From Thermoleophilum album (GTDB lineage: Bacteria; Actinomycetota; Thermoleophilia; Solirubrobacterales; Thermoleophilaceae), in assembly GCF_028867705.1 (NCBI RefSeq), contig NZ_CP066171.1:992001-1056000 (forward strand): DNA of 64,000 nt, in the 5' to 3' direction. How positions within the stretch are numbered: the first letter of the stretch is position 1; each line of letters opens with the position of its first letter. The position numbers were made by a program, and so were the translations under genes. The notes below the pieces were generated by a model. The model was given only the letters and a program-made list of their open reading frames with translations. It did no database searches and had not been told where the DNA came from. Shown here piece by piece: positions 1 to 64,000 of the stretch.

Positions 1-1
1 G

Positions 2-610
2 GCTCTTGCGCACGTCGGCGCTGAGCCACGCGTGACCAGCGACCCACGCGACCTCGGCCGCTGCGCTGGTGCTGTGTTGCCAGGGGTAGGTGCCTTCCCC
101 GCCGCGGTTCGCGAGCTGCGGACACGCAAATTACTTGCGCCCCTGCTCGACGCTGCGCGGCAAGGGCTGCCGATGCTCGGCATTTGCCTCGGCATGCAGC
201 TCCTCTTCGAGCGCTCGGAGGAGCAGGGCGGAGCTGACGGGCTCGGCTTGATCGAGGGCGAGGTCACAGCGCTCGCTGCGCGCGGCCTCAAGGTGCCGCA
301 CATCGGCTGGAACTTCGTCGAGCGGCGGCGTGACAGCTGGCTACTCGCCGGCCTGGGGGAACGCACCGCCTTCTACCACGTGCACTCCTTCGCCGCCCGC
401 CCCCGACACGACCAGGATGTCGTCGGCGTCGCCCGCTACGGCGAGGAGTTCGTTAGCGCCGTCGAACGTGGGACACTTGCCGGTGTCCAGTTCCATCCCG
501 AAAAGTCGGGGCCGGCTGGCCTGCGTGTACTCGAAAACTTCGTCGCGCTGTGCGCTCGGCGAACGCCGAGCGGGGACCGGCAGCCCCTCGTAGCGAGGCA
601 CGGGCAGTGA
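2..610 (+). CDS. hisH: Imidazole glycerol phosphate synthase, glutaminase subunit HisH (5' end outside window)
   Basis: HisH hydrolyses glutamine and channels ammonia to HisF in histidine synthesis. The frame is open from base 2, so the gene starts upstream; an internal GTG at 32 is not the true start because the N-terminal strand of the family would be missing. Visible features are VLPGVGAFP, the class I amidotransferase nucleophile Cys in GICLGMQLLF, and the His/Glu pair in GVQFHPEKS that completes the triad. The visible part is 202 residues, close to the usual 200-210, so little is missing. Its stop overlaps the hisA start by 4 bases (GTGA), indicating translational coupling. Confidence 0.95.
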   Translation, partial: ALAHVGAEPRVTSDPRDLGRCAGAVLPGVGAFPAAVRELRTRKLLAPLLDAARQGLPMLGICLGMQLLFERSEEQGGADGLGLIEGEVTALAARGLKVPHIGWNFVERRRDSWLLAGLGERTAFYHVHSFAARPRHDQDVVGVARYGEEFVSAVERGTLAGVQFHPEKSGPAGLRVLENFVALCARRTPSGDRQPLVARHGQ

Positions 611-1380
611 TCTTCATTCCCGCCATCGACATCCGTTCCGGGCGCGCGGTGCGTCTGCTACGCGGCGACTTCAGTCGCGAGACCGTCTACGACGAGCCGC
701 TTGCAGCGGCACGATCGTTCGTCGAGGCGGGGGCGCGGTTCCTCCATGTCGTCGATCTCGATGGCGCCCGGCACGGCGAGCCCCGCAACCTCGAGCACCT
801 GCGGCGAATCTGCAGCGAGCTCGACGTACCCGTTCAGTTCGGCGGCGGGCTGCGCAACGAGGCCGCTGTGGAAGCGGCGCTCGCCGCCGGCGCGACACGG
901 GTGGTGATCGGTACCTCGGCGCTGCGCGACCCGGAGTTCGTCAAGCGTGCGCTCGCGCGCTGGGATCCGCGGGTCGTAGTTGCCGTCGACGTGCGCGGCG
1001 GCAAGGTGTCGGTGTCGGGCTGGGAGGAGCGAACAGAGCTCGACGCCGTCGAGGCGATCGCGCGCCTGCAGGCGCTTGGCGTCGTCCGTTTCGTCTACAC
1101 GAACGCCGACCGTGACGGCACGCTCGAAGGCCCCGACCTCGCCGAGATCGAACGCGTCGGCCGGGCCATTCGTGGCCGCTTCATCTACTCGGGCGGCATA
1201 GGCACGGTCGACCATCTGCGCGCCCTGCGCGAACTGCGGCTCGTCAACCTCGTCGGCGTGATCTGCGGGAAGGCGCTGTACGAGCGCCGTTTCACGATCG
1301 CCGAGGCACAAGCAGCGCTGGACGAGCGGCGTCCCCGCCCCTTCCGGCTGGCGCACTTCCCAGGTACCGGCGCCGCCTGA
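607..1380 (+). CDS. hisA: Phosphoribosyl-formimino-AICAR-phosphate isomerase HisA
   Basis: HisA is a beta/alpha-barrel isomerase for the fourth step of histidine synthesis. GTG at 607 begins [18 protein letters not shown], the expected N-terminal strand with the catalytic Asp; an upstream in-frame ATG at 550 lies inside hisH and is rejected. Further family marks are [18 protein letters not shown], the second catalytic Asp region [14 protein letters not shown], and the phosphate loop YSGGIG. The product is 257 residues. In many actinobacteria the same gene (priA) also serves tryptophan synthesis as TrpF; the sequence alone does not decide between HisA and PriA. Confidence 0.94.
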
Positions 1381-1438
1381 TCGCAACAGGCCGGCGTGCG
1401 GCGGTCACAACAAAGGGGCGCGTAAGCTCAGCTGCGGC

Positions 1439-2242
1439 GTGGTTCTGAAACGGATAATCCCCTGTCTCGACGTCGACCGCGGGCGGGTCGTCAAGGGCGT
1501 CGGATTCGTCGACCTGCGCGACGCCGGTGACGCCGTCGAACTGGCCGCTCGCTACGAGCGCGAGGGCGCCGACGAGCTCGTGTTTCTCGATATCAGCGCG
1601 AGTCATGAGCGCCGTCGCACCGGCGCCGAGCTGGCGCGCCGCTGCGCCGACGAGATCTTCATTCCCTTCACGATCGGCGGCGGGATCCGCTCGGTGGAGG
1701 ACGCTCACGCGGTGCTCGCCGCCGGGGCCGACAAGGTGTCGGTGAACACGGCTGCTGTCGCCCGTCCCGAGCTCATCGACGAGCTTGCACGCGTGTTCGG
1801 CTCGCAGTGCGTCGTCGTCGCGATCGACGCACGCCGCTGCGACGACGCCGGGCAGGCGTCCCGCACCGGCTGCGTGCACACCGACGGTCACCGCTGGGAG
1901 GTGGTGGTCGAGGGAGGACGCCGCGGGACCGGGCGCGACGCGGTGACATGGGCGCGCGAGGCAGTCGCGCGCGGAGCGGGGGAGATCCTCCTGACGTCAA
2001 TGGACCGCGACGGTACCGAGGACGGCTACGACATCGGGCTCACGCGCGCGGTGAGCGACGCCGTCGACGTGCCGGTCATCGCATCCGGCGGGGCAGGAGA
2101 GCTCGAGCATCTTGTCGAGGCGATCGAGCGCGGTGGTGCCGACGCTGTCCTGTGCGCCTCGATCTTCCATTACGGGCGCTACACGATCACGCAGGCTAAG
2201 CGGCACATGGCGCGCCGCGGCGTGCCAGTGCGGCTCGACTGA
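1439..2242 (+). CDS. hisF: Imidazole glycerol phosphate synthase, cyclase subunit HisF
   Basis: HisF closes the imidazole ring using ammonia from HisH, releasing IGP and AICAR. The 267-residue barrel starts at GTG 1439 with [19 protein letters not shown], which contains the first catalytic Asp; the second lies in [15 protein letters not shown]. Phosphate loops FTIGGGIRS and VIASGGAGE are present. A 58-base spacer separates it from hisA, unlike the overlapping hisH-hisA junction. A TAAGCT hexamer at 1423-1428 lies 10 bases before the start and may give a very short leader. hisI and hisE do not follow it. Confidence 0.95.
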
Positions 2243-2264
2243 CACTGCTCCTGGTGGGGCTGCG

Positions 2265-3560
2265 ATGGCCGATAGCCTTGCGGTCTTGGAGGTGCGACGC
2301 GTCTCCACAGAGGATCTGCGCGAGCGCGTTCGCCGGATCCCGGGGATCGAGCGCCTGTTGCCGGCGCTCGACGGGCTGCCACCCGTCTACCTGGTCGGCG
2401 GTGCGGTTCGCGACCTCTTGCTCGGCGAGCGCTCGCTCGACATCGATCTCGCCGTCGAGGGCGACGCGCGATCGGCTGCGCGCGAGCTCGCCCGTCGCCT
2501 CGACGGCGACGTCGTGGGGCACGATCGCTTCGGCACGGCAACCGTGCACGCGCCAGACCTGAGGGTCGATCTGGCGATGACCCGCAAGGAGCGCTATCCG
2601 CGCCCGGGTGCGCTCCCCGAAGTCGAGCCCGCGACCCTCGCCGAAGATCTCGCGCGCCGCGACTTTTCGATCAACGCTATGGCGATCGCTCTGCACGGCG
2701 ACGAGCTCGGTCATCTCCACGACCCCTTCGGCGGCGTGCGCGACCTGACGGCCGGGATCGTTCGCGTGCTCCACGAGCGCAGCTTCGTCGACGACCCGAC
2801 ACGGCTGCTGCGCGCGCTTCGCTACGAGACGCGCCTCGGTTTCCAGCTCGACCCCGAGACCGAGCGGCTGGCGCGCGAGGCCGCTGCGCGCTCGCTGCTG
2901 CGCTTGGTGTCAGGTCCGCGCGTCCGCGACGAGCTACTGCCGCTGCTCGAGGAGATCGAGCTGATCCCGCGCGCCTTGCGGCGGATGCGCGAGCTCGGCA
3001 TCGATCGCTCGCTGCACCCTGCGCTCACTGCCGACCCGCAGCTCGCTGCCGATGCCGCGTTGGCCGCCAACGTCGTCGGGGCGAGCCGACGGCTGAGCGC
3101 GCTCGCGGCGCTGCTCGCACGCGACCCCGAGGGCGCTCGCGAATGGCTCGACGAGTTGGCGCTGCGTGCGCCGGAGCGGGACGCTGTCGAGCGCGCTGCG
3201 CGCCGCGGCCGGCAGCTCGCGACCCTTCTCGGTATCGGCGAGCTACGGCCCTCTCAGATCTACGAGTTGCTGGCGCCCGAGCCGCCCGAGGCGCTCGCCG
3301 TCGCACTGGCGCTAGGCGCTCCGCAGCGGGCGATCGCCGACTACGTAAACCGGCTCCGTCACGTGCGGCTCGAGATCTCGGGGCGCGACCTGGTCGCCGC
3401 GGGCGTTCCCGAATCGCCCCTGATCGGCCAGGCGCTGCGGGCCGTGTTGCGAATGAAACTCGACGGCCGCGTGTCGGGCCGCGACGAGGAGCTCGCGGCG
3501 GCCCTAGCCGAGGTCAGGCTCGCCGAGGAGGCCGCGGGCCGGGGTGGCGACGCGAAGTGA
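2265..3560 (+). CDS. cca: CCA-adding / poly(A) polymerase family nucleotidyltransferase
   Basis: The 431-residue protein belongs to the class II tRNA nucleotidyltransferase family, which adds or repairs the 3' CCA of tRNA. The head domain shows YLVGGAVRDLLLG and the metal-binding DIDL, followed by RRDFSINAMA and DDPTRLLRALRYETRLGF, the neck-domain signature. I chose ATG 2265 because the longer frame from 2112 runs through hisF. No HD phosphohydrolase domain is evident in the C-terminal half, which is Arg/Ala-rich and helical. Whether it adds CC, A or CCA cannot be read from sequence. It overlaps pgeF by 4 bases. Confidence 0.85.
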   Translation: MADSLAVLEVRRVSTEDLRERVRRIPGIERLLPALDGLPPVYLVGGAVRDLLLGERSLDIDLAVEGDARSAARELARRLDGDVVGHDRFGTATVHAPDLRVDLAMTRKERYPRPGALPEVEPATLAEDLARRDFSINAMAIALHGDELGHLHDPFGGVRDLTAGIVRVLHERSFVDDPTRLLRALRYETRLGFQLDPETERLAREAAARSLLRLVSGPRVRDELLPLLEEIELIPRALRRMRELGIDRSLHPALTADPQLAADAALAANVVGASRRLSALAALLARDPEGAREWLDELALRAPERDAVERAARRGRQLATLLGIGELRPSQIYELLAPEPPEALAVALALGAPQRAIADYVNRLRHVRLEISGRDLVAAGVPESPLIGQALRAVLRMKLDGRVSGRDEELAAALAEVRLAEEAAGRGGDAK

Positions 3561-4333
3561 GCTTCAGCGAACGTAGCGACGGTTGGCCGCGACCCGTCGC
3601 GGTCGAGCTGCCCGGGGCGACGGCCTACTTCTCGGACCGCCGGGGCGGTGTCAGCTCCGGGCCGTTTGCGACCCTCAACCTCGGTCTCGGCAGCGGCGAC
3701 GATCCTGCGCGTGTCGCAGAGAACCGGGGGCGACTGGCGGCTGTCGCGGGAGTCGAGGCGGGCCGTTTGCGCTGGCTTTTGCAGGTGCACGGCGGGCGTG
3801 TGCACCGTTGGAGGGCGGGCAGCTGCGATGCCGCCCGCCGAGACGACGAGGCCGACGCGTCCGTCGCTGAACCGCCGCGCGCCGACGCCCACGTGACCGA
3901 CGAGCCCGGCGTCGGGCTGCTCGTCCTCACCGCTGATTGTCTGCCGGTGGCGCTCGCCGACGGCACCACCGTCGCCGCTGTCCACGCCGGTTGGCGCGGT
4001 CTCGCAGCCGGTGTCGTCGTCAACGCGGCACGCCAGCTCGGCGCCGGGGCGGTCGCTTGCATCGGGCCGGGGATCGGCCCCTGCTGCTACCGCGTCGGCG
4101 GCGAGGTTGCGGCGCGCTTCGCCGGCTACGACGGCGCTGTGCGCGGCGACCGCCTCGACCTTGCTGTGGTGTGCGAACAGCAGTTGCGTGCCGCCGGCGT
4201 GCGCGACGTGCGGCGCCTCAGTGGTTGCACGGCGTGCGAGCGCGAGCGCTTCTTCTCCTACCGACGTGACGGCGCGGCCACCGGCCGACAGGGTGTGCTC
4301 GTCGTCAAACAGCGGGTGCGGGACGGTGGCTGA
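3557..4333 (+). CDS. pgeF: PgeF/YfiH (laccase-domain, DUF152) protein
   Basis: This family comprises zinc-dependent purine nucleoside phosphorylases/deaminases, and the E. coli member was reported to edit peptidoglycan precursors. GTG 3557 overlaps the previous stop (GTGA) and gives 258 residues, the usual size. Family signatures are LLQVHGGRV, LTADCLPVAL with the zinc Cys, AAVHAGWRG with the zinc His, and GPGIGPCCY. Its position before yggS and sepF is the conserved actinobacterial and Gram-positive division-region order (pgeF-yggS-sepF-yggT), here without ftsZ in the window. Confidence 0.9.
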   Translation: MSFSERSDGWPRPVAVELPGATAYFSDRRGGVSSGPFATLNLGLGSGDDPARVAENRGRLAAVAGVEAGRLRWLLQVHGGRVHRWRAGSCDAARRDDEADASVAEPPRADAHVTDEPGVGLLVLTADCLPVALADGTTVAAVHAGWRGLAAGVVVNAARQLGAGAVACIGPGIGPCCYRVGGEVAARFAGYDGAVRGDRLDLAVVCEQQLRAAGVRDVRRLSGCTACERERFFSYRRDGAATGRQGVLVVKQRVRDGG

Positions 4334-4970
4334 GCGCCGCTACGACGTCGATCCGCGCCGCGTCGCCGCACGCCTCGAGCGCGTGCGCGAGCGGATCGCA
4401 GAGCTCGGTCGTGACCCGGGCGAGGTCGAGATTCTCGTCGCGACCAAGTACGTCGCCTGCGAGCAGATGCCGCTGCTGGCCGAAGCGGGGGTGCGCCTGG
4501 TCGGCGAGAACCGTGCCCAGGACCTCGTCGCCAAACAGGAGGCGCACGGCGAGCTCTTCGAGTGGGACTTCATCGGCGTGCTGCAGAGCCGCAAGGTGCG
4601 CACGGTCGCTCCGCGGGTGCGTCTCATACACTCGCTGGCGAGCGAGTCCGCGCTACGCGAGCTCGAGCGCTACCCGGCACGTGCTGTGCTGGTGCAGGTC
4701 AACGTCGCGGGCGAGGAGGGCAAAGCAGGGATTGCGCCCCAACGTCTCGGCGAGTTCCTAGCCCGCTGTCCGGTGCCGGTCGCGGGGCTGATGACGATGC
4801 CGCCGCTCGCCGACACCCCCGAGCGCAACCGCCGCTGGTTCCGTGCCCTGCGCGAACTAGCCGAACGCCACGGCCTGCGCACGCTCTCGATGGGGACGAG
4901 CCAGGATTGGGAGGTGGCGGTCGAGGAGGGCGCCACGATCATCCGTTTGGGCAGCTCCCTGCTCGTCTGA
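4326..4970 (+). CDS. yggS: YggS family PLP-binding protein (PLP homeostasis)
   Basis: YggS/PLPBP carries pyridoxal phosphate on a fold-type III barrel and helps balance vitamin B6 pools. The PLP lysine is in VEILVATKY; VRLVGENRAQDL, FEWDFIGVLQSRKV, PVAGLMTMPP and LSMGTSQDWEVAVEEGAT follow in family order. The start GTG 4326 overlaps pgeF by 8 bases; longer frames run antiparallel to known domains. The product is 214 residues, slightly short of the usual 225-230. It is the last gene of this plus-strand run and faces a convergent hydrolase gene. Confidence 0.93.
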   Translation: MAERRYDVDPRRVAARLERVRERIAELGRDPGEVEILVATKYVACEQMPLLAEAGVRLVGENRAQDLVAKQEAHGELFEWDFIGVLQSRKVRTVAPRVRLIHSLASESALRELERYPARAVLVQVNVAGEEGKAGIAPQRLGEFLARCPVPVAGLMTMPPLADTPERNRRWFRALRELAERHGLRTLSMGTSQDWEVAVEEGATIIRLGSSLLV

Positions 4971-4984
4971 CCGCTCCCGCCTGG

Positions 4985-5022
4985 GCTCGCGCGAACGGCC
5001 GAGCAACGGCCGGTGCGCGAGC
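4985..5022. terminator. Hairpin in convergent gap, possible bidirectional terminator
   Basis: GCTCGCGC at 4985-4992 pairs with GCGCGAGC at 5015-5022, with two CGGCC(G) blocks inside that can extend the fold. It fills the 63-base gap between the convergent ends of yggS and the hydrolase. There is no T-run, so the terminator role is inferred from position and structure only. Confidence 0.4.
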
Positions 5023-5033
5023 GGAAGTTGCGG

Positions 5034-5918
5034 CTAGCGACCCCGCGACAGCAAGCCGTGGCGCTCGGCGAACGCCAGCACGACGCGCGCGAGCTGCGCG
5101 CCCTGCCAGGCGAGCGGCGATCGCCCCTCGTCCTCGACGACGAACTCGGCCGCGGGGATCGCGGCAGCGAGCTCGCGAGCGTCCGCCAGCGGGTGGAGCG
5201 GGTCGGCGTCGTCGCGCGAGCCGACGACGAGCACCGGCAGCTCGAGGCGCGCCAGGTCGCCGCCGGCGAAGGGCAGCGGGGAGCGCGACACCACCCGCAG
5301 CGCGTCGGCGACGGCGCGCGGCTGACGGTGGCGGGCGAAACGCTGGCGCACAGCAGCGTGCGCCACCGCTCGCCAGCGCGGGGCGAGCGCGGCGGGTAGT
5401 GCCAGACTGGCGGCTCGGTCGAGGTCGCCCACTTCGAGCGCGGCGGCGAGCTCGTCGACTGGGATCGGCTCGTCGTGGCGCGACAGCGCCGGGGGTGTGA
5501 CGAGCACGAGACCTGCTGCCTCGACCTGGCTGCGGAGCGCGGCTGCGAGCGCCGTAGCTGCGCCCATCGAAACGCCAACCAGAAGCGGCGGGGTTCTCGC
5601 GACCGTGGCGACGACGGCCTCGAGGTCGTCTACGAGCTCGTCGTAGCCGTAGGCGTCGCGTCGCGGAGCGGGGTCGGAGTCGCCGTGTCCGCGCGCGTCG
5701 TACGTGACGAGACGTGTGCCACTGCGCGCAAGCAGCAGCGAGCCGTGGAAGACGTTGCGGCGTGTCGCCGTAAGCCCGTGCAGGCCCACCACCGGCAGCC
5801 CCTCACCGAACGCCTCGCCACGAAGAACGAGCTCGCCAAGCGCCGTGCGGCGCGCGACCACCACTGCTCGCGCGCTGCTCGCGGTCGTCGGGTCTGCGCT
5901 ACTTTTAGGTTCGTTCAC
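5034..5918 (-). CDS. Alpha/beta hydrolase fold protein, catalytic His apparently replaced
   Basis: The 294-residue protein has the alpha/beta hydrolase layout: oxyanion segment VVGLHGLTATRRN, DARGHGDSD, nucleophile elbow GVSMGAA with Ser, and a late VVGSRDDADP that would supply the acid. At the place where the family normally has GHSP with the catalytic His, the sequence reads EDEGRSPLAW, with an Arg codon at 5121-5123. It may therefore be inactive or use another residue. The start is uncertain: GTG 5918 is chosen because longer starts run into the sepF start region. It lies divergently from sepF and interrupts the usual yggS-sepF order. Confidence 0.75.
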   Translation of the reverse strand: MNEPKSSADPTTASSARAVVVARRTALGELVLRGEAFGEGLPVVGLHGLTATRRNVFHGSLLLARSGTRLVTYDARGHGDSDPAPRRDAYGYDELVDDLEAVVATVARTPPLLVGVSMGAATALAAALRSQVEAAGLVLVTPPALSRHDEPIPVDELAAALEVGDLDRAASLALPAALAPRWRAVAHAAVRQRFARHRQPRAVADALRVVSRSPLPFAGGDLARLELPVLVVGSRDDADPLHPLADARELAAAIPAAEFVVEDEGRSPLAWQGAQLARVVLAFAERHGLLSRGR

Positions 5919-5973
5919 AGCGGACGGGCAGCTTTGCAGGATTTCCGCTCGTACGCACGAAACGGACGGGGAC

Positions 5974-6504
5974 ATGTCGCTCCGAGACACTTGGCACCGC
6001 GCCCTGATCTTCTTCGGGCTCGCCGAGGAAGAAGATCCGCGCTACGAAGCTGCCGCTGAGCCCGAGCCCGAGGACGTGCTCGAGGAGCGGTACCGCGAAC
6101 GGCCCAACGTACGTCGCCTCAGCAGGCGGCGGCCGCGCGACGACTTCGACGACATCTTTGCCGACGAACCGCCGACGCGCTCCCGACCGCTGCGCGCCGT
6201 CGCGAGCAATGGCCGCGGCGGCCCCGAGCTACAAGTGCACTTGGTGATGCCGAAAAGCTTCAACGACGCGCAAGAGATCGCCGACCAGTTCAAGAACGAG
6301 ATCCCGGTGATCATCAACCTGCAGCAGACCGACACCGACCTCTCGAAGCGGCTGATCGACTTCGCGTCAGGCCTCACGTACGCCCTCGACGGAGGGATGC
6401 AGCGGATCGCCGACAAGGTGTTCCTGCTCACTCCGCGCAACGTCGAGGTGTCGGCGGAGGAGCGCGCGCGCTTGATCGAGAAGGGGTTCTTCAACCAGTC
6501 CTAG
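5974..6504 (+). CDS. sepF: Cell division protein SepF
   Basis: SepF anchors FtsZ filaments to the membrane and stands in for FtsA in actinobacteria. The N-terminus MSLRDTWHRALIFFGLAEEE is an amphipathic membrane-binding helix. It is followed by an acidic, Arg-rich linker and the C-terminal globular domain (from about residue 85) with QVHLVMPKSFNDAQEIAD, IPVIINLQ and DFASGLTYALDGGMQRIADKVFLLTP. ATG 5974 is preceded by ACGGGGAC, a weak ribosome site. The product is 176 residues, typical. It heads the sepF-proC-yggT-lspA run. Confidence 0.95.
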   Translation: MSLRDTWHRALIFFGLAEEEDPRYEAAAEPEPEDVLEERYRERPNVRRLSRRRPRDDFDDIFADEPPTRSRPLRAVASNGRGGPELQVHLVMPKSFNDAQEIADQFKNEIPVIINLQQTDTDLSKRLIDFASGLTYALDGGMQRIADKVFLLTPRNVEVSAEERARLIEKGFFNQS

Positions 6505-6599
6505 CTCGGGCAGGCCCGTCTGCTGCGCTCGGCGCCGGTCGTGGGTCGCGATCCACTGCGACGGGCCGGTGCCGGACGTGCGGTTAGGCTTCGCAACCG

Positions 6600-7364
6600 A
6601 TGAAGCTGGGCTTCGTGGGAGCGGGCAACATGGCTACGGCGCTGGCCGTGGGCATCGGCGAGCCGGTGCTCGTCCACGATCCCGACCGCGCTCGCGCGCA
6701 AGCGCTCGCCGAGCGCGTCGGTGGCGAGACGTGCAGCTCCAACCGTGAGCTCGCCGAACGTGCCGATCTTGTTGTGCTGTGTTGCAAGCCCGCACAGCTG
6801 CAGACCGTCGCGGGGGAGATCCGCGGACACGTCGCCGCCGTTGCGTCCGTGCTCGCGCTCACGCCGCTTGCGGCGCTCGCCGCCGAGTTCGGCGACGACG
6901 TTCCGCTCTACCGCCTGATGCCGAACCTGCCGGTCGCTGTTGGACGCGGCGTGATCGGCTACGTGCCCGGACCGCGCGCGGCCGATGGTCCCGAGCACGA
7001 GCTGCGTGCGCTGCTGGGGCGCGCAGGCGAGGTCGTCGAGGTGGCGGAGCGCGATCTCGACGCTGTTATGGCCCTGGCTAGCTGCGGGCCAGCTTTCGTG
7101 GCCCGTTTCCTGGCCGAGCTCGCTGCGGCGGGCGCACGCCTCGGTCTCGATCCCGAACTCGCGGGCAGGCTCGCGCGCCTGACCGCGGGCGGGACGCTCG
7201 CCTACCTCGACGCGGAACGGATCGAACCGGCGGAACTCGAGCGGCGCGTAGCTACCCCTGGAGGTGCGACCGAGCGCGGGCTGCGGGAGCTCGACGAGCT
7301 CGGTTTCGGGCGGGCAGTCGCGCGGGCGCTCGCCGCCGCGGAGGGAAAGGTCGCGACGTCGTGA
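6600..7364 (+). CDS. proC: Pyrroline-5-carboxylate reductase
   Basis: ProC reduces pyrroline-5-carboxylate to proline with NAD(P)H. The Rossmann motif is at the N-terminus (MKLGFVGAGNMATAL); VVLCCKPAQ, LYRLMPNLPVAVGRGV, a SCGPAFVARFLAEL segment and TPGGATERGL near the C-terminus are all family signatures. The length of 254 is slightly short. It is commonly found between sepF and yggT in actinobacteria. A TAGGCT at 6585-6590 lies 9 bases before the ATG and no ribosome site is visible, so the mRNA could be nearly leaderless; a 95-base GC-rich spacer precedes it. Confidence 0.93.
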   Translation: MKLGFVGAGNMATALAVGIGEPVLVHDPDRARAQALAERVGGETCSSNRELAERADLVVLCCKPAQLQTVAGEIRGHVAAVASVLALTPLAALAAEFGDDVPLYRLMPNLPVAVGRGVIGYVPGPRAADGPEHELRALLGRAGEVVEVAERDLDAVMALASCGPAFVARFLAELAAAGARLGLDPELAGRLARLTAGGTLAYLDAERIEPAELERRVATPGGATERGLRELDELGFGRAVARALAAAEGKVATS

Positions 7365-7666
7365 GCGTCATCGCCGCGATCTCGCGCGCTGACGTTGCGC
7401 GCTACCTCGAAACGCTGCTCTACCTGTACGTGCTGCTGATCTTCGTCCGTGTGTTGTTGTCGTGGCTCCCGCGTCTGCCGTTCAACCCCGTGTTGCGTGC
7501 GTTCGTGCAGTTCGTCCACGACGTCACCGAGCCGTACCTCGGACTCTTTCGTCGGGTCTTGCCGCCGCTCCAGCTAGGGCCCGCTGGCCTCGACCTCAGC
7601 CCGCTGGTGGCGACGATCGTGCTGATGGTGGTGGGTGGCTTGGTCGTCGGCGTCGTCCGCGGCTAG
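7361..7666 (+). CDS. yggT: YggT family membrane protein
   Basis: This small integral membrane protein of 101 residues has two hydrophobic spans (about residues 15-35 and 78-98) separated by the family signature LPFNPVLRAFVQFVHDVTEPYLGLFRRVLPP. YggT proteins sit in division and Sec-linked operons; their precise role is unsettled. GTG 7361 overlaps the proC stop by 4 bases, and its own stop overlaps lspA by one base. It is followed by lspA where many actinobacteria have divIVA. Confidence 0.9.
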   Translation: MSVIAAISRADVARYLETLLYLYVLLIFVRVLLSWLPRLPFNPVLRAFVQFVHDVTEPYLGLFRRVLPPLQLGPAGLDLSPLVATIVLMVVGGLVVGVVRG

Positions 7667-8154
7667 TGGTGGCGCGGGCGCGCTCGGGAGCGACCGAGCG
7701 GATCGCCGCTGCGCTCGCGCTCTCGGGGATCGTGGTGGCGCTCGACCAAGCGAGCAAGCAGGCGGTCGTGTCGCTGCTCGGCGATGGCGAGCGTGTCGCG
7801 CTCGTACCCGGGCTCGACCTGGCGCTCACCTACAACACTGGGGTCGCGTTCGGCGCCCTGCGCGATTTCGGCGACACGATCGGGTGGCTCGTCGCCGTGA
7901 CGCTGGTGCTCCTTGTTGCCCACTTTGTCCGTAACGCCAACGTTTCGTGGCTGTGGCTTCCGGTGGGGGCGATCGTCGGCGGGGCGCTCGGCAACCTCGC
8001 CGACCGCGCGCGGATCGGGGCCGTGATCGATTTCATCGACCCGGTGGCATGGCCGGCGTTCAACCTCGCGGATACCGCGATCGTGCTCGGTGTGGCGGGG
8101 TTCGTAGTCGTTAGCGAGCGCGCTCCTCGCTCCCTGCCCAAACGCGGGGCGTGA
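7666..8154 (+). CDS. lspA: Lipoprotein signal peptidase (signal peptidase II)
   Basis: LspA is an aspartic protease of the cytoplasmic membrane that removes signal peptides from diacylated prolipoproteins. Hallmarks are VALDQASKQ, LTYNTGVAFG, the first catalytic Asp in GALGNLADR and the second in IDFIDP...FNLADTAIV. Four transmembrane segments are visible in 162 residues. Start codons GTG 7666 and 7669 are both possible; 7666 shares its G with the yggT stop. It overlaps the pseudouridine synthase gene downstream by 4 bases, the classic lspA-rluD pairing. Confidence 0.95.
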   Translation: MVARARSGATERIAAALALSGIVVALDQASKQAVVSLLGDGERVALVPGLDLALTYNTGVAFGALRDFGDTIGWLVAVTLVLLVAHFVRNANVSWLWLPVGAIVGGALGNLADRARIGAVIDFIDPVAWPAFNLADTAIVLGVAGFVVVSERAPRSLPKRGA

Positions 8155-9083
8155 GTGCCCGACCGGCAATGCCAGAGCGGTCGCTCGTCTGCCCTCCGGA
8201 GCTCGCCGGTGAACGGCTCGACCGGGCGCTGGTCGCGCTGGGTGTGGCGCGCAGCCGCAGCGAAGCGCAGCGTCTGATCGACGCGGGCTGCGTGCGCGTC
8301 GCCGGGCGTCCGGCCGACCGGGCGCGACGCCTAGTGGGTGGCGACGTGGTCAGCATCGCGGCACCCGCGAGCCAGCCGGTGTGCGACGAAGCCGAGCTGC
8401 CGCCGGTGCGCGTGGTCTATGCGGACACACACCTGCTCGTAATTGACAAGCCAGCGGGTGTGGCCGTGCACGGCGCGCCGGGCGTAAAGCCACCGACGCT
8501 AGATCGCTTCTTGGGCGAACGGGGTGCCGCCGGCGGCGACCCGCAACGGCCGGGGATCGTTCACCGCCTAGATCGCGACACCTCGGGGCTCCTCGTCGTG
8601 GCGCGCAGCGACGAGGCTTACGAGGAGCTCGCACGGGCGTTGCGCGCGCGCCGCATCGAGCGCGTCTACCTGGCGCTGGTCGCCGGCGACCCGGCGGCTA
8701 GCGAAGGGCTGATCGAGGCGCCGCTCGGCCGCGACCGGCGCCGCCGCACCCGCCGCACGGTCGCAGGTGCGGGCGCACGCCCGGCGCTCACACGCTTCCG
8801 TGTGCGCGAACGGCACGCGCGCACCGCCTTGCTCGAGGTGGCGCTCGTCACCGGCCGCACCCATCAGATACGCGCGCACCTCGAAGCGATCGGTCACCCG
8901 GTCGTCGGCGACCCGGTATACGGCGGGCGCACGCTCGGTGTGCGGCTCGGGCTCGCGCGCCAGTTTCTGCACGCCGCGCGCCTGCGCTTCGACCACCCCG
9001 CGAGCGGCGCGACACTCGAGTTCGAGTCGCCGCTACCCGCCGACCTCGCGGCGGCCTTGGCGTGTGCGCGCGAGCTGTCGTAG
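8151..9083 (+). CDS. rluD: RluA/RluD family 23S rRNA pseudouridine synthase
   Basis: The enzyme isomerises uridine to pseudouridine in rRNA. An N-terminal S4 RNA-binding domain (about residues 18-75, RLDRALVALGVARSRSEA) is followed by the RluA catalytic domain with GIVHRLDRDTSGLLVVARS, which contains the catalytic Asp, and HQIRAHLEAIGHPVVGDP. The length of 310 is normal. GTG 8151 overlaps lspA; ATG at 8169 is an alternative. Target specificity (RluD or RluC type) cannot be fixed from sequence. The end lies only 8 bases from the convergent flagellin 1 gene, leaving no room for a separate terminator. Confidence 0.9.
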   Translation: MSARPAMPERSLVCPPELAGERLDRALVALGVARSRSEAQRLIDAGCVRVAGRPADRARRLVGGDVVSIAAPASQPVCDEAELPPVRVVYADTHLLVIDKPAGVAVHGAPGVKPPTLDRFLGERGAAGGDPQRPGIVHRLDRDTSGLLVVARSDEAYEELARALRARRIERVYLALVAGDPAASEGLIEAPLGRDRRRRTRRTVAGAGARPALTRFRVRERHARTALLEVALVTGRTHQIRAHLEAIGHPVVGDPVYGGRTLGVRLGLARQFLHAARLRFDHPASGATLEFESPLPADLAAALACARELS

Positions 9084-9091
9084 CGAGCGTG

Positions 9092-9901
9092 CTAGCCGCG
9101 CAGTAGCTGCAACACCGAAGAGTTCGATTGGTTGGCCTGGGCGAGCATCGCCGTGCCCGCCTGCTGGAGCACCTGGAGCTTGGTGAGCTCGACCGCCTCC
9201 TCGGCCATATCGAGGTCACGGATGCGCGACTCGGCCGCTACCAGGTTCTCGTGGTAGACAGCGATGCTGTTCAGCAGGTGCTCGAGTCGGTTCTGCACGG
9301 CCCCGAGCTGTGCTCGCTGCGCGCTGACGACGTCGAGCGCTTGGTCGATCTCGCTGAGATCTTGCGTGTTCGCGATGTTCAGCGAGAACGCCGCGGTGCC
9401 GAGCGCCCCCACGAGGTCCAGCGTCGACACGGTGATCACTTCGCCGTCGTTCGCTCCCACCTGGAACGTGACCACGCCCGTTGCCGCGAGAAGCGTGATG
9501 CCGTTGAACTGCGAGCTTTGGGCGATCCGCTGGATCTCGGCGTAGAGCTGGTCGACCTCGGACTGGATCGACAGGCGGTTGCTCGCCGACAGCGTTCCGT
9601 TGCGGTACTGCACGGCCAGCTCGCGGACACGCTGGAGCATCGCGTGCACTTCGCTGAGGGCGCCTTCCGCGGTCTGCACCATCGACACGGCGTCCTGGGC
9701 GTTGCGCTGAGCCTGGGCGAGACCGCGGATTTGTGCGCGCATCCGCTCGCTGATCGCGAGCCCGGCCGCGTCGTCGGCGGCCTTGTTGATGCGGTAGCCC
9801 GACGAGAGGCGCTCCATCGACTTGCGCAGCCGCTCGGATGTGCCGCTCAGTTGCCGGTGCGCGGTGAGCGCCTCGACGTTGTTCTGGATCCTCAGTGACA
9901 T
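9092..9901 (-). CDS. fliC1: Flagellin 1
   Basis: This is the structural subunit of the filament, exported by the flagellar type III system. The 269-residue protein has both conserved helical ends: MSLRIQNNVEALTAHRQL at the start and MAEEAVELTKLQVLQQAG near the end. Only a short variable middle (about residues 135-195) lies between, so it is a minimal D0/D1 flagellin. The D1 segment LQRVRELAVQ is intact. AAGGAG lies 10 bases before the ATG. It is the last gene of the minus-strand flgG-flgK-fliW-csrA unit, 19 bases after csrA. A second flagellin, very similar at both ends, is at 48669. Confidence 0.96.
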   Translation of the reverse strand: MSLRIQNNVEALTAHRQLSGTSERLRKSMERLSSGYRINKAADDAAGLAISERMRAQIRGLAQAQRNAQDAVSMVQTAEGALSEVHAMLQRVRELAVQYRNGTLSASNRLSIQSEVDQLYAEIQRIAQSSQFNGITLLAATGVVTFQVGANDGEVITVSTLDLVGALGTAAFSLNIANTQDLSEIDQALDVVSAQRAQLGAVQNRLEHLLNSIAVYHENLVAAESRIRDLDMAEEAVELTKLQVLQQAGTAMLAQANQSNSSVLQLLRG

Positions 9902-9920
9902 GGCATTGTCTCTCCTTGAC

Positions 9921-10184
9921 CTATTGCGGTTGTTTGCTTGTCGCTTGCGCTCTCAACCGGGCGAGCCGGTCGAGAGCCTCGCTCGGTACGTCGCCATCGG
10001 CGGCTCGCGCCGCCTCCTCGTTGGCACGCTTGACCTCGAGCCAGATCTCCTCGCGGTAGATCGGGACCGAGCGCGGCGCGTCGATCGACAGCCGCACGGT
10101 CGAGCCGCTGACCTCGGTCACCTCGACGACGATGTCCTCGCCGATGACGATTCGTTGCCCCGGCCGTCGCGTTATTGAAAGCAT
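9921..10184 (-). CDS. csrA: Translational regulator CsrA
   Basis: CsrA dimers bind GGA motifs in mRNA leaders and block ribosome access. MLSITRRPGQRIVIGEDIVV and VRLSIDAPRSVPIYREEI are the conserved strands, with the RNA-contacting Arg in VPIYREEI. The protein is 87 residues with a C-terminal helical tail longer than the 61-residue E. coli form, as in FliW-regulated CsrA proteins. It is flanked by fliW and flagellin, the standard Gram-positive switch. A matching target hairpin is in the flagellin 2 leader at 48627-48645. Confidence 0.95.
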   Translation of the reverse strand: MLSITRRPGQRIVIGEDIVVEVTEVSGSTVRLSIDAPRSVPIYREEIWLEVKRANEEAARAADGDVPSEALDRLARLRAQATSKQPQ

Positions 10185-10209
10185 CGGAATCCGGCTCCTC
10201 TCGGGCGTT

Positions 10210-10647
10210 TCAAGCCGCTTGGTGGGTGCGTTCCTCGAACAGGGGCGCGCGCAGCCGAGCGCTGTCGGACTCGTTGATCACCTGCCAGCCGCGCCCGCCT
10301 CCGATCACGATCGGCGCGAGCAGGTTGGCCTTGAAATCCTCGAGCTTCGGACCGGCCTGTACGACCACGTAGACGTCGAGGTCGCTGCGGTCGATACCCA
10401 GCCGCTCGAGCTCGGGGTCGCCGACGACGAGCTCGAAGTCGGGGAAAAACAGCCAGGGGTTCGTGACAGGCAGGGCGAGATCCGGTTCGTCGAGCGATTG
10501 CAGCCACAGGAACACGGGGTTCTCGCTGCGAGCGATGAGCGTGAACCGGCGGCTGTCGAAACCGACGATCCCGTGCGGAAACTCGACCACCGACTCGGGC
10601 GGCACCTCGATCTCGCCGAAGCGGGTCGTGGCTACTGTGATCTTCAT
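10210..10647 (-). CDS. fliW: Flagellar assembly factor FliW
   Basis: FliW binds either free flagellin or CsrA, so flagellin export relieves or imposes CsrA repression. The start is ATG 10647 (MKITVATTRFGEIEV), preceded by GGAGAGGA at good spacing; the upstream start at 10662 is less likely. Family marks are VVEFPHGIVGF, FLWLQSLDEPDLALPV and NLLAPIVIGGGRGWQVI. The length of 145 residues is normal. It lies between flgL and csrA. The paired genes argue that flagellin synthesis is controlled post-transcriptionally here. Confidence 0.95.
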   Translation of the reverse strand: MKITVATTRFGEIEVPPESVVEFPHGIVGFDSRRFTLIARSENPVFLWLQSLDEPDLALPVTNPWLFFPDFELVVGDPELERLGIDRSDLDVYVVVQAGPKLEDFKANLLAPIVIGGGRGWQVINESDSARLRAPLFEERTHQAA

Positions 10648-10658
10648 CGGTCCTCTCC

Positions 10659-11579
10659 TCACCTCAGGAAGTTGAGCAGCGACGTCTGGACGATGCTCGC
10701 GGTCGCGCGCAACGCGGCCTGGTAAGCGGTCAGCTGGCTAGCGAAGGTCGTGATCGCCTCTGCCATGTCGGCGTCCTCGGTTTGCGAGCTCAACGTGCGC
10801 ACCGTGAGCTCCAGGTCGGCAAGGCGCGATCCCGCCGCCTCGAGGCGGCGCTGGGTGGCGCCGATCTCGGCACGCGCGCGCGACAGCTCGTCGATGTTCC
10901 GGTCGAGCGCCTGGAGAGTCGTGGAGCGCAGTGCGTTGAGATCCGCCGGCGTGCCGTTGCGCAGCTGGTCGGCTGCGTCGCGCAACGTGTCGAGGATCAG
11001 CCCGTCGTTGGCGACCTGTCCCTGGCCGAGTAGTGCGCCGCCGCGTACGACGTTCACCGGAATGCGCACGCCGGGCCCGATCGTTCGCTCGATCACACCG
11101 GCGTCGCCGTTGTAGGTGTCTGGCCCTCCGGGCGTGTACGGGGCGGTCTGTGTCGCTGTGCCAGCGAAGATGTAGCGGCCGGCGTAAGTGGCGTTCGCCT
11201 CCTGCTTGATCGCGTCGATGATCTGGTCGATCTCGGTGGCGATCGCTTCTCGACCCCGTTGGCCGACCGGGTCGTTGGCGCCCTGCACGATCAGCTCGCG
11301 CGCTCGCTGCAGGTAGTCGCCGATGTTGCTCAATGCTCGGTCAGCAACCTCCTGCCAGTTGATCGCGTCGTCGACGTTGCCCCGCAGCTCGCCGACGAGC
11401 GCCAACTCGTTGCGCAGCGAGATCGCCTTGGCCGCGCGCAGCGGATCGTCGCTGGGGCGAACGAGGTCGCGACCCGACGACACGCGCCGCTGAGCGTCGG
11501 CAAGCCGCCGCGCAGCGCTCTGGATGTCGGCGAGCGACGAGCGCTCGACCATCGACTCGGTGATCCGCAGGTAGGTCAC
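10659..11579 (-). CDS. flgL: Flagellar hook-filament junction protein FlgL (HAP3)
   Basis: FlgL joins hook to filament outside the cell. The 306-residue protein has flagellin-like helical ends: MTYLRITESMVERSSLADIQ with RRVSSGRDLVRPSDDP near the start, and a C-terminal MAEAITTFASQLTAYQAALRA. GTG 11579 overlaps the flgK stop by 4 bases. The gene order flgN-flgK-flgL-fliW-csrA is the conserved Gram-positive late cluster. As an exported structural protein it carries no Sec signal. Confidence 0.95.
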   Translation of the reverse strand: MTYLRITESMVERSSLADIQSAARRLADAQRRVSSGRDLVRPSDDPLRAAKAISLRNELALVGELRGNVDDAINWQEVADRALSNIGDYLQRARELIVQGANDPVGQRGREAIATEIDQIIDAIKQEANATYAGRYIFAGTATQTAPYTPGGPDTYNGDAGVIERTIGPGVRIPVNVVRGGALLGQGQVANDGLILDTLRDAADQLRNGTPADLNALRSTTLQALDRNIDELSRARAEIGATQRRLEAAGSRLADLELTVRTLSSQTEDADMAEAITTFASQLTAYQAALRATASIVQTSLLNFLR

Positions 11580-12910
11580 AGACCGACCCTCCCGGTGCGG
11601 TTGATGAGCACGTCGAGCGTCTCGTCGAGCGTCGTGAGCGCTCTTGCCGACGCCTGGTAGCCGCGCTGGAAACGAACCAGCGCTGTCATCTCTTCGTCGA
11701 GCGATACGCCGTGCACCGACTGGCGACGCTGCTCGGCAGCTTCGGCGACGGCCGCGGTGCGCGCAGCCTCGTTGTTGGCGTTGCGAGCGTCGTTGGCGAT
11801 CGTGCCGACGAAGCTCGCGTACTGGTCGACGGGACCGGCCGTTTGCGAGCGCAGCGCGGCAATCGCCAGCGCGATGTCGTTGGCGCCGGGAGCGCCGCTC
11901 GTTCCGGTGCGCACGCCGGCGGGCGAAGTGACGGCCACAGCGAGGGTCGCCGCCTCGTTCCCGGCGGTGTAGGAGAAGAACGGCGTGACGTGGAGCGCGT
12001 TGACGGCGTCGGCGAGGTTGCGCGCGAAGGTCGCGAGCTGCGCGCGGTACTGGTCGACCGTGCCGCCGCTCGCTGCGATGGCCAAAAGACCGCCCAAGCG
12101 GCCTCCTGGAGAGGTGAGCGTTTGCGGCCAGGTGACGGTGTCGTAGCTGACGAGCGGTGCTGCTGCGTCGCCGAAGAGTACATCGACGCTCCCCGGTCGG
12201 GCGGGATCGTCCTGGACCTGCACCGACGCAAGTTGCGCGAGACGATCGAGCAAGAGGTCGCGGCGGTCGCGCAGATCGTTCGGCTGTTCGCGAAGCTGAA
12301 CCGCCCGCGCGATCGCCACATTCAGCTGTGCGATCTCGCGCGCCAGCTGCTCGACCTCGCCGCCCGTTTGAGTGGTCGTCGTGAACTCGCTTTGGGCGGT
12401 CTGGGCGATCGCCGACAGCCGCGCGTCGAGGTCGCGCACCGCCTGCGCCAGCGAACCCGCCTGGGCCAGAACGGCCTGGCGCGCGGCCGCGCTCTCGGGG
12501 TTGTTCGCGAGCTTCGCCCAGGCGTCGAAGAAGTTCGCGAGTTCGGCCTGGATGCCGTTGTCGGAGGGTTCGGCGAGCGCCTCCTCGATCTGGCCGAGCA
12601 AGGTGGCACGCGCGTCGGCGAAGTACTTGGCCGTCGCCGATCCGCGCGCCTGCAAGTCGAGGAACTGGTCGCGCAAGCGGCGGTACTCGTGAACCTCGAC
12701 GCCGGTGCCGAGCTGCGCGCCGCCGAACGACTGTGTCTGCACCGGCAGCAGCTCGAGCGGCAGCGAGGCACCGAGCGTCGCCTCCTGGCGCGTGTAGCCG
12801 GCCGCGTTGGCGTTCGTGATGTTGTGCGAGGTGACGTCGAGCGCACGCTGGTGCGCAAGAAGCCCGCGGAGGGCTGTTTGCAAGCCGAGGAACGTCGAGA
12901 TCGTCGGCAC
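11576..12910 (-). CDS. flgK: Flagellar hook-associated protein FlgK (HAP1)
   Basis: FlgK is the first hook-filament junction protein. The N-terminal rod/hook signature TSHNITNANAAGYTRQ is present at about residues 27-42, and the C-terminal EEMTALVRFQRGYQASARAL matches the axial-protein end domain. The length of 444 residues is short compared with the usual 500-550, with a reduced middle. It follows the flgN-like gene by 3 bases and overlaps flgL. It is transcribed from the sigma-28-like promoter upstream of flgG. Confidence 0.95.
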   Translation of the reverse strand: MPTISTFLGLQTALRGLLAHQRALDVTSHNITNANAAGYTRQEATLGASLPLELLPVQTQSFGGAQLGTGVEVHEYRRLRDQFLDLQARGSATAKYFADARATLLGQIEEALAEPSDNGIQAELANFFDAWAKLANNPESAAARQAVLAQAGSLAQAVRDLDARLSAIAQTAQSEFTTTTQTGGEVEQLAREIAQLNVAIARAVQLREQPNDLRDRRDLLLDRLAQLASVQVQDDPARPGSVDVLFGDAAAPLVSYDTVTWPQTLTSPGGRLGGLLAIAASGGTVDQYRAQLATFARNLADAVNALHVTPFFSYTAGNEAATLAVAVTSPAGVRTGTSGAPGANDIALAIAALRSQTAGPVDQYASFVGTIANDARNANNEAARTAAVAEAAEQRRQSVHGVSLDEEMTALVRFQRGYQASARALTTLDETLDVLINRTGRVGL

Positions 12911-12913
12911 CGT

Positions 12914-13504
12914 CTACACCCTCCGATCGATTACCCGGTGCACGTGCGGGGCAGCCGTGACGAGATCGCCGTCCGGCCGGTAGGCAGCCCCTTGCGGCCC
13001 GCTTGCCAGTCGCAATAGGTGGTCGAGGAACGCCAGTTCCTGGCGCAACAGGATGCGGTTCGTCTGATGCTCGCGCGCGATCTCGGCGAGCAGACCGCGC
13101 AGCTCGTGCGAACGATGCCGCGCCGCCTCCGCGGTTCGGGGGTCAAGTAGCGAACAGATCGCCTCGAGCGTCACCGCATCGGGTTCCGTGCCGAGCGCAC
13201 GCGCCGCTTCTGCGAGCAGCTCGGCGCGCTCGCGCTCGAGCTGCTCACGCTGCTCGACCTCGTTGCGCACCGCAGCAGCGGCCGCCACCGTGCGATCGAC
13301 CGCGCGCTCGCGAATCGCGCGCCCCTGTTCGAGCACGCAGGCGAGGAGTTTGCGGGCGGCGGCGATCTGCCGATCGAGGTGGCGCACGAGCCGCTCGCCG
13401 AGCCCGTCGCTGTGCACGACCGCCGTTCCGGCTGCCGGCGCCTCGGCGGGCGGGTGCGCAGGCGTCACAGGCCCAGGCATGTTGCGGCGGGCGTGCGTCG
13501 CCAT
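12914..13504 (-). CDS. flgN: FlgN-like export chaperone (probable)
   Basis: The product is about 196 residues and largely helical with heptad-like charged stretches (REQLERERAELLAEAARAL and HELRGLLAEIAREHQTNRIL), the last resembling the FlgN C-terminal helix. FlgN holds FlgK and FlgL for export, and the gene lies immediately before flgK. Assignment rests on position, length and helical pattern, not on a clear motif. ATG 13504 is favoured over GTG 13507 because GGAGG then sits 5 bases upstream. The start overlaps the previous stop (TGATG). The N-terminal 30 residues are Pro/Ala-rich. Confidence 0.6.
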   Translation of the reverse strand: MATHARRNMPGPVTPAHPPAEAPAAGTAVVHSDGLGERLVRHLDRQIAAARKLLACVLEQGRAIRERAVDRTVAAAAAVRNEVEQREQLERERAELLAEAARALGTEPDAVTLEAICSLLDPRTAEAARHRSHELRGLLAEIAREHQTNRILLRQELAFLDHLLRLASGPQGAAYRPDGDLVTAAPHVHRVIDRRV

Positions 13505-13851
13505 CACCGCGCCTCCGCTCCCGCAGCGTCGCTGCCAACGCGCAGCGCCCTGTAGAGCTCGTCTGCGATGCCGAGACCGTGCCCGTTCGTGACCGCCTCG
13601 GCCAGCGCGTCCGCGACGCGGCCGGCGACGAGCGGCTGCGCGGTACTGGTCGAGCCGGCCAGGTCGACGCTGTCGAGCAGCTCGCGCACGAGCAGCTGTT
13701 CGAACGCCAGCGCAGCGCGGTAGGTCGCGACCGCCTGGGCGCCCGCTTTGCGGACCGCGGACGGGATCTCCGCGCGGGCGACGGACGGTAGCGCGTGGGC
13801 GCCAGCGCTACCGGTGCCGAGCGCGACGATCTGCTCGTTGACGAACGTCAC
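13504..13851 (-). CDS. Rod-binding protein (FlgJ N-domain type)
   Basis: The 115-residue protein corresponds to the rod-binding half of FlgJ without a muramidase domain. The core ALAFEQLLVRELLDSVDL and the C-terminal DALAEAVTNGHGLGIADEL fit the short rod-binding family that caps the growing rod. GTG 13851 overlaps the flgG stop by 4 bases, and its end overlaps the flgN-like gene. Separate peptidoglycan hydrolases occur elsewhere in the locus (32442 and 49655) and may supply the missing activity. Confidence 0.75.
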   Translation of the reverse strand: MTFVNEQIVALGTGSAGAHALPSVARAEIPSAVRKAGAQAVATYRAALAFEQLLVRELLDSVDLAGSTSTAQPLVAGRVADALAEAVTNGHGLGIADELYRALRVGSDAAGAEAR

Positions 13852-14582
13852 TTGCGAACCCCGTTGGCGATCTCGAGCAGCTGGTCGTGCGTCTGGATCA
13901 CGCGACTGGCGAGCTGGTAGGCGCGCTGGGCTTCGATCAAGCCGACCATCGCTTCACCCAGATCGACGTTGGCTTGCTCGAGCGCGCCCTGCACGAGCTG
14001 TGCGCCGCGAGCCGGCGCCGGGGCACCGCTGGCGGCCGTCGCGACGAAGAGGTTGTCGCCGACCGGGCGCAGTTCGGCGGGCGCTGGCACATCGACCACC
14101 TCGATCCGGCCCACGCGACGGCCGGCGACGGTCACCGTGCCATCGGTCGCGACCTGCACCTGCTGCGGGTGCGCTCCGGCCGGGAGGCGGATCGGCGGCA
14201 CGAGCGGCTCGCCGGCAGCTGTCACCACCTCGCCGCGCGCATCGACTTTGAAGGAGCCGTCGCGGGTGAGGGCGACCGTTCCGTCACTACGGCGCACGCG
14301 GAAAAAGCCGCGCCCTTGAATCGCGATATCGAGCGGTTCGCCGGTCTGACGGAGCGCTCCTGGCGCAAAGCTCCGTCCGCTCGACACGGCCGCTGCGCCA
14401 CTACCTGTCTCGACACCGCCGAGAGCGGCCGGGCCGTCCTGCCGGTAGAGGAGATCGCGAAAACCGACCCGCAGGTGCTTGTAGCCCGGGGTCGAGAGGT
14501 TGGCGATGTCGTTGGCCAGCGCGTCCAGGCGTTGCTGCTGCGCGAGCATTCCAGCAGCGCCCGAATACAGGCCTTCGAGCAT
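13848..14582 (-). CDS. flgG: Flagellar distal rod protein FlgG (basal-body rod family)
   Basis: The rod protein starts at ATG 14582, with GGAGGAG upstream, giving 244 residues; an extended frame to 14852 has no family support and overlaps a divergent gene. It has the axial signature LANDIANLSTPGYKH, the central EPLDIAIQGRGFFRV, and the C-terminal VDLGEAMVGLIEAQRAYQLA typical of FlgG. A paralogue with FlgF-like features lies at 16585. It heads the eight-gene minus-strand operon ending in flagellin 1. Confidence 0.88.
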   Translation of the reverse strand: MLEGLYSGAAGMLAQQQRLDALANDIANLSTPGYKHLRVGFRDLLYRQDGPAALGGVETGSGAAAVSSGRSFAPGALRQTGEPLDIAIQGRGFFRVRRSDGTVALTRDGSFKVDARGEVVTAAGEPLVPPIRLPAGAHPQQVQVATDGTVTVAGRRVGRIEVVDVPAPAELRPVGDNLFVATAASGAPAPARGAQLVQGALEQANVDLGEAMVGLIEAQRAYQLASRVIQTHDQLLEIANGVRK

Positions 14583-14661
14583 GGGGCAGACTCCTCCGGT
14601 TAAGGGCGTCGACCTCCGCGCGGCGGTCCAGCCGGCGCCCGCTCTCCTCTGGTTGCCCCGG

Positions 14662-14689
14662 TAGTCGGACGCACGCTCGCAGCCTTGAG
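14662..14689 (-). promoter_or_regulatory. Sigma-28-like promoter of the flgG-fliC1 operon
   Basis: On the minus strand CTCAAGG (14689-14683) is followed after exactly 13 bases by TCCGACTA (14669-14662) and then CCGGGGC. This fits the family of twelve sites described in the findings. The predicted transcript start leaves a leader of roughly 70 bases before flgG, which has a good ribosome site. Confidence 0.8.
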
Positions 14690-14741
14690 TTAGGGTGTTC
14701 GCGGTTTTCGCCCCGGTCGCCTCTGGGGAAAGGAGGAAGTG

Positions 14742-16517
14742 ATGCCCCTTGCAGTGCGCTCTCTTCGTGCGGCCCTGGCGCTGGGTTCCGTGCTCGCGCT
14801 GCTCGGCGTCGCGCACGCCGATGCTGTCGCTGCACCGAGACCCTTCGGGCACGACTGCACGCCGCTGTCCGGGGTGCGGTTCTGCCCGACACGTGACGAC
14901 CGCGAGCGCGTGCCGAGCTTCGACGGCGTTCCGCTCGACGTCGACGTGACGCTACCCCCGAGCGGCGACGGACCGTTCCCGACGATCGTGATGCTGCACG
15001 GGTGGGGCGGCTCGAAGGCGATGTTCGAGTCGGCGAGCGCAAACAGCGCCTACTCGAACGTCGCGCTCGCGAGCCGCGGCTACGCGGTCGTCAACTACAG
15101 CGCTCGCGGCTGGGGCCGCTCTTGCGGCGTGCCCGCCTCGCGCACCGCAGGGTGCGAGCGCGGTTGGACCCATCTCGCCGACCAGCGTTACGAAATCCGC
15201 GACACCCAGTATCTCCTTGGGCTGCTCGTCGACCAGGGCATCGCCGACCCGCGGGCGCTCGGAGCGACCGGCGTTTCCTACGGCGGCATCCAAAGCCTCG
15301 AGCTGGCCTTTTTGCGCGACCGTGTTCGGCTCCGCAACGGCAAGCTCGTGCGCTGGCGCAGTCCCAAGGGCCGGCTCTTGACGCTGCGGGCGGCGTGGGC
15401 GCGGTGGGGGACGGCCGACCTCGCGGGTTCTCTCACCCTCAACGGGCGCATCAGCGACGCTCGCCGCGCGCGGGTAGGTGCGAGCTGGGAGCCGCTCGGT
15501 ATTCCCAAGCAGAGCTACATCAATGGTCTCTACTCGCTCGCTGCGATCAGCGCCTACCTGGCGCCCCCGGGCGCGGACGCCACGGCCGATCTGACGACGT
15601 GGAAAGCGATCACCGATGCCGCGCGCGAAACGCCTGCGGCGCGCAGCCTGGTGCGCGAGCTAACCCGCTACCACGGCGCTGCCGGCGTGGCCGACCGTCG
15701 CCGCGCTGTCGCCCCGCTGTTGATCCAAAACGGATGGACGGACGATCTCTTCCCCGCTATCGACGGGGTCTACGCATATCGTCTCGCCGGCTCAGGTAGG
15801 CGCGGCTTCGTGGCGCTGCAGATCGGCGACCTCGGCCATCCGCGGGCGCAGACGCGCTTGGGTGAAGAGGGCGTGTTCCTGCGCCAGGGTCTCGCCTTCT
15901 TCGATCGCTTCCTGCGCGGTCGCCGCGGCGGGCCCGGCAACGGCGCAGTGACAGCGTTCCTCCAGAGCTGTCCCGAAAGTACCCCGTCGCGTCCCTTGCG
16001 CGCGCGCAGCTGGGACTCGCTCGCGCGTGGGCGGCTAATACTGGCGTCGCGGGCATCGGGCACGGTGACGAGCGACGGCGGCGATCCGACTGTCGGGCGC
16101 ACAATCGATCCGATCGGTGGTGGGGGAGCGTGTGCGGCGGTGACGCCGACCAAGGCGCGGGGCACTCTGGTCCTCGAGCGGCGCGTGCGGCGCACCACCG
16201 TGGTTGCTGGGCTCCCCATCATCAGCATGCGGGTACGCGCGAGCGCCGGCCGTGCCTATGTGGTCGCGCGCCTCTGGTCCGTCGGCCGCGACGGCAAGAT
16301 GCGGCTGATCGGTCGTGGTGCCGTACGCCTGCGAGCCAAGCAGCGCGGCGCGGTTCGCTTCCAGTTGCTCGGCACAGGGTGGCGGCTGGCGGCTGGCGAC
16401 CGGGTGCGCCTCGAGCTGCTCGGCCGCGACGCTCCCTACCTGCGCCCGAACGACGAGGAGGGGTTCAAGGTGCGCGTCAGCCGGGTGCGAGCGCTGCTCC
16501 CGGTAGTCGGCCGCTAG
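14742..16517 (+). CDS. Secreted S15-type (X-Pro dipeptidyl-peptidase-like) serine hydrolase
   Basis: The 591-residue protein has a Sec signal peptide (about residues 1-30, hydrophobic LALGSVLALLGVAHA). An alpha/beta-hydrolase domain of the S15/CocE group follows: MLHGWGGSK, NYSARGWGRS, nucleophile Ser179 in GVSYGG, the acid region QNGWTDDLFP and the His in LGH. A C-terminal beta-rich jelly-roll-like domain occupies about residues 430-591. ATG 14742 follows AGGAGG by 5 bases. It lies alone on the plus strand between two minus-strand flagellar units and has no known flagellar role. The substrate is unknown. Confidence 0.8.
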   Translation: MPLAVRSLRAALALGSVLALLGVAHADAVAAPRPFGHDCTPLSGVRFCPTRDDRERVPSFDGVPLDVDVTLPPSGDGPFPTIVMLHGWGGSKAMFESASANSAYSNVALASRGYAVVNYSARGWGRSCGVPASRTAGCERGWTHLADQRYEIRDTQYLLGLLVDQGIADPRALGATGVSYGGIQSLELAFLRDRVRLRNGKLVRWRSPKGRLLTLRAAWARWGTADLAGSLTLNGRISDARRARVGASWEPLGIPKQSYINGLYSLAAISAYLAPPGADATADLTTWKAITDAARETPAARSLVRELTRYHGAAGVADRRRAVAPLLIQNGWTDDLFPAIDGVYAYRLAGSGRRGFVALQIGDLGHPRAQTRLGEEGVFLRQGLAFFDRFLRGRRGGPGNGAVTAFLQSCPESTPSRPLRARSWDSLARGRLILASRASGTVTSDGGDPTVGRTIDPIGGGGACAAVTPTKARGTLVLERRVRRTTVVAGLPIISMRVRASAGRAYVVARLWSVGRDGKMRLIGRGAVRLRAKQRGAVRFQLLGTGWRLAAGDRVRLELLGRDAPYLRPNDEEGFKVRVSRVRALLPVVGR

Positions 16518-16584
16518 ATGGCAAGGTGGCCAGCGAGCGTCCAGAAGCGGCGAGGCGCGCGACCGCGCGCGGCGGACGGCTGCG

Positions 16585-17274
16585 CTAGGCGCCCGGCATC
16601 GCAGCTACCTGCGTGGCGGTGCGTTCGAGCGTCTGGTCGATCGTCGTGATCACGCGCTGGGCCGCCTCGTAGGCACGCAGCGAGGCGATCATGTCGACCA
16701 TCGCGCGCGCCGCGTTCGTACCCGAGGCTTCGAGCGCACCGGCACGCACGCTGGCCCCGGCTCCGACCGGTCGGCCGACGACGTAGTTGTCGCCCACCTT
16801 GCGAGCGCCGGCGAGTTCGTACGTGGCGAGCTGGCGCGGATCGACGCGGCCGTCCGCTCCGACCGTGATCGGGCGACCGGCCCGGTCGAGCACCGCGTTC
16901 CCGAGCGCGTCGACGAGCGTGCCCTGCGCCGAGCGGTGGAACTGACCGTTGCGCGTGTAGCGCACGCCCTGTGGGGTGCGCACAGCGAAGAAGCCCTCGC
17001 CCTCGATCGCGAAGTCGAGCGGTTCGCCCGTGTCGCGAAGCGGGGCGGGGGAGAAGTCGGTGGTGCGCTGCGCGATCACCGAGCCCAGCCCGAGCGGGCC
17101 CACAGCCTGGCCGCTGCGGCTGTTGACGAGCAGTACATCCGCGAAACTCCGCTGCGACGCACGATCGGGCTTGTAGCCGGGAGTCGTGACGTTGGCGAGA
17201 TCATTCGCGATCAGGTTCTGGCGCACGAGCTCGGCGAGCATTCCCGAGGCTGCGATGTAGAGCCCGCGCTCCAC
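16585..17274 (-). CDS. flgF: Flagellar rod protein, FlgF-like
   Basis: The 229-residue axial protein carries LIANDLANVTTPGYKPD at the N-terminus, EPLDFAIEGEGFFAV in the middle and MVDMIASLRAYEAAQRVI at the C-terminus. Its weaker C-terminal signature and its paralogue at 13848 suggest FlgF (proximal rod) rather than FlgG, but this is a judgement. GTG 17274 has no ribosome site and lies 8 bases after a sigma-28-type -10 box, which implies leaderless translation. It is monocistronic, facing away from the fliK-like/flhB-like pair. Confidence 0.85.
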   Translation of the reverse strand: MERGLYIAASGMLAELVRQNLIANDLANVTTPGYKPDRASQRSFADVLLVNSRSGQAVGPLGLGSVIAQRTTDFSPAPLRDTGEPLDFAIEGEGFFAVRTPQGVRYTRNGQFHRSAQGTLVDALGNAVLDRAGRPITVGADGRVDPRQLATYELAGARKVGDNYVVGRPVGAGASVRAGALEASGTNAARAMVDMIASLRAYEAAQRVITTIDQTLERTATQVAAMPGA

Positions 17275-17282
17275 GCTCGCGG

Positions 17283-17310
17283 TAATCGGAGCTCGACTGC
17301 TCGCTTTTAG
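17283..17310 (-). promoter_or_regulatory. Sigma-28-like promoter of flgF (leaderless)
   Basis: On the minus strand CTAAAAG (17310-17304), 13 bases, TCCGATTA (17290-17283), then CCGCGAG. The start codon follows after 8 bases. It is interleaved with the plus-strand site driving the divergent 17333 gene, so the two promoters share DNA. Confidence 0.8.
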
Positions 17311-17325
17311 CGCTCGTGCCGATCA
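17298..17325 (+). promoter_or_regulatory. Sigma-28-like promoter of fliK-like/flhB-like pair (weak -35)
   Basis: GCCGATCA at 17318-17325 is a perfect match to the local -10 consensus, but the heptamer 13 bases upstream, TGCTCGC, matches poorly. The -10 ends 7 bases before GTG 17333, the same offset as at fliS and the CHAP gene, which supports a real promoter and a leaderless start. Confidence 0.55.
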
Positions 17326-17332
17326 CTGGAGC

Positions 17333-17953
17333 GTGCAGGCATCGGCGATCGTGCTCGTGCGCGCAGCGCTGACGGACCTCGTCCTCTGGCCTGGACGTGT
17401 GCTCAGCGTCCGCGTCGTAGAACGCAACGGCGAGCGCGGGACCCTTGCTCTCGCAGGCATGCTGCTCGACGCTCGTATTCCCTCGCACGTCAGTGCAGGC
17501 CAGCGGTTGCGCGTGCGCGTCGAGCGCGCCGATCCCAACGAGCTTGTGCTCCGCATGGTGGGCGAACCGGCGAACTCGCAGCCGCAGCCGCCGCAACCCC
17601 AAGGCGCCCAAGCGAGCGAACAGCATCCCGATCAAGCCCTCGTGCTCCCCGGGGGCTGGGCGCTCGTTAGGCACGCGAGCGACGAGCGTGCCGCTCGCCG
17701 CCCCGTGCCGGGCAAGCAGCGCACCTGTGCCGTCAGCTTCTCGCTGCGCGCGCCACACGCGGGCGATCTCGATTTCCACGCCGAGGCGGTGGGAGACAGC
17801 CTGCGCGTGCGGGTTGCGCTCGCACATGGCGAGGCGTTCGACCTAGCCATGACGACGCACGGCGATCTCGAGCGTGCGCTGCGCCAAGCGTTTCCGGGCG
17901 ACGTCGCCGTTGAGTTCGTCGCCCGGAGGGAGCCGGTCGATGCCTACGGATAG
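17333..17953 (+). CDS. FliK-like hook-length-control-type protein, short
   Basis: The 206-residue protein has an N-terminal beta-rich segment (LPG-type: LWPGRVLSVRVVERNGERG, LLDARIPSHVSAGQRLRVRV) like the front domain of many FliK proteins. A Gln/Pro linker follows (about residues 85-95). The C-terminal part (FSLRAPHAGDLDFHAEAVG, LERALRQAFPGDVAVEF) resembles the FliK secretion-switch domain. It immediately precedes an FlhB-like gene, as ylqG precedes ylqH in Bacillus. The call is by layout and pattern; a full-length FliK is at 33005. Confidence 0.5.
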   Translation: MQASAIVLVRAALTDLVLWPGRVLSVRVVERNGERGTLALAGMLLDARIPSHVSAGQRLRVRVERADPNELVLRMVGEPANSQPQPPQPQGAQASEQHPDQALVLPGGWALVRHASDERAARRPVPGKQRTCAVSFSLRAPHAGDLDFHAEAVGDSLRVRVALAHGEAFDLAMTTHGDLERALRQAFPGDVAVEFVARREPVDAYG

Positions 17954-17974
17954 GTCGCGGACGCCAGTGCGGGG

Positions 17975-18283
17975 GTGAGGCAGCGGGTGAGCCAGCACCG
18001 TCCACGGCCAGTGTCGGCAAAGCGCAAGCGTGCCGCCGCGCTCCGTTACCGGCGCGAGATCGATTCAGCCCCGCGCGTAGTGGCCACCGGAAGCGGCCGG
18101 CTCGCGGAGCGCATCGTCGCCGCCGCGCGCGCTGCCGGCGTGCCGGTGCGCGAGGACCCGCTGCTCGTCGACGCGCTCGCCAAGCTCGACCTCGGCAGCG
18201 AGATCCCCCCCGAGCTGTACGCAGCGGTCGCTGAGCTACTTGTGTGGGCGTACCAGCTTGATAGGCGACTGCAGAGCGGATAG
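17975..18283 (+). CDS. FlhB-like C-terminal-domain protein (FlhX/YlqH type)
   Basis: The 102-residue soluble protein matches the cytoplasmic substrate-specificity-switch domain of FlhB after the cleavage site. Matching parts are RAAALRYRREIDSAPRVVATG, VAAARAAGVPVREDPLLVDAL and GSEIPPELYAAVAELLVWAY. The NPTH cleavage motif and all transmembrane segments are absent, as in the FlhX/YlqH group. Such proteins can substitute for the FlhB C-domain in export switching. The start GTG 17975 lies 21 bases after the fliK-like gene. A full-length flhB is at 41647. Confidence 0.8.
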   Translation: MRQRVSQHRPRPVSAKRKRAAALRYRREIDSAPRVVATGSGRLAERIVAAARAAGVPVREDPLLVDALAKLDLGSEIPPELYAAVAELLVWAYQLDRRLQSG

Positions 18284-18331
18284 CCGGTGGCGCGCGGCGC
18301 ACGCCACGCCGCCGCCGACCCGCGCCACCGG
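18284..18331. terminator. Inverted repeat between convergent flhB-like and sigma genes
   Basis: CCGGTGGCGC (18284-18293) is the exact reverse complement of GCGCCACCGG (18322-18331), with a 28-base GC-rich loop. It begins directly after the stop of the flhB-like gene and lies before the end of the convergent sigma gene. A bidirectional terminator is likely from position; there is no T-run. Confidence 0.45.
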
Positions 18332-18390
18332 GCCCACACTCGGCGGAGGCCGCAAGCGGCAGATCCGGCACGGTGCTCCGTCGTAGCCGG

Positions 18391-19209
18391 CTAGGCGACC
18401 TCGCTGAAAAGCGGCTCGTGGTCGGCCAGCGCTCTGCGCAGCTTCTGCTTGAGCCGGCCGTGGATCTGGCAGACGCGGCTCTCGGAAACGCCCAACACCT
18501 CGCCGATCTCGCGCAGCGTCAGGCCCTTCGCGTAGAGCATCACCGCTACCTCCTGCTCGCGCTGCGAGAGCTCGCGGAACGCGTGGCGGAAGCGCGCCTT
18601 GGCCTCGCGAAGCGCAGCTGCCCGTTCGGGATCGCTGTCGCGCGCGTCCGCCTGGAGGGTGTCGATGCGCTCGATCTCGGTGTCGTCCTCGTCGCTCGCT
18701 ACGACCTGGTCGAGCGATGCCAGCTCGGCGTTTTCGAGCGCGGCGCGGCGCTTGCGCAGCTCGTCCTCGTCGATCCCGAGGGCGTCCGCCAGCTCGCGCG
18801 TTGTCGGCCGGCGCTGGTAGACGGCCATGAAGTGTTGGTCGACCTTGCGGATCTGGCGGTCGAGAGCGCGCAGCGAGCGCGGCGCCCAGTCCTGGCGGCG
18901 CAGCTCGTCGAGGACCGCGCCATGGATCCGCGTCCACGCGAACTGCTCGAGCGTGGCGCCCTTGTCCGGGTCGTAGCGCTCGATCGAGTTGATCAGCGCG
19001 ACAAGACCGCACGAGATCAGATCCTCGACCTCGCAGTTCACCGGCACCTCGCGGATCTTGCGGTAGACGATGTGCTTGACAAGCGGCGCGAACGTCAGCA
19101 CCAGGCGGTTGCGCAAATGGATCGACCCGGTTCGCTTGTACTCCCGCCACAGCGCCAAGACGTCGTGCGCCGCGGGCCTGCGTACATCCTTGATCTCCAG
19201 TTTGAGCAT
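18391..19209 (-). CDS. fliA: RNA polymerase sigma factor of the FliA/WhiG (sigma-28) class
   Basis: The 272-residue group 3 sigma factor has region 2 (LRNRLVLTFAPLVKHIVYRK, DLISCGLVALINSIERYDP, FAWTRIHGAVLDELRRQDW), region 3 (QRRPTTRELADALGIDEDEL) and region 4 (LSQREQEVAVMLYAKGLTL, IGEVLGVSESRVCQIHGRL). This is the expected reader of the twelve sigma-28-like sites in the window. ATG 19207-19209 is preceded by GGGAGGAAGGA. It is a single-gene unit and I see no sigma-28-like site in front of it, so it is probably made by the housekeeping polymerase. No flgM-like anti-sigma gene is adjacent. Confidence 0.95.
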   Translation of the reverse strand: MLKLEIKDVRRPAAHDVLALWREYKRTGSIHLRNRLVLTFAPLVKHIVYRKIREVPVNCEVEDLISCGLVALINSIERYDPDKGATLEQFAWTRIHGAVLDELRRQDWAPRSLRALDRQIRKVDQHFMAVYQRRPTTRELADALGIDEDELRKRRAALENAELASLDQVVASDEDDTEIERIDTLQADARDSDPERAAALREAKARFRHAFRELSQREQEVAVMLYAKGLTLREIGEVLGVSESRVCQIHGRLKQKLRRALADHEPLFSEVA

Positions 19210-19442
19210 GGTTCGCCAGTCCTTCCTCCCGCTAAGGACGGCTACGGCCGTCGAATTTGTCCACGGATGGGCGGTTCCTATGTCGAACAGAGCCCGACGG
19301 CGGCAACAAACCCGAGCTTCCTCGGATCTCGGTCCCTCGGCCGGTCCCGCGCCGGCCCTGCCCGTGGTGATACCTCTCGGCTCGACGCCCAGAAACCTGA
19401 GCGACGGCTGGCGACAGGCTGGACGATCGTCCGGCGCTCGGG
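19210..19442. other. Intergenic region between divergent sigma gene and glycosyltransferase
   Basis: About 230 bases hold the leader of the minus-strand sigma gene (its ribosome site is at 19219-19229). On the plus side they run up to the sigma-28-like promoter at 19443. No clear housekeeping promoter, repeat or additional gene is recognised. Confidence 0.4.
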
Positions 19443-19470
19443 GTCAAGTTCACGGCTCAGATGGCGAATG
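19443..19470 (+). promoter_or_regulatory. Sigma-28-like promoter of the TPR glycosyltransferase
   Basis: GTCAAGT (19443-19449), 13 bases, GGCGAATG (19463-19470), followed by CGGGGAC. The -10 covers an in-frame ATG at 19461, so that ATG lies upstream of the predicted transcript start. The next in-frame ATG, at 19479, sits 8 bases after the box and is the likely leaderless start. Confidence 0.65.
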
Positions 19471-19478
19471 CGGGGACG

Positions 19479-21941
19479 ATGGGACTCCGCCTGAAGCCCT
19501 TGTCCGACACTCCGCGGGCGGCGAGCCCTGCGAGCGCTGTCTCCGAGACGGCTGCTTTGGCGGCACGTGCGCGGCGGGCCTGGGCAGCTCTCGACCGGGC
19601 CGAGATCGACGCTTGTTTGCGCGCCTGCGACGAGCTCGCTGCTCCGCATGAGCCTTACCGCGGACGCAAGCTGCTGCTTGAGGCGGCGCTCGCGGAAACC
19701 TGCCGCGCGGACGCGCGCCGTCTCGAGTCGCTCTATATCCAGATGTGCCGCGTGGCCCTCGACGTGCTCGCGCGCGAGCCCCGTGAGCCCGTGCTGCTCA
19801 ACTACGCCGGGATCCCGTTCTACGAGCTGGGCGCGCGCGACACGGCCGCGGCGCTGTTTGCCGCTGCCGTACGTCTCGATCCCAACCACGCCGACGCGCA
19901 GCGCAACCTCGCTGCTGCCCGCCGCCGCCGTGGCCGCGTGCGAGTCTCGGCGGCAGCGCGAGCGACATGCGCTCGCCTTGACGGTCGCGCCCGCGAGCTA
20001 GCCGCAGCTGCACGGCCGGCCGAGGGGTTGCGCATCAGCCTCTGCATGATCGTCAAGGACGAAGAGGAGGTGCTGCCGCGGTGTTTGGCGGCGGTCCGAC
20101 CGGCGGTCGACGAGATCGTGGTGGTTGACACCGGCTCCTCCGATCGGTCGCGCGAGATCGCACGCGACTTCGGGGCGCGCGTGATCGACTTCCCCTGGAA
20201 CGGCTCCTTCGCCGACGCGCGCAACGTGTCGGTGGAGGCCGCGACAGGCGACTGGATCCTCTTTCTCGACGCCGACGAGGTGCTCGTCGAGGACGACGTG
20301 CCGAAACTGCGCGCTCTAGCCGGGCGCGTGTGGCGCGAGGCTTTCCACCTCGTCGAGACCAGCTACACCGGCGAGCTCGAACACGGCACCGCCGTGACCC
20401 ATGCGGCGCTCAGGATGTTCCGCAACCGCCCCACGTACCGCTTCCGCGGTCGGCTGCACGAGCAGTTCGCGTGGGCGTTGCCGAGCGGATTGCCGGAACG
20501 GATCGAGCAGACCGACGTACGAGTCGAGCACTTCGGGTACCTCGGCGTCGTGCGCGACACACGCGACAAGGCGCGCCGCAATATCGAGCTGTTGCAGCGC
20601 CAAGCCGAGGAGCGAGAGCCCGACTCCTTCTTCGAGTTCAACCTCGGCTCCGAGTACCTGGCTGTGGGGGACCTCACCGCCGCGGTGCGCCACCTCGAAC
20701 GTTCGCGCGAACTGCTCGAACGCGACGGTGGCGCGCGCGTGCTGCAGTTCACGCCGACCCTTTACACCCGTTTGGCGCTCGCCCACCGCCAGCTGCGCCA
20801 CTTCGATCGTGCAGTTGCGGTGATCGAGGAAGGCCTCGCGCTGTTTCCGGACTTCACCGACCTGGTGTTCGAGCGGGGCTGGGTGGAGCAGGAACGCGGT
20901 CGGCTCGACGAAGCGCAGCGGGCCTTCGAGCGCTGCCTCGAGATGGGCGAAGCGCCGGCGCGTTACACGAGCATCCGCGGCTGCGGCAGTCACCTGGCGC
21001 GTATGGGCCTGGCCGAGGTGTTCGCTCGCCGCGGGGACTTCGTGGCCGCCGAGCGCGAGGCGCTGAGAGCGATCGCAGGTGGTGTCGCCCACCCGTCCGC
21101 GGTGTTGTTCGCCGCGACGCTGATCACACGCAACGGCGGCGGTCCCGAGCGCGTGGCACGCGACGTTGAGGGTCAGCTGAACACGAAACCGACCGTCCTG
21201 TTCTTGACCGGTGTCGCGTTGTACGAGGCCGGCCACGTAGAAGCCGCGGAGGAGCGGTTCCGCCGTGTAGTCGAGCTCCAGCCGAGGAACGGGCGAGCGC
21301 GCGTTGCTTTGGGGGAGGCGCTCCTCAGCCTCAAGCGTTGGCAGGAAGCGGCCGCGGTGGCCGAGGCGGTGGCCGATGACGATCCCCACTCGCCCGCCGC
21401 TCGCCGTTGCGAGCTGTTTGCGCGGCTCGTCGCGCGCGACAGCCGCATCGCTGACCGTCTCGCCAGCGCGCGCGCGCTGCTGCCGGCGCACGAGCACGCG
21501 GCTTTCGAGGGCTGGGCGGCGCTCGCCGCCGGCCGCGAACCCGGTCTTTTGGCGGCCGAGTCAGCAGCGCTCGTCGCCCGCTGTCTCGATGCGCTCGCGC
21601 GGGTGCGCGAGATCGACGAGTTCGCGCTGCTCGTGCAGCTCCTCGAGCGCTGCGCGATCGACGCTCGCGCTCGCCACGAGATCCTCGCCGGCATATATCT
21701 TCGTCACGGTTTTCTGGACTCGGCTGCCGAAGAGTGGATCACGGCGTGCGAGCGCTTCGGGCCCGACGCCGAGGCGCTTCTCGGTCTCGCCCAGGTCGCC
21801 TACGCCAAAGGTCTGCTGCAAGACGCGCTGGTCTTCGCCGAGGAGGCCCGCCAACGAGCGCCGACCGACCCGCGCTGCGTGCGCATGCACGAGCGGCTAC
21901 TTGCTGCCGATTCGGCGTCCAGCTCGCACGCGACGACCTAA
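19479..21941 (+). CDS. Family 2 glycosyltransferase with flanking TPR repeats, probable flagellin glycosylation
   Basis: The 820-residue protein has an N-terminal TPR-like helical region (about 20-170, FYELGARDTAAALFAAAVRL). A GT-A domain follows (about 184-330): RISLCMIVKDEEEVLPRCL, EIVVVDTGSSDRSREIA, FADARNVSVEAATGDWILFL and the metal site LDADEV, then RGRLHEQF. A long C-terminal TPR array (about 385-815) makes up the rest. The layout resembles protein-modifying SunS/TPR glycosyltransferases. Its sigma-28-like promoter and place next to flaG-fliD suggest it modifies flagellin; the acceptor is inferred. ATG 19479 is preferred to ATG 19461 for the promoter reason given above. Confidence 0.85.
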   Translation: MGLRLKPLSDTPRAASPASAVSETAALAARARRAWAALDRAEIDACLRACDELAAPHEPYRGRKLLLEAALAETCRADARRLESLYIQMCRVALDVLAREPREPVLLNYAGIPFYELGARDTAAALFAAAVRLDPNHADAQRNLAAARRRRGRVRVSAAARATCARLDGRARELAAAARPAEGLRISLCMIVKDEEEVLPRCLAAVRPAVDEIVVVDTGSSDRSREIARDFGARVIDFPWNGSFADARNVSVEAATGDWILFLDADEVLVEDDVPKLRALAGRVWREAFHLVETSYTGELEHGTAVTHAALRMFRNRPTYRFRGRLHEQFAWALPSGLPERIEQTDVRVEHFGYLGVVRDTRDKARRNIELLQRQAEEREPDSFFEFNLGSEYLAVGDLTAAVRHLERSRELLERDGGARVLQFTPTLYTRLALAHRQLRHFDRAVAVIEEGLALFPDFTDLVFERGWVEQERGRLDEAQRAFERCLEMGEAPARYTSIRGCGSHLARMGLAEVFARRGDFVAAEREALRAIAGGVAHPSAVLFAATLITRNGGGPERVARDVEGQLNTKPTVLFLTGVALYEAGHVEAAEERFRRVVELQPRNGRARVALGEALLSLKRWQEAAAVAEAVADDDPHSPAARRCELFARLVARDSRIADRLASARALLPAHEHAAFEGWAALAAGREPGLLAAESAALVARCLDALARVREIDEFALLVQLLERCAIDARARHEILAGIYLRHGFLDSAAEEWITACERFGPDAEALLGLAQVAYAKGLLQDALVFAEEARQRAPTDPRCVRMHERLLAADSASSSHATT

Positions 21942-21965
21942 AGACGCGCGAGCATCTGCCGATTA
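21938..21965 (+). promoter_or_regulatory. Sigma-28-like promoter of flaG-fliD
   Basis: CTAAAGA (21938-21944), 13 bases, GCCGATTA (21958-21965), then GCGGGGC. The -35 heptamer contains the TAA stop of the upstream glycosyltransferase gene. The predicted leader before flaG is roughly 45 bases. Confidence 0.85.
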
Positions 21966-22017
21966 GCGGGGCACGGCCGACCGGCAGGGAGGGTCGTACC
22001 CAGCGAGCACGGATGCC

Positions 22018-22407
22018 ATGGGAGCGATCGAGAGAACAACGGCAGCGGTGACGCAGGCGAGCTTCTACCCCCCGACCACGGTGCGCGAACGAGCCAAGGA
22101 TGGCGAAAAGGCGACGGGAGCCGGCGCGACAGAGCGCGCGCAGAGTGCGCGCGGTGCCCTTGCGCCGGCGCACGTCACGCCGCTGCCGCTCGAGGTGGAG
22201 CAGGAGATGGCGGTTGCAGCCAACCTCTTCGACGAGCTGCGGGCGCTCGGGCGCGAGCTGCACTTCCTGATCGACGAAAAGACAGGCCGGGTCGTCGTGG
22301 AGGTGCGCGATCTGGAAGGCAGGTTGGTGCGTCGCGTCCCCCCGAGCACGGCGCTCGGGATCGCGACGGCGCCAGATCTCGGGATCGGACCGCCGGGAGT
22401 TCGGTGA
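22018..22407 (+). CDS. flaG: FlaG family flagellar protein
   Basis: FlaG proteins are small flagellar factors affecting filament length, usually next to fliD. After an extended Ala/Thr-rich N-terminus (about residues 1-60), the FlaG core is clear: ALGRELHFLIDEKTGRVVVE followed by VRDLEGRLVRRVPPST. The length of 129 residues is typical. The gene is preceded by the sigma-28-like promoter at 21938 and followed 5 bases later by fliD. Confidence 0.88.
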   Translation: MGAIERTTAAVTQASFYPPTTVRERAKDGEKATGAGATERAQSARGALAPAHVTPLPLEVEQEMAVAANLFDELRALGRELHFLIDEKTGRVVVEVRDLEGRLVRRVPPSTALGIATAPDLGIGPPGVR

Positions 22408-22412
22408 GATAG

Positions 22413-23786
22413 ATGGCTACACCGCTTTTCAGCTTCAGCGGCCTAGCGAGCGGGCTCGACACCAACTCGATCATCCAGCAGCTGCTGGCGATCGAGCGCC
22501 AGCCGCGCACGCGGCTCGAACTGCAACAGGCCCGCCTCGATGCTCGCAAACAGGCGCTGTCTGCGATCGACGCGCGCGCCGACCAGCTCCGCGACGCCGT
22601 CGCCGCGCTGCGCTCGAGTGCCACGTGGGCACCTGTGCAGCAGATCTCGACGAGCCACAACACGATCGTCGAGGCGAGACTGGACGGTGCCGCCGGTCCC
22701 GGCGGCTACCAGGTCGAAGTGCTGCAGCTTGCGCGTGCCGAACAGCGCACCTACGACTACACCGCGCCGGCGAGCGACGACACGCTCACGATCGGCTCGT
22801 GGAGCACGACGGTTGCCGCCGGCACGACGATCGAAGACCTGGCAGCGCAGATCAACGCCGACGAGAACGCCCCCGTCTATGCGGTGGTCGTGCAGGGCAA
22901 GCTGGTGCTCTCGAGCCGCCAGACCGGCACGAGCGGCGCGTTCACGGCGAACGCCAGCTTCTTGAGCGAAGACACTGGGGCGGCGCGGCTTGCGCAAGAC
23001 GCCCAGTTCAAGGTCGACGGTGTCCTCTACACGCGCTCGTCGAACCGCGTCAGCGACGCCATCGCCGGGGTGACCCTTGATCTGCGCGCAGCGAGCCCCG
23101 GCACCACAGTCACCGTCAACGTGACTCCACCCGGTGTCGATCGCGCGGCCGTAAAAGCCAAGGTCAAGGCGTTCGTCGACGCGTACAACTCGCTGCTCGA
23201 TCTCGTCCGCGACGACCTCGCCGAAACCCCGGTCAAGAACCCCAAGACCACGACCGACGCACGCAAGGGTGCGCTGTACGCCGACAGCTCTCTGCGCGAC
23301 CTTGTCGGACAGCTGCGGCAACTCGTTTCGGACCCCGTCGCGGGACTCGCTGCCGACCGCGACGAGCTCGCCGAGATCGGTATCTCCACAGGCGCCACCA
23401 CCGGTTCGGGCACGATCAACCCGAACGCCGTCGCGGGTCGGCTGACGTTCGACGAGGCCAAGTTCGACGCCGCTCTCGATGCCGATCCCCTCGGCGTGCA
23501 GAAGCTGGTCGGTGCAGTAGCCGGCAGCGACGGTTTCGCCCAGCGGCTCGACACGGCGCTCGCTGCATGGGCTGGACCGGGCGGTGTGTTCGACCAACGC
23601 CAAACCTCGATCAGCAGCGAGATCTCGACCATACGAGACCGCATGGCCGCTATCGACCGCCGCCTCGAGCTGCGCGAGCAGCAGCTGCGCGCACAGTTCA
23701 CGGCGATGGAGGAAGCCCTGCAAGCGGTGCAAGCGCAGGGCTCATGGCTGCAGGCGCAGCTCGCCGGCATGCTCCGCTCGTCGTAG
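22413..23786 (+). CDS. fliD: Flagellar filament cap protein FliD (HAP2)
   Basis: FliD forms the distal cap under which flagellin folds. The start FSFSGLASGLDTNSIIQQLL is the FliD N-terminal signature. The remaining order fits the family: a coiled N-region, domain with FKVDGVLYTRSSNRVSDAI and GVTLDLRAASPGTTVTV, and a C-terminal region with FVDAYNSLLDLVRDDL, DPVAGLAADRDELAEIGIST, a long helix and ALQAVQAQGSWLQAQLAGM. The length of 457 residues is normal. No ribosome site is obvious (GAGATAG before the ATG). Confidence 0.95.
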   Translation: MATPLFSFSGLASGLDTNSIIQQLLAIERQPRTRLELQQARLDARKQALSAIDARADQLRDAVAALRSSATWAPVQQISTSHNTIVEARLDGAAGPGGYQVEVLQLARAEQRTYDYTAPASDDTLTIGSWSTTVAAGTTIEDLAAQINADENAPVYAVVVQGKLVLSSRQTGTSGAFTANASFLSEDTGAARLAQDAQFKVDGVLYTRSSNRVSDAIAGVTLDLRAASPGTTVTVNVTPPGVDRAAVKAKVKAFVDAYNSLLDLVRDDLAETPVKNPKTTTDARKGALYADSSLRDLVGQLRQLVSDPVAGLAADRDELAEIGISTGATTGSGTINPNAVAGRLTFDEAKFDAALDADPLGVQKLVGAVAGSDGFAQRLDTALAAWAGPGGVFDQRQTSISSEISTIRDRMAAIDRRLELREQQLRAQFTAMEEALQAVQAQGSWLQAQLAGMLRSS

Positions 23787-23871
23787 CGACCACCACGACC
23801 GCGCTCGAGCAAAAGTCGCTCGCTGCGGCGAGCGGAACGCTGCTGACAGAGCTTGCGGGGTCGCGCGCGAG

Positions 23872-23899
23872 CTAAAACACACGCCGACCGCGCCGATCA
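23872..23899 (+). promoter_or_regulatory. Sigma-28-like promoter of fliS (leaderless)
   Basis: CTAAAAC (23872-23878), 13 bases, GCCGATCA (23892-23899), then CCGGGTC. This is one of the best matches to the sigma-28 consensus. The only plausible fliS start codon, GTG 23907, comes 7 bases after the -10 box, so the transcript should begin at or within a base of the start codon. Confidence 0.88.
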
Positions 23900-23906
23900 C
23901 CGGGTC

Positions 23907-24326
23907 GTGAAGACGCCCTACGCGAGTGCCCGCTCCTACCGCGAGCAGGAAGTTCTGACTGCACCTCCCGAGCGGCTGGTGGTGCTCCTGTTCGAGGGGG
24001 CGGTTCGCTTCCTCGAGCGCGCGCGCCTGGCGCTCGAATCGCGCGATACGGCCGCCTTTCACCACAACCTCAACCGCGCCGACGCGATCCTCGACGAACT
24101 GCTCGCGACACTCGACCTGAGCCAGGGCGAAATCGCCTCGCGCCTGCAAGGCATCTACGTCTTCTGCAAGCGCCAGCTCGCCGACGCGCGGTTGGCGCGC
24201 GACAGCGGCGCGGTGGCGCGCGTCGCGCGGTGGCTGCGCGAGCTCGGCGAAGCCTTCGATGCGGCGAGCCGGACGGTGCGAAGCGAGACGGGGGCACACG
24301 CGCCCGGTGGCGCTGTGCGCGCATGA
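23907..24326 (+). CDS. fliS: Flagellin export chaperone FliS
   Basis: FliS binds the flagellin C-terminus in the cytosol and prevents early polymerisation. The 139-residue protein starts VKTPYASARSYREQEVLTA and continues PPERLVVLLFEGAVRFLERA, with NLNRADAILDELLATLDLS and the helical GEIASRLQGIYVFCKRQLADA. GTG 23907 is set by homology to the YxxYR-type start and by the promoter just upstream. Its stop overlaps the next gene (ATGA). Confidence 0.95.
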   Translation: MKTPYASARSYREQEVLTAPPERLVVLLFEGAVRFLERARLALESRDTAAFHHNLNRADAILDELLATLDLSQGEIASRLQGIYVFCKRQLADARLARDSGAVARVARWLRELGEAFDAASRTVRSETGAHAPGGAVRA

Positions 24327-24658
24327 GCGCCGCAAGCGACGAAGGGCTCTCGCTCGCTGAACTCTGGCGCCAGGTCTACGACGCCGCGCTCGCCGGCGAC
24401 GCGGTCCGCGTGCTCGAACAGATCCGAGCGATCGAACGGCTTGCGACCAAAGGCAGCGGTGGCGCCGGTCCGCCGCAGCTGAGCGCCGAAGAGCTCGCGG
24501 CGGCTCTTGCTTTCCAGAAGGCCGCGCTCCTCGCTCTCTCCCGCGCGCGCGAAACGATCGGCGTCGAGCTCGCTGGGCACGAGCGCGGACGCAGGCTGCG
24601 ATCCGTCTACCGGGCGGTTCCTAGGGCAGGTAGCGGCCGCATCGAGGCGAGCGCCTGA
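24323..24658 (+). CDS. Small helical protein after fliS (possible FliT-like chaperone)
   Basis: This is a 111-residue, Ala/Glu/Arg-rich, probably all-helical protein with no motif I recognise. ATG 24323 overlaps the fliS stop (ATGA), so it is translationally coupled. The place after fliD and fliS is where fliT commonly lies, and the size fits, but sequence support for FliT is weak. The flgB promoter begins 2 bases after its stop. Confidence 0.6.
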   Translation: MSAASDEGLSLAELWRQVYDAALAGDAVRVLEQIRAIERLATKGSGGAGPPQLSAEELAAALAFQKAALLALSRARETIGVELAGHERGRRLRSVYRAVPRAGSGRIEASA

Positions 24659-24659
24659 T

Positions 24660-24687
24660 CTCAAGCGCGGGCAGTAGCGGACGAATA
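24660..24687 (+). promoter_or_regulatory. Sigma-28-like promoter of the flgB operon
   Basis: CTCAAGC (24660-24666), 13 bases, GACGAATA (24680-24687), then CCGGGGC. It precedes flgB by 31 bases and is the only recognisable promoter before the flgBC-fliEFGHI block, so rod and export genes appear to depend on the same sigma class as flagellin. Confidence 0.75.
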
Positions 24688-24718
24688 CCGGGGCGTCCGT
24701 CCTCGAGGTCCGTCCAGG

Positions 24719-25075
24719 ATGCAGCTCTTCGATCTCACGCAAAGCGCGCTGGAGCTCGCACTTCGCGGTGCGGCACAGCGCCAGGAGCTGCTCGCGTCGA
24801 ACCTCGCCAACATCAACACGCCCGGCTACCAGCGGCGCGACCTCGACTTCCACGCCGCGCTCCGGGGAGCGCTCGCAACCGGCGACGTCGAGCACGTGGC
24901 GTTCACGCCACAGGTCGACGTCTCCGCCGGGGCGGTGCGGGCCGACGGTAGCACCGTCGATCCTGATCGCGAGGCGGCGGAAATCGCCAAGAACGGGCTC
25001 GAGTACGAGGCGCTGGCCCGCGTCCTGCGCGCGCGTATCGCAATTCTGGAGTCGGCGATGGGGCTTGTGCGGTGA
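24719..25075 (+). CDS. flgB: Flagellar proximal rod protein FlgB
   Basis: FlgB is the first axial rod protein above the MS ring. The 118-residue protein has ELLASNLANINTPGYQRRD near the N-terminus and a C-terminal DREAAEIAKNGLEYEALARV, the standard FlgB ends. ATG 24719 follows a weak CCAGG site. It heads flgB-flgC-fliE-fliF, the order conserved across bacteria. Confidence 0.95.
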   Translation: MQLFDLTQSALELALRGAAQRQELLASNLANINTPGYQRRDLDFHAALRGALATGDVEHVAFTPQVDVSAGAVRADGSTVDPDREAAEIAKNGLEYEALARVLRARIAILESAMGLVR

Positions 25076-25118
25076 GCGTCGCCGCTGGCATCGGAGAGAG
25101 CGGAAGGAGGGGGAGAGA

Positions 25119-25550
25119 GTGAGCCTGTTCGCAGCGATCGACATCGCCGGCAGTGGCCTCACCGCCGAACGTGTGCGGATGGACGTCGCGGCCGACAACC
25201 TTGCGAACGCGCAGAGCACCCGTTCGGCCGCGGGCGGCCCCTACCGCCGCAAGCTGGTGCTCTTGCGCTCCGCCGAGCCGGGCGGCTTCGCCGCCGTCCT
25301 CGGGCGCCGGATGGCCGGAGCGGCCGGTGTCGAGGTGGCGGGCATCGTCGAGGACACGACGCCGGGACCACTGGTCTACGACCCGGGGCATCCCGACGCC
25401 GACGGGCGCGGCTACGTGCGCATGCCCAACGTCAACCCGGTTAGCGAGCTCGTCGACCTGATCACCGCTTCGCGCGCCTACGAGGCCAACGTCACTTCGA
25501 TGCAGACGGCGAAGCAGATGTTCAGCCGCACCCTCGAGATCCTGCGATGA
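25119..25550 (+). CDS. flgC: Flagellar proximal rod protein FlgC
   Basis: The 143-residue rod protein starts at GTG 25119 (VSLFAAIDIAGSGLTAERVR), preceded by GGAAGGAGG and GGGAGA. The core includes VAADNLANAQSTRSA and the C-terminal MPNVNPVSELVDLITASRAY, both FlgC signatures. Its stop overlaps fliE by 4 bases (ATGA). A longer open frame from 24768 runs out of frame through flgB and is discarded. Confidence 0.95.
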   Translation: MSLFAAIDIAGSGLTAERVRMDVAADNLANAQSTRSAAGGPYRRKLVLLRSAEPGGFAAVLGRRMAGAAGVEVAGIVEDTTPGPLVYDPGHPDADGRGYVRMPNVNPVSELVDLITASRAYEANVTSMQTAKQMFSRTLEILR

Positions 25551-25867
25551 CGCCAGCCGATCCCGTAAGCGCCAACGAGTGGTCGATCCCGTCGGTCGGC
25601 GGGCTGGGCCGCGAGGCGGCGATCGACGCCCCCGCCGGAACCCAAGCAAGCGACTTCGGCGACCTGCTCGGCCGTGCGCTGTCGGCGCTCGACCAGACGC
25701 AACAGAACGCCAGCGACGCCGCCCGGGCTCTGGCCACCGGCGAGGCCGACGATCCGACCGCGGTCGTGCTCGCCGTCGAGCGCGCGCAGCTGGCGATGCA
25801 GCTCGCGAACCAGATCCGCACGAAGGCGGTCGAGGCGTACCAAGAGGTCTTCCGCACCCAGGTCTGA
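25547..25867 (+). CDS. fliE: Flagellar hook-basal body protein FliE
   Basis: FliE links the MS ring to the rod. The 106-residue protein has a disordered N-terminus then DFGDLLGRALSALDQTQQNA and the conserved C-terminal VERAQLAMQLANQIRTKAVE with AYQEVFRTQV. ATG 25547 overlaps the flgC stop, and fliF begins 3 bases after its end. Confidence 0.95.
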   Translation: MTPADPVSANEWSIPSVGGLGREAAIDAPAGTQASDFGDLLGRALSALDQTQQNASDAARALATGEADDPTAVVLAVERAQLAMQLANQIRTKAVEAYQEVFRTQV

Positions 25868-25870
25868 GCG

Positions 25871-27406
25871 ATGCCAGATCCGCTGCAACTGCTTCGCAAC
25901 ACCGACCTTCGCGGCCGCATCGGCTTAATCGCGTCGATCGGTGCGGTCCTGGCGGTCGCGATCCTGCTCTACTCGCTCGCCACACGCACCAGCTACACGA
26001 CGATGCTCACCGGTCTCGATCCCGCCGAGACCGGCAAGCTCACAGCCGCCCTCGACCAGCGCGGAATCGCCTACAAGCTCGAGAACAACGGCACCGCGCT
26101 CGCCGTCGACTCGGGAAAGACAGCGGAGGCACGTGTCGCGCTTGCCGAGGCCGGTTTGCCGGGCCGCTCGCAACCCGGGTTCGAGCTGCTCGACAAGCAG
26201 AAGCTCGGGGCTAGCGACTTCCAGCAGCGTGTCGCCTACCAGCGGGCGCTCGAGGGAGAGATCGCGCGCGCGCTCGAGCAGATCGACGGTGTCGGCACCG
26301 CCCAGGTGCAGCTCACCCTTCCCCAGGACCGGCTGTTCGTCGAAGATCGCCAGAAGCCGACCGCGGCGGTTGTGCTCGGTGGCTCGGGGACGATCGACCC
26401 GAACGCCGTGCGCGGAATGGCGCGACTGGTAGCCGCGAGCGTCGAGGGTTTGAGCCCCAACGACGTCACGATCACCGACTCGAGCGGCCAGCTGCTGTGG
26501 CCGCAGTCCGACGGCAGCGCTGGCGACGTGGCGAGCAAACAGGCGGCCGAGGCGCGCTACAACCAGGAGCTCGAGACGCGCCTCAACGCGCTCCTCGCAC
26601 GCACAATCGGGCCGGGCAAGGGGCAGGTTCAGGTGAGCTCCGACCTCGACGTCGACCGCACCACGCAGGAGAAGCTCACCTACGCGCGGCGGGGTACACC
26701 CTTGCGGCGCACGGTCGAGGAGGAGCAGCTGCAAGGTGCCGGCGGTGCCGGTGGCGTGGCGGGAACGGCCGGCAACATCCCGACGTTCACACAGCAGCCG
26801 GCCGGGGCGGGCGCCGGGTCGAACTACCGGCGACGCAACGAGCAGACGGACTTCGGGGTCAGCAAAACGGTCGAGCGCCGGCGCGTTGCACCGGGAACCG
26901 TCAAACGGCAGAGCGTGGCGCTACTGCTCGACACGTCGGTGCCGCCCGCTTCTGTACGCGCCTTGCAGCAGGCTGTAGCAGCAGCGGCGGGGATCGATCG
27001 TGCCCGCGGCGACCAGCTGACGGTCAGCCGGGTGCGGTTCGCGCCCCCACAAACCGGCTCGCCCTCGCCGGTGAGCGGTTTGCTCGGCTACCTCAAGTGG
27101 GTTGCGCTCGCGCTCGCCGGACTGGCCTTCCTGTGGTTCGTGACGCGCCAGTTGAAGCGGCGTGAACAGGAGCCGATCGCCGAGCCTGTGTGGCTGCGCG
27201 AGATCAGCGCGCCGCGCCGGCTCAGCGAGCTCGAGGGGATGCGACCCGAAGAGCAGCCGACCGGTCTCGTCCCCGTCGCAGCGCCGGCAGCCGCTCCCGG
27301 CGAAGGCGCCAGCGAACCCGCACCGGCGTCGACCGTCGAACGGTTGGCGGAAGAGCAACCCGATCGTCTCGCTCAGCAGGTACGGGCATGGATGCGCGAA
27401 AGCTGA
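25871..27406 (+). CDS. fliF: Flagellar MS-ring protein FliF
   Basis: FliF forms the membrane ring that templates basal-body assembly. The 511-residue protein has a first transmembrane segment at about 18-40, ring-building motif domains (YTTMLTGLDPAETGKLTAAL, VAYQRALEGEIARALEQIDG, AQVQLTLPQDRLFVED) and a large periplasmic beta-collar region. A second transmembrane segment lies at about 400-420 (LKWVALALAGLAFLWFV), and the short cytosolic C-terminal tail that binds FliG ends in RLAQQVRAWMRES. It is followed by an 80-base gap before fliG. Confidence 0.95.
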   Translation: MPDPLQLLRNTDLRGRIGLIASIGAVLAVAILLYSLATRTSYTTMLTGLDPAETGKLTAALDQRGIAYKLENNGTALAVDSGKTAEARVALAEAGLPGRSQPGFELLDKQKLGASDFQQRVAYQRALEGEIARALEQIDGVGTAQVQLTLPQDRLFVEDRQKPTAAVVLGGSGTIDPNAVRGMARLVAASVEGLSPNDVTITDSSGQLLWPQSDGSAGDVASKQAAEARYNQELETRLNALLARTIGPGKGQVQVSSDLDVDRTTQEKLTYARRGTPLRRTVEEEQLQGAGGAGGVAGTAGNIPTFTQQPAGAGAGSNYRRRNEQTDFGVSKTVERRRVAPGTVKRQSVALLLDTSVPPASVRALQQAVAAAAGIDRARGDQLTVSRVRFAPPQTGSPSPVSGLLGYLKWVALALAGLAFLWFVTRQLKRREQEPIAEPVWLREISAPRRLSELEGMRPEEQPTGLVPVAAPAAAPGEGASEPAPASTVERLAEEQPDRLAQQVRAWMRES

Positions 27407-27486
27407 CCGGTTGGGCGCTCGCCAGGCAGGGGACACAGCGTGCCGAGCTCGTTCTCGAGGCGAACACGTGACATCCGCACGCCACG

Positions 27487-28623
27487 ATGGTGGAAGCCGA
27501 CGAGAGCATCGCAATCGCCACCGCTGAGCCCGGTGATGGTCTGGCCGGTGATCCCACCGCTGCCGGCCCACCTCCCCCCGTGCCGGAACCGTCCGCGCGC
27601 GACCGCGGCAGCTCGCGCGGCGCAGCACCCGGCTTGCGCGGGATCCGCAAGGCAGCGGCGTTCTTGGCGAGCCTCGGTCCCGAGCGCGCGGCCCAGATTA
27701 TGAGCCACCTGAGCGACGACGAGGTCGAGCAGCTCACGCTCGAGATCAGCCGCCTGCGGTCGTTGCCGCCCGAGATCGTCGAGGAGATCTGGCGGGAAGT
27801 CGAGGAAAACGCGGCAGCAGAACGTTTCGTTGTCGAGGGGGGCGTCGACTTCGCGCGGGCGGTGCTCGAGCGAACGCTCGGTGCGGAACGAGCGCAAGAG
27901 GTCCTGAACCGTGTTATGGGCGCGGGCCAGCGCCCCCAGTTCGAGTTTTTGCGGCGCACGCCCCCCGAGCAGATCGCCGCTTTTCTGCAGAGCGAACGTC
28001 CCCAGACGATCGCGGTTGTGCTGGCGAACGTCGACACCGCTCTCGCCGCGAAGGTGCTGGCCAAGCTCGACGCGCAACTGCAGGTCGAGGTCGCGCGGCG
28101 TATCGCCGAGATGAGCGACACAAGCCCCGAGGTCGTGCGCGAGATCGAAAGCGTGATGCGGATGAAACTCTCGGGAGTGATCGCCAGCAGCTACGAGGAG
28201 TCGGGCGGGGTGAAGTCGCTCGCCGAGATCCTCAACAACGCGGATCGCACCACCGAGCGCAACGTGCTCGAGAAGCTTGGTGAGGACGATCCCGATCTCG
28301 CTCAGCAAGTGCGCGATCTGCTGTTCGTGTTCGAAGACATCGTCAAGCTCGACGATCGCAGCATCCAGCTCGTGCTCAAAGAGGTCGACCAGTCCGATCT
28401 GCCGCTCGCGCTGCGCGGGGCCAGCGACGACGTCAAGGAGAAGATCATGAGCAACCTCTCGCAGCGTGCGCAGGAGCTGCTGCGCGAGGAGATGGAGCTG
28501 CAGCCGCCGCAGCGCCGCTCCGCTGTCGAAGAGGCACAAGCGCGCATCGTGGCCGTGGTGCGCAAGCTCGAGGAAGCAGGCGTGATCACGATCGGTCGGG
28601 GCGAGGATGACCTCGTCGCCTGA
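27487..28623 (+). CDS. fliG: Flagellar motor switch protein FliG
   Basis: FliG couples the MS ring and C-ring to the stator. The 378-residue protein has a non-conserved Pro-rich N-terminal stretch of about 50 residues before LRGIRKAAAFLASLGPERAA. The middle domain follows (RTPPEQIAAFLQSERPQTIA, which includes an EHPQ-like motif written ERPQ). The torque helix region reads FVFEDIVKLDDRSIQLVLKE, with the charged residues that face MotA. ATG 27487 lacks a clear ribosome site, and a start further in (before residue 45) is possible. It overlaps fliH by 17 bases. Confidence 0.94.
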   Translation: MVEADESIAIATAEPGDGLAGDPTAAGPPPPVPEPSARDRGSSRGAAPGLRGIRKAAAFLASLGPERAAQIMSHLSDDEVEQLTLEISRLRSLPPEIVEEIWREVEENAAAERFVVEGGVDFARAVLERTLGAERAQEVLNRVMGAGQRPQFEFLRRTPPEQIAAFLQSERPQTIAVVLANVDTALAAKVLAKLDAQLQVEVARRIAEMSDTSPEVVREIESVMRMKLSGVIASSYEESGGVKSLAEILNNADRTTERNVLEKLGEDDPDLAQQVRDLLFVFEDIVKLDDRSIQLVLKEVDQSDLPLALRGASDDVKEKIMSNLSQRAQELLREEMELQPPQRRSAVEEAQARIVAVVRKLEEAGVITIGRGEDDLVA

Positions 28624-29215
28624 ACCGTTCGCGTTCGACCGTTTGAGCTCGGCCGCGACGCGTGCCGCCGTCGACCGCGGCGAGCGTGAACGGGTGCTCG
28701 TCGAACAGGCGCGCGCGGATGGTTACGCCGAGGGATACGCGGCTGGCCGCGCCGACGCGGAGGCCGAGCTGCGGGCACGGATCGAACAGGCGGCTGCAGC
28801 GCTTGCTGCCGCCACCGCAGAACTAGCTCGTGCCCGCGACCGCGCCGCTCAGGCGCTCGAGCCGCGCGCCGTCGAGCTGGCGCTGCGTATCGCCGAGAAG
28901 GTCGTAGCTGGGACTGTCACAGCGGAGCCGCGACGGATTCTCGACGTGGTGGCAGGAGCGCTTCAACGCCTGGCCGAGCGGTCGCGAGTGACGGTCGTGA
29001 TCCACCCCGACGACCTTGCCACGGTTCGTGCTCAGGCCGACGCCATCGCCGCCCGCATCGGTGGCATCGAGCAGCTCGAGGTGCAGGCCGACAGTGGGGT
29101 CGGGCGGGGCGGGGCGGTCGTGCGCACGAGCGACGGCGAGATCGACGCCACCGTCGAGAGCAAGCTCGAACGCGTGCGCGAGCTGCTCGCCGGTGACGAC
29201 CGGCAGGGTCGGTGA
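28607..29215 (+). CDS. fliH: Flagellar export ATPase regulator FliH
   Basis: FliH holds the FliI ATPase at the export gate. The 202-residue protein has the glycine-spaced helix DGYAEGYAAGRADAEAEL characteristic of FliH, a central coiled coil, and the C-terminal peripheral-stalk-like domain with VELALRIAEKVVAGTV, VTVVIHPDDLATVRAQ and GGAVVRTSDGEIDATVESKL. The start lies inside the fliG end, and its stop overlaps fliI by 4 bases. Confidence 0.92.
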   Translation: MTSSPEPFAFDRLSSAATRAAVDRGERERVLVEQARADGYAEGYAAGRADAEAELRARIEQAAAALAAATAELARARDRAAQALEPRAVELALRIAEKVVAGTVTAEPRRILDVVAGALQRLAERSRVTVVIHPDDLATVRAQADAIAARIGGIEQLEVQADSGVGRGGAVVRTSDGEIDATVESKLERVRELLAGDDRQGR

Positions 29216-30681
29216 GCGAATGCGGCGGACACCTGCTCGAGGCGGCGCTCGCGCTCGTCCGCGACGCCGATCTGTATCGCCGGCGCGGGCGGGTGAGCGA
29301 CCTGATCGGTCTGATCGTCGAGGTCACCGGGCTCGAGGCTTCGGTGGGCGAGGTCTGCAAGATCGACCGGGGCAGGCAGGAGGCGCCTGTTCCCGCCGAG
29401 GTGGTGGGCTTCCGCGACGGGCGAACGCTCCTGATGCCGCTCGGAAAGCTCGTCGGTGTTCGCCCGGGAACCCCGGTCGAGGCGACAGGAGCAGCGCTGC
29501 GCGTGCCGGTGGGGGAGGCACTCCTCGGCCGCGTGCTCGATGCGCTCGGACGGCCTATCGACGGCGGTCCGGCCGTCGAATGTGTCGCCCGCGTAGCGGC
29601 AGATCGGGAACCGCCCGCGGCGCTCGAACGGCGGCGTATCGACACGCGAGTGACGCTCGGGGTGCGGGCACTCGACGCCCTCGTCCCCTGCGGCCGTGGC
29701 CAACGCCTCGGCATCTTCGCTGGCTCGGGAGTGGGTAAGTCGTCGCTGCTCGGGATGATCGCGCGCGCCACCTCGGCCGACGTGAACGTGATCTGCCTGG
29801 TCGGCGAGCGTGGCCGCGAGGTGCGCGAGTTCATCGAGCGCGACCTCGCCGGCGCGCTCGCCCACAGTGTCGTCGTCGTGGCGACCTCGGACCAGCCGGC
29901 GCTGCTGCGCATCCGCGCCGCGCTCACCGCCACCGCGATCGCTGAATGGTTCCGCGATCGCGGGGCCGACGTGCTCTTGATGATGGACTCGGTGACACGG
30001 TTCGCAATGGCTCAGCGCGAGGTCGGGCTGGCGGTGGGCGAACCGCCGGCGACCCGTGGCTACACGCCGTCCGTGTTCGCACTGCTGCCGCGCCTCCTCG
30101 AGCGGTCGGGCACCAGCGCCGCCGGGACGATCACGGGTCTCTACACGGTGCTCGTCGAGGGCGACGATATGAACGAGCCGATCGCCGACACGGTGCGTTC
30201 GATCCTCGACGGTCACGTCGTGCTGTCGCGGTCGTTGGCCCACGCCGGCCACTATCCAGCGATCGACGTGCTTCAGAGCGTCTCCCGGCTCGAGTCGGAG
30301 CTGCTCGACGGCGAGGTGCTGGCGGCTGGGCGCACGCTGCGTTCGCTGCTAGCCGCGCTTCGCGACAAAGAGGACCTGATCGCGATTGGCGCCTACCAGA
30401 GCGGCAGCGACCGGCGCGTCGACGCCGCGCTCGCACTGCGCGAACGCATCGACGGCTTCCTGCGGCAGCGGCTCGACGAGCCATCGACCTTGAGCGACGC
30501 CGACGCCGGGGTGGTCGCGATAGCGCACGCTGCCGAGGAGTACCTCGCTGGCGCCGCGGACGGCGCCGAAGCAGGCGCCGCGGTGGCGGCAGCGGCGAGG
30601 GAACAGCCCGCAGCGGCACGCGACCTCACCGGTCAGAGTGCGATCCCGCCGCTCGAGATCGCGCCGTGGAACAGCCCGTGA
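29212..30681 (+). CDS. fliI: Flagellum-specific ATP synthase FliI
   Basis: FliI is the hexameric ATPase of the flagellar export apparatus. The 489-residue protein has the Walker A GIFAGSGVGKSSLL, the catalytic region CLVGERGREVREFIE, Walker B DVLLMMDSVTRFAMAQREVG and EPPATRGYTPSVFALLPRLLE. The C-terminal tail of about 45 Ala-rich residues is longer than usual. GTG 29212 overlaps fliH. The fliM promoter lies just after its stop. Confidence 0.97.
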   Translation: MSECGGHLLEAALALVRDADLYRRRGRVSDLIGLIVEVTGLEASVGEVCKIDRGRQEAPVPAEVVGFRDGRTLLMPLGKLVGVRPGTPVEATGAALRVPVGEALLGRVLDALGRPIDGGPAVECVARVAADREPPAALERRRIDTRVTLGVRALDALVPCGRGQRLGIFAGSGVGKSSLLGMIARATSADVNVICLVGERGREVREFIERDLAGALAHSVVVVATSDQPALLRIRAALTATAIAEWFRDRGADVLLMMDSVTRFAMAQREVGLAVGEPPATRGYTPSVFALLPRLLERSGTSAAGTITGLYTVLVEGDDMNEPIADTVRSILDGHVVLSRSLAHAGHYPAIDVLQSVSRLESELLDGEVLAAGRTLRSLLAALRDKEDLIAIGAYQSGSDRRVDAALALRERIDGFLRQRLDEPSTLSDADAGVVAIAHAAEEYLAGAADGAEAGAAVAAAAREQPAAARDLTGQSAIPPLEIAPWNSP

Positions 30682-30705
30682 CGGCCGAGGCTGGCGAGAC
30701 CGGCG

Positions 30706-30733
30706 CTGAACCCGCGCCCGCAGCTGGCGATTA
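30706..30733 (+). promoter_or_regulatory. Sigma-28-like promoter upstream of fliM
   Basis: CTGAACC (30706-30712), 13 bases, GGCGATTA (30726-30733), then CCGGGGG. The -35 is a weaker match; the -10 is good. The fliM start (GTG 30740 or ATG 30743) is 6-9 bases downstream, again implying a leaderless or near-leaderless mRNA. Confidence 0.68.
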
Positions 30734-30742
30734 CCGGGGGTG

Positions 30743-31666
30743 ATGGCGACCTCCGCCCAAGCGCCAGCTAGCGACAGTGCCGCCGTCGAGGTACAGGCTG
30801 TCGACTTTCGTCGCCCGACGAAGTTCACGCGCGAGCACGTGCGGCGGCTCGAGCACGCGCACGAGACCGTCTGCCGCTCGCTCGCGACGCGCATGTCGAC
30901 GGAGCTGCGCACAACCGTCGAAGTGGCGCTGAGCGAGGTCGACCAGCTGCCCTACAGCGAGCTCGTGCTCGAGTCGCAGGCGCCGGCGCTCGTGACCACG
31001 ATCGATGTCGAGCCGGTCGCGACACAGGTCGCGCTGCTGTTCGACCTGCGTCTAGCGCTCTTCGTCGTCGAACGGCTCCTCGGCGGGACCGGGGACGCGG
31101 TGCGCGAGGCGGCACCGTCCGACCCCACCGATCTCGAGCTCGCCGTCGCGCGCCGGGCGATCGCCGGGGTCGTCGACAGCCTTTCCACGACCTGGCTCGA
31201 CCTTGCCGGCGTGCGCTTGCGCCCGGGTGCGACGACAACCACCCGCCTCGCGCCCCAGATCGTCTCCCCCGGCGAGGTAACGCTCGCCCTGCCGCTCGAG
31301 GTCAGCGCCGGGCAGCTGCGCGGGCGAATAGTGCTGGCGCTGCCGTACAGCTCGATGTTCCCGCTGCTCGAGAGGCTCGAGTACCACGCTCGCGACGGTC
31401 TTCCCGCCGATCCCGCGACCGCAGCCGCGCTCGAGGCGTCTCTGCGCCGTGTCGACGTCGAGGTGCGGGTCGAGGTCGGCGCGCTCGAGCTGACGCTCGG
31501 CGAAGTGCTGGCGCTCTCACCCGGCGACATCCTCCCGCTGCGGAGGAAGGTCGAGGACGGGGTGGTCGTCTGCGTCGGCGACGTTCCCACTTACGTAGGG
31601 CGTCCCGGTCGCGACGGCGGGCGCAAGGCGGTGCAGGTGACCGGGCGATGGGCGGCGCCAAGGTGA
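30743..31666 (+). CDS. fliM: Flagellar motor switch protein FliM lacking the CheY-binding peptide
   Basis: FliM forms most of the C-ring. Residues from about 20 onward match the family: AVDFRRPTKFTREHVRRLEH, then the CheC-like middle domain (a GG loop in ERLLGGTGDAVRE) and the C-terminal SpoA domain (VEVRVEVGALELTLGEVLAL). The usual N-terminal CheY-P docking peptide (LSQxEIDALL) is absent. The upstream frame cannot hold it, because a TGA lies at 30707-30709. ATG 30743 and GTG 30740 are both possible starts. The length is 307 residues. Confidence 0.92.
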   Translation: MATSAQAPASDSAAVEVQAVDFRRPTKFTREHVRRLEHAHETVCRSLATRMSTELRTTVEVALSEVDQLPYSELVLESQAPALVTTIDVEPVATQVALLFDLRLALFVVERLLGGTGDAVREAAPSDPTDLELAVARRAIAGVVDSLSTTWLDLAGVRLRPGATTTTRLAPQIVSPGEVTLALPLEVSAGQLRGRIVLALPYSSMFPLLERLEYHARDGLPADPATAAALEASLRRVDVEVRVEVGALELTLGEVLALSPGDILPLRRKVEDGVVVCVGDVPTYVGRPGRDGGRKAVQVTGRWAAPR

Positions 31667-31977
31667 GCGAGCGGAGCACGACAGCGCACGACGGTGGCGA
31701 GCGCCTCGACCCTGTGGCCCTGCACGACGTGCCGGTGCGTTTCGCTGTCGAGCTCGGCAGGACACGGATGCCGGCCGCCGACGCGGCGGGTCTCGAACCC
31801 GGGGCGGTGATCGATCTGGACGATCCCGTCGAGGCGCCGGTGACGGCGTACGTCGAGGGCCGGCTTGTGGCGCGTGGCGCGCTCGTGGTGGTGGAGGGCG
31901 AGTGGGCGCTGCGCATCGATGCGATCGTCGAACGGCCGTCCAACGCCGCTGAGCCCAGCAGCGGTGGAGCCGACTAA
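31648..31977 (+). CDS. FliN-like SpoA-domain switch protein (first copy)
   Basis: The 109-residue protein is a single SpoA domain (about residues 25-95): VALHDVPVRFAVELGRTRMP, GLEPGAVIDLDDPVEAPVTA and ARGALVVVEGEWALRI. It pairs with FliM in the C-ring. It lacks any CheY-binding or CheC-like part, so it is not FliY. ATG 31648 overlaps fliM by 19 bases; GTG 31663, with a 4-base overlap, is an equally plausible start. A second, more typical FliN is encoded at 38946. Confidence 0.85.
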   Translation: MGGAKVSERSTTAHDGGERLDPVALHDVPVRFAVELGRTRMPAADAAGLEPGAVIDLDDPVEAPVTAYVEGRLVARGALVVVEGEWALRIDAIVERPSNAAEPSSGGAD

Positions 31978-31986
31978 AGGGGCGCC

Positions 31987-32445
31987 GTGCTGAAAGGCAA
32001 GGGCTTCAAATTCCGTCTCGAGCGTGTCCAGCGCGTGCGCGAGCACGCGGAGCGCGAAGCGCGCGAACGGCTAGCGGAGAGCATTCGCCACCGGGCACGC
32101 GGCGAAGCGCAGCTGCTCGCCGCGCGCGAGCGCGTGGCGCGAGCGCGCGCCGCGCGCGCCAGCGCCGGCTCCGGAGCGCCAGCGGCGGCAGGTGAGCTTG
32201 TCGCGCTCGACGCGTGGCTCGAACGGACGCGGCTTGCCGCGGCGGAGCTCGAGCGCCGCGTCGCCGATGCGCGCGCCGAAGAGGAGCGGCGGCGGGCTGA
32301 CGCGGCGCGTGCGCTGCAGGAACGCAAGGCACTCGAGCGGCTGCGCGAACGCAAGCTCGCCGAGCACACAGCGAGCGAGGCGCGACGCGAGGCGGCTGTG
32401 CTCGACGAGCTTGGCTTGCTGCGGCGTGTGGGGGAGGCAGCGTGA
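31987..32445 (+). CDS. fliJ: FliJ-like coiled-coil export protein
   Basis: FliJ is the central stalk of the export ATPase. The 152-residue protein is almost entirely a charged coiled coil (FRLERVQRVREHAEREARER, then Arg/Ala/Glu repeats to the end), the right length and place for FliJ, with FKFRLERVQRVRE matching the family start. Sequence conservation in FliJ is low, so the name depends on position after fliN and coiled-coil form. Its end overlaps the transglycosylase gene by 4 bases. Confidence 0.82.
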   Translation: MLKGKGFKFRLERVQRVREHAEREARERLAESIRHRARGEAQLLAARERVARARAARASAGSGAPAAAGELVALDAWLERTRLAAAELERRVADARAEEERRRADAARALQERKALERLRERKLAEHTASEARREAAVLDELGLLRRVGEAA

Positions 32446-33008
32446 GCTACGTCGCGACAGTCGAGCGCGTCGCGCAGTTGCACGCTCTCGCCGCGCGCCT
32501 CGCTGCACACTGCACGGCCGGAGCGGGCGATTTCGGCGCGACGCTGACGTCGGCGCTCGCGCGCTCCGACCTAGCTTCTGCAGCTACGCGGGCGGGCTCG
32601 GACGCTGACGTTCCCTACGCCGATCTGATCGACCGCGCAGCAGCCCGCTACGGCATCGACCGCAACGTTCTGCGTGGCTTGATCCGCGCCGAGTCGGGCT
32701 TCAACGCTCGTGCGACGAGTCCCGCGGGGGCTGCCGGACTCACGCAGCTGATGCCCGCAACCGCGCGCTCGCTCGGTGTCACGAACCCCTACGACCCGGC
32801 GCAGGCGATCGAGGGTGGCGCGAAATACCTGCGCCAACAACTCGATGCGTTCGGTGGCGACTACCGCCTCGCGCTGGCGGCCTACAACGCCGGCCCCGCG
32901 GCCGTGCGCCGCTACGGCGGGGTGCCGCCCTACCCCGAGACGCAGGCTTACGTCCAGCGGGTTCTTGCCTACGCAAGCGAATTCGCGCGCGGAGGGAGCG
33001 CACGATGA
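32442..33008 (+). CDS. Lytic transglycosylase (SLT domain)
   Basis: The 188-residue enzyme cleaves glycan strands, here most likely to let the rod pass through the wall. The SLT domain (about residues 60-185) has the catalytic Glu in LIRAESGFN, then AGLTQLMPATARSLGV, YDPAQAIEGGAKYLRQQL and ALAAYNAGPAAVRRYGG. No Sec signal is visible, so export through the flagellar apparatus is plausible. It would complement the rod-binding protein at 13504, which lacks a hydrolase domain. It is coupled by overlaps to fliJ and fliK. Confidence 0.92.
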   Translation: MSYVATVERVAQLHALAARLAAHCTAGAGDFGATLTSALARSDLASAATRAGSDADVPYADLIDRAAARYGIDRNVLRGLIRAESGFNARATSPAGAAGLTQLMPATARSLGVTNPYDPAQAIEGGAKYLRQQLDAFGGDYRLALAAYNAGPAAVRRYGGVPPYPETQAYVQRVLAYASEFARGGSAR

Positions 33009-34459
33009 CGCCGCCGAGCCGCATCGACTGTGCGCAGCGAGCGGCAGTGCCCGAAACGCTGGCGCGCATTCGCTCGCCGCGCGGGACGCCGCCGCCCGAT
33101 CCCGGCGGTGGCTTCGAGCTGCTGCTGAGGGCCTGGACCGCCACCGCGGGGGGCCCGACCGACGAAGCTACGGGCCGCGAGCGCGTAAGGGGCGCGGCGG
33201 ACGAAGTCGTTGCCCGCGGGGCACCAGCGAGCGTGCCGGACGACACCGCAGCCCCACCGAGCGGCGGTTCGGCGGGACGGGCGCTAGATGCGAAGGGTGT
33301 CGGGGAGCCCTCAGGTGCCAACGTTTGCGCGCAGCAAGATCCATCCTGCGCGACCGCCGTCCCCACCCCGGCCGGCCCGACCCCGACCGCAGCTGGCACC
33401 CCCGTGCAGCCCGCGGAGCTCGCCCTCGCGGCGCCGACGTTCGATTCGGCGGGTGGGCTCGTCGGCGACCCTGCGACCGTCGGCAGCGGGAAGGAGCTAT
33501 CGGGAGCGCCGACGATCGGAGCTGCGGGTGTGGCCGACACGGTGGTGGCCGGCGCGCTGGTGGACGGGACCGAACGAGCGGTCTTGAGCGCGGTACCGGC
33601 CGTCGCCGAAACCGCGGTGGCCCAGGAAGCGGGGCGCGAGCCGTCGGTCAGTGCAGTCGCCCAGGCCGAGGCCAAGGGCGCGACCGCGCACCAGCCCGCC
33701 AGCGGCGACCAGAGTGCGCGCACGCGACAGGCGTCCGCCGGCCTGCGCACGGACACAGCGGCTGCTGCGCTAGCGCGAGGCGATGCGGCTGCTCAAGCGA
33801 CGGGCGACGGCGGGCCCGCAGCGAGCCCCGCTGGCGCAGCCCGGGCGGAAGGTCACGCGCTCGCGGACGGCTCTGCGGGTCCGGGCGGCTCCGTGCCGCC
33901 AGTGGCGACCACCGGGACCTCGGGCGCGAGCGGAGCGCAAGCCGGCCAGGCGGCGGTGGCGGCGCAACCGGCGACATCGCCGCTGCCGCGCAGTGACGGT
34001 GCCCCAACCCACGCGCCAGCTCAGCTCGCCGAGGCCGCCGAGACCGCCGTCGTCGTGCTCGCTGCGCGCGGGGCGCACCACGCCCGGGTGCGGCTGCGAC
34101 CGCCCGCGCTCGGCGAGATCGAGGTGCGAATTCGCGAGCACGCCGGCGTCCTCAGCGTCCGCATCAGCGCGGCCGACGAGCACTCGGCGCAGACGCTCGC
34201 TGCCGCGGCCGACCAGATCCGGCGCGCGCTCGAGCGCAGCGACCTTGTCGTCGCGCGTGTCGAAGTCGAGGCGGCGGCACGTGCGGCCGACAACGCTGCC
34301 GGCGGTTTCCGCGAGCGCGACAACGAACCCGGCTCTAACAGCGCGAGCCACCCGCACAGCGGCAATCGCTCAGAGGTGGCCGCCGGACCGGAGCCGGTGC
34401 CGGGTAATGCCAAGGCCGTCGTCCTCGTGCGCGGACTGGTCATCGACGTTCTGGCGTAG
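33005..34459 (+). CDS. fliK: Flagellar hook-length control protein FliK
   Basis: FliK measures hook length and triggers the export switch through FlhB. The 484-residue protein has a long, low-complexity Ala/Gly/Pro/Thr-rich N-region (about 1-340), typical of the ruler. The C-terminal switch domain has ARVRLRPPALGEIEVRIREH, AGVLSVRISAADEHSAQTLA and IRRALERSDLVVARVEVE. It overlaps the SLT gene and is followed after 18 bases by flgD. A short FliK-like protein is encoded at 17333. Confidence 0.9.
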   Translation: MTPPSRIDCAQRAAVPETLARIRSPRGTPPPDPGGGFELLLRAWTATAGGPTDEATGRERVRGAADEVVARGAPASVPDDTAAPPSGGSAGRALDAKGVGEPSGANVCAQQDPSCATAVPTPAGPTPTAAGTPVQPAELALAAPTFDSAGGLVGDPATVGSGKELSGAPTIGAAGVADTVVAGALVDGTERAVLSAVPAVAETAVAQEAGREPSVSAVAQAEAKGATAHQPASGDQSARTRQASAGLRTDTAAAALARGDAAAQATGDGGPAASPAGAARAEGHALADGSAGPGGSVPPVATTGTSGASGAQAGQAAVAAQPATSPLPRSDGAPTHAPAQLAEAAETAVVVLAARGAHHARVRLRPPALGEIEVRIREHAGVLSVRISAADEHSAQTLAAAADQIRRALERSDLVVARVEVEAAARAADNAAGGFRERDNEPGSNSASHPHSGNRSEVAAGPEPVPGNAKAVVLVRGLVIDVLA

Positions 34460-34477
34460 AGAGAAAGGGGAGGAGCG

Positions 34478-34903
34478 ATGAGCGCAATTGCACCTACAGG
34501 CGGGAGCGGCGCGAGCCAGGCAGCGGGCGCCGCACAGGACGCATCGCGCGCGCTCGCCGCCGCTGGCTTCGACAAGGATTCGTTCCTGAAGTTGCTCGTC
34601 GCGCAGCTGAAGATGCAGAACCCGCTGCAGCCGACCGACAACGACCGTTTCATCACGCAGCTCACGCAGTTCGCGACCCTCGAACAGCTGCAGCAGCTCG
34701 TCACGGTCGCGCAGCGCGAGCAAAAGAAGGACGAGGCGTCGCGTGCCGTGGCGCTGGTCGGCCGCGTCGCCACCTACGAGCGCGACGGTAGCGAGCGCAG
34801 CGGGCGCGTCTTGCGCGTCGATCTCGGCGGCGACGAGCCGACGCTGGTCCTCGAAGACGGCGCGCGCATCGGCCTCGCGGATGTCAAGGCGGTCGCTTCA
34901 TGA
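34478..34903 (+). CDS. flgD: Flagellar hook cap protein FlgD
   Basis: FlgD caps the growing hook. The 141-residue protein has the conserved N-terminal block DKDSFLKLLVAQLKMQNPLQ followed by PTDNDRFITQLTQFATLEQL, and a short C-terminal beta domain (VALVGRVATYERDGSERSGR). It lacks the larger Ig-like/Tudor insert, as in Bacillus FlgD. AAGGGGAGGAG precedes the ATG. The next gene overlaps by 4 bases. Confidence 0.94.
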   Translation: MSAIAPTGGSGASQAAGAAQDASRALAAAGFDKDSFLKLLVAQLKMQNPLQPTDNDRFITQLTQFATLEQLQQLVTVAQREQKKDEASRAVALVGRVATYERDGSERSGRVLRVDLGGDEPTLVLEDGARIGLADVKAVAS

Positions 34904-35310
34904 CGAGCTCCCCGGGTCGCGGCATCGATCCGCTGTTGCCCGGTCTCGACCGGCTCGGCGGTGCGCGCCCGGCGGGCCGGGTCGAGACGTCCCCGCGCGG
35001 TGCGCAGCGGACGGCCGGCCCGTCGTTCGCCGAGCATCTCGAGCGCGCCGCCTCCCAGCGCCTGGTGTTCTCGAAGCACGCCAGCGAGCGCCTCGCGCGC
35101 CGGGGGATCGAGCTCGATCCCGAGCGTCTCGCGCGGCTCGCCGCTGGCGTCGAGCGGGCAGCGGCGAAGGGCTCGCGCGACTCGGTGGTGTTCGTCGATG
35201 GGGTCGCCTTCGTCGTCGCGGTCAAGAACCGCACGGTGGTGACGGCTGTCGACCGCGAGCACATGCGCGAACACGTCTTCACCAACATCGACAGCGCGGT
35301 GATCGCATGA
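34900..35310 (+). CDS. Flagellar operon protein (TIGR02530 type)
   Basis: The 136-residue protein lies between flgD and flgE, the conserved place of this uncharacterised flagellar family in Gram-positives. The C-terminal part is the family core: QRLVFSKHASERLARRGIEL, RLARLAAGVERAAAKGSRDS, FVDGVAFVVAVKNRTVVTAV and HVFTNIDSAVIA. The N-terminal 45 residues are disordered. The function is not established; a hook-assembly role is suggested by position. ATG 34900 overlaps flgD. Confidence 0.88.
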   Translation: MTSSPGRGIDPLLPGLDRLGGARPAGRVETSPRGAQRTAGPSFAEHLERAASQRLVFSKHASERLARRGIELDPERLARLAAGVERAAAKGSRDSVVFVDGVAFVVAVKNRTVVTAVDREHMREHVFTNIDSAVIA

Positions 35311-35437
35311 GGCGGGCACCTGCACCTCAGGGAGGGGACCGCGCACACGCCGCTCGCCGAACGGCGGGGAGCGAAGGAGAAAACCACGGTCGGCCGGCGT
35401 CCGGCGCCGGCGACCACGCGAAGGAGGGCAGGAAGCC

Positions 35438-36262
35438 ATGATGCGTTCGATGTACGCCGCGATCAGCGGTTTGCGCACCCACCAGACGATGCTCGACGTC
35501 ACGGCGAACGACCTCGCCAACGTCAACACCGTCGGCTACAAGGGAGCGCGCACCACGTTCAAGGACTCGCTCGCGCAGCTCCAGATGGGTGCGACAGCGC
35601 CCGGCGGTGGCCAGGGCGGCTCGAATCCGTTGCAGGTTGGGCTCGGCGTACAGCTCGGCTCGGTCGACAACCAGATGACCACCGGCGCCCTGCAGTCGAC
35701 CGGCAACCCCCTTGATGTCGCCATCCAGGGTGATGGCTTCTTCCGGGTGGCTCTCGGCACGCCGCCAGCAGCGCCTGCTGCGACTGCCATTCAGTACACA
35801 CGCGCGGGCTCGTTCACGCTCAACAGCCAGGGCTATCTCGTCACCCAGGAGGGCTGGTTCGTGCTCGGTACCGGCGGCACAAACCCGCCCTACATCCAGA
35901 TTCCGGCGGGCGCTACCAACGTCTCGATCGGTACGGACGGCACCGTCACCTACGTCGACACGGGCGGCACCCTGCAAACGGCCGGCCAGCTCGAGCTCGC
36001 CAAGTTCCAGAATCCGGCCGGCTTGATGCGCATGTCCGGCAACCGCTGGGCGCAGACGCTGAACTCGGGCACCCCGCAGCTCGGCGCGCCGGCTTCGGCC
36101 GGTTTCGGGGCGACGATCGCCGGCACGCTCGAGATGTCGAACGTCGACCTCGCTAGCGAGTTCACCGACATGATCACCGCGCAGCGCGGCTTCCAGGCGA
36201 ACTCGCGGGTGATCTCGACGAGCGACGAGATGCTCGCCGACCTGGTGAACCTGAAGCGCTGA
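35438..36262 (+). CDS. flgE: Flagellar hook protein FlgE
   Basis: FlgE is the hook subunit. The 274-residue protein has VTANDLANVNTVGYKGART at the N-terminus, NPLDVAIQGDGFFRVALG in the middle, and the C-terminal NVDLASEFTDMITAQRGFQA with SRVISTSDEMLADLVNLKR. The size is close to the short Bacillus hook protein. AAGGAGGG lies upstream; ATG 35441 directly after is an alternative start. A 127-base spacer precedes it with no recognisable promoter, and a large inverted repeat follows the gene. Confidence 0.93.
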   Translation: MMRSMYAAISGLRTHQTMLDVTANDLANVNTVGYKGARTTFKDSLAQLQMGATAPGGGQGGSNPLQVGLGVQLGSVDNQMTTGALQSTGNPLDVAIQGDGFFRVALGTPPAAPAATAIQYTRAGSFTLNSQGYLVTQEGWFVLGTGGTNPPYIQIPAGATNVSIGTDGTVTYVDTGGTLQTAGQLELAKFQNPAGLMRMSGNRWAQTLNSGTPQLGAPASAGFGATIAGTLEMSNVDLASEFTDMITAQRGFQANSRVISTSDEMLADLVNLKR

Positions 36263-36282
36263 TCGCAGAGGGCCGGCTGCGG

Positions 36283-36369
36283 GCGGCGCAACGGTAGGGG
36301 CGGAGGCCACGGACCTCGTGGGGCGGACAGGAGACGTGGACGGACCCTCCGCTCCTACCGTTGCGCCGC
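36283..36369. repeat. Long inverted repeat after flgE
   Basis: Two 24-base arms (36283-36306 and 36346-36369) are reverse complements apart from one mismatch. The 39-base loop between them contains a further hairpin, CCACG-GACCT-CGTGG. It sits between flgE and flbD, with smaller palindromes following up to 36440. It could be a terminator or an mRNA-stabilising structure that sets hook protein levels. Confidence 0.8.
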
Positions 36370-36460
36370 GCACCGCGATCGCGGTCGTCGACCGCAGCTG
36401 GCCCTTCTCGCGATGCTCGTGCGGCGGTCGCACAACGCCGCAATCCCTGGCGGGTGAGAG

Positions 36461-36691
36461 ATGATCAAGGTCCATCGCGTCGGTCGCGACAGCAGCGAGC
36501 TGTTCGTCAACTGCCATTTGATCCAACAGATCGAGGCGTGCCCGGACACCACGATCACGCTCGTTAACGGAGCCAAAGTTGTGGTGGCTGAGAGTTGCGC
36601 TCAGGTGATCGCGATGATCCGAGACTGGCACGCCGCGATCTCTGCCCGGTCGCTCGAGGTGGCGTGGGAGGAGCGCCGACGAGACGAGTAA
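36461..36691 (+). CDS. flbD: FlbD/SwrD family flagellar protein
   Basis: The 76-residue protein matches the small FlbD family found between flgE and motA: MIKVHRVGRDSSELFVNCHL, IQQIEACPDTTITLVNGAKV and SCAQVIAMIRDWH. In Bacillus the homologue SwrD raises motor torque. The start ATG 36461 follows GGTGAGAG. The motA promoter lies in the following 87-base spacer. Confidence 0.88.
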   Translation: MIKVHRVGRDSSELFVNCHLIQQIEACPDTTITLVNGAKVVVAESCAQVIAMIRDWHAAISARSLEVAWEERRRDE

Positions 36692-36735
36692 AGATGACGC
36701 ACAGCTGGAGCGGTGCAGCCTCCGGGCTCGTGACG

Positions 36736-36763
36736 TGAAAGTTCCCTGAACCCGCGCCGATCA
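36736..36763 (+). promoter_or_regulatory. Sigma-28-like promoter of motA-motB-fliL
   Basis: TGAAAGT (36736-36742), 13 bases, GCCGATCA (36756-36763), then CCGGGAG. With TGAAAGTT-N12-GCCGATCA it is the closest to the enterobacterial and Bacillus sigma-28 consensus. The ATG of motA follows 15 bases after the -10, with GGGAGGGG between. Confidence 0.88.
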
Positions 36764-36778
36764 CCGGGAGGGGTAGCC

Positions 36779-37624
36779 ATGAAGGCGACTACGGCGATCG
36801 GCATTGCCCTTGCGTGCATTTTGATCGCGCTCGGCGCGATTATGGAGGGCACCCAGCTCACAGCTCTAATCAACATTCCCGCCTCGCTCTTTGTCTTTGG
36901 CGGCACGTTCGGTGCGGTGATGGCCGGCACGAGCTTCGAGCGGGTCAAGGCGATCCCGCGCCTCTATCAGATCGCGATCAAGGGAGAAGAGCCAGATCCG
37001 CTCGAGCGCATCGAACTGATGGCTCGCCTAGCCGAGATCGCCCGCCGCGAAGGTCTCCTGGCGCTCGAGGCTGAGCTCGACCAGATCCGGGATCGTTTCA
37101 CTCGCAAGGGCATCCAGATGGTCGTCGACGGCACCGATCCCGAGGTGTTGCGAGAGGTTCTCGAGATTGAGATCGAGGCGCTCGAACAGAGGCACGGTGA
37201 CGCCCGGCGCGTCTTCGAAAAGGCAGCGGGATTTGCGCCGACGATGGGAATTCTCGGCACCGTTCTCGGACTCGTGCACGTCCTGCAGAACCTCGACGAT
37301 CCTGGCAGTTTGGGTCCGGCGATCTCGAGCGCTTTCATCGCCACGCTGTTTGGCGTCGGGTCGGCCAACGTCGTGTTCTTCCCGGTGGCGAACCGCCTGA
37401 AAGAGCTCACCGACGCCGAGGTACGCCTGCGGATCATGACCCTCGACGCCGTCCTAGCTGTCCTCGAAGGCGAGAACCCGCGTGTGCTGCGCGAAAAGCT
37501 CGTGAGTTTCCTGCCACCGGAGCTCGCCGACCAAGCCGCGGCGGGAGCCCAAAGTTCGGCTGGGCGCGCTTCCGCTGCCGGCGCTCCTGCTGGAGCTCCC
37601 GCGGCCGAGCCAGTCGCTGCCTGA
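36779..37624 (+). CDS. motA: Flagellar stator protein MotA
   Basis: MotA is the ion-channel stator subunit that pushes on FliG. Four transmembrane segments are visible (about 5-22, 33-52, 150-170 and 182-203), including FVFGGTFGAVMAG and ARRVFEKAAGFAPTMGILGT, the second with the channel Pro-containing helix. The cytosolic loop between the second and third segments carries the charged residues that contact FliG. The C-terminus has a 30-residue Ala/Pro tail. The start at ATG 36779 is preceded by GGGAGGGG. It is followed by motB after 3 bases. Confidence 0.95.
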   Translation: MKATTAIGIALACILIALGAIMEGTQLTALINIPASLFVFGGTFGAVMAGTSFERVKAIPRLYQIAIKGEEPDPLERIELMARLAEIARREGLLALEAELDQIRDRFTRKGIQMVVDGTDPEVLREVLEIEIEALEQRHGDARRVFEKAAGFAPTMGILGTVLGLVHVLQNLDDPGSLGPAISSAFIATLFGVGSANVVFFPVANRLKELTDAEVRLRIMTLDAVLAVLEGENPRVLREKLVSFLPPELADQAAAGAQSSAGRASAAGAPAGAPAAEPVAA

Positions 37625-37627
37625 GCT

Positions 37628-38476
37628 ATGGCCGGGCATCGCGGATCGCGGCGGCGCCGTGCTGGGCACGGCGAACACGAAAACGAGGAGCGCTGGCTCC
37701 TCACCTACTCGGACATGATCACTTTGTTGATGGCGCTGTTCATCGTGATGTTCGCGATATCGAACGTCAACAAGTCGAAACTCGAAGCGCTGCGGCAATC
37801 GCTGGAGGATGCGTTTTCAGGTGCGATCCTGCCCGGCGGGCACACGGTACGCCAGGTAGCGCCACCTTCACGTACGCCGGCACCGCCGCAACCAGGGCAA
37901 GCGCAATCGAACCTCGTCGACAACGAGCAGAACCGCGACGAGATCGAGTTTCGCGAGATCAAGCGGCGACTCGACCGCTACGTCCGCATACGCCACCTCG
38001 AGGGACAGATCCGCACGCTGATCGACCAGCGCGGCTTGGTGATCCGTTTGCTCACCGATCGCATCCTTTTCGACTCCGGATCGGCAGACCTGAAACCGGG
38101 AGCCCGCCCGATCCTCAGCGAAGTCGCAAGCATGTTGAAACTGCGCGCAGGTTTGCCGGTGTCCGTCGAAGGTCACACCGATCCCGTGCCGATTAGTGGT
38201 CGCTACCCGAGCAACTGGGAACTGTCGACGGCGCGGGCAGCTCGAGTCGTACGCGCGCTGATCGCCTACGGCGTTCCTGCTCAGAGCATGAGCGCGACGG
38301 GCTACGCGTGGCTGCACCCGATCGCGTCGAATGCCACTGCGAGCGGGCGGGCTCGCAACCGGCGTGTGGAGGTTGTTCTGCTGCGCAGTGGCCGCGGCAC
38401 GGCATCTTCCGGGGTCGGACCTCTTACATCTTCGCTGCGCGTGTCGATCACTTCGGGTGCAGTGCCGTTGCGCTAG
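37628..38476 (+). CDS. motB: Flagellar stator protein MotB
   Basis: MotB anchors the stator to peptidoglycan. The single transmembrane segment LTYSDMITLLMALFIVMFAI (about residues 27-46) includes the ion-binding Asp. A Pro/Gln-rich plug/linker region follows, and then the OmpA-like domain (about 140-260) with DRILFDSGSADLKPGARP, VSVEGHTDPVPISGRYPSNW and ELSTARAARVVRALI. Whether protons or sodium drive it cannot be read from the sequence. The N-terminal HEHENEERW stretch is typical. Confidence 0.95.
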   Translation: MAGHRGSRRRRAGHGEHENEERWLLTYSDMITLLMALFIVMFAISNVNKSKLEALRQSLEDAFSGAILPGGHTVRQVAPPSRTPAPPQPGQAQSNLVDNEQNRDEIEFREIKRRLDRYVRIRHLEGQIRTLIDQRGLVIRLLTDRILFDSGSADLKPGARPILSEVASMLKLRAGLPVSVEGHTDPVPISGRYPSNWELSTARAARVVRALIAYGVPAQSMSATGYAWLHPIASNATASGRARNRRVEVVLLRSGRGTASSGVGPLTSSLRVSITSGAVPLR

Positions 38477-38482
38477 GGGAAG

Positions 38483-38932
38483 ATGGGCAAGCTGCTCAAA
38501 AACAAAAAAGTGCTTTTACCCGTGGTGGTGTTGGTCGCGCTGCTAGGCGCCTGGAAGATGGTGTTTGCCAAACCCGCCGAGCCAAAGCACAAGATCGAGG
38601 GCGAGGTCTACGTCCTGCCGAAAGAGTTCCTCGTCAACCTCGCCGATGGTCGCTACGCGAAGGTGAGTGTGGCTTTGGTTCTCGCGCCCGGTGTGCACGC
38701 AGCTGCTGGGGGCGGACATGGTGGGTCGTCGCCGCCGGAGGGTTACGGCCCGCTTCCCCAGGAGGCCGTGGTGCGCGACGTGATCGTCGACCAACTGACA
38801 CAAGCCGCCGACAGCGATCTGATCGACCGCGAAGCTCGGCACCGCCTGAAAAAACGGATCGCGCGCGCGATCGAACACGAGAGTGACGTGAAGGTCGAGG
38901 AAGTGCTGTTCACCGACGTCACCGTGCAGTGA
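38483..38932 (+). CDS. fliL: Flagellar basal body-associated protein FliL
   Basis: FliL surrounds the stator and supports its function. The 149-residue protein has one N-terminal membrane segment (LLPVVVLVALLGAWKMVFA), a linker, then a periplasmic domain beginning VLPKEFLVNLADGRYAKVSV and a C-terminal IEHESDVKVEEVLFTDVTVQ. A Gly/His-rich insert (AAAGGGHGGSSPPEGYG) at about residues 75-90 is unusual. It lies between motB and fliN. Confidence 0.93.
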   Translation: MGKLLKNKKVLLPVVVLVALLGAWKMVFAKPAEPKHKIEGEVYVLPKEFLVNLADGRYAKVSVALVLAPGVHAAAGGGHGGSSPPEGYGPLPQEAVVRDVIVDQLTQAADSDLIDREARHRLKKRIARAIEHESDVKVEEVLFTDVTVQ

Positions 38933-38945
38933 GGAGCCTGGCAGC

Positions 38946-39314
38946 GTGGCCGACGAGATCCAGTACGAACAGCTTGCTGACGACGGTGCCGCGCAGTCGA
39001 GCTCCGACCTCGAGCGTCTTGGCGACGTCGAGGTCGAGGTGAGCGTCGAGATCGGGCGGCGTCGATTGACGATCGCCGAGACGCTCGAGCTCGCCCCCGG
39101 GTCGCTGATCGCGCTCGGGCGTCCGGCTGGCGACCCCGTCGACCTGCTCGTCAACGGGCGTCGCATCGGCCGCGGCGAGGTGGTAGTGATCGACGACGAG
39201 TTCGGGATCCGGGTCACCGAGGTCGTCTCACCACGCCGTCGTGCGGAGAGCTCGCGTGCAGCCGCTGGCGGCGAGCCGGCAAGCACCGGCGCCGACGGCG
39301 AGCCCGTCGCCTGA
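38946..39314 (+). CDS. fliN: Flagellar motor switch protein FliN (second copy, canonical)
   Basis: The 122-residue SpoA protein has LERLGDVEVEVSVEIGRRRL, TIAETLELAPGSLIALGRPA and GRRIGRGEVVVIDDEFGIRV, the full FliN signature, with a short disordered tail. GTG 38946 follows GAGGAG by 9 bases. FliN builds the lower C-ring and holds FliH. With the copy at 31648 there are two FliN-type proteins in addition to FliM. The fliO promoter starts 4 bases after its stop. Confidence 0.94.
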   Translation: MADEIQYEQLADDGAAQSSSDLERLGDVEVEVSVEIGRRRLTIAETLELAPGSLIALGRPAGDPVDLLVNGRRIGRGEVVVIDDEFGIRVTEVVSPRRRAESSRAAAGGEPASTGADGEPVA

Positions 39315-39317
39315 ACC

Positions 39318-39345
39318 CTCAAGCGCGCGCCGACCGCTCCGATTA
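39318..39345 (+). promoter_or_regulatory. Sigma-28-like promoter of fliO and the export-gate genes
   Basis: CTCAAGC (39318-39324), 13 bases, TCCGATTA (39338-39345), then CGCGGGC. It lies between fliN and fliO and would drive fliOPQR-flhBA, giving a leader of about 55 bases. Confidence 0.78.
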
Positions 39346-39406
39346 CGCGGGCGTCCGTCCTTGCAGGCTCCGATCGGGAGCCGGGAGAGTCCGTCCGTCC
39401 GTCCGC

Positions 39407-39940
39407 ATGCGTTCACGACTGACCGCGCTCGCTGCTTGCGCGACCGCCGCCGGAGCGGCGTTGGCGGTCTGGCCCACGGTGGCGCTCGCTGCCGCCCGCG
39501 ATCTCGGCGAGCGCACGCCCGTCGATCTCGGTTCCGGCGCGCCGGCGACACAGGCGGCGAGCGGGGGCGGCGGCTTCGCTCGCACGGTGCTCGGGCTGGC
39601 GGTCGTAGTCGCTTTGATCTACGGGATCTACTGGGCGCTCCGGCGGTTCAAACTCGGGGCGAGCGCGCCCGCCCACGGTACAGCACTGAGCCAGCTCGCC
39701 GCACTGCCGCTGGGGCCAGGGAAGTCGCTGCATCTGGTACGCGTCGGTCGTGAGGTAGTTCTTGTCGCCGCCAGCGAGCGGCAGGTGCAGGCGATCTGCC
39801 GTTTCCGGGAGCGCGACGCCGCCGTGCAGGGGCTCCTCGTCGACGAAGAACCCGGCAGCGCACCGACCGGAGCGGCGCACCGAGGCCGGACTATCGGCGA
39901 GCTGATCGACCGCTTGCGTCAGATGACGGTGCGCGGATGA
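39407..39940 (+). CDS. fliO: Flagellar biosynthetic protein FliO
   Basis: FliO helps FliP to assemble. The 177-residue protein has an apparent N-terminal signal sequence (LAACATAAGAALAVWPTVALA), then a transmembrane segment FARTVLGLAVVVALIYGIYWALRR (written here in full span, about residues 60-85) and a cytosolic FliO domain with PLGPGKSLHLVRVGREVVLV and TIGELIDRLRQMTVRG. It overlaps fliP by 4 bases. Confidence 0.88.
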   Translation: MRSRLTALAACATAAGAALAVWPTVALAAARDLGERTPVDLGSGAPATQAASGGGGFARTVLGLAVVVALIYGIYWALRRFKLGASAPAHGTALSQLAALPLGPGKSLHLVRVGREVVLVAASERQVQAICRFRERDAAVQGLLVDEEPGSAPTGAAHRGRTIGELIDRLRQMTVRG

Positions 39941-40578
39941 ACCTGCCCGGCACGAGCGAAGCGGTCCAGCTGTTCCTGCTCGTAACGGCGCTCAGCGTCC
40001 TGCCGGCGCTGCTTTTCACCGTCACGAGCTTCACCCGGATTTTGATCGTGCTCGGCTTCGTCAGGGTCGGGCTGGGCGTGCCGAACGCCCCGCCCAACCA
40101 GGTGCTGGTCGGGATCGCGCTGTTCCTGACCTTGTTCGTGATGGCGCCGACGTTCTCGCGCGTCAAGGAGGCGGCGATCGACCCGTTGCGCGAGCAGCGG
40201 ATCTCGCAAGAGACGGCGATCCGCCGCGGCGAGGGGCCGCTGCGCGAGTTCATGTTCCGCCAAACGCGCCCCGAGACGCTGGGGATGTTCGTGCGCTTGG
40301 CGCGCATCGAACGCCCGCGCACGCGCGCCGACGTGCCCACCTGGGTGCTGATCCCCGCCTTCGTCGTCAGCGAGCTGCGCACCGCCTTTCAGATCGGTTT
40401 TCTGATCCTGCTGCCGTTCCTAGTGATCGACCTTGTCGTCTCGGCGACGCTCATGAGCATGGGCATGATCATGTTGCCCCCGGTCTTCATCTCGCTGCCC
40501 TTCAAGGTGCTGTTGTTCGTGCTCGTCGACGGGTGGGACCTGATCACCCGCTCGCTTGTCGAGAGCTTCCACATCTAG
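39937..40578 (+). CDS. fliP: Flagellar export gate protein FliP
   Basis: FliP forms the core of the export channel with FliQ and FliR. The 213-residue mature-type protein has no cleavable signal. The family signatures are VTSFTRILIVLGFVRVGLG, PPNQVLVGIALFLTLFVM, PAFVVSELRTAFQIGFLIL and SMGMIMLPPVFISLPFKVLL. Start and stop fit tight packing with fliO and fliQ. Confidence 0.97.
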   Translation: MNLPGTSEAVQLFLLVTALSVLPALLFTVTSFTRILIVLGFVRVGLGVPNAPPNQVLVGIALFLTLFVMAPTFSRVKEAAIDPLREQRISQETAIRRGEGPLREFMFRQTRPETLGMFVRLARIERPRTRADVPTWVLIPAFVVSELRTAFQIGFLILLPFLVIDLVVSATLMSMGMIMLPPVFISLPFKVLLFVLVDGWDLITRSLVESFHI

Positions 40579-40588
40579 GAGCGAGCGG

Positions 40589-40858
40589 ATGACTACCGAC
40601 ACGGCCATCCACCTCGCCCAGCAAGCGCTCGACGTGGCCGTGCGGCTCTCTTTGCCGCTGTTGGCGGTGGCGCTCGTCGTCGGATTGGTGATCGGCGTCT
40701 TCCAGGCGGCGACGCAGATCCAGGAGATGACGTTGGTGATGGTGCCGAAGCTTGCGGCGATGGCGATCGTCGCCGTGCTTGCCGGCCCTTGGATGCTCGA
40801 CCAGCTCGTCGGCTACACGGCGCAGCTCTACCGCGAAATCCCGAACCTCGTGCGGTGA
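40589..40858 (+). CDS. fliQ: Flagellar export gate protein FliQ
   Basis: The 89-residue protein has two transmembrane helices: LDVAVRLSLPLLAVALVVGL and VPKLAAMAIVAVLAGPWML. The FliQ signature VGLVIGVFQAATQIQEMTL lies between them. ATG 40589 follows AGGAGCGAGCGG; a frame extension back to 40556 would overlap fliP and is rejected. Confidence 0.96.
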   Translation: MTTDTAIHLAQQALDVAVRLSLPLLAVALVVGLVIGVFQAATQIQEMTLVMVPKLAAMAIVAVLAGPWMLDQLVGYTAQLYREIPNLVR

Positions 40859-40864
40859 CCGGCG

Positions 40865-41647
40865 ATGGCGGAGCTAGCGACCCAGTTCGGAGCCCAGCAG
40901 ACCAGCGCTTTCTTGCTCGTGCTGGCGCGTGTCGGTCCGCTGTTCCTCCTGGCGCCCGTTTTCTCGTCGCGCATGATTCCGCTCCGCGCCCGCCTCGTCG
41001 TGGCGGCCGCGCTCGCGCTCGCCCTCTCGCACCTCGCGCGGCGCGGGGCAGAGCTGCCCGGCGACCCTGCCGCACTCGGAGCGCTCGTCGTCAAGGAAGT
41101 GCTAGTCGGCCTCGCCTTCGCATTCGCAGTGAGCGTGCTGTTCGCGGCCGTGCAGACGGCAGGAGCACTTCTCGACGGGTTCACTGGCTTCTCGTTCGCG
41201 GCCATCGTCGACCCGCTAACTGGCAACCCCGGTGCGGTTTTGGCGCAGCTCTACGCGCTCGTAGCGGCGGCGCTGTTCCTGACGATCGGCGGCGACGCCT
41301 GGCTTGTCGCCGGGCTCGCGCGCAGCTACGAGATCGTGCCGCTCACCGCGAGCCCCGACATCGGCAGCGTCGTGGCCGCGGTGCAGCACACGTTCGCCGG
41401 GATGTTCGGGGCAGCGCTCGAGGTCGCGGCGCCCGTGATCGTCGCGTTGATCCTCACCGACGGTGCGTTCGCGCTCGTGGCGCGTGTCGCACCGCAGCTG
41501 AACATTCTGCAGGTCGGCTTCGCGCTGAAGATCCTCGTCGGGCTCGTCCTCGTTGCGGCCTCGTTGCCGTTTCTGGCGCCCTGGCTCGGCAGCGAGCTGG
41601 AACGAACGCTGCTCGACGGGCTCGGCGGGCTGGCGGGAGGTGGCTGA
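40865..41647 (+). CDS. fliR: Flagellar export gate protein FliR
   Basis: The 260-residue protein has six or so transmembrane segments and the FliR features ARVGPLFLLAPVFSSRMIPL, AFAVSVLFAAVQTAGALLDG, GNPGAVLAQLYALVAAALFL and LVARVAPQLNILQVGFALKI. It completes the FliPQR gate. Its stop overlaps the flhB ATG (TGATG). Confidence 0.96.
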   Translation: MAELATQFGAQQTSAFLLVLARVGPLFLLAPVFSSRMIPLRARLVVAAALALALSHLARRGAELPGDPAALGALVVKEVLVGLAFAFAVSVLFAAVQTAGALLDGFTGFSFAAIVDPLTGNPGAVLAQLYALVAAALFLTIGGDAWLVAGLARSYEIVPLTASPDIGSVVAAVQHTFAGMFGAALEVAAPVIVALILTDGAFALVARVAPQLNILQVGFALKILVGLVLVAASLPFLAPWLGSELERTLLDGLGGLAGGG

Positions 41648-42720
41648 TGGCTGGTGGTGGCGCCGACCGCACCGAGGCCCCGACCCCACGCCGACGCGAG
41701 GAGGCGCGCAAGCGTGGGCAGGTCGCGCGCAGCGCCGATGTGCCCGGGGCGCTCGTGCTCGGCGCCGGGCTGCTCACGGTCGTGGCGGCCGGCGGAGGGG
41801 TCGTCGAGCGTGTCGCACAGGTGATGCGCGCGAGCTTCCACAACGCCGTCGCGGTCCCCGACGCGCCCCCGCAGGCGGCGGTCGCGTGGCTCGGTGACGC
41901 GCTCGCCGAGGTCGTCGCCGCCTCGGCCCCGTTCGCGGTCGCGTGTCTTGCAGCCGGCGCAGCGGCCGCGGTTGCGCAGGTGGGCTTCAAGCCGAGCGCC
42001 GAAGCACTAAAGCCGCAGTGGCGGCGCATCGACCCTCTGCAGGGGATTAAGCGTTTGCTCGGGCCGCACGGGTTGTTCGAAGCGGCGAAGGCGAGCGTGA
42101 AGGTGGCGGTCGTCGGCGCGATCCTCGCCGCCGCCGTCGTGCCGAGCGTTCCCGACCTCGCCGCGGCCGTCGGCATGCCACCGGCGGCGCTCGGCGCGCG
42201 GCTAGTCGACGAGCTCGTCGACATCACCGCTCGCGCGGTCGTGGCCTACCTGGCGATCGCCGCCGCCGACTACGCCTGGCAGCGGCGCCAGCACGAGCGC
42301 AGCCTGCGCATGACCAGGCGGGAGGTTCAGGACGAGCTCCGCCACTACGGGCTCGCGCCGGAGGTCAAGCAGGCGCTGCGGCGCCGCCAGGCGCAGCTCG
42401 CACGCCAGCGGATGATGGCGGCGGTCCCGACCGCCGACGTCGTGGTGACGAACCCTACGCACGTCGCCGTGGCGCTCCGCTACGACGGCTCGAAACCGGC
42501 GCCCGAGGTGGTGGCCAAAGGCAAGGGCCGGATCGCCCAGCGGATCCGCGAGATCGCAGCTGCGCACGGCATCCCGATCGTCAGCGACCCACCGTTGGCG
42601 CGCTCGCTAGAGCGCGATGTCCCGCTCGGCCAGCAGATTCCCGCGCACTTCTACCAGGCCGTTGCCGAGGTGCTGGCGTTCGTCTATAGGCAGGCGGCAC
42701 GACGGAGGCGTGTGGCGTGA
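41647..42720 (+). CDS. flhB: Flagellar export switch protein FlhB
   Basis: FlhB switches substrate specificity from hook to filament proteins. The 357-residue protein starts MAGGGADRTEAPTPRRREEA and has four transmembrane segments. The cytosolic domain has the self-cleavage site VVTNPTHVAVALRYDG, KGKGRIAQRIREIAAAHGIP and QQIPAHFYQAVAEVLAFVY. A longer open frame from 40789 is an extension through fliR and is discarded. GTG of flhA overlaps its stop. Confidence 0.97.
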   Translation: MAGGGADRTEAPTPRRREEARKRGQVARSADVPGALVLGAGLLTVVAAGGGVVERVAQVMRASFHNAVAVPDAPPQAAVAWLGDALAEVVAASAPFAVACLAAGAAAAVAQVGFKPSAEALKPQWRRIDPLQGIKRLLGPHGLFEAAKASVKVAVVGAILAAAVVPSVPDLAAAVGMPPAALGARLVDELVDITARAVVAYLAIAAADYAWQRRQHERSLRMTRREVQDELRHYGLAPEVKQALRRRQAQLARQRMMAAVPTADVVVTNPTHVAVALRYDGSKPAPEVVAKGKGRIAQRIREIAAAHGIPIVSDPPLARSLERDVPLGQQIPAHFYQAVAEVLAFVYRQAARRRRVA

Positions 42721-44849
42721 CCGCCAGCGGACCGAAGCCAGCGAGCGGCCTCCTCGAGCGTATCGGGCGTAACACCGATCTCGCTGCGGCCGTAGTGGTC
42801 GCGGTGATCGTGGTGATGATGGTCGTGCCGCTGCCGCCGGCGCTGCTCGACTTCCTCATCACCCTCAACATCAGCGCGGGACTCGCGATCCTTGTCGCCA
42901 CCCTCTATCTGCGGCGCCCGCTCGAGTTCGCGGCCTTCCCGGCGCTGCTCTTGCTGACCACGCTGTTCCGGCTGGCAATCAACGTGTCGGTTACGCGCCA
43001 GATCTTGCTCCACGCCGACGCCGGACATGTCGTGCGGTCGTTCGGCGAGTTCGTTGTCGGCGGAAACGTGGTCGTCGGCCTCGTCGTTTTCCTGATCCTC
43101 GTCGTGATCCAGTTCGTGGTCGTGACGAACGGCGCCGGGCGCGTCGCCGAGGTAGCGGCGCGCTTCACGCTCGACGCCATGCCGGGCAAGCAGATGGCGA
43201 TCGACGCCGACCTCAACGCGGGTCTCATCACCGACGAGGAGGCGAAGGCGCGCCGCGCCGAGATCGCCCGCGAAGCCGACTTCTACGGAGCGATGGACGG
43301 CGCTTCGAAGTTCGTGAAGGGCGACGCGATCGCTGCCGTTCTGATCGTTCTGATCAACCTCATCGGCGGCATGATCGTCGGGGTGGTCCAGCACGGTCTA
43401 CCGTTCTCCGAAGCGGCGCACCGCTTCTCGCTGCTGACGGTCGGCGACGGTCTTGCCGCGCAGATACCGGCGCTGTTGATCTCGGTCGCGACCGGCGTGA
43501 TCGTCACCCGCGCCGCCTCCGATCGCGACCTCGGTCGCGATGTGCTGTCCCAGCTCGGCCGCCAGCGGCGGGCACCGCTCGTTGCTGGCGGGCTGGTAGC
43601 GGCGATGGCACTCGTTCCCGGTCTGCCGAAGTTGCCGTTTCTGGTGATCGGGGGGCTCTTGATCGCAGCGGGACGCGCGCTCGCTCGGGATGGCGACGAG
43701 GCCGAAAGCAGCGCGACCGGCCCCACCCCCGAGCAGCTCCCCGAACAGCAGAGCCCGCAGGACGCAGCCCTGGCCGCGCTCGAGCTCGACCCGCTCGAGC
43801 TGGCCGTGGGCTTCGCGCTCGTGCCGCTCGTCGACGCGCGTGCAGGAGGCACCCTCCTCGCCCGCATCGGCGTCATCCGCCGACAGATCGCAAGCGAACT
43901 CGGCATCGTCATCCCGCCGGTGCGCGTGCGCGACGACGCCACCCTGGAGTCGCACGAGTACGCAGTGCGGGTGCGCGGCCAGGAGGTGGCGCGCGGACGA
44001 GTCGTGCCCGGCCACTACCTAGCCATCGACACCGGCGAGGCGGCCGGCGAGCTGGGCGGGATGGAGACGCGCGAGCCGGCGTTCGGCCTGCCGGCACGCT
44101 GGATCGACGATTCGGCGCGCGCACGGGCAGAGGCGCTGGGCTACACGGTCGTCGACGCCGAGTCGGTGCTCGCGACCCACCTCACCGAGGTGGTGCGCCA
44201 GCACGCTGCCGACCTCTTGACCCGCCAGGACGTGCGGCTGCTGCTCGACCAGCTGAAGGAGCGCAACGCCGCGGTCGTCGAAGAGCTGGTCCCCGACGTC
44301 CTCTCGGTCGGAGAGGTGCAGCGCGTGTTGCAGGCGCTTTTGCGCGAGGGGGTGTCGATCCGCGACCTCGGGACGATCCTCGAAGCGATCGGCGATCGCG
44401 CGCGTGTCACGCGCGACGTCGCCCAGCTCGCCGAACACGCCCGGCAGGCGCTCGGTCGCACGATCGTCGCCCCGCACCTCGACGGCGATGTGCTGCGCGC
44501 CTGGACCGTCGACCCGGCGCTCGAGCAGGAGCTCGCAGAGGCGATCGTGCAGACCGCCGACGGCGAGCTTCTGGCGCTCGCACCCGAGCGTGCGCGCACC
44601 CTCGCGGAGCGGCTGCGCGCCGTTGCCAGCGAGCGCGAGGGGGAGGGCCAAGTCGTGCTCTGCTCGTCGCGCGTGCGCCGCCATCTGCGCCGGGTCGCGG
44701 AAGCAGTCGCACCGCGGCTGGCCGTGATCGCGTTCTCCGAGCTTCCGAGCAACGTCAAGGTCGAGAACGTGGGCGTTATCGGATTGCCGGAAGCAGCCGA
44801 TGAACACAACAGCGGAGTGGAGCCCACAGGAGCCGCCCATGCTCGCTGA
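42717..44849 (+). CDS. flhA: Flagellar export gate protein FlhA
   Basis: FlhA is the nonameric export-gate component that docks chaperones. The 710-residue protein has about eight N-terminal transmembrane segments, the FHIPEP block TTLFRLAINVSVTRQILL and the conserved cytosolic loop FTLDAMPGKQMAIDADLNAG with ITDEEAKARRAEIAREADFY. The C-terminal cytosolic domain (from about residue 370) has ATLESHEYAVRVRGQEVARG and LPSNVKVENVGVIGL. It overlaps the flhF-like gene. Confidence 0.97.
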   Translation: MTASGPKPASGLLERIGRNTDLAAAVVVAVIVVMMVVPLPPALLDFLITLNISAGLAILVATLYLRRPLEFAAFPALLLLTTLFRLAINVSVTRQILLHADAGHVVRSFGEFVVGGNVVVGLVVFLILVVIQFVVVTNGAGRVAEVAARFTLDAMPGKQMAIDADLNAGLITDEEAKARRAEIAREADFYGAMDGASKFVKGDAIAAVLIVLINLIGGMIVGVVQHGLPFSEAAHRFSLLTVGDGLAAQIPALLISVATGVIVTRAASDRDLGRDVLSQLGRQRRAPLVAGGLVAAMALVPGLPKLPFLVIGGLLIAAGRALARDGDEAESSATGPTPEQLPEQQSPQDAALAALELDPLELAVGFALVPLVDARAGGTLLARIGVIRRQIASELGIVIPPVRVRDDATLESHEYAVRVRGQEVARGRVVPGHYLAIDTGEAAGELGGMETREPAFGLPARWIDDSARARAEALGYTVVDAESVLATHLTEVVRQHAADLLTRQDVRLLLDQLKERNAAVVEELVPDVLSVGEVQRVLQALLREGVSIRDLGTILEAIGDRARVTRDVAQLAEHARQALGRTIVAPHLDGDVLRAWTVDPALEQELAEAIVQTADGELLALAPERARTLAERLRAVASEREGEGQVVLCSSRVRRHLRRVAEAVAPRLAVIAFSELPSNVKVENVGVIGLPEAADEHNSGVEPTGAAHAR

Positions 44850-46209
44850 CAAGATCATCGCTGCCCTCGCCTCGCGCCGCGAAGAGCACGGCACGGCGGC
44901 GGCCACAGGACCAAAGCAGCCAGCTGCGCAACCACCGAGCGACAGCGAGTCGCGAAAGAAGCGGCGGAACCGGGTCGAGCGCGTAGCTCGCCCCGACGGT
45001 GTCGTCGTCTTCCGCGCCCGCAGTCTCGAGGAGATTCTGCCCGCCGTGCGTGAGGAGCTCGGTCCGGACGCGCTGATCCTCCGCCAACGCGAGGGGCTCA
45101 CCGGTGGCTTCGCCGGCTTTTTCCAGCGCCGCTGCGTCGAGGTGGAAGCGCGCGCGGCAGCAGCTGCGCTCGACTGCTACGACGGCGACGAGGCGGCGCT
45201 GCCTTGGGATCTCTCGGCGGCCAACGCGGACGAGGAAAAGCGCTTCTCGAACCTCAACGAAACGCAGGCAAGCGACGAGGGGAAAGACCTTCGCGCAGTG
45301 CGCGAGGGGCCGGTCGCGGTGCGCGACTTCCGCGAACTGCTAGAGCGGCTCGCGCCCGTGGACCAGCGCACCGACACTAGCCGCAACGGCGGCAACGGCA
45401 GTGTCGATGCGCACGCCGCTGCCGACGGAGCCAGCAGCGCCGAGGGGACGGATTCCCTGGCTCTGAACGGCGAGCGCGCAACACCGGCCGACGTTGCGTC
45501 CGCGGGCGGCACTCGATCGCCCGACAGGCAGCGTGAGCCTGCCAACGCCGCTGCACTGCGTGCAGCGCTGCGCAGCGTTGGCTTCAGTGCAGAGTTCGCC
45601 GAACGCCTAGTCGCGGACGCTACCCGGCATCTAGTGCCGTTCGGCACGTCGCGCGGGCTGAAGCGCTACGCCCGGCAGGCGCTCGCCGCGCGGATCGCGA
45701 TCTCGCCGCCGCCCGCGACCGCTGCGCCGCTCTTTGCGATCGCCGGGCCGCCCGCCGGTGGCCGCACCACTCTCGCCCGCGCTCTTGCCTCCGCCTACGC
45801 GGCTGCCGGCCGCGAAGTCGTCGTAGCCAGCGGCGGCGAGACCGAGGAGCTGGCGGGCACGAGCGAGTCCGCGATCGTCATCGCCGAGCTGCCGGCGCTC
45901 TCCGGCGACGGCCCCGAGCTGCCCGCGCTCCTCGCTGACCTGCCGCACGAACGGCCGGTCGCGCTCGTGGTATGCCTGCCCGCCACCTACTCGGCAGCGG
46001 CGGCGGCTCGGCTGCTCGAGCGTTGCCGGCGGGCGGGCGACGCGGTGGTGGCGGTGACCCAACTCGATCTCGAACCGGCGCCAGCCGGCGTCGTCGAGGC
46101 GCTAGCAGCGGTACGCCTGCCCGTCTTGTACGTGGCGGGACGGGGGATCGGACGTTTCGGCCTCGAGCCCGCGAACGCCTGGGAGCTGGCGAGTCGTGTC
46201 GTTAGGTGA
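44839..46209 (+). CDS. flhF: FlhF-like SRP-GTPase homologue with degenerate GTP site
   Basis: The 456-residue protein keeps the FlhF N-terminal region (VVFRARSLEEILPAVREELG, PDALILRQREGLTGGFAGFF), a long variable linker, and a C-terminal NG-like domain (from about 230). The P-loop reads AGPPAGGRTTLAR, with Arg309 where SRP GTPases have the essential Lys. The G3 DTAGR motif is not found (VIAELPALSGDGPE instead), and the G4 TKxD is VTQLD. GTP hydrolysis is therefore doubtful. ATG 44839, preceded by ACAGGAG, is preferred to 44800. No flhG follows. Confidence 0.8.
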   Translation: MLADKIIAALASRREEHGTAAATGPKQPAAQPPSDSESRKKRRNRVERVARPDGVVVFRARSLEEILPAVREELGPDALILRQREGLTGGFAGFFQRRCVEVEARAAAAALDCYDGDEAALPWDLSAANADEEKRFSNLNETQASDEGKDLRAVREGPVAVRDFRELLERLAPVDQRTDTSRNGGNGSVDAHAAADGASSAEGTDSLALNGERATPADVASAGGTRSPDRQREPANAAALRAALRSVGFSAEFAERLVADATRHLVPFGTSRGLKRYARQALAARIAISPPPATAAPLFAIAGPPAGGRTTLARALASAYAAAGREVVVASGGETEELAGTSESAIVIAELPALSGDGPELPALLADLPHERPVALVVCLPATYSAAAAARLLERCRRAGDAVVAVTQLDLEPAPAGVVEALAAVRLPVLYVAGRGIGRFGLEPANAWELASRVVR

Positions 46210-46218
46210 GGCGAGACG

Positions 46219-46842
46219 GTGGCCGTTCCGCAGCGCAAGCAGAGAGCCTCGCTAGCGGTGGGACGCGACCGCCTCCCCGTCGTGGTGGAGGGCGAGGCCC
46301 AGCCGGGCTTGTGGGTACTGGCCGTTCTCGTGCCCTGCAAGCTGGCAGCCGACCAGGGACTTGCCGGACGCCTCGAGTTCCCGACCGCCCGCGGTCTCTG
46401 CGCGCTCGACGGTGTCGTTCAGCCCGACGGCTGCAGCGACGGGCGGTTGCTGTTCTGGGCGCGGACGACGCGTGTCGAGCAGCGGCGGGAACTGGCGCGG
46501 ATCGACGTGATGTTGCCGGTCGTGCTGAGCTGGCGGGTCGGAACTTCGGCGCAGCGAACCTATCGCACCACGACGCTCGACCTAAGCGGGGGCGGGGCTC
46601 TGGTAGCAGCACCGCCCGGTCTCAAGCCCGACCAGGAGGTCGGTATCTACTTGACGCTCGGCGACGGTGGGCCCGACATGCTGTTGCGGGCGCGGGTGGT
46701 GCGCGTCGTCGATCGCTCGCGCGTCGCGCTGTGTTTCGAGGCGATCAGCGAGAGCCAGCGCGAGCGGATCATCCGCTTCGTTCTGCGCGTGCAACGGGAA
46801 CAGATCCGCAGACGGCGCGAGGTGCTGAGCGGTGGCGGCTGA
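46219..46842 (+). CDS. PilZ-domain protein, YcgR-like (c-di-GMP flagellar brake type)
   Basis: The 207-residue protein has an N-terminal beta-rich YcgR-N-like domain (about 1-90) and a C-terminal PilZ domain with the two c-di-GMP signatures: RRELARIDVMLPV (RxxxR) and TLDLSGGGALV (DxSxxG). YcgR-type proteins bind c-di-GMP and slow or bias the motor at FliG/MotA or FliM. It starts at GTG 46219, 9 bases after the flhF-like gene, and its end overlaps a small membrane protein gene. In the absence of che genes it is the only visible signal input to the motor. Confidence 0.85.
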   Translation: MAVPQRKQRASLAVGRDRLPVVVEGEAQPGLWVLAVLVPCKLAADQGLAGRLEFPTARGLCALDGVVQPDGCSDGRLLFWARTTRVEQRRELARIDVMLPVVLSWRVGTSAQRTYRTTTLDLSGGGALVAAPPGLKPDQEVGIYLTLGDGGPDMLLRARVVRVVDRSRVALCFEAISESQRERIIRFVLRVQREQIRRRREVLSGGG

Positions 46843-47119
46843 AGCGTCTGAACAGAAGCTCACGATCAGCGTCGCAAGCGACCCGCGGGCGCAGGCGCAG
46901 ATACCGCGCATCCGCGCTCGCGCAGCGTTACTCGGCGCGTTCGCGACGCTGTTTTTGTCTTGGCACGCCGGGACGCCGCTGTTCGTCGCCGGCGTGCGCG
47001 CGATCGTCGCCGGTGTTTGCTGCTACCTGGTCGCCTGGGCCGCGGCGCTGCAAGTGTGGCGCACCGTGATCGCGACCGAGCTCAGGCGCGCCGCCGCCGA
47101 GGCCGAAGAGCAACAGTAG
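46832..47119 (+). CDS. Small membrane protein, function unknown
   Basis: This 95-residue protein has two hydrophobic segments (AALLGAFATLFLSWHAGTPL and VRAIVAGVCCYLVAWAAALQ) and a short charged C-terminus, probably a cytosolic-end hairpin. I do not recognise a family. GTG 46832 overlaps the PilZ gene by 11 bases, so the two products may work together, for instance placing the PilZ protein at the membrane; that is inference. Confidence 0.65.
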   Translation: MAAEASEQKLTISVASDPRAQAQIPRIRARAALLGAFATLFLSWHAGTPLFVAGVRAIVAGVCCYLVAWAAALQVWRTVIATELRRAAAEAEEQQ

Positions 47120-47139
47120 GGGTTGCGAGGAAGACAGCG

Positions 47140-47367
47140 ATGACAGCGCACGACAACCTCGGCCCGCTCAACCCGGTCGGACCTCGGCACGACGTGGATC
47201 CGCTAGCCCGCGTCGAGCGCCTGCGCGCGCTCGACCGCCAGCAGCGGCAGCGCGAAAAGAAAGCGGGCGAGCGGCGCGCGCGGCGGCGGCCGGCTGCCCC
47301 CCGCAGCCCGCAGGCGGGCACAGGGCCCGAGACCGACGGCGAAGGCACGCTCGACGTGCGGGCATGA
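47140..47367 (+). CDS. Small basic hypothetical protein
   Basis: This 75-residue, Arg/Lys-rich, probably unstructured protein starts at ATG 47140 after GCGAGGAAGACAGC. Central RVERLRALDRQQRQREKKAG is a charged helix. No family is recognised. It lies between the membrane protein and the glycosyltransferase (ATGA overlap), so it is in the same transcript. Small size and biased composition make the call moderate. Confidence 0.5.
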   Translation: MTAHDNLGPLNPVGPRHDVDPLARVERLRALDRQQRQREKKAGERRARRRPAAPRSPQAGTGPETDGEGTLDVRA

Positions 47368-48548
47368 GCGGCGAACCGCAGGCCACCGTCGTCTGTTACC
47401 TCGGAGACTGCCCGGTCGCTGCCGAGCAGCTCCTGACCGCGCTCGCCGGGTTGGCGGCGGAGCCGTCACACGAGGTCTTGCTCGCCGCCGATGCCGCACC
47501 ACGACTCGCACCGCTGCTGGAGCGGGTAGCAGGCGATGTCGAGGTGCTCGAGAGCGACCGTCACGTCGGCGTCGCGGCGATCTTCGAACGGAGCGTGCAG
47601 CAGGCACGAGCCGCGACGCTCGTCTTCGTAGGGCAACCGGTGACGTTCGTCTCCGGATGGCTCGACGCTCTGCTCGCGCCGCTCGCCGACCCTGGCGTCG
47701 CGGCCGTGGCTGGCACCACGGCCACGGGCTTGCTCGCCGAGGCGCCGGTCGTGGCGGTACGACGCACGCTTGTCGAGGCAGCGGGCGTTCCGCTCACCGC
47801 CGACGCGCTCGTGCTTCCCGAGCTTTTGCTGCGCTGCGCTTCGCACGGGTCGGTGGTGGCCGCTCCTCCGGCCGGTCGCGTGCTCCCCGCAGCCCGCGCC
47901 CTGGTGCGTGCCGACCTCGGCCACGACCCCGAAGTCACCGTCGTTATCCCGACGTTGGACGCCACCGGCGAGCTCGCCCAAGGAGCTGTGCGAGCTGTCC
48001 AAAGGACGCTCGGGTGCCCGCACGAGATCGTCATCGTCGACAACGGCGCACCACCGCAGGGTTTCAGCGCCCCGGTGAACGCTGCTATTCGGGCCGCACG
48101 GGGGCGCTACATCGTGGTGATGAACGACGACGTCGAGCCGCTGCCCGGCTGGTGGCCGCCGCTGCGCGCGACGCTCGACAGCGGAGCGCGTGTCGTTTTT
48201 CCCGACACCGTCGACGGCTTTCGGCGTAAGGATTTCGCTGCCTGGTGCTTCGCGCTGCGTCGTGACGATGTCGACGAGCTGTCAGTACGCCCAGGCGAGT
48301 TTTTCGACCCAGAGCTGCGCGTCTGGTACCAGGACACGGACCTTGCGGTGCGGCTGTTGGACGCGGGGACACCGCCCGTGCTCGTGCCCGGGTCCCGTGT
48401 CGTGCACCAGTTGTCGCGCACCGTCGCAAGCGACGATCGCCAGCTGGCTGCGTGGGTCGATATCCAGCGCGCGCGCGACCGCGTCGCCTTCGAGCGCAAG
48501 CACCCGACCGTCCGGCTGCGGACGGTAGAGGTCGAAGGCGTTCGTTAG
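47364..48548 (+). CDS. Two-domain family 2 glycosyltransferase, next to flagellin 2
   Basis: The 394-residue protein appears to hold two GT-A-like halves. The first (about 1-180: ATVVCYLGDCPVAAEQLLTA, VFVGQPVTFVSGWL) lacks a DxD and looks degenerate. The second is a usual GT2 (VTVVIPTLDA, HEIVIVDNGAPP, RYIVVMNDDVEPLPGWWPP) with Asp-Asp as the metal site, then FFDPELRVWYQDTDLAVRLL. It ends 121 bases before the flagellin 2 start and overlaps the small gene before it. Flagellin is the likely acceptor, by position. Confidence 0.8.
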   Translation: MSGEPQATVVCYLGDCPVAAEQLLTALAGLAAEPSHEVLLAADAAPRLAPLLERVAGDVEVLESDRHVGVAAIFERSVQQARAATLVFVGQPVTFVSGWLDALLAPLADPGVAAVAGTTATGLLAEAPVVAVRRTLVEAAGVPLTADALVLPELLLRCASHGSVVAAPPAGRVLPAARALVRADLGHDPEVTVVIPTLDATGELAQGAVRAVQRTLGCPHEIVIVDNGAPPQGFSAPVNAAIRAARGRYIVVMNDDVEPLPGWWPPLRATLDSGARVVFPDTVDGFRRKDFAAWCFALRRDDVDELSVRPGEFFDPELRVWYQDTDLAVRLLDAGTPPVLVPGSRVVHQLSRTVASDDRQLAAWVDIQRARDRVAFERKHPTVRLRTVEVEGVR

Positions 48549-48586
48549 CGCGGCGCGGCTCGCGATCGCGCACAGAACCGTCGCGA

Positions 48587-48614
48587 CTCAAGAACCCCGG
48601 ACGCGAGGCGATTA
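48587..48614 (+). promoter_or_regulatory. Sigma-28-like promoter of flagellin 2
   Basis: CTCAAGA (48587-48593), 13 bases, GGCGATTA (48607-48614), then CCGGGTC. The predicted start near 48621 gives a leader of about 48 bases that contains the CsrA hairpin and a strong ribosome site. Confidence 0.85.
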
Positions 48615-48626
48615 CCGGGTCGAAGC

Positions 48627-48663
48627 GGGCGACAGGGAGTCGCCCCGGGACGAGCCAAGGAGG
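48627..48663 (+). promoter_or_regulatory. CsrA-binding leader of flagellin 2 mRNA
   Basis: GGGCGAC (48627-48633) and GTCGCCC (48639-48645) form a stem whose 5-base loop is AGGGA, with ACAGGGAGT matching the CsrA target ACARGGAUGU. Further GGA motifs follow at 48648-48650 and inside the ribosome site AAGGAGG (48657-48663). This is the two-site layout of Bacillus hag. Repression by CsrA is inferred. Confidence 0.8.
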
Positions 48664-48668
48664 TAGCA

Positions 48669-49469
48669 ATGTCCCTTCGCATCCAAAACAACGTCGAGGC
48701 GTTCGTCGCCCATCGTTACCTGTCGAACACGAGCTCGAAGCTCTCCAAGTCGATGGAGAAGCTGTCTTCGGGCTTCCGCATCAACCGCGCCGCCGACGAC
48801 GCCGCGGGCCTCTCGATCAGCGAGAAGATGCGCGGGCAGATCGGCGGTCTCGGGCAGGCCCAGCGCAATGCGCAGGATGCCGTTTCGATGGTGCAGACGG
48901 CGGAGGGCTCGCTGTCGCAGGTGCACGCGATGCTGCAGCGCGTCCGCGAGCTCGCCGTCCAGTACCAGAACGGCACGCTTTCTGCGGCCAACCGCACAGC
49001 GATCCAGTCGGAGGTCAACCAGCTCGCCGCTGAGATCGAGCGCATCGGCCAGAGCGCGGAGTTCAACGGCATCAAGGTGTTGAGCAGCGCCGGTGTCGTC
49101 ACCTTCCACGTCGGACCGAACGACGGTCAGACGATCACCGTATCGACGATCAGCCTCGGCAGCGTGCTCGGCACCGCAGCGTTCGCTCTCGGTGCGACCA
49201 CGGACCTGTCCGAGATCGACGCGGCGATCGACGCTGTCAGCGCCCAGCGGGCCACGCTGGGTGCGGTGCAGAACCGCCTCGAGTACACGCTCCAGCATCT
49301 CTCGACCTACCAGGAGAACCTGGTCGCAGCCGAGAGCCGCATCCGCGACGTCGACATGGCCCAGGAGGCCGTCACGCTCGCCAAGTACCAGGTCCTGCAG
49401 CAGGCCGGTGTGGCGATGCTGGCTCAGGCCAACCAGTCGGGCCAAGCAGTCCTGGCGCTCCTGCGCTGA
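48669..49469 (+). CDS. fliC2: Flagellin 2
   Basis: The 266-residue filament protein is almost identical in layout to flagellin 1: MSLRIQNNVEAFVAHRYLSN at the start, LQRVRELAVQYQNGTLSA in D1, and MAQEAVTLAKYQVLQQAGVA at the end, with a short middle. It has its own sigma-28-like promoter, a CsrA hairpin leader, an AAGGAGG ribosome site and strong terminators, so it is probably the major filament subunit. It stands alone in its transcription unit. Confidence 0.96.
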   Translation: MSLRIQNNVEAFVAHRYLSNTSSKLSKSMEKLSSGFRINRAADDAAGLSISEKMRGQIGGLGQAQRNAQDAVSMVQTAEGSLSQVHAMLQRVRELAVQYQNGTLSAANRTAIQSEVNQLAAEIERIGQSAEFNGIKVLSSAGVVTFHVGPNDGQTITVSTISLGSVLGTAAFALGATTDLSEIDAAIDAVSAQRATLGAVQNRLEYTLQHLSTYQENLVAAESRIRDVDMAQEAVTLAKYQVLQQAGVAMLAQANQSGQAVLALLR

Positions 49470-49478
49470 ACGCGGCCA

Positions 49479-49501
49479 CTCCCGGGGCCTTTTTCCGGGA
49501 G
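49479..49501 (+). terminator. Hairpin directly after flagellin 2
   Basis: CTCCCGG (49479-49485) pairs with CCGGGAG (49495-49501) around a loop containing TTTTT. It lies 10 bases after the stop. The T-tract is in the loop and not after the stem, so it could be an mRNA end-protecting hairpin; the stronger terminator follows at 49545. Confidence 0.5.
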
Positions 49502-49544
49502 AACATAGTCCTCGGACGAGGGCACTCCTCAAGGGCGGAGGAAC

Positions 49545-49579
49545 GGCGGGCGGCCCGATCGGGCCGCCCGCCGCCTTTT
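49545..49579 (+). terminator. Strong intrinsic terminator of flagellin 2
   Basis: A perfect 28-base palindrome (49545-49572; arms beginning GGCGGGCGGCCCG) forms a long GC stem with a tight GATC centre, followed by GCC and TTTT. This is the clearest Rho-independent terminator in the window. Confidence 0.85.
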
Positions 49580-49619
49580 CCGCGTGCCGCTCCCTAGGCC
49601 ACGCCGTTGCGCTCCGCCG

Positions 49620-49647
49620 CTCAAGACCGCCGCAAGCGCGCCGAGCA
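49620..49647 (+). promoter_or_regulatory. Sigma-28-like promoter of the CHAP gene (leaderless)
   Basis: CTCAAGA (49620-49626), 13 bases, GCCGAGCA (49640-49647): one base off the best -10 boxes, without the following CCGGG. GTG 49655 is 7 bases after it, the same offset as at fliS. Confidence 0.6.
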
Positions 49648-49654
49648 AGAGGAC

Positions 49655-50251
49655 GTGAGCGTCGAGACGGCTCTCGCACGCATCGCTGCACTCGAGGCGC
49701 GGATCGCCGCCCTTTCCGGTGGCGCCCCAGCCCCCGCGCCCGCTGGCGGCCCGAGCGGCGATTTCGCAACGGTGCTCGCAGCGAGTTCAGGTTCGCCGGT
49801 CGTCGCCGCCGGCGCCGGCGGCGCAGGCGCGGGCGCGCGGATGGTCGCGCTGGCACGTGGCGAGCTCGGCGTCGCTGAGGCACCGCCGGGTTCCAACGAC
49901 GGGCCCCGCATCGCCGTCTACCGCAGTGCCGTGCCGGGCGGCCCGGTGGGTCCCTGGTGCGCCTACTTCGTCTCGTGGGTTGCGCGGCAAGCGGGGGCAC
50001 CGCTCGGCGAGCGGGGCCAGGGTTTCGCGAGCGTCGACCAGCTGTGGGCGTGGGCGCAGCGGGCCGGGCGAGCGGCCCCAGCCGACGCCCAACCACGCCC
50101 CGGCGACCTCGTGGTCTGGGACGAACATGTCGGCATCGTCGAGGCGGTGCTGCCCGACGGACGGATCAAGACGATCGAGGGCAACACCTCCGACCGCGTC
50201 GCCGAACGTGTCCACGACCGCGCCGGGATCGTCGGGTTCGTACGCATGTAA
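49655..50251 (+). CDS. CHAP-domain peptidoglycan hydrolase
   Basis: The 198-residue protein begins with a short coiled coil ([18 protein letters not shown]), an Ala/Gly/Pro linker, and a C-terminal CHAP-type amidase/endopeptidase domain (about residues 75-198). The catalytic Cys is in [14 protein letters not shown] and the His in [12 protein letters not shown], with IKTIEGNTS following. No Sec signal is present. Its sigma-28-like promoter, place after flagellin, and lack of a signal suggest a flagellar wall-remodelling enzyme. GTG 49655 is preferred to TTG 49607 because the promoter lies between them. Confidence 0.75.
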
Positions 50252-50430
50252 CAGCTGCCTACGCTCGCACGGGACGGCGCGGCACCACGCGTGCCAGTCG
50301 CCCTCACGTATCCTTGCCACGTCTCTGTAGGCGACCTCCGCGTTGCGGCAGGCGGCCCTGCCCGCTAGTCGGGTCCCGTTTGCGGGCGCGGAGCCGGAAC
50401 CATCCACACAAGTCGAAAAAGGGAGTCGAT
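50252..50430. other. Leader region upstream of rpsB
   Basis: The 179-base spacer holds the ribosome site GGGAG before rpsB and an imperfect GCGGCAGG/CCTGCCCGC hairpin at about 50350. An S2-type autoregulatory leader would be expected in this place, but no defined RNA motif is recognised. Confidence 0.35.
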
Positions 50431-51336
50431 GTGCGAGAGATCGGCATAAAGGAGCTGCTCGAGGCCGGGGTTCACTTCGGCCACCAGACGCGCCGCTGGA
50501 ACCCGAAGATGCGGCGCTTCATCCACGGCGAGCGCAACGGCATCCACATCATCGATCTCACCCAGACCGAGCCGCTTTTGCGTCGCGCCCAGGAGTTCGC
50601 CCGCGACGTCGCCGCGCGCGGCGGCACGGTGCTGTTCGTAGGCACGAAAAAGCAAGCGCGCGAGCCGCTCGAGGAGGCCGCTCGCCGCTGCGGGATGCCG
50701 TTCGTCAACAACCGCTGGCTCGGTGGCTTGCTCACCAACTGGGCGACGATCTCGCGCCGCATCCAGCGCTTGCACGAGCTCGAGGAGTGGACCGAGAACG
50801 GAACGATCGAGCTGCTCCCCACGCGCGAACGGATCCGCGCCCAGCACGAGCTCGAGAAGCTGCGCGCGACGCTCGGCGGGGTACGGCAGATGGAGCGTCT
50901 CCCCGATGTGGTCTTCATCGTCGATCTCAAGACCGAAGAGATAGCTGTACGCGAGGCGAGCCGTCTGGGAATACCGATCATCGGCCTGGTCGACACCAAC
51001 GCCGATCCAGACCCGATCGACTACGTGATTCCCGGCAACGACGACTCGATCCGCTCCTGCCGGCTGATCGTCGACGCGATCGCCGACGCGATTGCCGAGG
51101 GCCGGGAGCGCTTCAGCGCTCTCGAAGCCGAGCGCGCGCAGCGCGAGGCGGAGGAGCGCGAACGCGAGGAGCGCGAACGCCGCGAGCGGGAGGAGCGCGA
51201 ACGCGAGGAACGCGAGCGCCGTGCCCGCGAGGAGGCGCTCGCGGCCGGTTACTCCCCCGATGCCCCGGCCGACGCCGAGCCGGCCGAGGTGGCGCTACGG
51301 GAGCTTCGTACCTTCGAGCCCGACGAGGAGGTTTGA
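50431..51336 (+). CDS. rpsB: 30S ribosomal protein S2 with charged C-terminal extension
   Basis: S2 is the late-assembling protein of the 30S body. GTG 50431 follows GGGAG and starts [20 protein letters not shown]. Family marks are [34 protein letters not shown] and [17 protein letters not shown]. Residues 1-230 are the normal protein. Residues about 231-270 form a near-uninterrupted Glu/Arg repeat ([19 protein letters not shown] and similar), followed by an acidic tail. A total of 301 residues exceeds the usual 240-270. tsf follows after 6 bases, the conserved pairing. Confidence 0.96.
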
Positions 51337-51342
51337 GCGAAA

Positions 51343-51948
51343 GTGGCGACTATCACCGCCCGCGACGTCAAGGAGCTGCGCGAGCGCACCGGCGCGGGAA
51401 TGATGGACTGCAAAGCCGCGCTCGAGGAGGCGGCCGGCGACATCGAGAAGGCTGTCGAGATTCTGCGTGTTCGTGGCCAGGCGAAGGCCGCCAAGCGCGC
51501 CGGGCGCGAGGCGGCCGAAGGCTACGTGGCTAGCTACGTGCACGCCGACGGCAAGATCGGGGTGCTCGTCGAGGTCGACTGCGAAACGGACTTCGTCGCG
51601 CGCAGCGCTGAGTTCCGCGAGTTCGCCCAGGAGGTGGCGCTGCACGTCGCCTGGGCGGCGCCGCGCTACGTGTCCGAGGACGAGGTGCCCGCCGAGGAGC
51701 GGGAAGCCGAGCTGCGCGTGTTGCGCGAGCAAGCCGCCCAGGATGGCAAGCCTCCGGAAGTGCAGGAGCGGATCGCCCAGGGTCGGCTCAACAAGTGGCT
51801 CGACGAGGTCGTGCTGCTGCGCCAAGAGCACGCCAACCGCGACAAGCACGGTGGCAAGACGATCGAGGAGATGCGCGCGGAGTTGGCTGCCAAGACCGGC
51901 GAGAACATCGTGATCCGCCGCTTCGCTCGCATCGCGGTCGGCGAATAG
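51343..51948 (+). CDS. tsf: Elongation factor Ts
   Basis: EF-Ts recycles EF-Tu. The 201-residue short form has the N-terminal UBA-like [20 protein letters not shown], the core [16 protein letters not shown], and the C-terminal [17 protein letters not shown]. Lacking the second core subdomain, it resembles the short EF-Ts of Thermus and many actinobacteria. GTG 51343 follows rpsB by 6 bases. Confidence 0.96.
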
Positions 51949-51956
51949 GCAGCGCC

Positions 51957-52736
51957 GTGGCCGCCGAGCCGCCGCAGGCAGCAGTGGGCCGCGACCCTCG
52001 CGGTGACGGCGGCGGCGAGCCGTCCCCGCGCTTTCGCAGGATCCTGCTCAAGCTATCCGGCGAGGCGCTGATGGGCAGCGCCGCCTACGGCGTGGATCCC
52101 GCGCGCGTCGACGCGATCGCGCGCGCGGTCAAGGACGTCGCCGATCGGGGCGTGCAGGTGGCGGTCGTGGTCGGTGGCGGCAACATCTACCGCGGCCTCG
52201 CCGGAGCCGCCCAAGGAATGGACCGCGCGACCGCCGACTACATGGGGATGCTCGCCACCGTGCTGAACGCGCTGGCGCTGCAGGACGCGCTCGAGAAGAT
52301 CGGGGCGGTCACGCGCGTCCAGTCGGCGATCACGATCTCCGAGGTCGCCGAGCCGTACATCCGCCGGCGCGCGATCCGCCACCTCGAGAAGGGGCGGATC
52401 GTGATCTTCGCCGCCGGTACCGGCAACCCGTTCTTCACGACCGACACGGCGGCAGCTCTGCGCGCACTCGAGATCCACGCCGAGGCGCTGCTGATGGCCA
52501 AGAACGCGGTCGAGGGCGTCTACACTGCCGACCCGCGGCGCGACCCGAGCGCGCGGCTGCTCGAGCACATCACGCACCAGGAGGCGATCGAACGGCGCCT
52601 GGCGGTGATGGACGCGACGGCGTTGTCGCTCTGTCGCGAGGAAGGGGTTCCGATCTACGTGTTCAACATGGACGACGAGCGCAACATCGCGCGCATCGTC
52701 TCGGGAGAACGTGTAGGAACGCTGGTTTCATCGTGA
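51957..52736 (+). CDS. pyrH: UMP kinase
   Basis: PyrH phosphorylates UMP for pyrimidine supply. GTG 51957 gives 259 residues with a disordered 26-residue N-terminus before the core [15 protein letters not shown]. Other marks are [56 protein letters not shown] and [16 protein letters not shown] downstream start at GTG 51984 is also possible. The rpsB-tsf-pyrH-frr order is conserved, and its stop overlaps frr. Confidence 0.95.
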
Positions 52737-53302
52737 GCGACGAGCTGGTCAAAGAGTTTCTCGCCGACGCCGAAGGCCGGATGGCGAAGTCGGTCGACGC
52801 GACGCGCCAGGAGCTGCACACTGTGCGTACCGGCCGCGCCTCGCCGCACCTGCTCGACCGCGTCGACGTCGACTACTACGGCGCGCGCACGCCGCTGCGC
52901 CAGCTGGCGCAGATCGCCGCTCCCGAGGCGCGCCTGCTCGTCGTCACGCCCTACGACAAGAACTCCATCCCAGCGATCGAAAAGGCGCTGCTGGAGTCCG
53001 ATCTCGGGCTCACGCCGAGCAACGACGGCAACGTGATCCGCCTGCAGGTGCCCGAGCTCACCGAGGAGCGACGCCGCGAGCTCGTTCGCGTCGTACACAA
53101 CATCGCCGAGCAGGGGCGGGTCGCGGTGCGCAACATCCGGCGCGAGGTGCTCGGCGAGCTGCGTGAGCTCAAGCGCGAGGGCGAGCTCGGCGAGGACGAC
53201 GAGCGCCGAGCCGAGAACGAACTGCAGCGCGTGACCGATCGCTTCGTCGGCCAGATCGACGAGTTACTCGCCGCCAAAGAGCGAGAGATCCTCGAGGTGT
53301 GA
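52733..53302 (+). CDS. frr: Ribosome recycling factor
   Basis: RRF splits ribosomes after termination. The 189-residue protein has [20 protein letters not shown] and [20 protein letters not shown] at the N-terminal helices, [20 protein letters not shown], and the helical domain [20 protein letters not shown] with [20 protein letters not shown] 52733 overlaps pyrH by 4 bases, and the stop overlaps uppS. Confidence 0.97.
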
Positions 53303-53982
53303 GCGCGAACGCTGCGGGCCGGCCGCGCTACGTGGCGATCATCACCGACGGTAACGGCCGCTGGGCGCAGCGCCGCGGCCTACCGACGCTGGCTGGACAC
53401 GAGGCCGGCGCCGACAACGTCAAGGCGCGGCTGCGCGACGCGGTCGAGCTGGGAATCGAGGAGCTGACGATCTACTCGTTCTCGACTGAAAACTGGCGCC
53501 GGCCCCGTGACGAGGTCGAGGGGTTGATGCGCATGTTCCGCGAGCGCATCGACCGTGAAACGCCCGAGCTCGATGCAGAAGGGGTGCGCATGCGCTTCAT
53601 CGGGCGGCGCGAAGGGCTCGATCCCGATCTTGTCGAGCGCATGGAGTGGGCCGAGCGCGTGACCCGCGACAACCGCCGCATCACTCTCTTCGTCGCCTTC
53701 AACTACGGTGGTCGAGCCGAGATCCTCGACGCCGCCCGGCGCTACGAGGGCGGCGGCGAGGAGGCGTTCCGCAAGCTGCTCTACGCCCCCGAGATGCACG
53801 ACCCCGATCTGCTGATTCGAACCAGCGGCGAGAGGCGGATCTCGAACTACCTGCTCTGGCAGATCGCCTACTCGGAGCTCGTCTTCCGCGACGAGCTTTG
53901 GCCGGATTTCGACCGCGCCGCCTTCGAGGCCTGTCTCGAGGAGTACGCGTCGCGCCAGCGACGTTTCGGCGCGCGCATCTAG
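53299..53982 (+). CDS. uppS: Undecaprenyl diphosphate synthase (cis-prenyltransferase)
   Basis: UppS builds the C55 lipid carrier for the wall. The 227-residue protein has the first conserved region VAIITDGNGRWAQRRGLPTL (catalytic Asp), then GHEAGADNVKARLRDAVELG, YSFSTENWRRP, FVAFNYGGRAEIL and DLLIRTSGERRISNYLLWQI. It follows frr with a 4-base overlap, the usual order before cdsA. Confidence 0.96.
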   Translation: MSANAAGRPRYVAIITDGNGRWAQRRGLPTLAGHEAGADNVKARLRDAVELGIEELTIYSFSTENWRRPRDEVEGLMRMFRERIDRETPELDAEGVRMRFIGRREGLDPDLVERMEWAERVTRDNRRITLFVAFNYGGRAEILDAARRYEGGGEEAFRKLLYAPEMHDPDLLIRTSGERRISNYLLWQIAYSELVFRDELWPDFDRAAFEACLEEYASRQRRFGARI

Positions 53983-53992
53983 GAGCCGCTCG

Positions 53993-54901
53993 GTGTCGAC
54001 CGTCCATCGGCGTCCGCAGCAGGGGGGCGGTGCGCGGCGTGCCGCGCAGCGCAGCGATCGCGGCGTCCGCGGTGCGCGTGGCGGCGTCAGCGGTAGTGGC
54101 AGGGGCAGCAGCGATCTGGTCCCGCGGGTGGCCGTGGCGCTACCTGCGATCGCCTACGCCATCTTCATCATCAACTCCGGCGGTTGGGTTTTCGCGCTCG
54201 GCGTGCTGGTCCTCGGCTGGATCGCGGTGGGGGAGTTGGCGTTCGCGATGCGTCGCGCGCGGCCACCGGTCGCCGCGGCGGTCGCCGCCGTGACGGCCGC
54301 GGTGGTCGCCGCGCGCACAGCGGGGGCCGAGGCAGTCGCCGTGTGCGTGGCGGCGGTGCTGCCGCTTGCCTTCGTCGCGCTGGCCGCTCGCCGCGACCGG
54401 CGTCACGCAGCGTGGGGAGTGGCGGCGGCGGCGCTTGCCACGGTCTGGATCGGCGTTCCCTTGGCGTACGCAGTTCTGCTGCGCGACCTCGACCACGGCG
54501 CCGGTTTGATCGTCGACATCCTGATCGGCACCTTCCTCGGCGATACCGCTGCCTACTTCGGTGGGCGCGCGTTCGGTGCGACGCCACTCGCGCCGCGCAT
54601 CTCGCCCAACAAGACGGTCGAAGGATTCGTCTGTGGCGTCGCAGGCGGCACGTTGGCGGTGTGGTTCGCGGGGCTGTACCAGGACTGGCTGTCTGGCACC
54701 GACGCGCTCCTCCTCGGTGCGGCGGTGGCGATCGCGGCGCCGCTCGGCGACCTTTTCGAGTCGCTGCTCAAACGCGATCTCGGGGTGAAAGATCTCGGTC
54801 GCACGTTCGGTGCCCACGGTGGAGTGCTCGACCGCCTCGACGCCGCGCTGTTCGCGATCGTCGTCGGCTACTACGTAGCGCTGGCGCTCGGGTTCCGATG
54901 A
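53993..54901 (+). CDS. cdsA: Phosphatidate cytidylyltransferase
   Basis: CdsA makes CDP-diacylglycerol. The 302-residue protein has an Arg/Gly-rich disordered N-terminus of about 45 residues, around eight transmembrane segments and the family signature LLKRDLGVKDLGRTFGAHGG followed by VLDRLDA, which carries the metal-binding Asp residues. SPNKTVEG is also typical. GTG 53993 is preceded by AGGAG. Its stop overlaps the next gene (ATGA). Confidence 0.95.
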   Translation: MSTVHRRPQQGGGARRAAQRSDRGVRGARGGVSGSGRGSSDLVPRVAVALPAIAYAIFIINSGGWVFALGVLVLGWIAVGELAFAMRRARPPVAAAVAAVTAAVVAARTAGAEAVAVCVAAVLPLAFVALAARRDRRHAAWGVAAAALATVWIGVPLAYAVLLRDLDHGAGLIVDILIGTFLGDTAAYFGGRAFGATPLAPRISPNKTVEGFVCGVAGGTLAVWFAGLYQDWLSGTDALLLGAAVAIAAPLGDLFESLLKRDLGVKDLGRTFGAHGGVLDRLDAALFAIVVGYYVALALGFR

Positions 54902-56622
54902 GCCGTCAGGCGACCGCGAACGGCCAACACGCAGTGCGTGGGTCGGTGGCCGATCTGGCACGGCTGTTCGAGCGGCTCGACGGGCACGGGTACGGCGCAT
55001 ATCGGGAGCTCGTCGGGGAGTGGCGGATGCCCTTCGGGACGCTCGCGTTCCTTCGCGTCCAGCCCGATCCGTTCGCTCCGCCCAGCCGCATCCGCCTCGC
55101 AGTCGACAGCCGCTTTCTCGACCTGCCCGCCGATCTCTGCGCGACGCCCGACCGTCGCCGCGCGGTGGCCGACCTTTTGGCTCGCCGCGCCGCAGCGGCA
55201 GCGCCGTCGCCAGTGCGCATCGATGCCGGCGGTCAAGAGATCCTCGAGCGAACGGCGTGCTCGCTGCGTCCCGACGGCTCGGCGGTCCTGCGCATCGGCC
55301 TTGCGCTTCCCGGTCGCGGCCGCCGTGTCGACGGGGCCGGGGCACGTCGGCTCGTCTGCGAGCGCCTCGCCGGGGTCGTCGCTGGTCTGCGCTACAGCGC
55401 GATCGGGAGTGATGTCTTCGCCCGCCACGTCGCGTGCGTCGAAGACGCCTGTGCGCTGCGGGCGCTTCTGCGCGAACACCGCTGGGTCACTTTTCTCGCC
55501 GACGGTTCGCTGCTCGCCCGGCGAAGCGGCATCGATGAGCGGCCTGACCCCGCGGCGAAACCCCTCGCCGCGCCGCCCGAGCTCGCCGCCGAGGTCGAGT
55601 TGCCCCACCGCGGACGCGTACGTGGCCTCGCGCTCGGCGAGGGTCTGACGGTACTCGTGGGCGGCGGCTACCACGGCAAATCGACGCTCTTGCGCGCGGT
55701 CGCCGCCGGTGTCTACGACCACGTGCCCGGCGACGGTCGCGAGCTGTGCGTGACACGTCCCGACGCCGTGCACGTACGTGCCGAGGACGGGCGAGCGGTC
55801 ACGCGTGTCGACATCGGCGCGTTCATCGGAGACCTGCCGACCGGCACGAGCGGCCGCGACTTCACCACGCGCTCCGCGTCGGGATCGACCTCGCAGGCCG
55901 CGGCGATCTGCGAGGCGCTCGAGGCGGGCAGCCGCCTGCTCTTGATCGACGAAGACACCTCGGCTACCAACCTCCTCATCCGTGACGAGCGGATGCAGCG
56001 CTTGGTGCCGAAGGAGATCGAGCCGATCACGCCGCTGGTCGATCTGGTGCCACAGCTCGCACGCGAGCACGGCGTGTCGCTGGTGCTGGTCAGCGGAGGT
56101 AGCGGCGACTACCTGGCGGTCGCCGATCGCGTGATCCTCATGGAGCGATTCGAACCGCGCGGCGTGACCGCACGCGCGCACGCGATCGCCGCTCGCCACG
56201 GCGGCCGGCGCAGCGAGGCTGACACCTTCGGTCCGATCCGCACGCGCCTGGTGGACCAGGTAGCGAGCCCCAGGCGCGGTCGGTCGGGGGCGGCCGACTG
56301 GCGCGTGCGAGCGAGGTCGCGGTCGGAGGTCGAGGTCGGTGATTCGGCGATCGATCTCGCCGCCGTGACCCAGCTCGTCGATCGCTCCCAGACCGCGGCG
56401 GTCGGCGCGGCGCTGCGCTGGCTTTGCGAGGTCGAGCTCGCGCGCGGGGCGCGCCCGCTTCCAGCGCTGCTCGACGCTGTCGAAGCCGAGCTCGCCGGTG
56501 GGGCGCTCGCACGGTGGGCGGAGCGGCTGCACCTCGACCTCGCCCGTCCCCGCCGCTACGAGGTGGCAGCGGCGATCAACCGTTCGCGGTGTCTGCGCGT
56601 GGCTGGGTTCGCGGCTCCCTAG
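54898..56622 (+). CDS. ABC-class predicted ATPase (COG3044/DUF2791 type)
   Basis: The 574-residue soluble protein matches the ABC-class ATPase family. After an N-terminal domain (about 20-230), the P-loop reads LVGGGYHGKSTLLRA (about residue 262). The order continues with FIGDLPTGTSGRDFTTRSAS, SGSTSQAAAICEALEAGSRL (signature-like), Walker B LLIDEDTSATNLLIRDERM, LVLVSGGSGDYLAVADRVI and a C-terminal helical domain. The biological role is not known. ATG 54898 overlaps cdsA, placing it in the cdsA-dxr operon. A 714-base longer open frame upstream is a shadow of cdsA. Confidence 0.88.
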   Translation: MSRQATANGQHAVRGSVADLARLFERLDGHGYGAYRELVGEWRMPFGTLAFLRVQPDPFAPPSRIRLAVDSRFLDLPADLCATPDRRRAVADLLARRAAAAAPSPVRIDAGGQEILERTACSLRPDGSAVLRIGLALPGRGRRVDGAGARRLVCERLAGVVAGLRYSAIGSDVFARHVACVEDACALRALLREHRWVTFLADGSLLARRSGIDERPDPAAKPLAAPPELAAEVELPHRGRVRGLALGEGLTVLVGGGYHGKSTLLRAVAAGVYDHVPGDGRELCVTRPDAVHVRAEDGRAVTRVDIGAFIGDLPTGTSGRDFTTRSASGSTSQAAAICEALEAGSRLLLIDEDTSATNLLIRDERMQRLVPKEIEPITPLVDLVPQLAREHGVSLVLVSGGSGDYLAVADRVILMERFEPRGVTARAHAIAARHGGRRSEADTFGPIRTRLVDQVASPRRGRSGAADWRVRARSRSEVEVGDSAIDLAAVTQLVDRSQTAAVGAALRWLCEVELARGARPLPALLDAVEAELAGGALARWAERLHLDLARPRRYEVAAAINRSRCLRVAGFAAP

Positions 56623-56625
56623 ACT
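56620..56625 (+). promoter_or_regulatory. Possible -10 element of dxr (TAGACT), leaderless offset
   Basis: TAGACT overlaps the stop (TAG 56620-56622) of the ATPase gene and ends 7 bases before the dxr GTG. A six-base match to the actinobacterial TANNNT is weak on its own, but the same hexamer occurs before proS at 62304. No -35 is evident. Confidence 0.35.
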
Positions 56626-56632
56626 GGCGCCG

Positions 56633-57781
56633 GTGCGAAAGGTCGTAATCGTCGGCGCCACCGGGTCGATCGGCCGCCAGGCCGCCGAGGTGGTGCAAGC
56701 AAGCGACGAGCTCGAGGCAGTCGGGCTCGTCGCCGGCCGGTCGTGGAAAGAGCTTTTGGCGCTCGCCGAGACGCTCGAAGTCGAGCGCATCGCTCTTGCC
56801 GACCCGGGCGCTGCCGCGCTGGCCGCCGAGCATTTTCGCGGCCGCGTGCACGCAGGCAGCGAGGGTGCGATCGAACTGATCTGCGACGCCGGCTGCGACG
56901 TCGTTCTCAACGCCGCCGTCGGCGCCGCCGGTCTAACCGCGACGATCGCCGCGCTCGGCGAGGGAATCGACCTGGCTCTCGCCAACAAGGAGAGCCTCGT
57001 CGTCGCCGGCGAGCTCGTCACCGCGCTCGCCGAGGCCACCGGGGCGCGGATCGTTCCGGTCGACTCCGAGCACTCGGCGCTCTTCCAGCTTCTGCGGGGA
57101 GAGGCGCCAGGCACGGTCGAGCGCTTGGTGCTCACCGCGTCCGGAGGTCCCTTCCGGGGGCGCAGCCGGGAGGAGATCGCGCACGCGACGGTCGAGGAGG
57201 CGCTCGCGCACCCCACCTGGCGGATGGGCGGAAAGATCACCGTCGACTCCGCCACGCTGATGAACAAGGGACTGGAGGTGATCGAGGCCCACCACCTCTT
57301 CGCCATCGACTACGACCGGATCGAGGTGCTCGTCCACCCGCAGTCGATCGTTCACGGCCTAGTGGAGTTAAACGACGGCGCGCTGCTCGCCCACCTCGGG
57401 TTGCCGGACATGCGCGTGCCGATCTCGTACGCGCTGCACTTCCCCGATCGCCAAGACGTGGCCGTGCCGCGGCTCGATCTCGCTGTGGTCGGCCGCCTCA
57501 CGTTCGAGCGTCCCGACACGGACACCTTCCCCTGTCTGCGTCTCGCCCGCGAGGCGGGTCGCGCAGGAGGCACGGCGCCGTGTGTTTTGAACGCTGCCAA
57601 CGAGGTGGCCGTAGCCGCCTTTCTCGACCGCCGCTTGCCGTTCGGTGCGATCGCCGCTGTCGTCGAGGGAGCGCTAGAGCGGTGCGAGGTGCGTGCCGTC
57701 CGACACTTCGATGACGTGCTGGCGGCCGACAGCGAGGCCCGACGCGTCGCCGAGGAGCTCGTCGCCGGGGTGCGGGCGTGA
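56633..57781 (+). CDS. dxr: 1-deoxy-D-xylulose 5-phosphate reductoisomerase
   Basis: Dxr makes MEP in the non-mevalonate isoprenoid pathway. GTG 56633 gives 382 residues beginning VRKVVIVGATGSIGRQAAEV with the NADPH loop. Other marks are LALANKESLVVAGELV, VPVDSEHSALFQLLRGE (metal site), LTASGGPFRG, HPTWRMGGKITVDSATLMNK and CVLNAANEVAVAAFL. It opens the dxr-rseP-(ligase)-ispG-proS block and overlaps rseP by 4 bases. Confidence 0.96.
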   Translation: MRKVVIVGATGSIGRQAAEVVQASDELEAVGLVAGRSWKELLALAETLEVERIALADPGAAALAAEHFRGRVHAGSEGAIELICDAGCDVVLNAAVGAAGLTATIAALGEGIDLALANKESLVVAGELVTALAEATGARIVPVDSEHSALFQLLRGEAPGTVERLVLTASGGPFRGRSREEIAHATVEEALAHPTWRMGGKITVDSATLMNKGLEVIEAHHLFAIDYDRIEVLVHPQSIVHGLVELNDGALLAHLGLPDMRVPISYALHFPDRQDVAVPRLDLAVVGRLTFERPDTDTFPCLRLAREAGRAGGTAPCVLNAANEVAVAAFLDRRLPFGAIAAVVEGALERCEVRAVRHFDDVLAADSEARRVAEELVAGVRA

Positions 57782-58857
57782 GCTGGTTGCTCGCTTTCGG
57801 CGGGTTCGCGGCGCTGATCCTCATACACGAGTTCGGCCATTTCGCCGCGGCGAAGCTCACCGGAATGCGCGTCGAGCGCTTCTCGCTCTTTTTCCCGCCG
57901 ACGATCGCCCGCGTTCGCCGCGGCGAAACCGAGTACGCGATCGGCCTGGTGCCGCTCGGCGGCTACGTGAAGATCACAGGAATGAACCCCGAAGAGGAGC
58001 TTCCCGCCGAGGTGCGGTCGCGCGCGTATTTCGCCCAACCGGTGTGGAAACGTGTCGTGGTGATCCTCGCCGGCCCGGCGATGAACCTGCTGCTGGCGTT
58101 CGTGCTGATGCTGGCGTTCTTTTGGTTTCTCGGGCCGCGCGAGCCCGCACGAACGGTCGCGGCCGTCGAGCGCGACTACCCGGCGGCGCGCGAGCTGCGT
58201 CCAGGCGACGAGATCGTCGCCGTCGACGGGCGACGCGGGGGTGCCGCGGAGCTTGCCGAGCAGCTTCAGACGCACCGCTGCCCCGGTGTGCTGCGCCCCG
58301 GCTGCCGCGCCGCGACACCGGCGCGGGTGACCGTCCGCCGCGGCGAGCGCACCTTCGAGATCGCGCTACGCCCCCTCTACGACGAACAGGCGCGGCGCAT
58401 GCGGCTCGGTTTCCGCTTCAGCCCCGACGGACCGCGCCGCAGTTTGCCGTTCGCTGACAGCGCTAAGACGGCGGCGAGCAACTTCTGGTTTGTAGCTCGC
58501 GAAACCGCACTGTTGCCGCTGCGCCTGCTCGACGCCGAAAAGCGGCGCGAGATCAGCGGCGTCGTCGGCGGTTACGAGGTCACACGGCGCACAATCGTCG
58601 TCGACGCCGCCGACGCGATCCCCATCATCGCCGTGATCTCGCTGTCGCTCGCGATCGTCAACCTGTTCCCGTTCTTGCCGCTCGACGGCGGTCACATCTT
58701 CTGGGCGCTCGTCGAGAAGGTGCGGCGCAAGCCGGTGCGCGCGGCCGTCATGGAGCGGTCGGGCGCGATCGGTTTCGCGCTCGTACTGATGCTGTTCTTG
58801 ATTGGCCTCACTAACGACATCGGTCGCCTCACCAACGAGGGCTTCCGGGTCCGCTAG
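57778..58857 (+). CDS. rseP: Site-2 zinc metalloprotease (RseP/M50 family)
   Basis: The 359-residue intramembrane protease has the zinc motif HEFGH (ALILIHEFGHFAAAKLTGMR), GLVPLGGYVKITGM and a third metal ligand in NLFPFLPLDGGHIFW, with three or four transmembrane segments. One PDZ domain lies between (about residues 130-210; RPGDEIVAVDGR). It cleaves membrane-bound regulatory proteins and leftover signal peptides. GTG 57778 overlaps dxr. The PDZ region contains an unusual Cys-bearing insert (HRCPGVLRPGCRA). Confidence 0.94.
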   Translation: MSWLLAFGGFAALILIHEFGHFAAAKLTGMRVERFSLFFPPTIARVRRGETEYAIGLVPLGGYVKITGMNPEEELPAEVRSRAYFAQPVWKRVVVILAGPAMNLLLAFVLMLAFFWFLGPREPARTVAAVERDYPAARELRPGDEIVAVDGRRGGAAELAEQLQTHRCPGVLRPGCRAATPARVTVRRGERTFEIALRPLYDEQARRMRLGFRFSPDGPRRSLPFADSAKTAASNFWFVARETALLPLRLLDAEKRREISGVVGGYEVTRRTIVVDAADAIPIIAVISLSLAIVNLFPFLPLDGGHIFWALVEKVRRKPVRAAVMERSGAIGFALVLMLFLIGLTNDIGRLTNEGFRVR

Positions 58858-58958
58858 CGCCACTCGCGCTCGCCGCGATTGCCCGGGAGATCCCGGTCGA
58901 CGCTCTCTTGACAGTGCGTTAGAGTCGCCTGCGAGGGTTTCGGAGGAGGGGGAGAACA

Positions 58959-60815
58959 GTGACTATCGAGACGCGTGCTGAACGGCCAACTGAGCGGCCG
59001 CCGGCTCTCGACGCCCAAACCGCCTGCGAGGCGTTCCAGATCACTGTCCAAAAGATGGGTGACGCGCCCGCGCTTCGCACCAAGGGCGGCGAGACGGTCT
59101 ACACGTGGAGCGAGTACGCGCAGCGGGTGCGCGAGGTCGCGGCCGGTCTTGCGGGACTCGGGCTCGAGCGCGGACGAACGATCGCTCTGATGCTCAGCAA
59201 CCGCCCCGAGTTCCACATCGTCGATGCCGCGGCGATGCACTTGGGCGCGACCCCGCACTCGATCTACAACACGTCGTCGCCGGAACAGATCGCCTACCAG
59301 GTGGCCGACGCGGAGTCGCCGGTGATCGTCTGCGAGCGCGCCTTCCTCGACCGGATCCGCGCGGCGGTGCGCGAGTTGCCGACAGTGGAGCACATCGTCG
59401 TGGTCGACGATCCCGCTGCCGATGGTTGCCTGTCCCTCGACGACGTCGTCGAGCGCGCGCCGGCCGGCTTCGATTTCGACGCCACCTGGCGGTCGGTTCG
59501 ACCCGACGACGTTCTCACCTTGATCTACACCTCCGGCACGACCGGCCCGCCGAAGGGTGTCGAGCTCACCCACGCCAACCTCTGCGCGGGCGCGCGTGCC
59601 TACGACGAGGTCCTACGCTTCCCGCTCGGCGGCAGGGTCGTTTCCTATTTGCCGATGGCGCACATCGCCGAGCGCGCCGTGAGCCACTACCTGCCGATGC
59701 TCTGTGGCTTCTCCGCGACCTCGTGCCCCGACCCGCGCGAGGTGATCTCGTACCTCCCCGAAGTGCGCCCGTCGTGGTTCTTCGCGCCGCCGCGGGTGTG
59801 GGAGAAGCTGCGTGCCGGGCTCGAAGCGATGGTCGCGAACCTACCCGACGAGCGTCGCCGCCCGCTCGAGCGAGCGCTCCAGGTCGGTCTCGAGCGCACT
59901 CGTGCCGAGCAGGCGGCGTTCCGTGGCGAGGGTCCCGGTCCCGACGACCGCTTGCTCGCGGAATGGCGACAGGTCGACGCCGAGATCCTTGCCGGCGCAC
60001 GGGCGATGCTCGGCATGAACGAGCTCGTGATGTGCAACGTCGGCGCGGCGCCGTGTCCGCCCGAGGTGATCGAGTTCTTCCACGCGCTCGGGATTCCGCT
60101 CGCCGAGCTGTGGGGGATGTCGGAGACGGCGGGCGCCGGCACCTGCAATCCGCCCGAGCGGATCAAGATCGGCACGGTCGGGCCGCCGCTGCCCGGTGCC
60201 GAGATCGAGCTCGACAGCGACGGCGAGATCCTGATCCGCGCCCCGTTCGTCATGCGCGGCTACCGCAACAAGCCGGACAAGACGCGGGAAGCGTTCACCG
60301 AGGACGGCTTTCTGCGGACCGGCGACGTCGGCGAGTTCGACGACGACGGCTACCTGCGCATCATCGATCGCAAGAAGGAGCTGATCATCAACGCCGCTGG
60401 CAAAAACATGTCGCCGGCGAACATCGAGGCGCGGCTGAAGACGGCCGGTCCGCTGATCGGCCAAGCGGCGGTGATCGGCGATCGGCGCCCCTACAACGTG
60501 GCGCTGTTGACCCTCGATCCCGACGGCCTCCTGGTGTTCGTGCAGCAGCACGGCCTTGACGCCGAAGAGCCGTCAGCCCTTGCCAAGCACCCACTGGTGC
60601 TCGAGCAGGTGCGTCGCGAGGTGGCGCTGGCGAACGGCAAGCTCGCCAGGGTCGAACAGATCAAGCGCTTCGCGCTGCTGACCGAGCCGTGGGAGCCGGG
60701 CGGCGACGAGCTCACGCCGACGATGAAGCTCAAGCGGAAGCCGATCAACGAAAAGTACGCCGCCGTGATCGAAGAGCTGTACGCCGGCGGCGGCGAGGAA
60801 CCGCTCGCCGAGTGA
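58959..60815 (+). CDS. Long-chain acyl-CoA synthetase (AMP-binding, FadD15-like)
   Basis: The 618-residue adenylate-forming enzyme activates fatty acids to acyl-CoA. The P-loop-like YTSGTTGPPKGVELTH, SYLPMAHIAERAVSHYLPML, LAELWGMSETAGAGTCNPPE, the hinge GDVGEFDDDGYLRIIDRKKE and the catalytic Lys region TPTMKLKRKPINEKY are all present. GTG 58959 is preceded by GGAGGAGGGGGAG. It has its own 101-base upstream gap and interrupts the usual rseP-ispG neighbourhood. Substrate chain length is not determined by sequence. Confidence 0.92.
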   Translation: MTIETRAERPTERPPALDAQTACEAFQITVQKMGDAPALRTKGGETVYTWSEYAQRVREVAAGLAGLGLERGRTIALMLSNRPEFHIVDAAAMHLGATPHSIYNTSSPEQIAYQVADAESPVIVCERAFLDRIRAAVRELPTVEHIVVVDDPAADGCLSLDDVVERAPAGFDFDATWRSVRPDDVLTLIYTSGTTGPPKGVELTHANLCAGARAYDEVLRFPLGGRVVSYLPMAHIAERAVSHYLPMLCGFSATSCPDPREVISYLPEVRPSWFFAPPRVWEKLRAGLEAMVANLPDERRRPLERALQVGLERTRAEQAAFRGEGPGPDDRLLAEWRQVDAEILAGARAMLGMNELVMCNVGAAPCPPEVIEFFHALGIPLAELWGMSETAGAGTCNPPERIKIGTVGPPLPGAEIELDSDGEILIRAPFVMRGYRNKPDKTREAFTEDGFLRTGDVGEFDDDGYLRIIDRKKELIINAAGKNMSPANIEARLKTAGPLIGQAAVIGDRRPYNVALLTLDPDGLLVFVQQHGLDAEEPSALAKHPLVLEQVRREVALANGKLARVEQIKRFALLTEPWEPGGDELTPTMKLKRKPINEKYAAVIEELYAGGGEEPLAE

Positions 60816-60899
60816 TCGACCGCTGAGGGCCGTCGCAGCCTGCGGAGACCCGCTGCGGCCCAACGGCGGGCGGGGGGCGGTGCGCTCGGGCCCGTCAAC

Positions 60900-60905
60900 T
60901 ACCAT
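60900..60905 (+). promoter_or_regulatory. Possible -10 element of ispG (TACCAT)
   Basis: TACCAT ends 8 bases before GTG 60914 and no ribosome site is visible, which fits a leaderless transcript. The hexamer is weak evidence alone. An imperfect GC hairpin after the ligase gene (about 60828-60861) may separate the two units. Confidence 0.3.
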
Positions 60906-60913
60906 GGCGGGAC

Positions 60914-62242
60914 GTGGCGTCGAAGCGGCAGATCAAGGTCGGTGGCGTGCCGATCGGTGGCGGCGCACCGGTCGCCGTCCAGTCGATGACTAAAACCGAG
61001 ACGGCTGACGTCGAGGCGACGCTAGCCCAGATCCAGCGCATTGCCGACGCCGGCGCCGATCTGGTGCGCGTCGCGGTGCCGCGCGACAAGGACGTGCAGG
61101 CGTTGCGCGAGCTGGTCAGGCGCTCGCCGATCCCGATCGTCGCCGACATCCACTTCAACCACACGCTCGCCCTCAAAGCGATCGATGCCGGCGCGCACTG
61201 CGTGCGCATCAATCCCGGCAACATCGGCGGCCGCGACAAACTCGGCGAGGTGGTCGAGAAGGCGCGCGCTGCGGGTGTGCCGATGCGCATCGGCGTGAAC
61301 TCCGGGTCGCTGCCCAAGCACCTGCACGAGCTCGAGCGCGAGAACCCTGTCGAGGCGCTCGTGCGTGCCGCCGTCGAGGCAGTAGAGCTCGTCGAATCGC
61401 TCGACTTCCACGACTTCAAGGTGTCGGTGAAGTCGACAAGCGTGCCCGACACGATCGCCGCCAACCGCCTGCTCGCCGAGCGGGTCGATTACCCGCTGCA
61501 CATCGGCATCACCGAGGCCGGGACGAAATGGTCGGGCTCGATCCGGTCGGCCGTCGGGCTCGGGACGCTGCTCGCCGACGGGATCGGCGACACCATCCGC
61601 ATCTCGCTGTCGACCTTCCACGCGGAAGAGGAGGTAAAGGTCGCGTGGGAGATTCTGCGGGCTCTCAAGCTGCGCGCGCGCGGCCCGGTGTTGATCGCCT
61701 GTCCGACCTGCGGGCGCCTGCAGTTCGATATGGACACCGTCGTCGCCGAGATCGAGGAGCGGCTACAGCACTACACGGAACCGATCGAGGTAGCGGTGCT
61801 CGGCTGTGCGGTGAACGGTCTCGGGGAGGCCGCCCACGCCGATTTCGGCATCACCGGGGCGCGCAACGAGGGTCTGATCTTCGCTCACGGCAAGCCGCTG
61901 CGAAAGGTCCCGCAGGAGCGGCTAGTCGACGAGCTCTTCCGCGTGATCGACGCTTCGCTCGCGGCGGGACGCACGGTCTTCGACGAGCGCGAGGCGGCCG
62001 AGGGCGCCGCCTGGCTGCGCAAGATCGAGGAGGAGAACGCTGGCGATCTCACGCCTGAGCGGCTCGCGGCGCTCGAGGCGGCAGCAGCTGCCGAGCAGGC
62101 GCTCGCCGAGGCGACACCGCTGCCAGTGGCGGGGCAAGCAGCTGCGCAACCCCGTCGCATTGAAGTCGGCGGCGGCGAGCGTGACGCCGTGCCCGCGCGC
62201 GAACGCGTCGCCGGCAGGCGTTTCGCCCGCGTCCGGGAGTAG
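60914..62242 (+). CDS. ispG: (E)-4-hydroxy-3-methylbut-2-enyl-diphosphate synthase IspG
   Basis: IspG is the iron-sulfur enzyme that makes HMBPP in the MEP pathway. The 442-residue protein has VAVQSMTKTETADVEATLAQ, IPIVADIHFNHTLAL, CVRINPGNIGG, HIGITEAGTKWSGSIRSAVG and the cluster ligands CPTCGRLQFD and VLGCAVNGLGEA. About 55 Ala-rich residues extend the C-terminus past the usual end. GTG 60914 is chosen; ATG 60903 is out of frame. It completes dxr-ispG as a local MEP pair. Confidence 0.96.
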   Translation: MASKRQIKVGGVPIGGGAPVAVQSMTKTETADVEATLAQIQRIADAGADLVRVAVPRDKDVQALRELVRRSPIPIVADIHFNHTLALKAIDAGAHCVRINPGNIGGRDKLGEVVEKARAAGVPMRIGVNSGSLPKHLHELERENPVEALVRAAVEAVELVESLDFHDFKVSVKSTSVPDTIAANRLLAERVDYPLHIGITEAGTKWSGSIRSAVGLGTLLADGIGDTIRISLSTFHAEEEVKVAWEILRALKLRARGPVLIACPTCGRLQFDMDTVVAEIEERLQHYTEPIEVAVLGCAVNGLGEAAHADFGITGARNEGLIFAHGKPLRKVPQERLVDELFRVIDASLAAGRTVFDEREAAEGAAWLRKIEEENAGDLTPERLAALEAAAAAEQALAEATPLPVAGQAAAQPRRIEVGGGERDAVPARERVAGRRFARVRE

Positions 62243-62256
62243 CGCGCTCCGGCAGG

Positions 62257-62279
62257 TGCCACCCGCCCGGCCGGTGGCA
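62257..62279. terminator. Hairpin between ispG and proS
   Basis: TGCCACC (62257-62263) pairs with GGTGGCA (62273-62279) around a GC-rich loop that may extend the stem. It lies 15 bases after the ispG stop and before the proS promoter candidate. There is no T-run; terminator function is inferred. Confidence 0.45.
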
Positions 62280-62303
62280 GCCGCTTCGGCCCCGGGACAG
62301 GAA

Positions 62304-62309
62304 TAGACT
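62304..62309 (+). promoter_or_regulatory. Possible -10 element of proS (TAGACT)
   Basis: TAGACT ends 12 bases before the proS ATG, identical to the hexamer before dxr. A transcript from here would have a leader of about 5 bases. No convincing -35 is seen. Confidence 0.35.
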
Positions 62310-62321
62310 CCGCGCTCCGGC

Positions 62322-64000
62322 ATGGCGCGACTGTCGTCCTTTTTCCTGCCGACGCTGCGTGAGGACCCCGCCGACGCCGAATCGGTGTCGCACCGGCTGG
62401 TTGTGCGCGCCGGCCTCGCTCGTCAGCTCGGTGCCGGTCTTTGGACCTCTCTGCCGGCGCTGTGGCGCGCCCACCGCCGCTGCGAGCAGATCATCCGTGA
62501 GGAGATGGATGCGATCGGCGCCCAGGAGATGTTGATGCCGTTGATCCAGCCGATCGAGCTGTGGCAGCGCACTGGTCGCGCCCAGATCGAGGAGCTCTTC
62601 AAGCTGCGCGACCGGCGCGAGGCGGAGCTAGTTCTGGCGATGACGCACGAAGAGGCCGTTACCTGGCACGTGGCGCGCGAGGTGCGCTCCTACCGCCAGC
62701 TGCCGTTGATCCTCTACCAGTTCCAGCTGAAGGCTCGCGACGAGCCCCGCCCGCGCGCGGGGCTTCTGCGCGTGCGCGAGTTCGTGATGAAGGACGCCTA
62801 CAGCTTCGATCGCGACGCTGAGGGGCTCGAGCGCTCCTACGAGCTCCACCGCGGCGCCTACGCGCGCATCTTCGACCGCGCCGGCCTCGAGTGGTACGAA
62901 GTCGAGTCGGATGTGGGGATGATGGGCGGTTCGGGTGCGCACGAGTACATGGCGCCGTGCCCAGCGGGCGAGAACGAGATCGCGCTCTCCGATGCCGGCT
63001 ACGCCGCGAACGTCGAGATCGCGCGCGGCACGCCACGAGCGCCCGGCGACCTGCCCGCACCCCGTGAGCGACCCGAGAAGGTCCACACCCCTGGCCAGCG
63101 GACGATTGAGGAAGTTGCGGCGTTTCTCGCAGTTCCTCCCGCCGCACTCGTTAAAGCGCTGCCGGTGCGCACCGAGTCGGGCCGTGTGCTTGTCGCGCTC
63201 GTGCGCGGCGACCACCGTCTCAACGAGGTGAAACTGCGCAACCACCTCGGCGAGCAGGTGCGCCAGCTCACCGCCGAAGAGATCGAGCGTGAGCTGCATG
63301 TGCCGCCGGGCTACATCGGCCCGGTCGGACTTGGCTGTGCGCTCGTCGCCGACGAGGCGCTGCGCGGCCTGCGCGGGCTCGTGACCGGCGCCAACGAAGC
63401 CGACGCCCACCTGGTTGGGGTCGAGCCCGGGCGCGACTTCGATTGCGAGTGGGCGGACATCCGTCGTGTCGAGGCCGGCGACCGCTGTCCGCGTGGCGGC
63501 ACGATTCGTATCGAAGCGGCGATCGAGGTGGGCAACATCTTCAAGCTCGGCACGCGCTACTCCGAGCCGCTCGGCGCGACCTTCCTCGACGAACAGGGCC
63601 GAGAACGTCCGATCGTGATGGGCTCGTACGGCATCGGCCCGGCGCGCGTCGTCGCTGCCGCGATCGAGCAGCGCTCCGACGAGGCCGGCATCGTCTGGCC
63701 CACAGCTCTCGCCCCCTTCGATCTCCACATCGTCGCGCTCGGTCGTCCCGGCGAACGCGCTCGCCAGGTCGCCGACCGCCTCTACGTCGAGCTGCGCGCG
63801 CGGGGATTGAGCGCCCTCTACGACGATCGCGACACGGCCACGCCGGGCGAGAAGTTCAACGACGCCGACCTGCTCGGTCTGCCGTGGCGGGTCACGGTCG
63901 GTCGCAAAGGCGTGGAGCAGGGCGTAATCGATCTGCGCAGTCGCGACGGCGAGACCGCGCGCCAGATCGCGATCGAACGTGCCGCCGACGAGCTCGCCGA
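62322..64000 (+). CDS. proS: Prolyl-tRNA synthetase, bacterial type (3' end outside window)
   Basis: ProRS charges tRNA-Pro. ATG 62322 starts ARLSSFFLPTLREDPADAES after the Met, and the frame stays open to the window end (559 codons of a usual 570 or so). Class II motif 1 (MLMPLIQPIELWQRTGR), motif 2 (LLRVREFVMKDAYSF) and VMGSYGIGPARVVAAAIEQ (motif 3 area) are present. The YbaK-like editing insertion, typical of the bacterial type, lies at about residues 240-400 (VALVRGDHRLNEVKLRNHL, GPVGLGCALVADEAL). No ribosome site is evident. Confidence 0.95.
   Translation, partial: MARLSSFFLPTLREDPADAESVSHRLVVRAGLARQLGAGLWTSLPALWRAHRRCEQIIREEMDAIGAQEMLMPLIQPIELWQRTGRAQIEELFKLRDRREAELVLAMTHEEAVTWHVAREVRSYRQLPLILYQFQLKARDEPRPRAGLLRVREFVMKDAYSFDRDAEGLERSYELHRGAYARIFDRAGLEWYEVESDVGMMGGSGAHEYMAPCPAGENEIALSDAGYAANVEIARGTPRAPGDLPAPRERPEKVHTPGQRTIEEVAAFLAVPPAALVKALPVRTESGRVLVALVRGDHRLNEVKLRNHLGEQVRQLTAEEIERELHVPPGYIGPVGLGCALVADEALRGLRGLVTGANEADAHLVGVEPGRDFDCEWADIRRVEAGDRCPRGGTIRIEAAIEVGNIFKLGTRYSEPLGATFLDEQGRERPIVMGSYGIGPARVVAAAIEQRSDEAGIVWPTALAPFDLHIVALGRPGERARQVADRLYVELRARGLSALYDDRDTATPGEKFNDADLLGLPWRVTVGRKGVEQGVIDLRSRDGETARQIAIERAADELA

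Follow-up and report, generated by a model that had tools for sequence, protein, structure and literature searches.

Loss of CheY-related switch parts in the flagellar locus of Thermoleophilum album, a bacterium lacking chemotaxis genes

Introduction

Among described systems, the classical FliM/FliN/FliY switch of Escherichia coli, Bacillus and Thermotoga is the nearest counterpart of the flagellar motor considered here. The FliM middle and C-terminal domains, a FliN with a SpoA domain, FliG, MotA and MotB are all shared with the motor encoded in the window, which is the whole 64,000-nucleotide stretch of DNA analysed. The window switch differs from the classical one in having neither an LSQxEIDALL-type peptide in FliM nor a CheC-like domain in FliY. 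FlhG is a second partner of the FliM and FliY N-termini. Motors of Salmonella without CheY-P rotate counterclockwise (CCW) only (PMC6445934).

Flagellated bacteria without a chemosensory system have also been described. According to the accessible part of one survey (PMC10746217, mBio 2023), 14 of 69 flagellated actinobacteria, mostly Actinomycetia, have no chemosensory system, flagellated bacteria of this kind are very rare, the control of direction in such cells is unclear, and Aquifex aeolicus was the first case reported. The genome of Thermoleophilum album, a hot-spring-related bacterium with a complete flagellar gene set, resembles those actinobacteria and A. aeolicus, as described there, in combining complete flagellar genes with the absence of che genes. 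In the accessible part of that survey FliM appears in gene lists only, and the FliM peptide, the FliY domain and the switch are not treated. Compared with the cases described in that part, the loss considered here reaches the C ring, recurs within one class, with six or more occurrences, and is accompanied by a named candidate input, a PilZ protein. Flagella without che genes are therefore already published. A literature search that had most subscription journals outside its scope retrieved no account of a coordinated stripping of the switch, in which the peptide of FliM and the domain of FliY disappear along with the che genes.

Our preferred reading of the window, to which we assign a probability of about 0.6 from the sequences compared, is a complete flagellum that probably works but whose switch CheY no longer reaches; the input most likely to remain is c-di-GMP, by way of the PilZ protein.

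Materials and Methods

Flagellar genes were assigned by Pfam, homology or position, and part of the set was scanned individually. The CheY-binding peptide was represented by a position matrix derived from 62 genuine examples, with a minimum seed score of 14.2. The class sample comprised 299 genomes, of which 56 had FliM and 44 of those CheW; all FliM N-termini were read and scored. The phylum sample comprised 397 genomes of at least 90% completeness. FliM was found in 62 of them, 49 of which were new, and CheW in 40 of the 49. Genomes and loci with chemotaxis genes are called che-positive and those without che-negative, and individual genomes are given by our own labels (G and number). The FliM tree was built without the N-terminus. 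The fliI-fliM junction was compared between G242, G195 and G035 and the window and G215.

Results

The FliM reading frame and the CheY-binding peptide

The features that bear on the switch are collected in Table 1. Upstream, the fliM frame is bounded by an in-frame TGA (30707-30709), and the open frame 30710-31666 reads TRARSWRLPGVMATSAQAPASDSAAVEVQAVDFRRPTK up to FTREH. The start is most likely ATG 30743, which leaves 27 residues before FTREH; a preliminary description of this DNA had also placed the start shortly upstream of that region, although its count of about 20 residues was too low. Both FliM domains are present, the middle domain (PF02154) with a Pfam E value of 5.9e-32, which exceeds the curated cut-off, and the C-terminal SpoA domain (PF01052, FliMN_C) with E=1.7e-20. 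Solved FliM structures match the protein, the top match being 4fq0 (E=1.1e-19).

Table 1. Features of the window, with positions counted from its first letter.
Feature	Positions	Strand	Basis and remarks
Sigma factor, probably FliA/WhiG group (inference)	18394..19209	-	Pfam sigma-70 regions 2, 3, 4
fliG, all three domains	27487..28623	+	Pfam; C-terminal torque helix region looks intact
fliI	29212..30681	+	Homologue of relatives' FliI; Pfam for the G195 and G215 copies
fliI-fliM junction, 61 bases	30682..30742	.	cheW-cheB-cheR-cheA-cheC-cheD here in che-positive relatives
fliM without N-terminal CheY-binding peptide	30743..31666	+	Pfam FliM and FliMN_C, structure matches; alternative start GTG 30740
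FliN1, 109 aa, SpoA domain only	31648..31977	+	Pfam FliMN_C only; aligned with G242 FliY; FliY N-domain survey
motA	36779..37624	+	Pfam MotA_ExbB
motB, proton-channel aspartate (YSDMITLLMALF) kept	37628..38476	+	Pfam MotB_plug and OmpA
FliN2, 122 aa, SpoA domain only	38946..39314	+	Located between fliL and fliO, where cheY is absent
flhF-like gene	44800..46209	+	Homology to relatives' FlhF; no Pfam match at 1e-4
PilZ-domain protein, adjoins flhF	46219..46842	+	Pfam PilZ E=2.2e-15
fliC, flagellin	48669..49469	+	Pfam Flagellin_N and Flagellin_C

The CheY-binding peptide was not found near fliM, where a six-frame matrix scan of 30400-30900 reached a maximum of 2.1. When the genus was left out of the matrix, the N-terminus of the window FliM scored -1.8 (shuffle p 0.17), and the same matrix gave 8.5 to 33.8 on 44 peptide-bearing che-positive loci of the class. 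The species has a second assembly, Bacterium HR41/HRbin41, whose FliM is 96% identical, with the same start and an N-terminus that differs by one residue. A missed start or a frameshift that would conceal the peptide is ruled out by the in-frame TGA, the six-frame scan and this second assembly. Thus, the preliminary description was correct in reading the FliM as lacking the LSQxEIDALL motif and in citing the upstream TGA against a missed start.

Relocation of the peptide to FliN was also rejected. The matrix maximum in the two FliN regions of the window was 1.7, in agreement with the earlier reading that neither FliN-type protein bears the motif. When FliN N-termini were scanned for the motif, it was present only in the FliY of one che-positive family, apart from one chance-like match in another class. 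The sole match in the window above the seed minimum, LSQGEIASRLQGI at 24117-24155 (score 18.7), lies within FliS and was taken as a chance resemblance.

Chemotaxis genes in the genome

The genome consists of one contig of 2,112,804 bases and is 95.66% complete. Domain searches of the whole genome identified one FliM, no CheW domain and no MCP signalling domain. Since CheA contains a CheW domain, CheA is absent as well. Seven receiver domains were found genome-wide, all in proteins that, as read from their sequences, have OmpR- or NarL-type DNA-binding output, and no stand-alone receiver of the CheY type is among the seven. CheA and CheY are missing from the genome. An incomplete assembly is unlikely to be the cause, with the genome in one contig and a second member of the genus in agreement for MCP and CheW. 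The preliminary description had reported no che or mcp genes in the window, had proposed a genome search for cheA, cheY and mcp, and had named a second FliM or a che operon elsewhere as evidence against its view. The search found none of these genes, so its statement holds genome-wide, and neither a second FliM nor a che operon occurs in the genome.

Peptide and chemotaxis genes across the class

In the class, the peptide is present at 44 of 45 che-positive loci and absent from 10 of 13 che-negative loci (Fisher p=5.7e-8, with counts that ignore kinship). The three che-negative loci with a peptide belong to G199 (88% complete, with che-positive genus mates), G126 (88% complete, weak peptide) and G003 (weak peptide). 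MCP is absent from all 21 CheW-less genomes and present in che-positive controls; thus, two protein families agree on the che-negative calls. The FliM tree of the class requires no fewer than six losses of the peptide, every one in a CheW-less clade, and at least ten changes of the che state. The independent pairs that differ in the peptide all do so in the expected direction (4 of 4), a number below significance. Within genus g103 the che-positive G195 and G285 read LSNEEVAALVEAARQG and LSNDEVAALVEAARQG, respectively, and the che-negative G215 reads MSDAISEPDTTQEEQ...APKRRARRVREIDF. Two further members of the window's family, G648 and G653, likewise have a peptide-free N-terminus.

The only che-positive locus of the class without the peptide, G169, is from the same family as the window. 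Its che cluster (L080, G169:C32 24-34 kb) lies near the flagellins and encodes CheB, CheA, CheW, two MCPs, CheR with TPR, CheW and CheY; its FliM has no peptide and its FliN no CheC-like domain. The cluster was possibly acquired later. A peptide-free FliM in a genome that has a che cluster with CheY means that the link between peptide and che genes is not absolute. A separate observation concerns the che-less genome G212 (L081, L082; G212:C25 ~95 kb and 120 kb), which carries a pair of FliM genes separated by 25 kb. Both are peptide-free, each is followed by a short FliN, and they occupy different places in the FliM tree.

Peptide-free FliM outside the class

In the other classes of the phylum, the peptide was absent from all nine che-negative genomes and from 22 of 40 che-positive ones, being present in the other 18. 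The peptide-free che-positive rows (L124, L126, L128, L129, L131-L133, L135-L141, L143-L148, L153, L154) form one large group on the FliM tree, and the adjacent FliN of these 22 genomes has no peptide where it could be read. Thus, absence of the peptide alone proves no loss of chemotaxis, and because it is not diagnostic, the main argument rests on the absence of che genes from the whole genome. This also qualifies the earlier suggestion that the motor may not switch or may take its signal another way, which is partly supported in that peptide loss tracks che loss within the class.

The FliM of these later actinobacterial classes resembles the window FliM in having no N-terminal peptide. It differs in that CheW is present and the loss is common to the base of the group and not tied to loss of chemotaxis. 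The accessible part of PMC10746217 places chemosensory class F5 in the later classes (Acidimicrobiia, Nitriliruptoria, Actinomycetia) and F1 in basal ones, and we infer that the peptide-free che-positive group corresponds to the F5 classes. CheY may dock differently there; the 22 genomes indicate that peptide-independent docking probably exists in the phylum.

Gene order around fliM and the FliY domain

The che-positive G242 has the order cheW-cheB-cheR-cheA-cheC-cheD-fliM-fliY by Pfam, and in the che-positive G195 fliI is immediately 5' of cheW. The che-negative G215 has a fliI-fliM junction like that of the window, and its peptide is gone with the start and linker kept. G157 and G107 have cheY between fliM/fliY and fliO/fliP. 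FliN1 of the window occupies the place of the relatives' 289-aa FliY, which has a CheC-like domain before its SpoA domain; by Pfam, the CheC-like domain is absent from both FliN1 and FliN2. The preliminary description correctly reported FliNs only and no fliY in the window, but overlooked that FliN1 replaces a CheC-domain FliY of relatives. The FliY N-domain was found beside fliM at 41 of 45 che-positive loci and 2 of 13 che-negative loci, a count that loci at contig ends can escape. Three CheY-related parts are therefore gone together from the window: the che block, the peptide of FliM and the CheC-like domain of FliY.

One explanation of this joint absence is a single deletion that removed the che block and the 5' end of fliM, with the peptide lost by hitch-hiking and not through relaxed selection. 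The arrangement would allow this, as che genes are directly 5' of fliM in G195, G035 and G242, and fliI is the immediate neighbour of fliM in both the window and G215. We nevertheless regard it as doubtful for several reasons. First, G215 lost the peptide but kept the start and the linker. Secondly, fliM of G148 and G206 lies between fliN2 and fliO and is also peptide-free. Third, the loss also affects the FliY domain, which is encoded beyond the other end of fliM. The weakened peptides of G003 and G126 may represent intermediates without che genes in which the 5' end of fliM is intact.

The PilZ protein and c-di-GMP

The genome encodes one PilZ protein by domain search and 19 GGDEF domains within its 2.1 Mb. 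The PilZ protein carries the c-di-GMP motif RELAR...DLSGGG, in which both RxxxR and [DN]xSxxG are present, and the motif is conserved in the four relatives aligned. An flhF-pilZ pair is shared by the che-negative relatives G151, G115 and G148 and the che-positive G035 and G107; thus, it was retained through the loss of chemotaxis and was not newly gained. Residues 1-87 of the PilZ protein have no match to a Pfam family, and a fold search with a single-sequence model of the protein, which was poor (mean pLDDT 53), gave no significant match.

In the accessible part of PMC10140304, YcgR together with c-di-GMP lowers motor speed and gives the motor a CCW bias. The window protein shares the PilZ domain and the c-di-GMP motif with brakes of this type (E. 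coli YcgR, B. subtilis MotI/DgrA, Pseudomonas FlgZ), and as in them the PilZ domain is preceded by a region of about 85 residues and the gene is within a flagellar cluster. Unlike in these brakes, its N-terminal region is not recognised as a YcgR N-domain, and a role at the motor is that of a candidate only. The preliminary description had suggested that the motor may take its signal another way; it overlooked the PilZ gene within the window, which supplies a concrete candidate. Thermoleophilum also has RsiG, a c-di-GMP anti-sigma factor (PMC8325347). The only match in an RsiG motif scan of the window was within ribosomal protein S2.

Discussion

The window motor very probably operates without CheY input. 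The che block, the FliM docking peptide and the CheC-like domain of FliY, a domain of CheY-P phosphatase type, are gone, and the torque parts of stator and rotor are kept. In the mechanism we propose, with no CheY-P the C ring would remain in its default state, so that the motor would turn one way or reverse only spontaneously, and default rotation of this kind is probable from the gene content. The fast control that remains would, less surely, be c-di-GMP, which through PilZ would slow or stop the motor in the manner of YcgR and would perhaps be supplied by a subset of the 19 GGDEF domains. Such control of the motor is a tentative proposal at somewhat less than even odds. A wider possibility, which we hold to be unlikely, is that the family steers without chemotaxis, by a switchless, CheY-blind motor with c-di-GMP through one PilZ protein as its sole direct input. 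If so, cells would reach good places by changes of speed or stops and not by biased reversals.

We think it rather improbable that switching persists in the absence of CheY, either as a spontaneous event or under a different regulator acting on the FliM middle domain or FliN. The intact FliM middle and C-terminal domains and the 22 che-positive actinobacterial genomes without the peptide are consistent with such switching, but all seven response regulators have DNA-binding domains, and no candidate switch ligand was found.

A relic flagellum, non-functional or used for export or adhesion, with the switch decaying alongside, has a low probability. The lost switch parts, an arginine in the FlhF P-loop of both genus members and the absence of FliM from 24 of the 31 family members examined would fit this explanation. 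However, the flagellar set (fliC-D-E-F-G-H-I-J-K-L-M-N-O-P-Q-R, flhA-B, flgB-C-D-E, motA-B and the sigma factor) includes genes for export, rod, hook, cap, filament, stator and sigma factor whose frames in the window are unbroken, the torque residues (MotB aspartate, FliG C-terminus) are kept, and the gene order is unchanged in the second species of the genus. It is very improbable that the FliM peptide served FlhG and was lost with it. The window has flhF without flhG beside it, which would fit this explanation, but the che-positive, peptide-bearing G035, G157 and G107 likewise have no flhG beside flhF.

That the che block, the peptide of FliM and the FliY domain disappeared together more than once amounts to a natural experiment on which switch parts serve only CheY. 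The pattern also provides a sequence test for chemotactic control of the flagellum in the class, and it points to a single candidate motor input.

The P-loop lysine of FlhF is replaced by arginine in both species of the genus, with GPPAGGRT in the window and GPPGSGRT in G115, at a position where relatives have GK; the FlhF GTPase may be impaired in the genus. Beside the flagellar genes, 19461-21941 encodes a protein of 826 residues that combines many TPR repeats with a domain of glycosyltransferase family 2, and a second glycosyltransferase (47364-48548) lies ahead of flagellin. Glycosylation of flagellin by these glycosyltransferases is possible.
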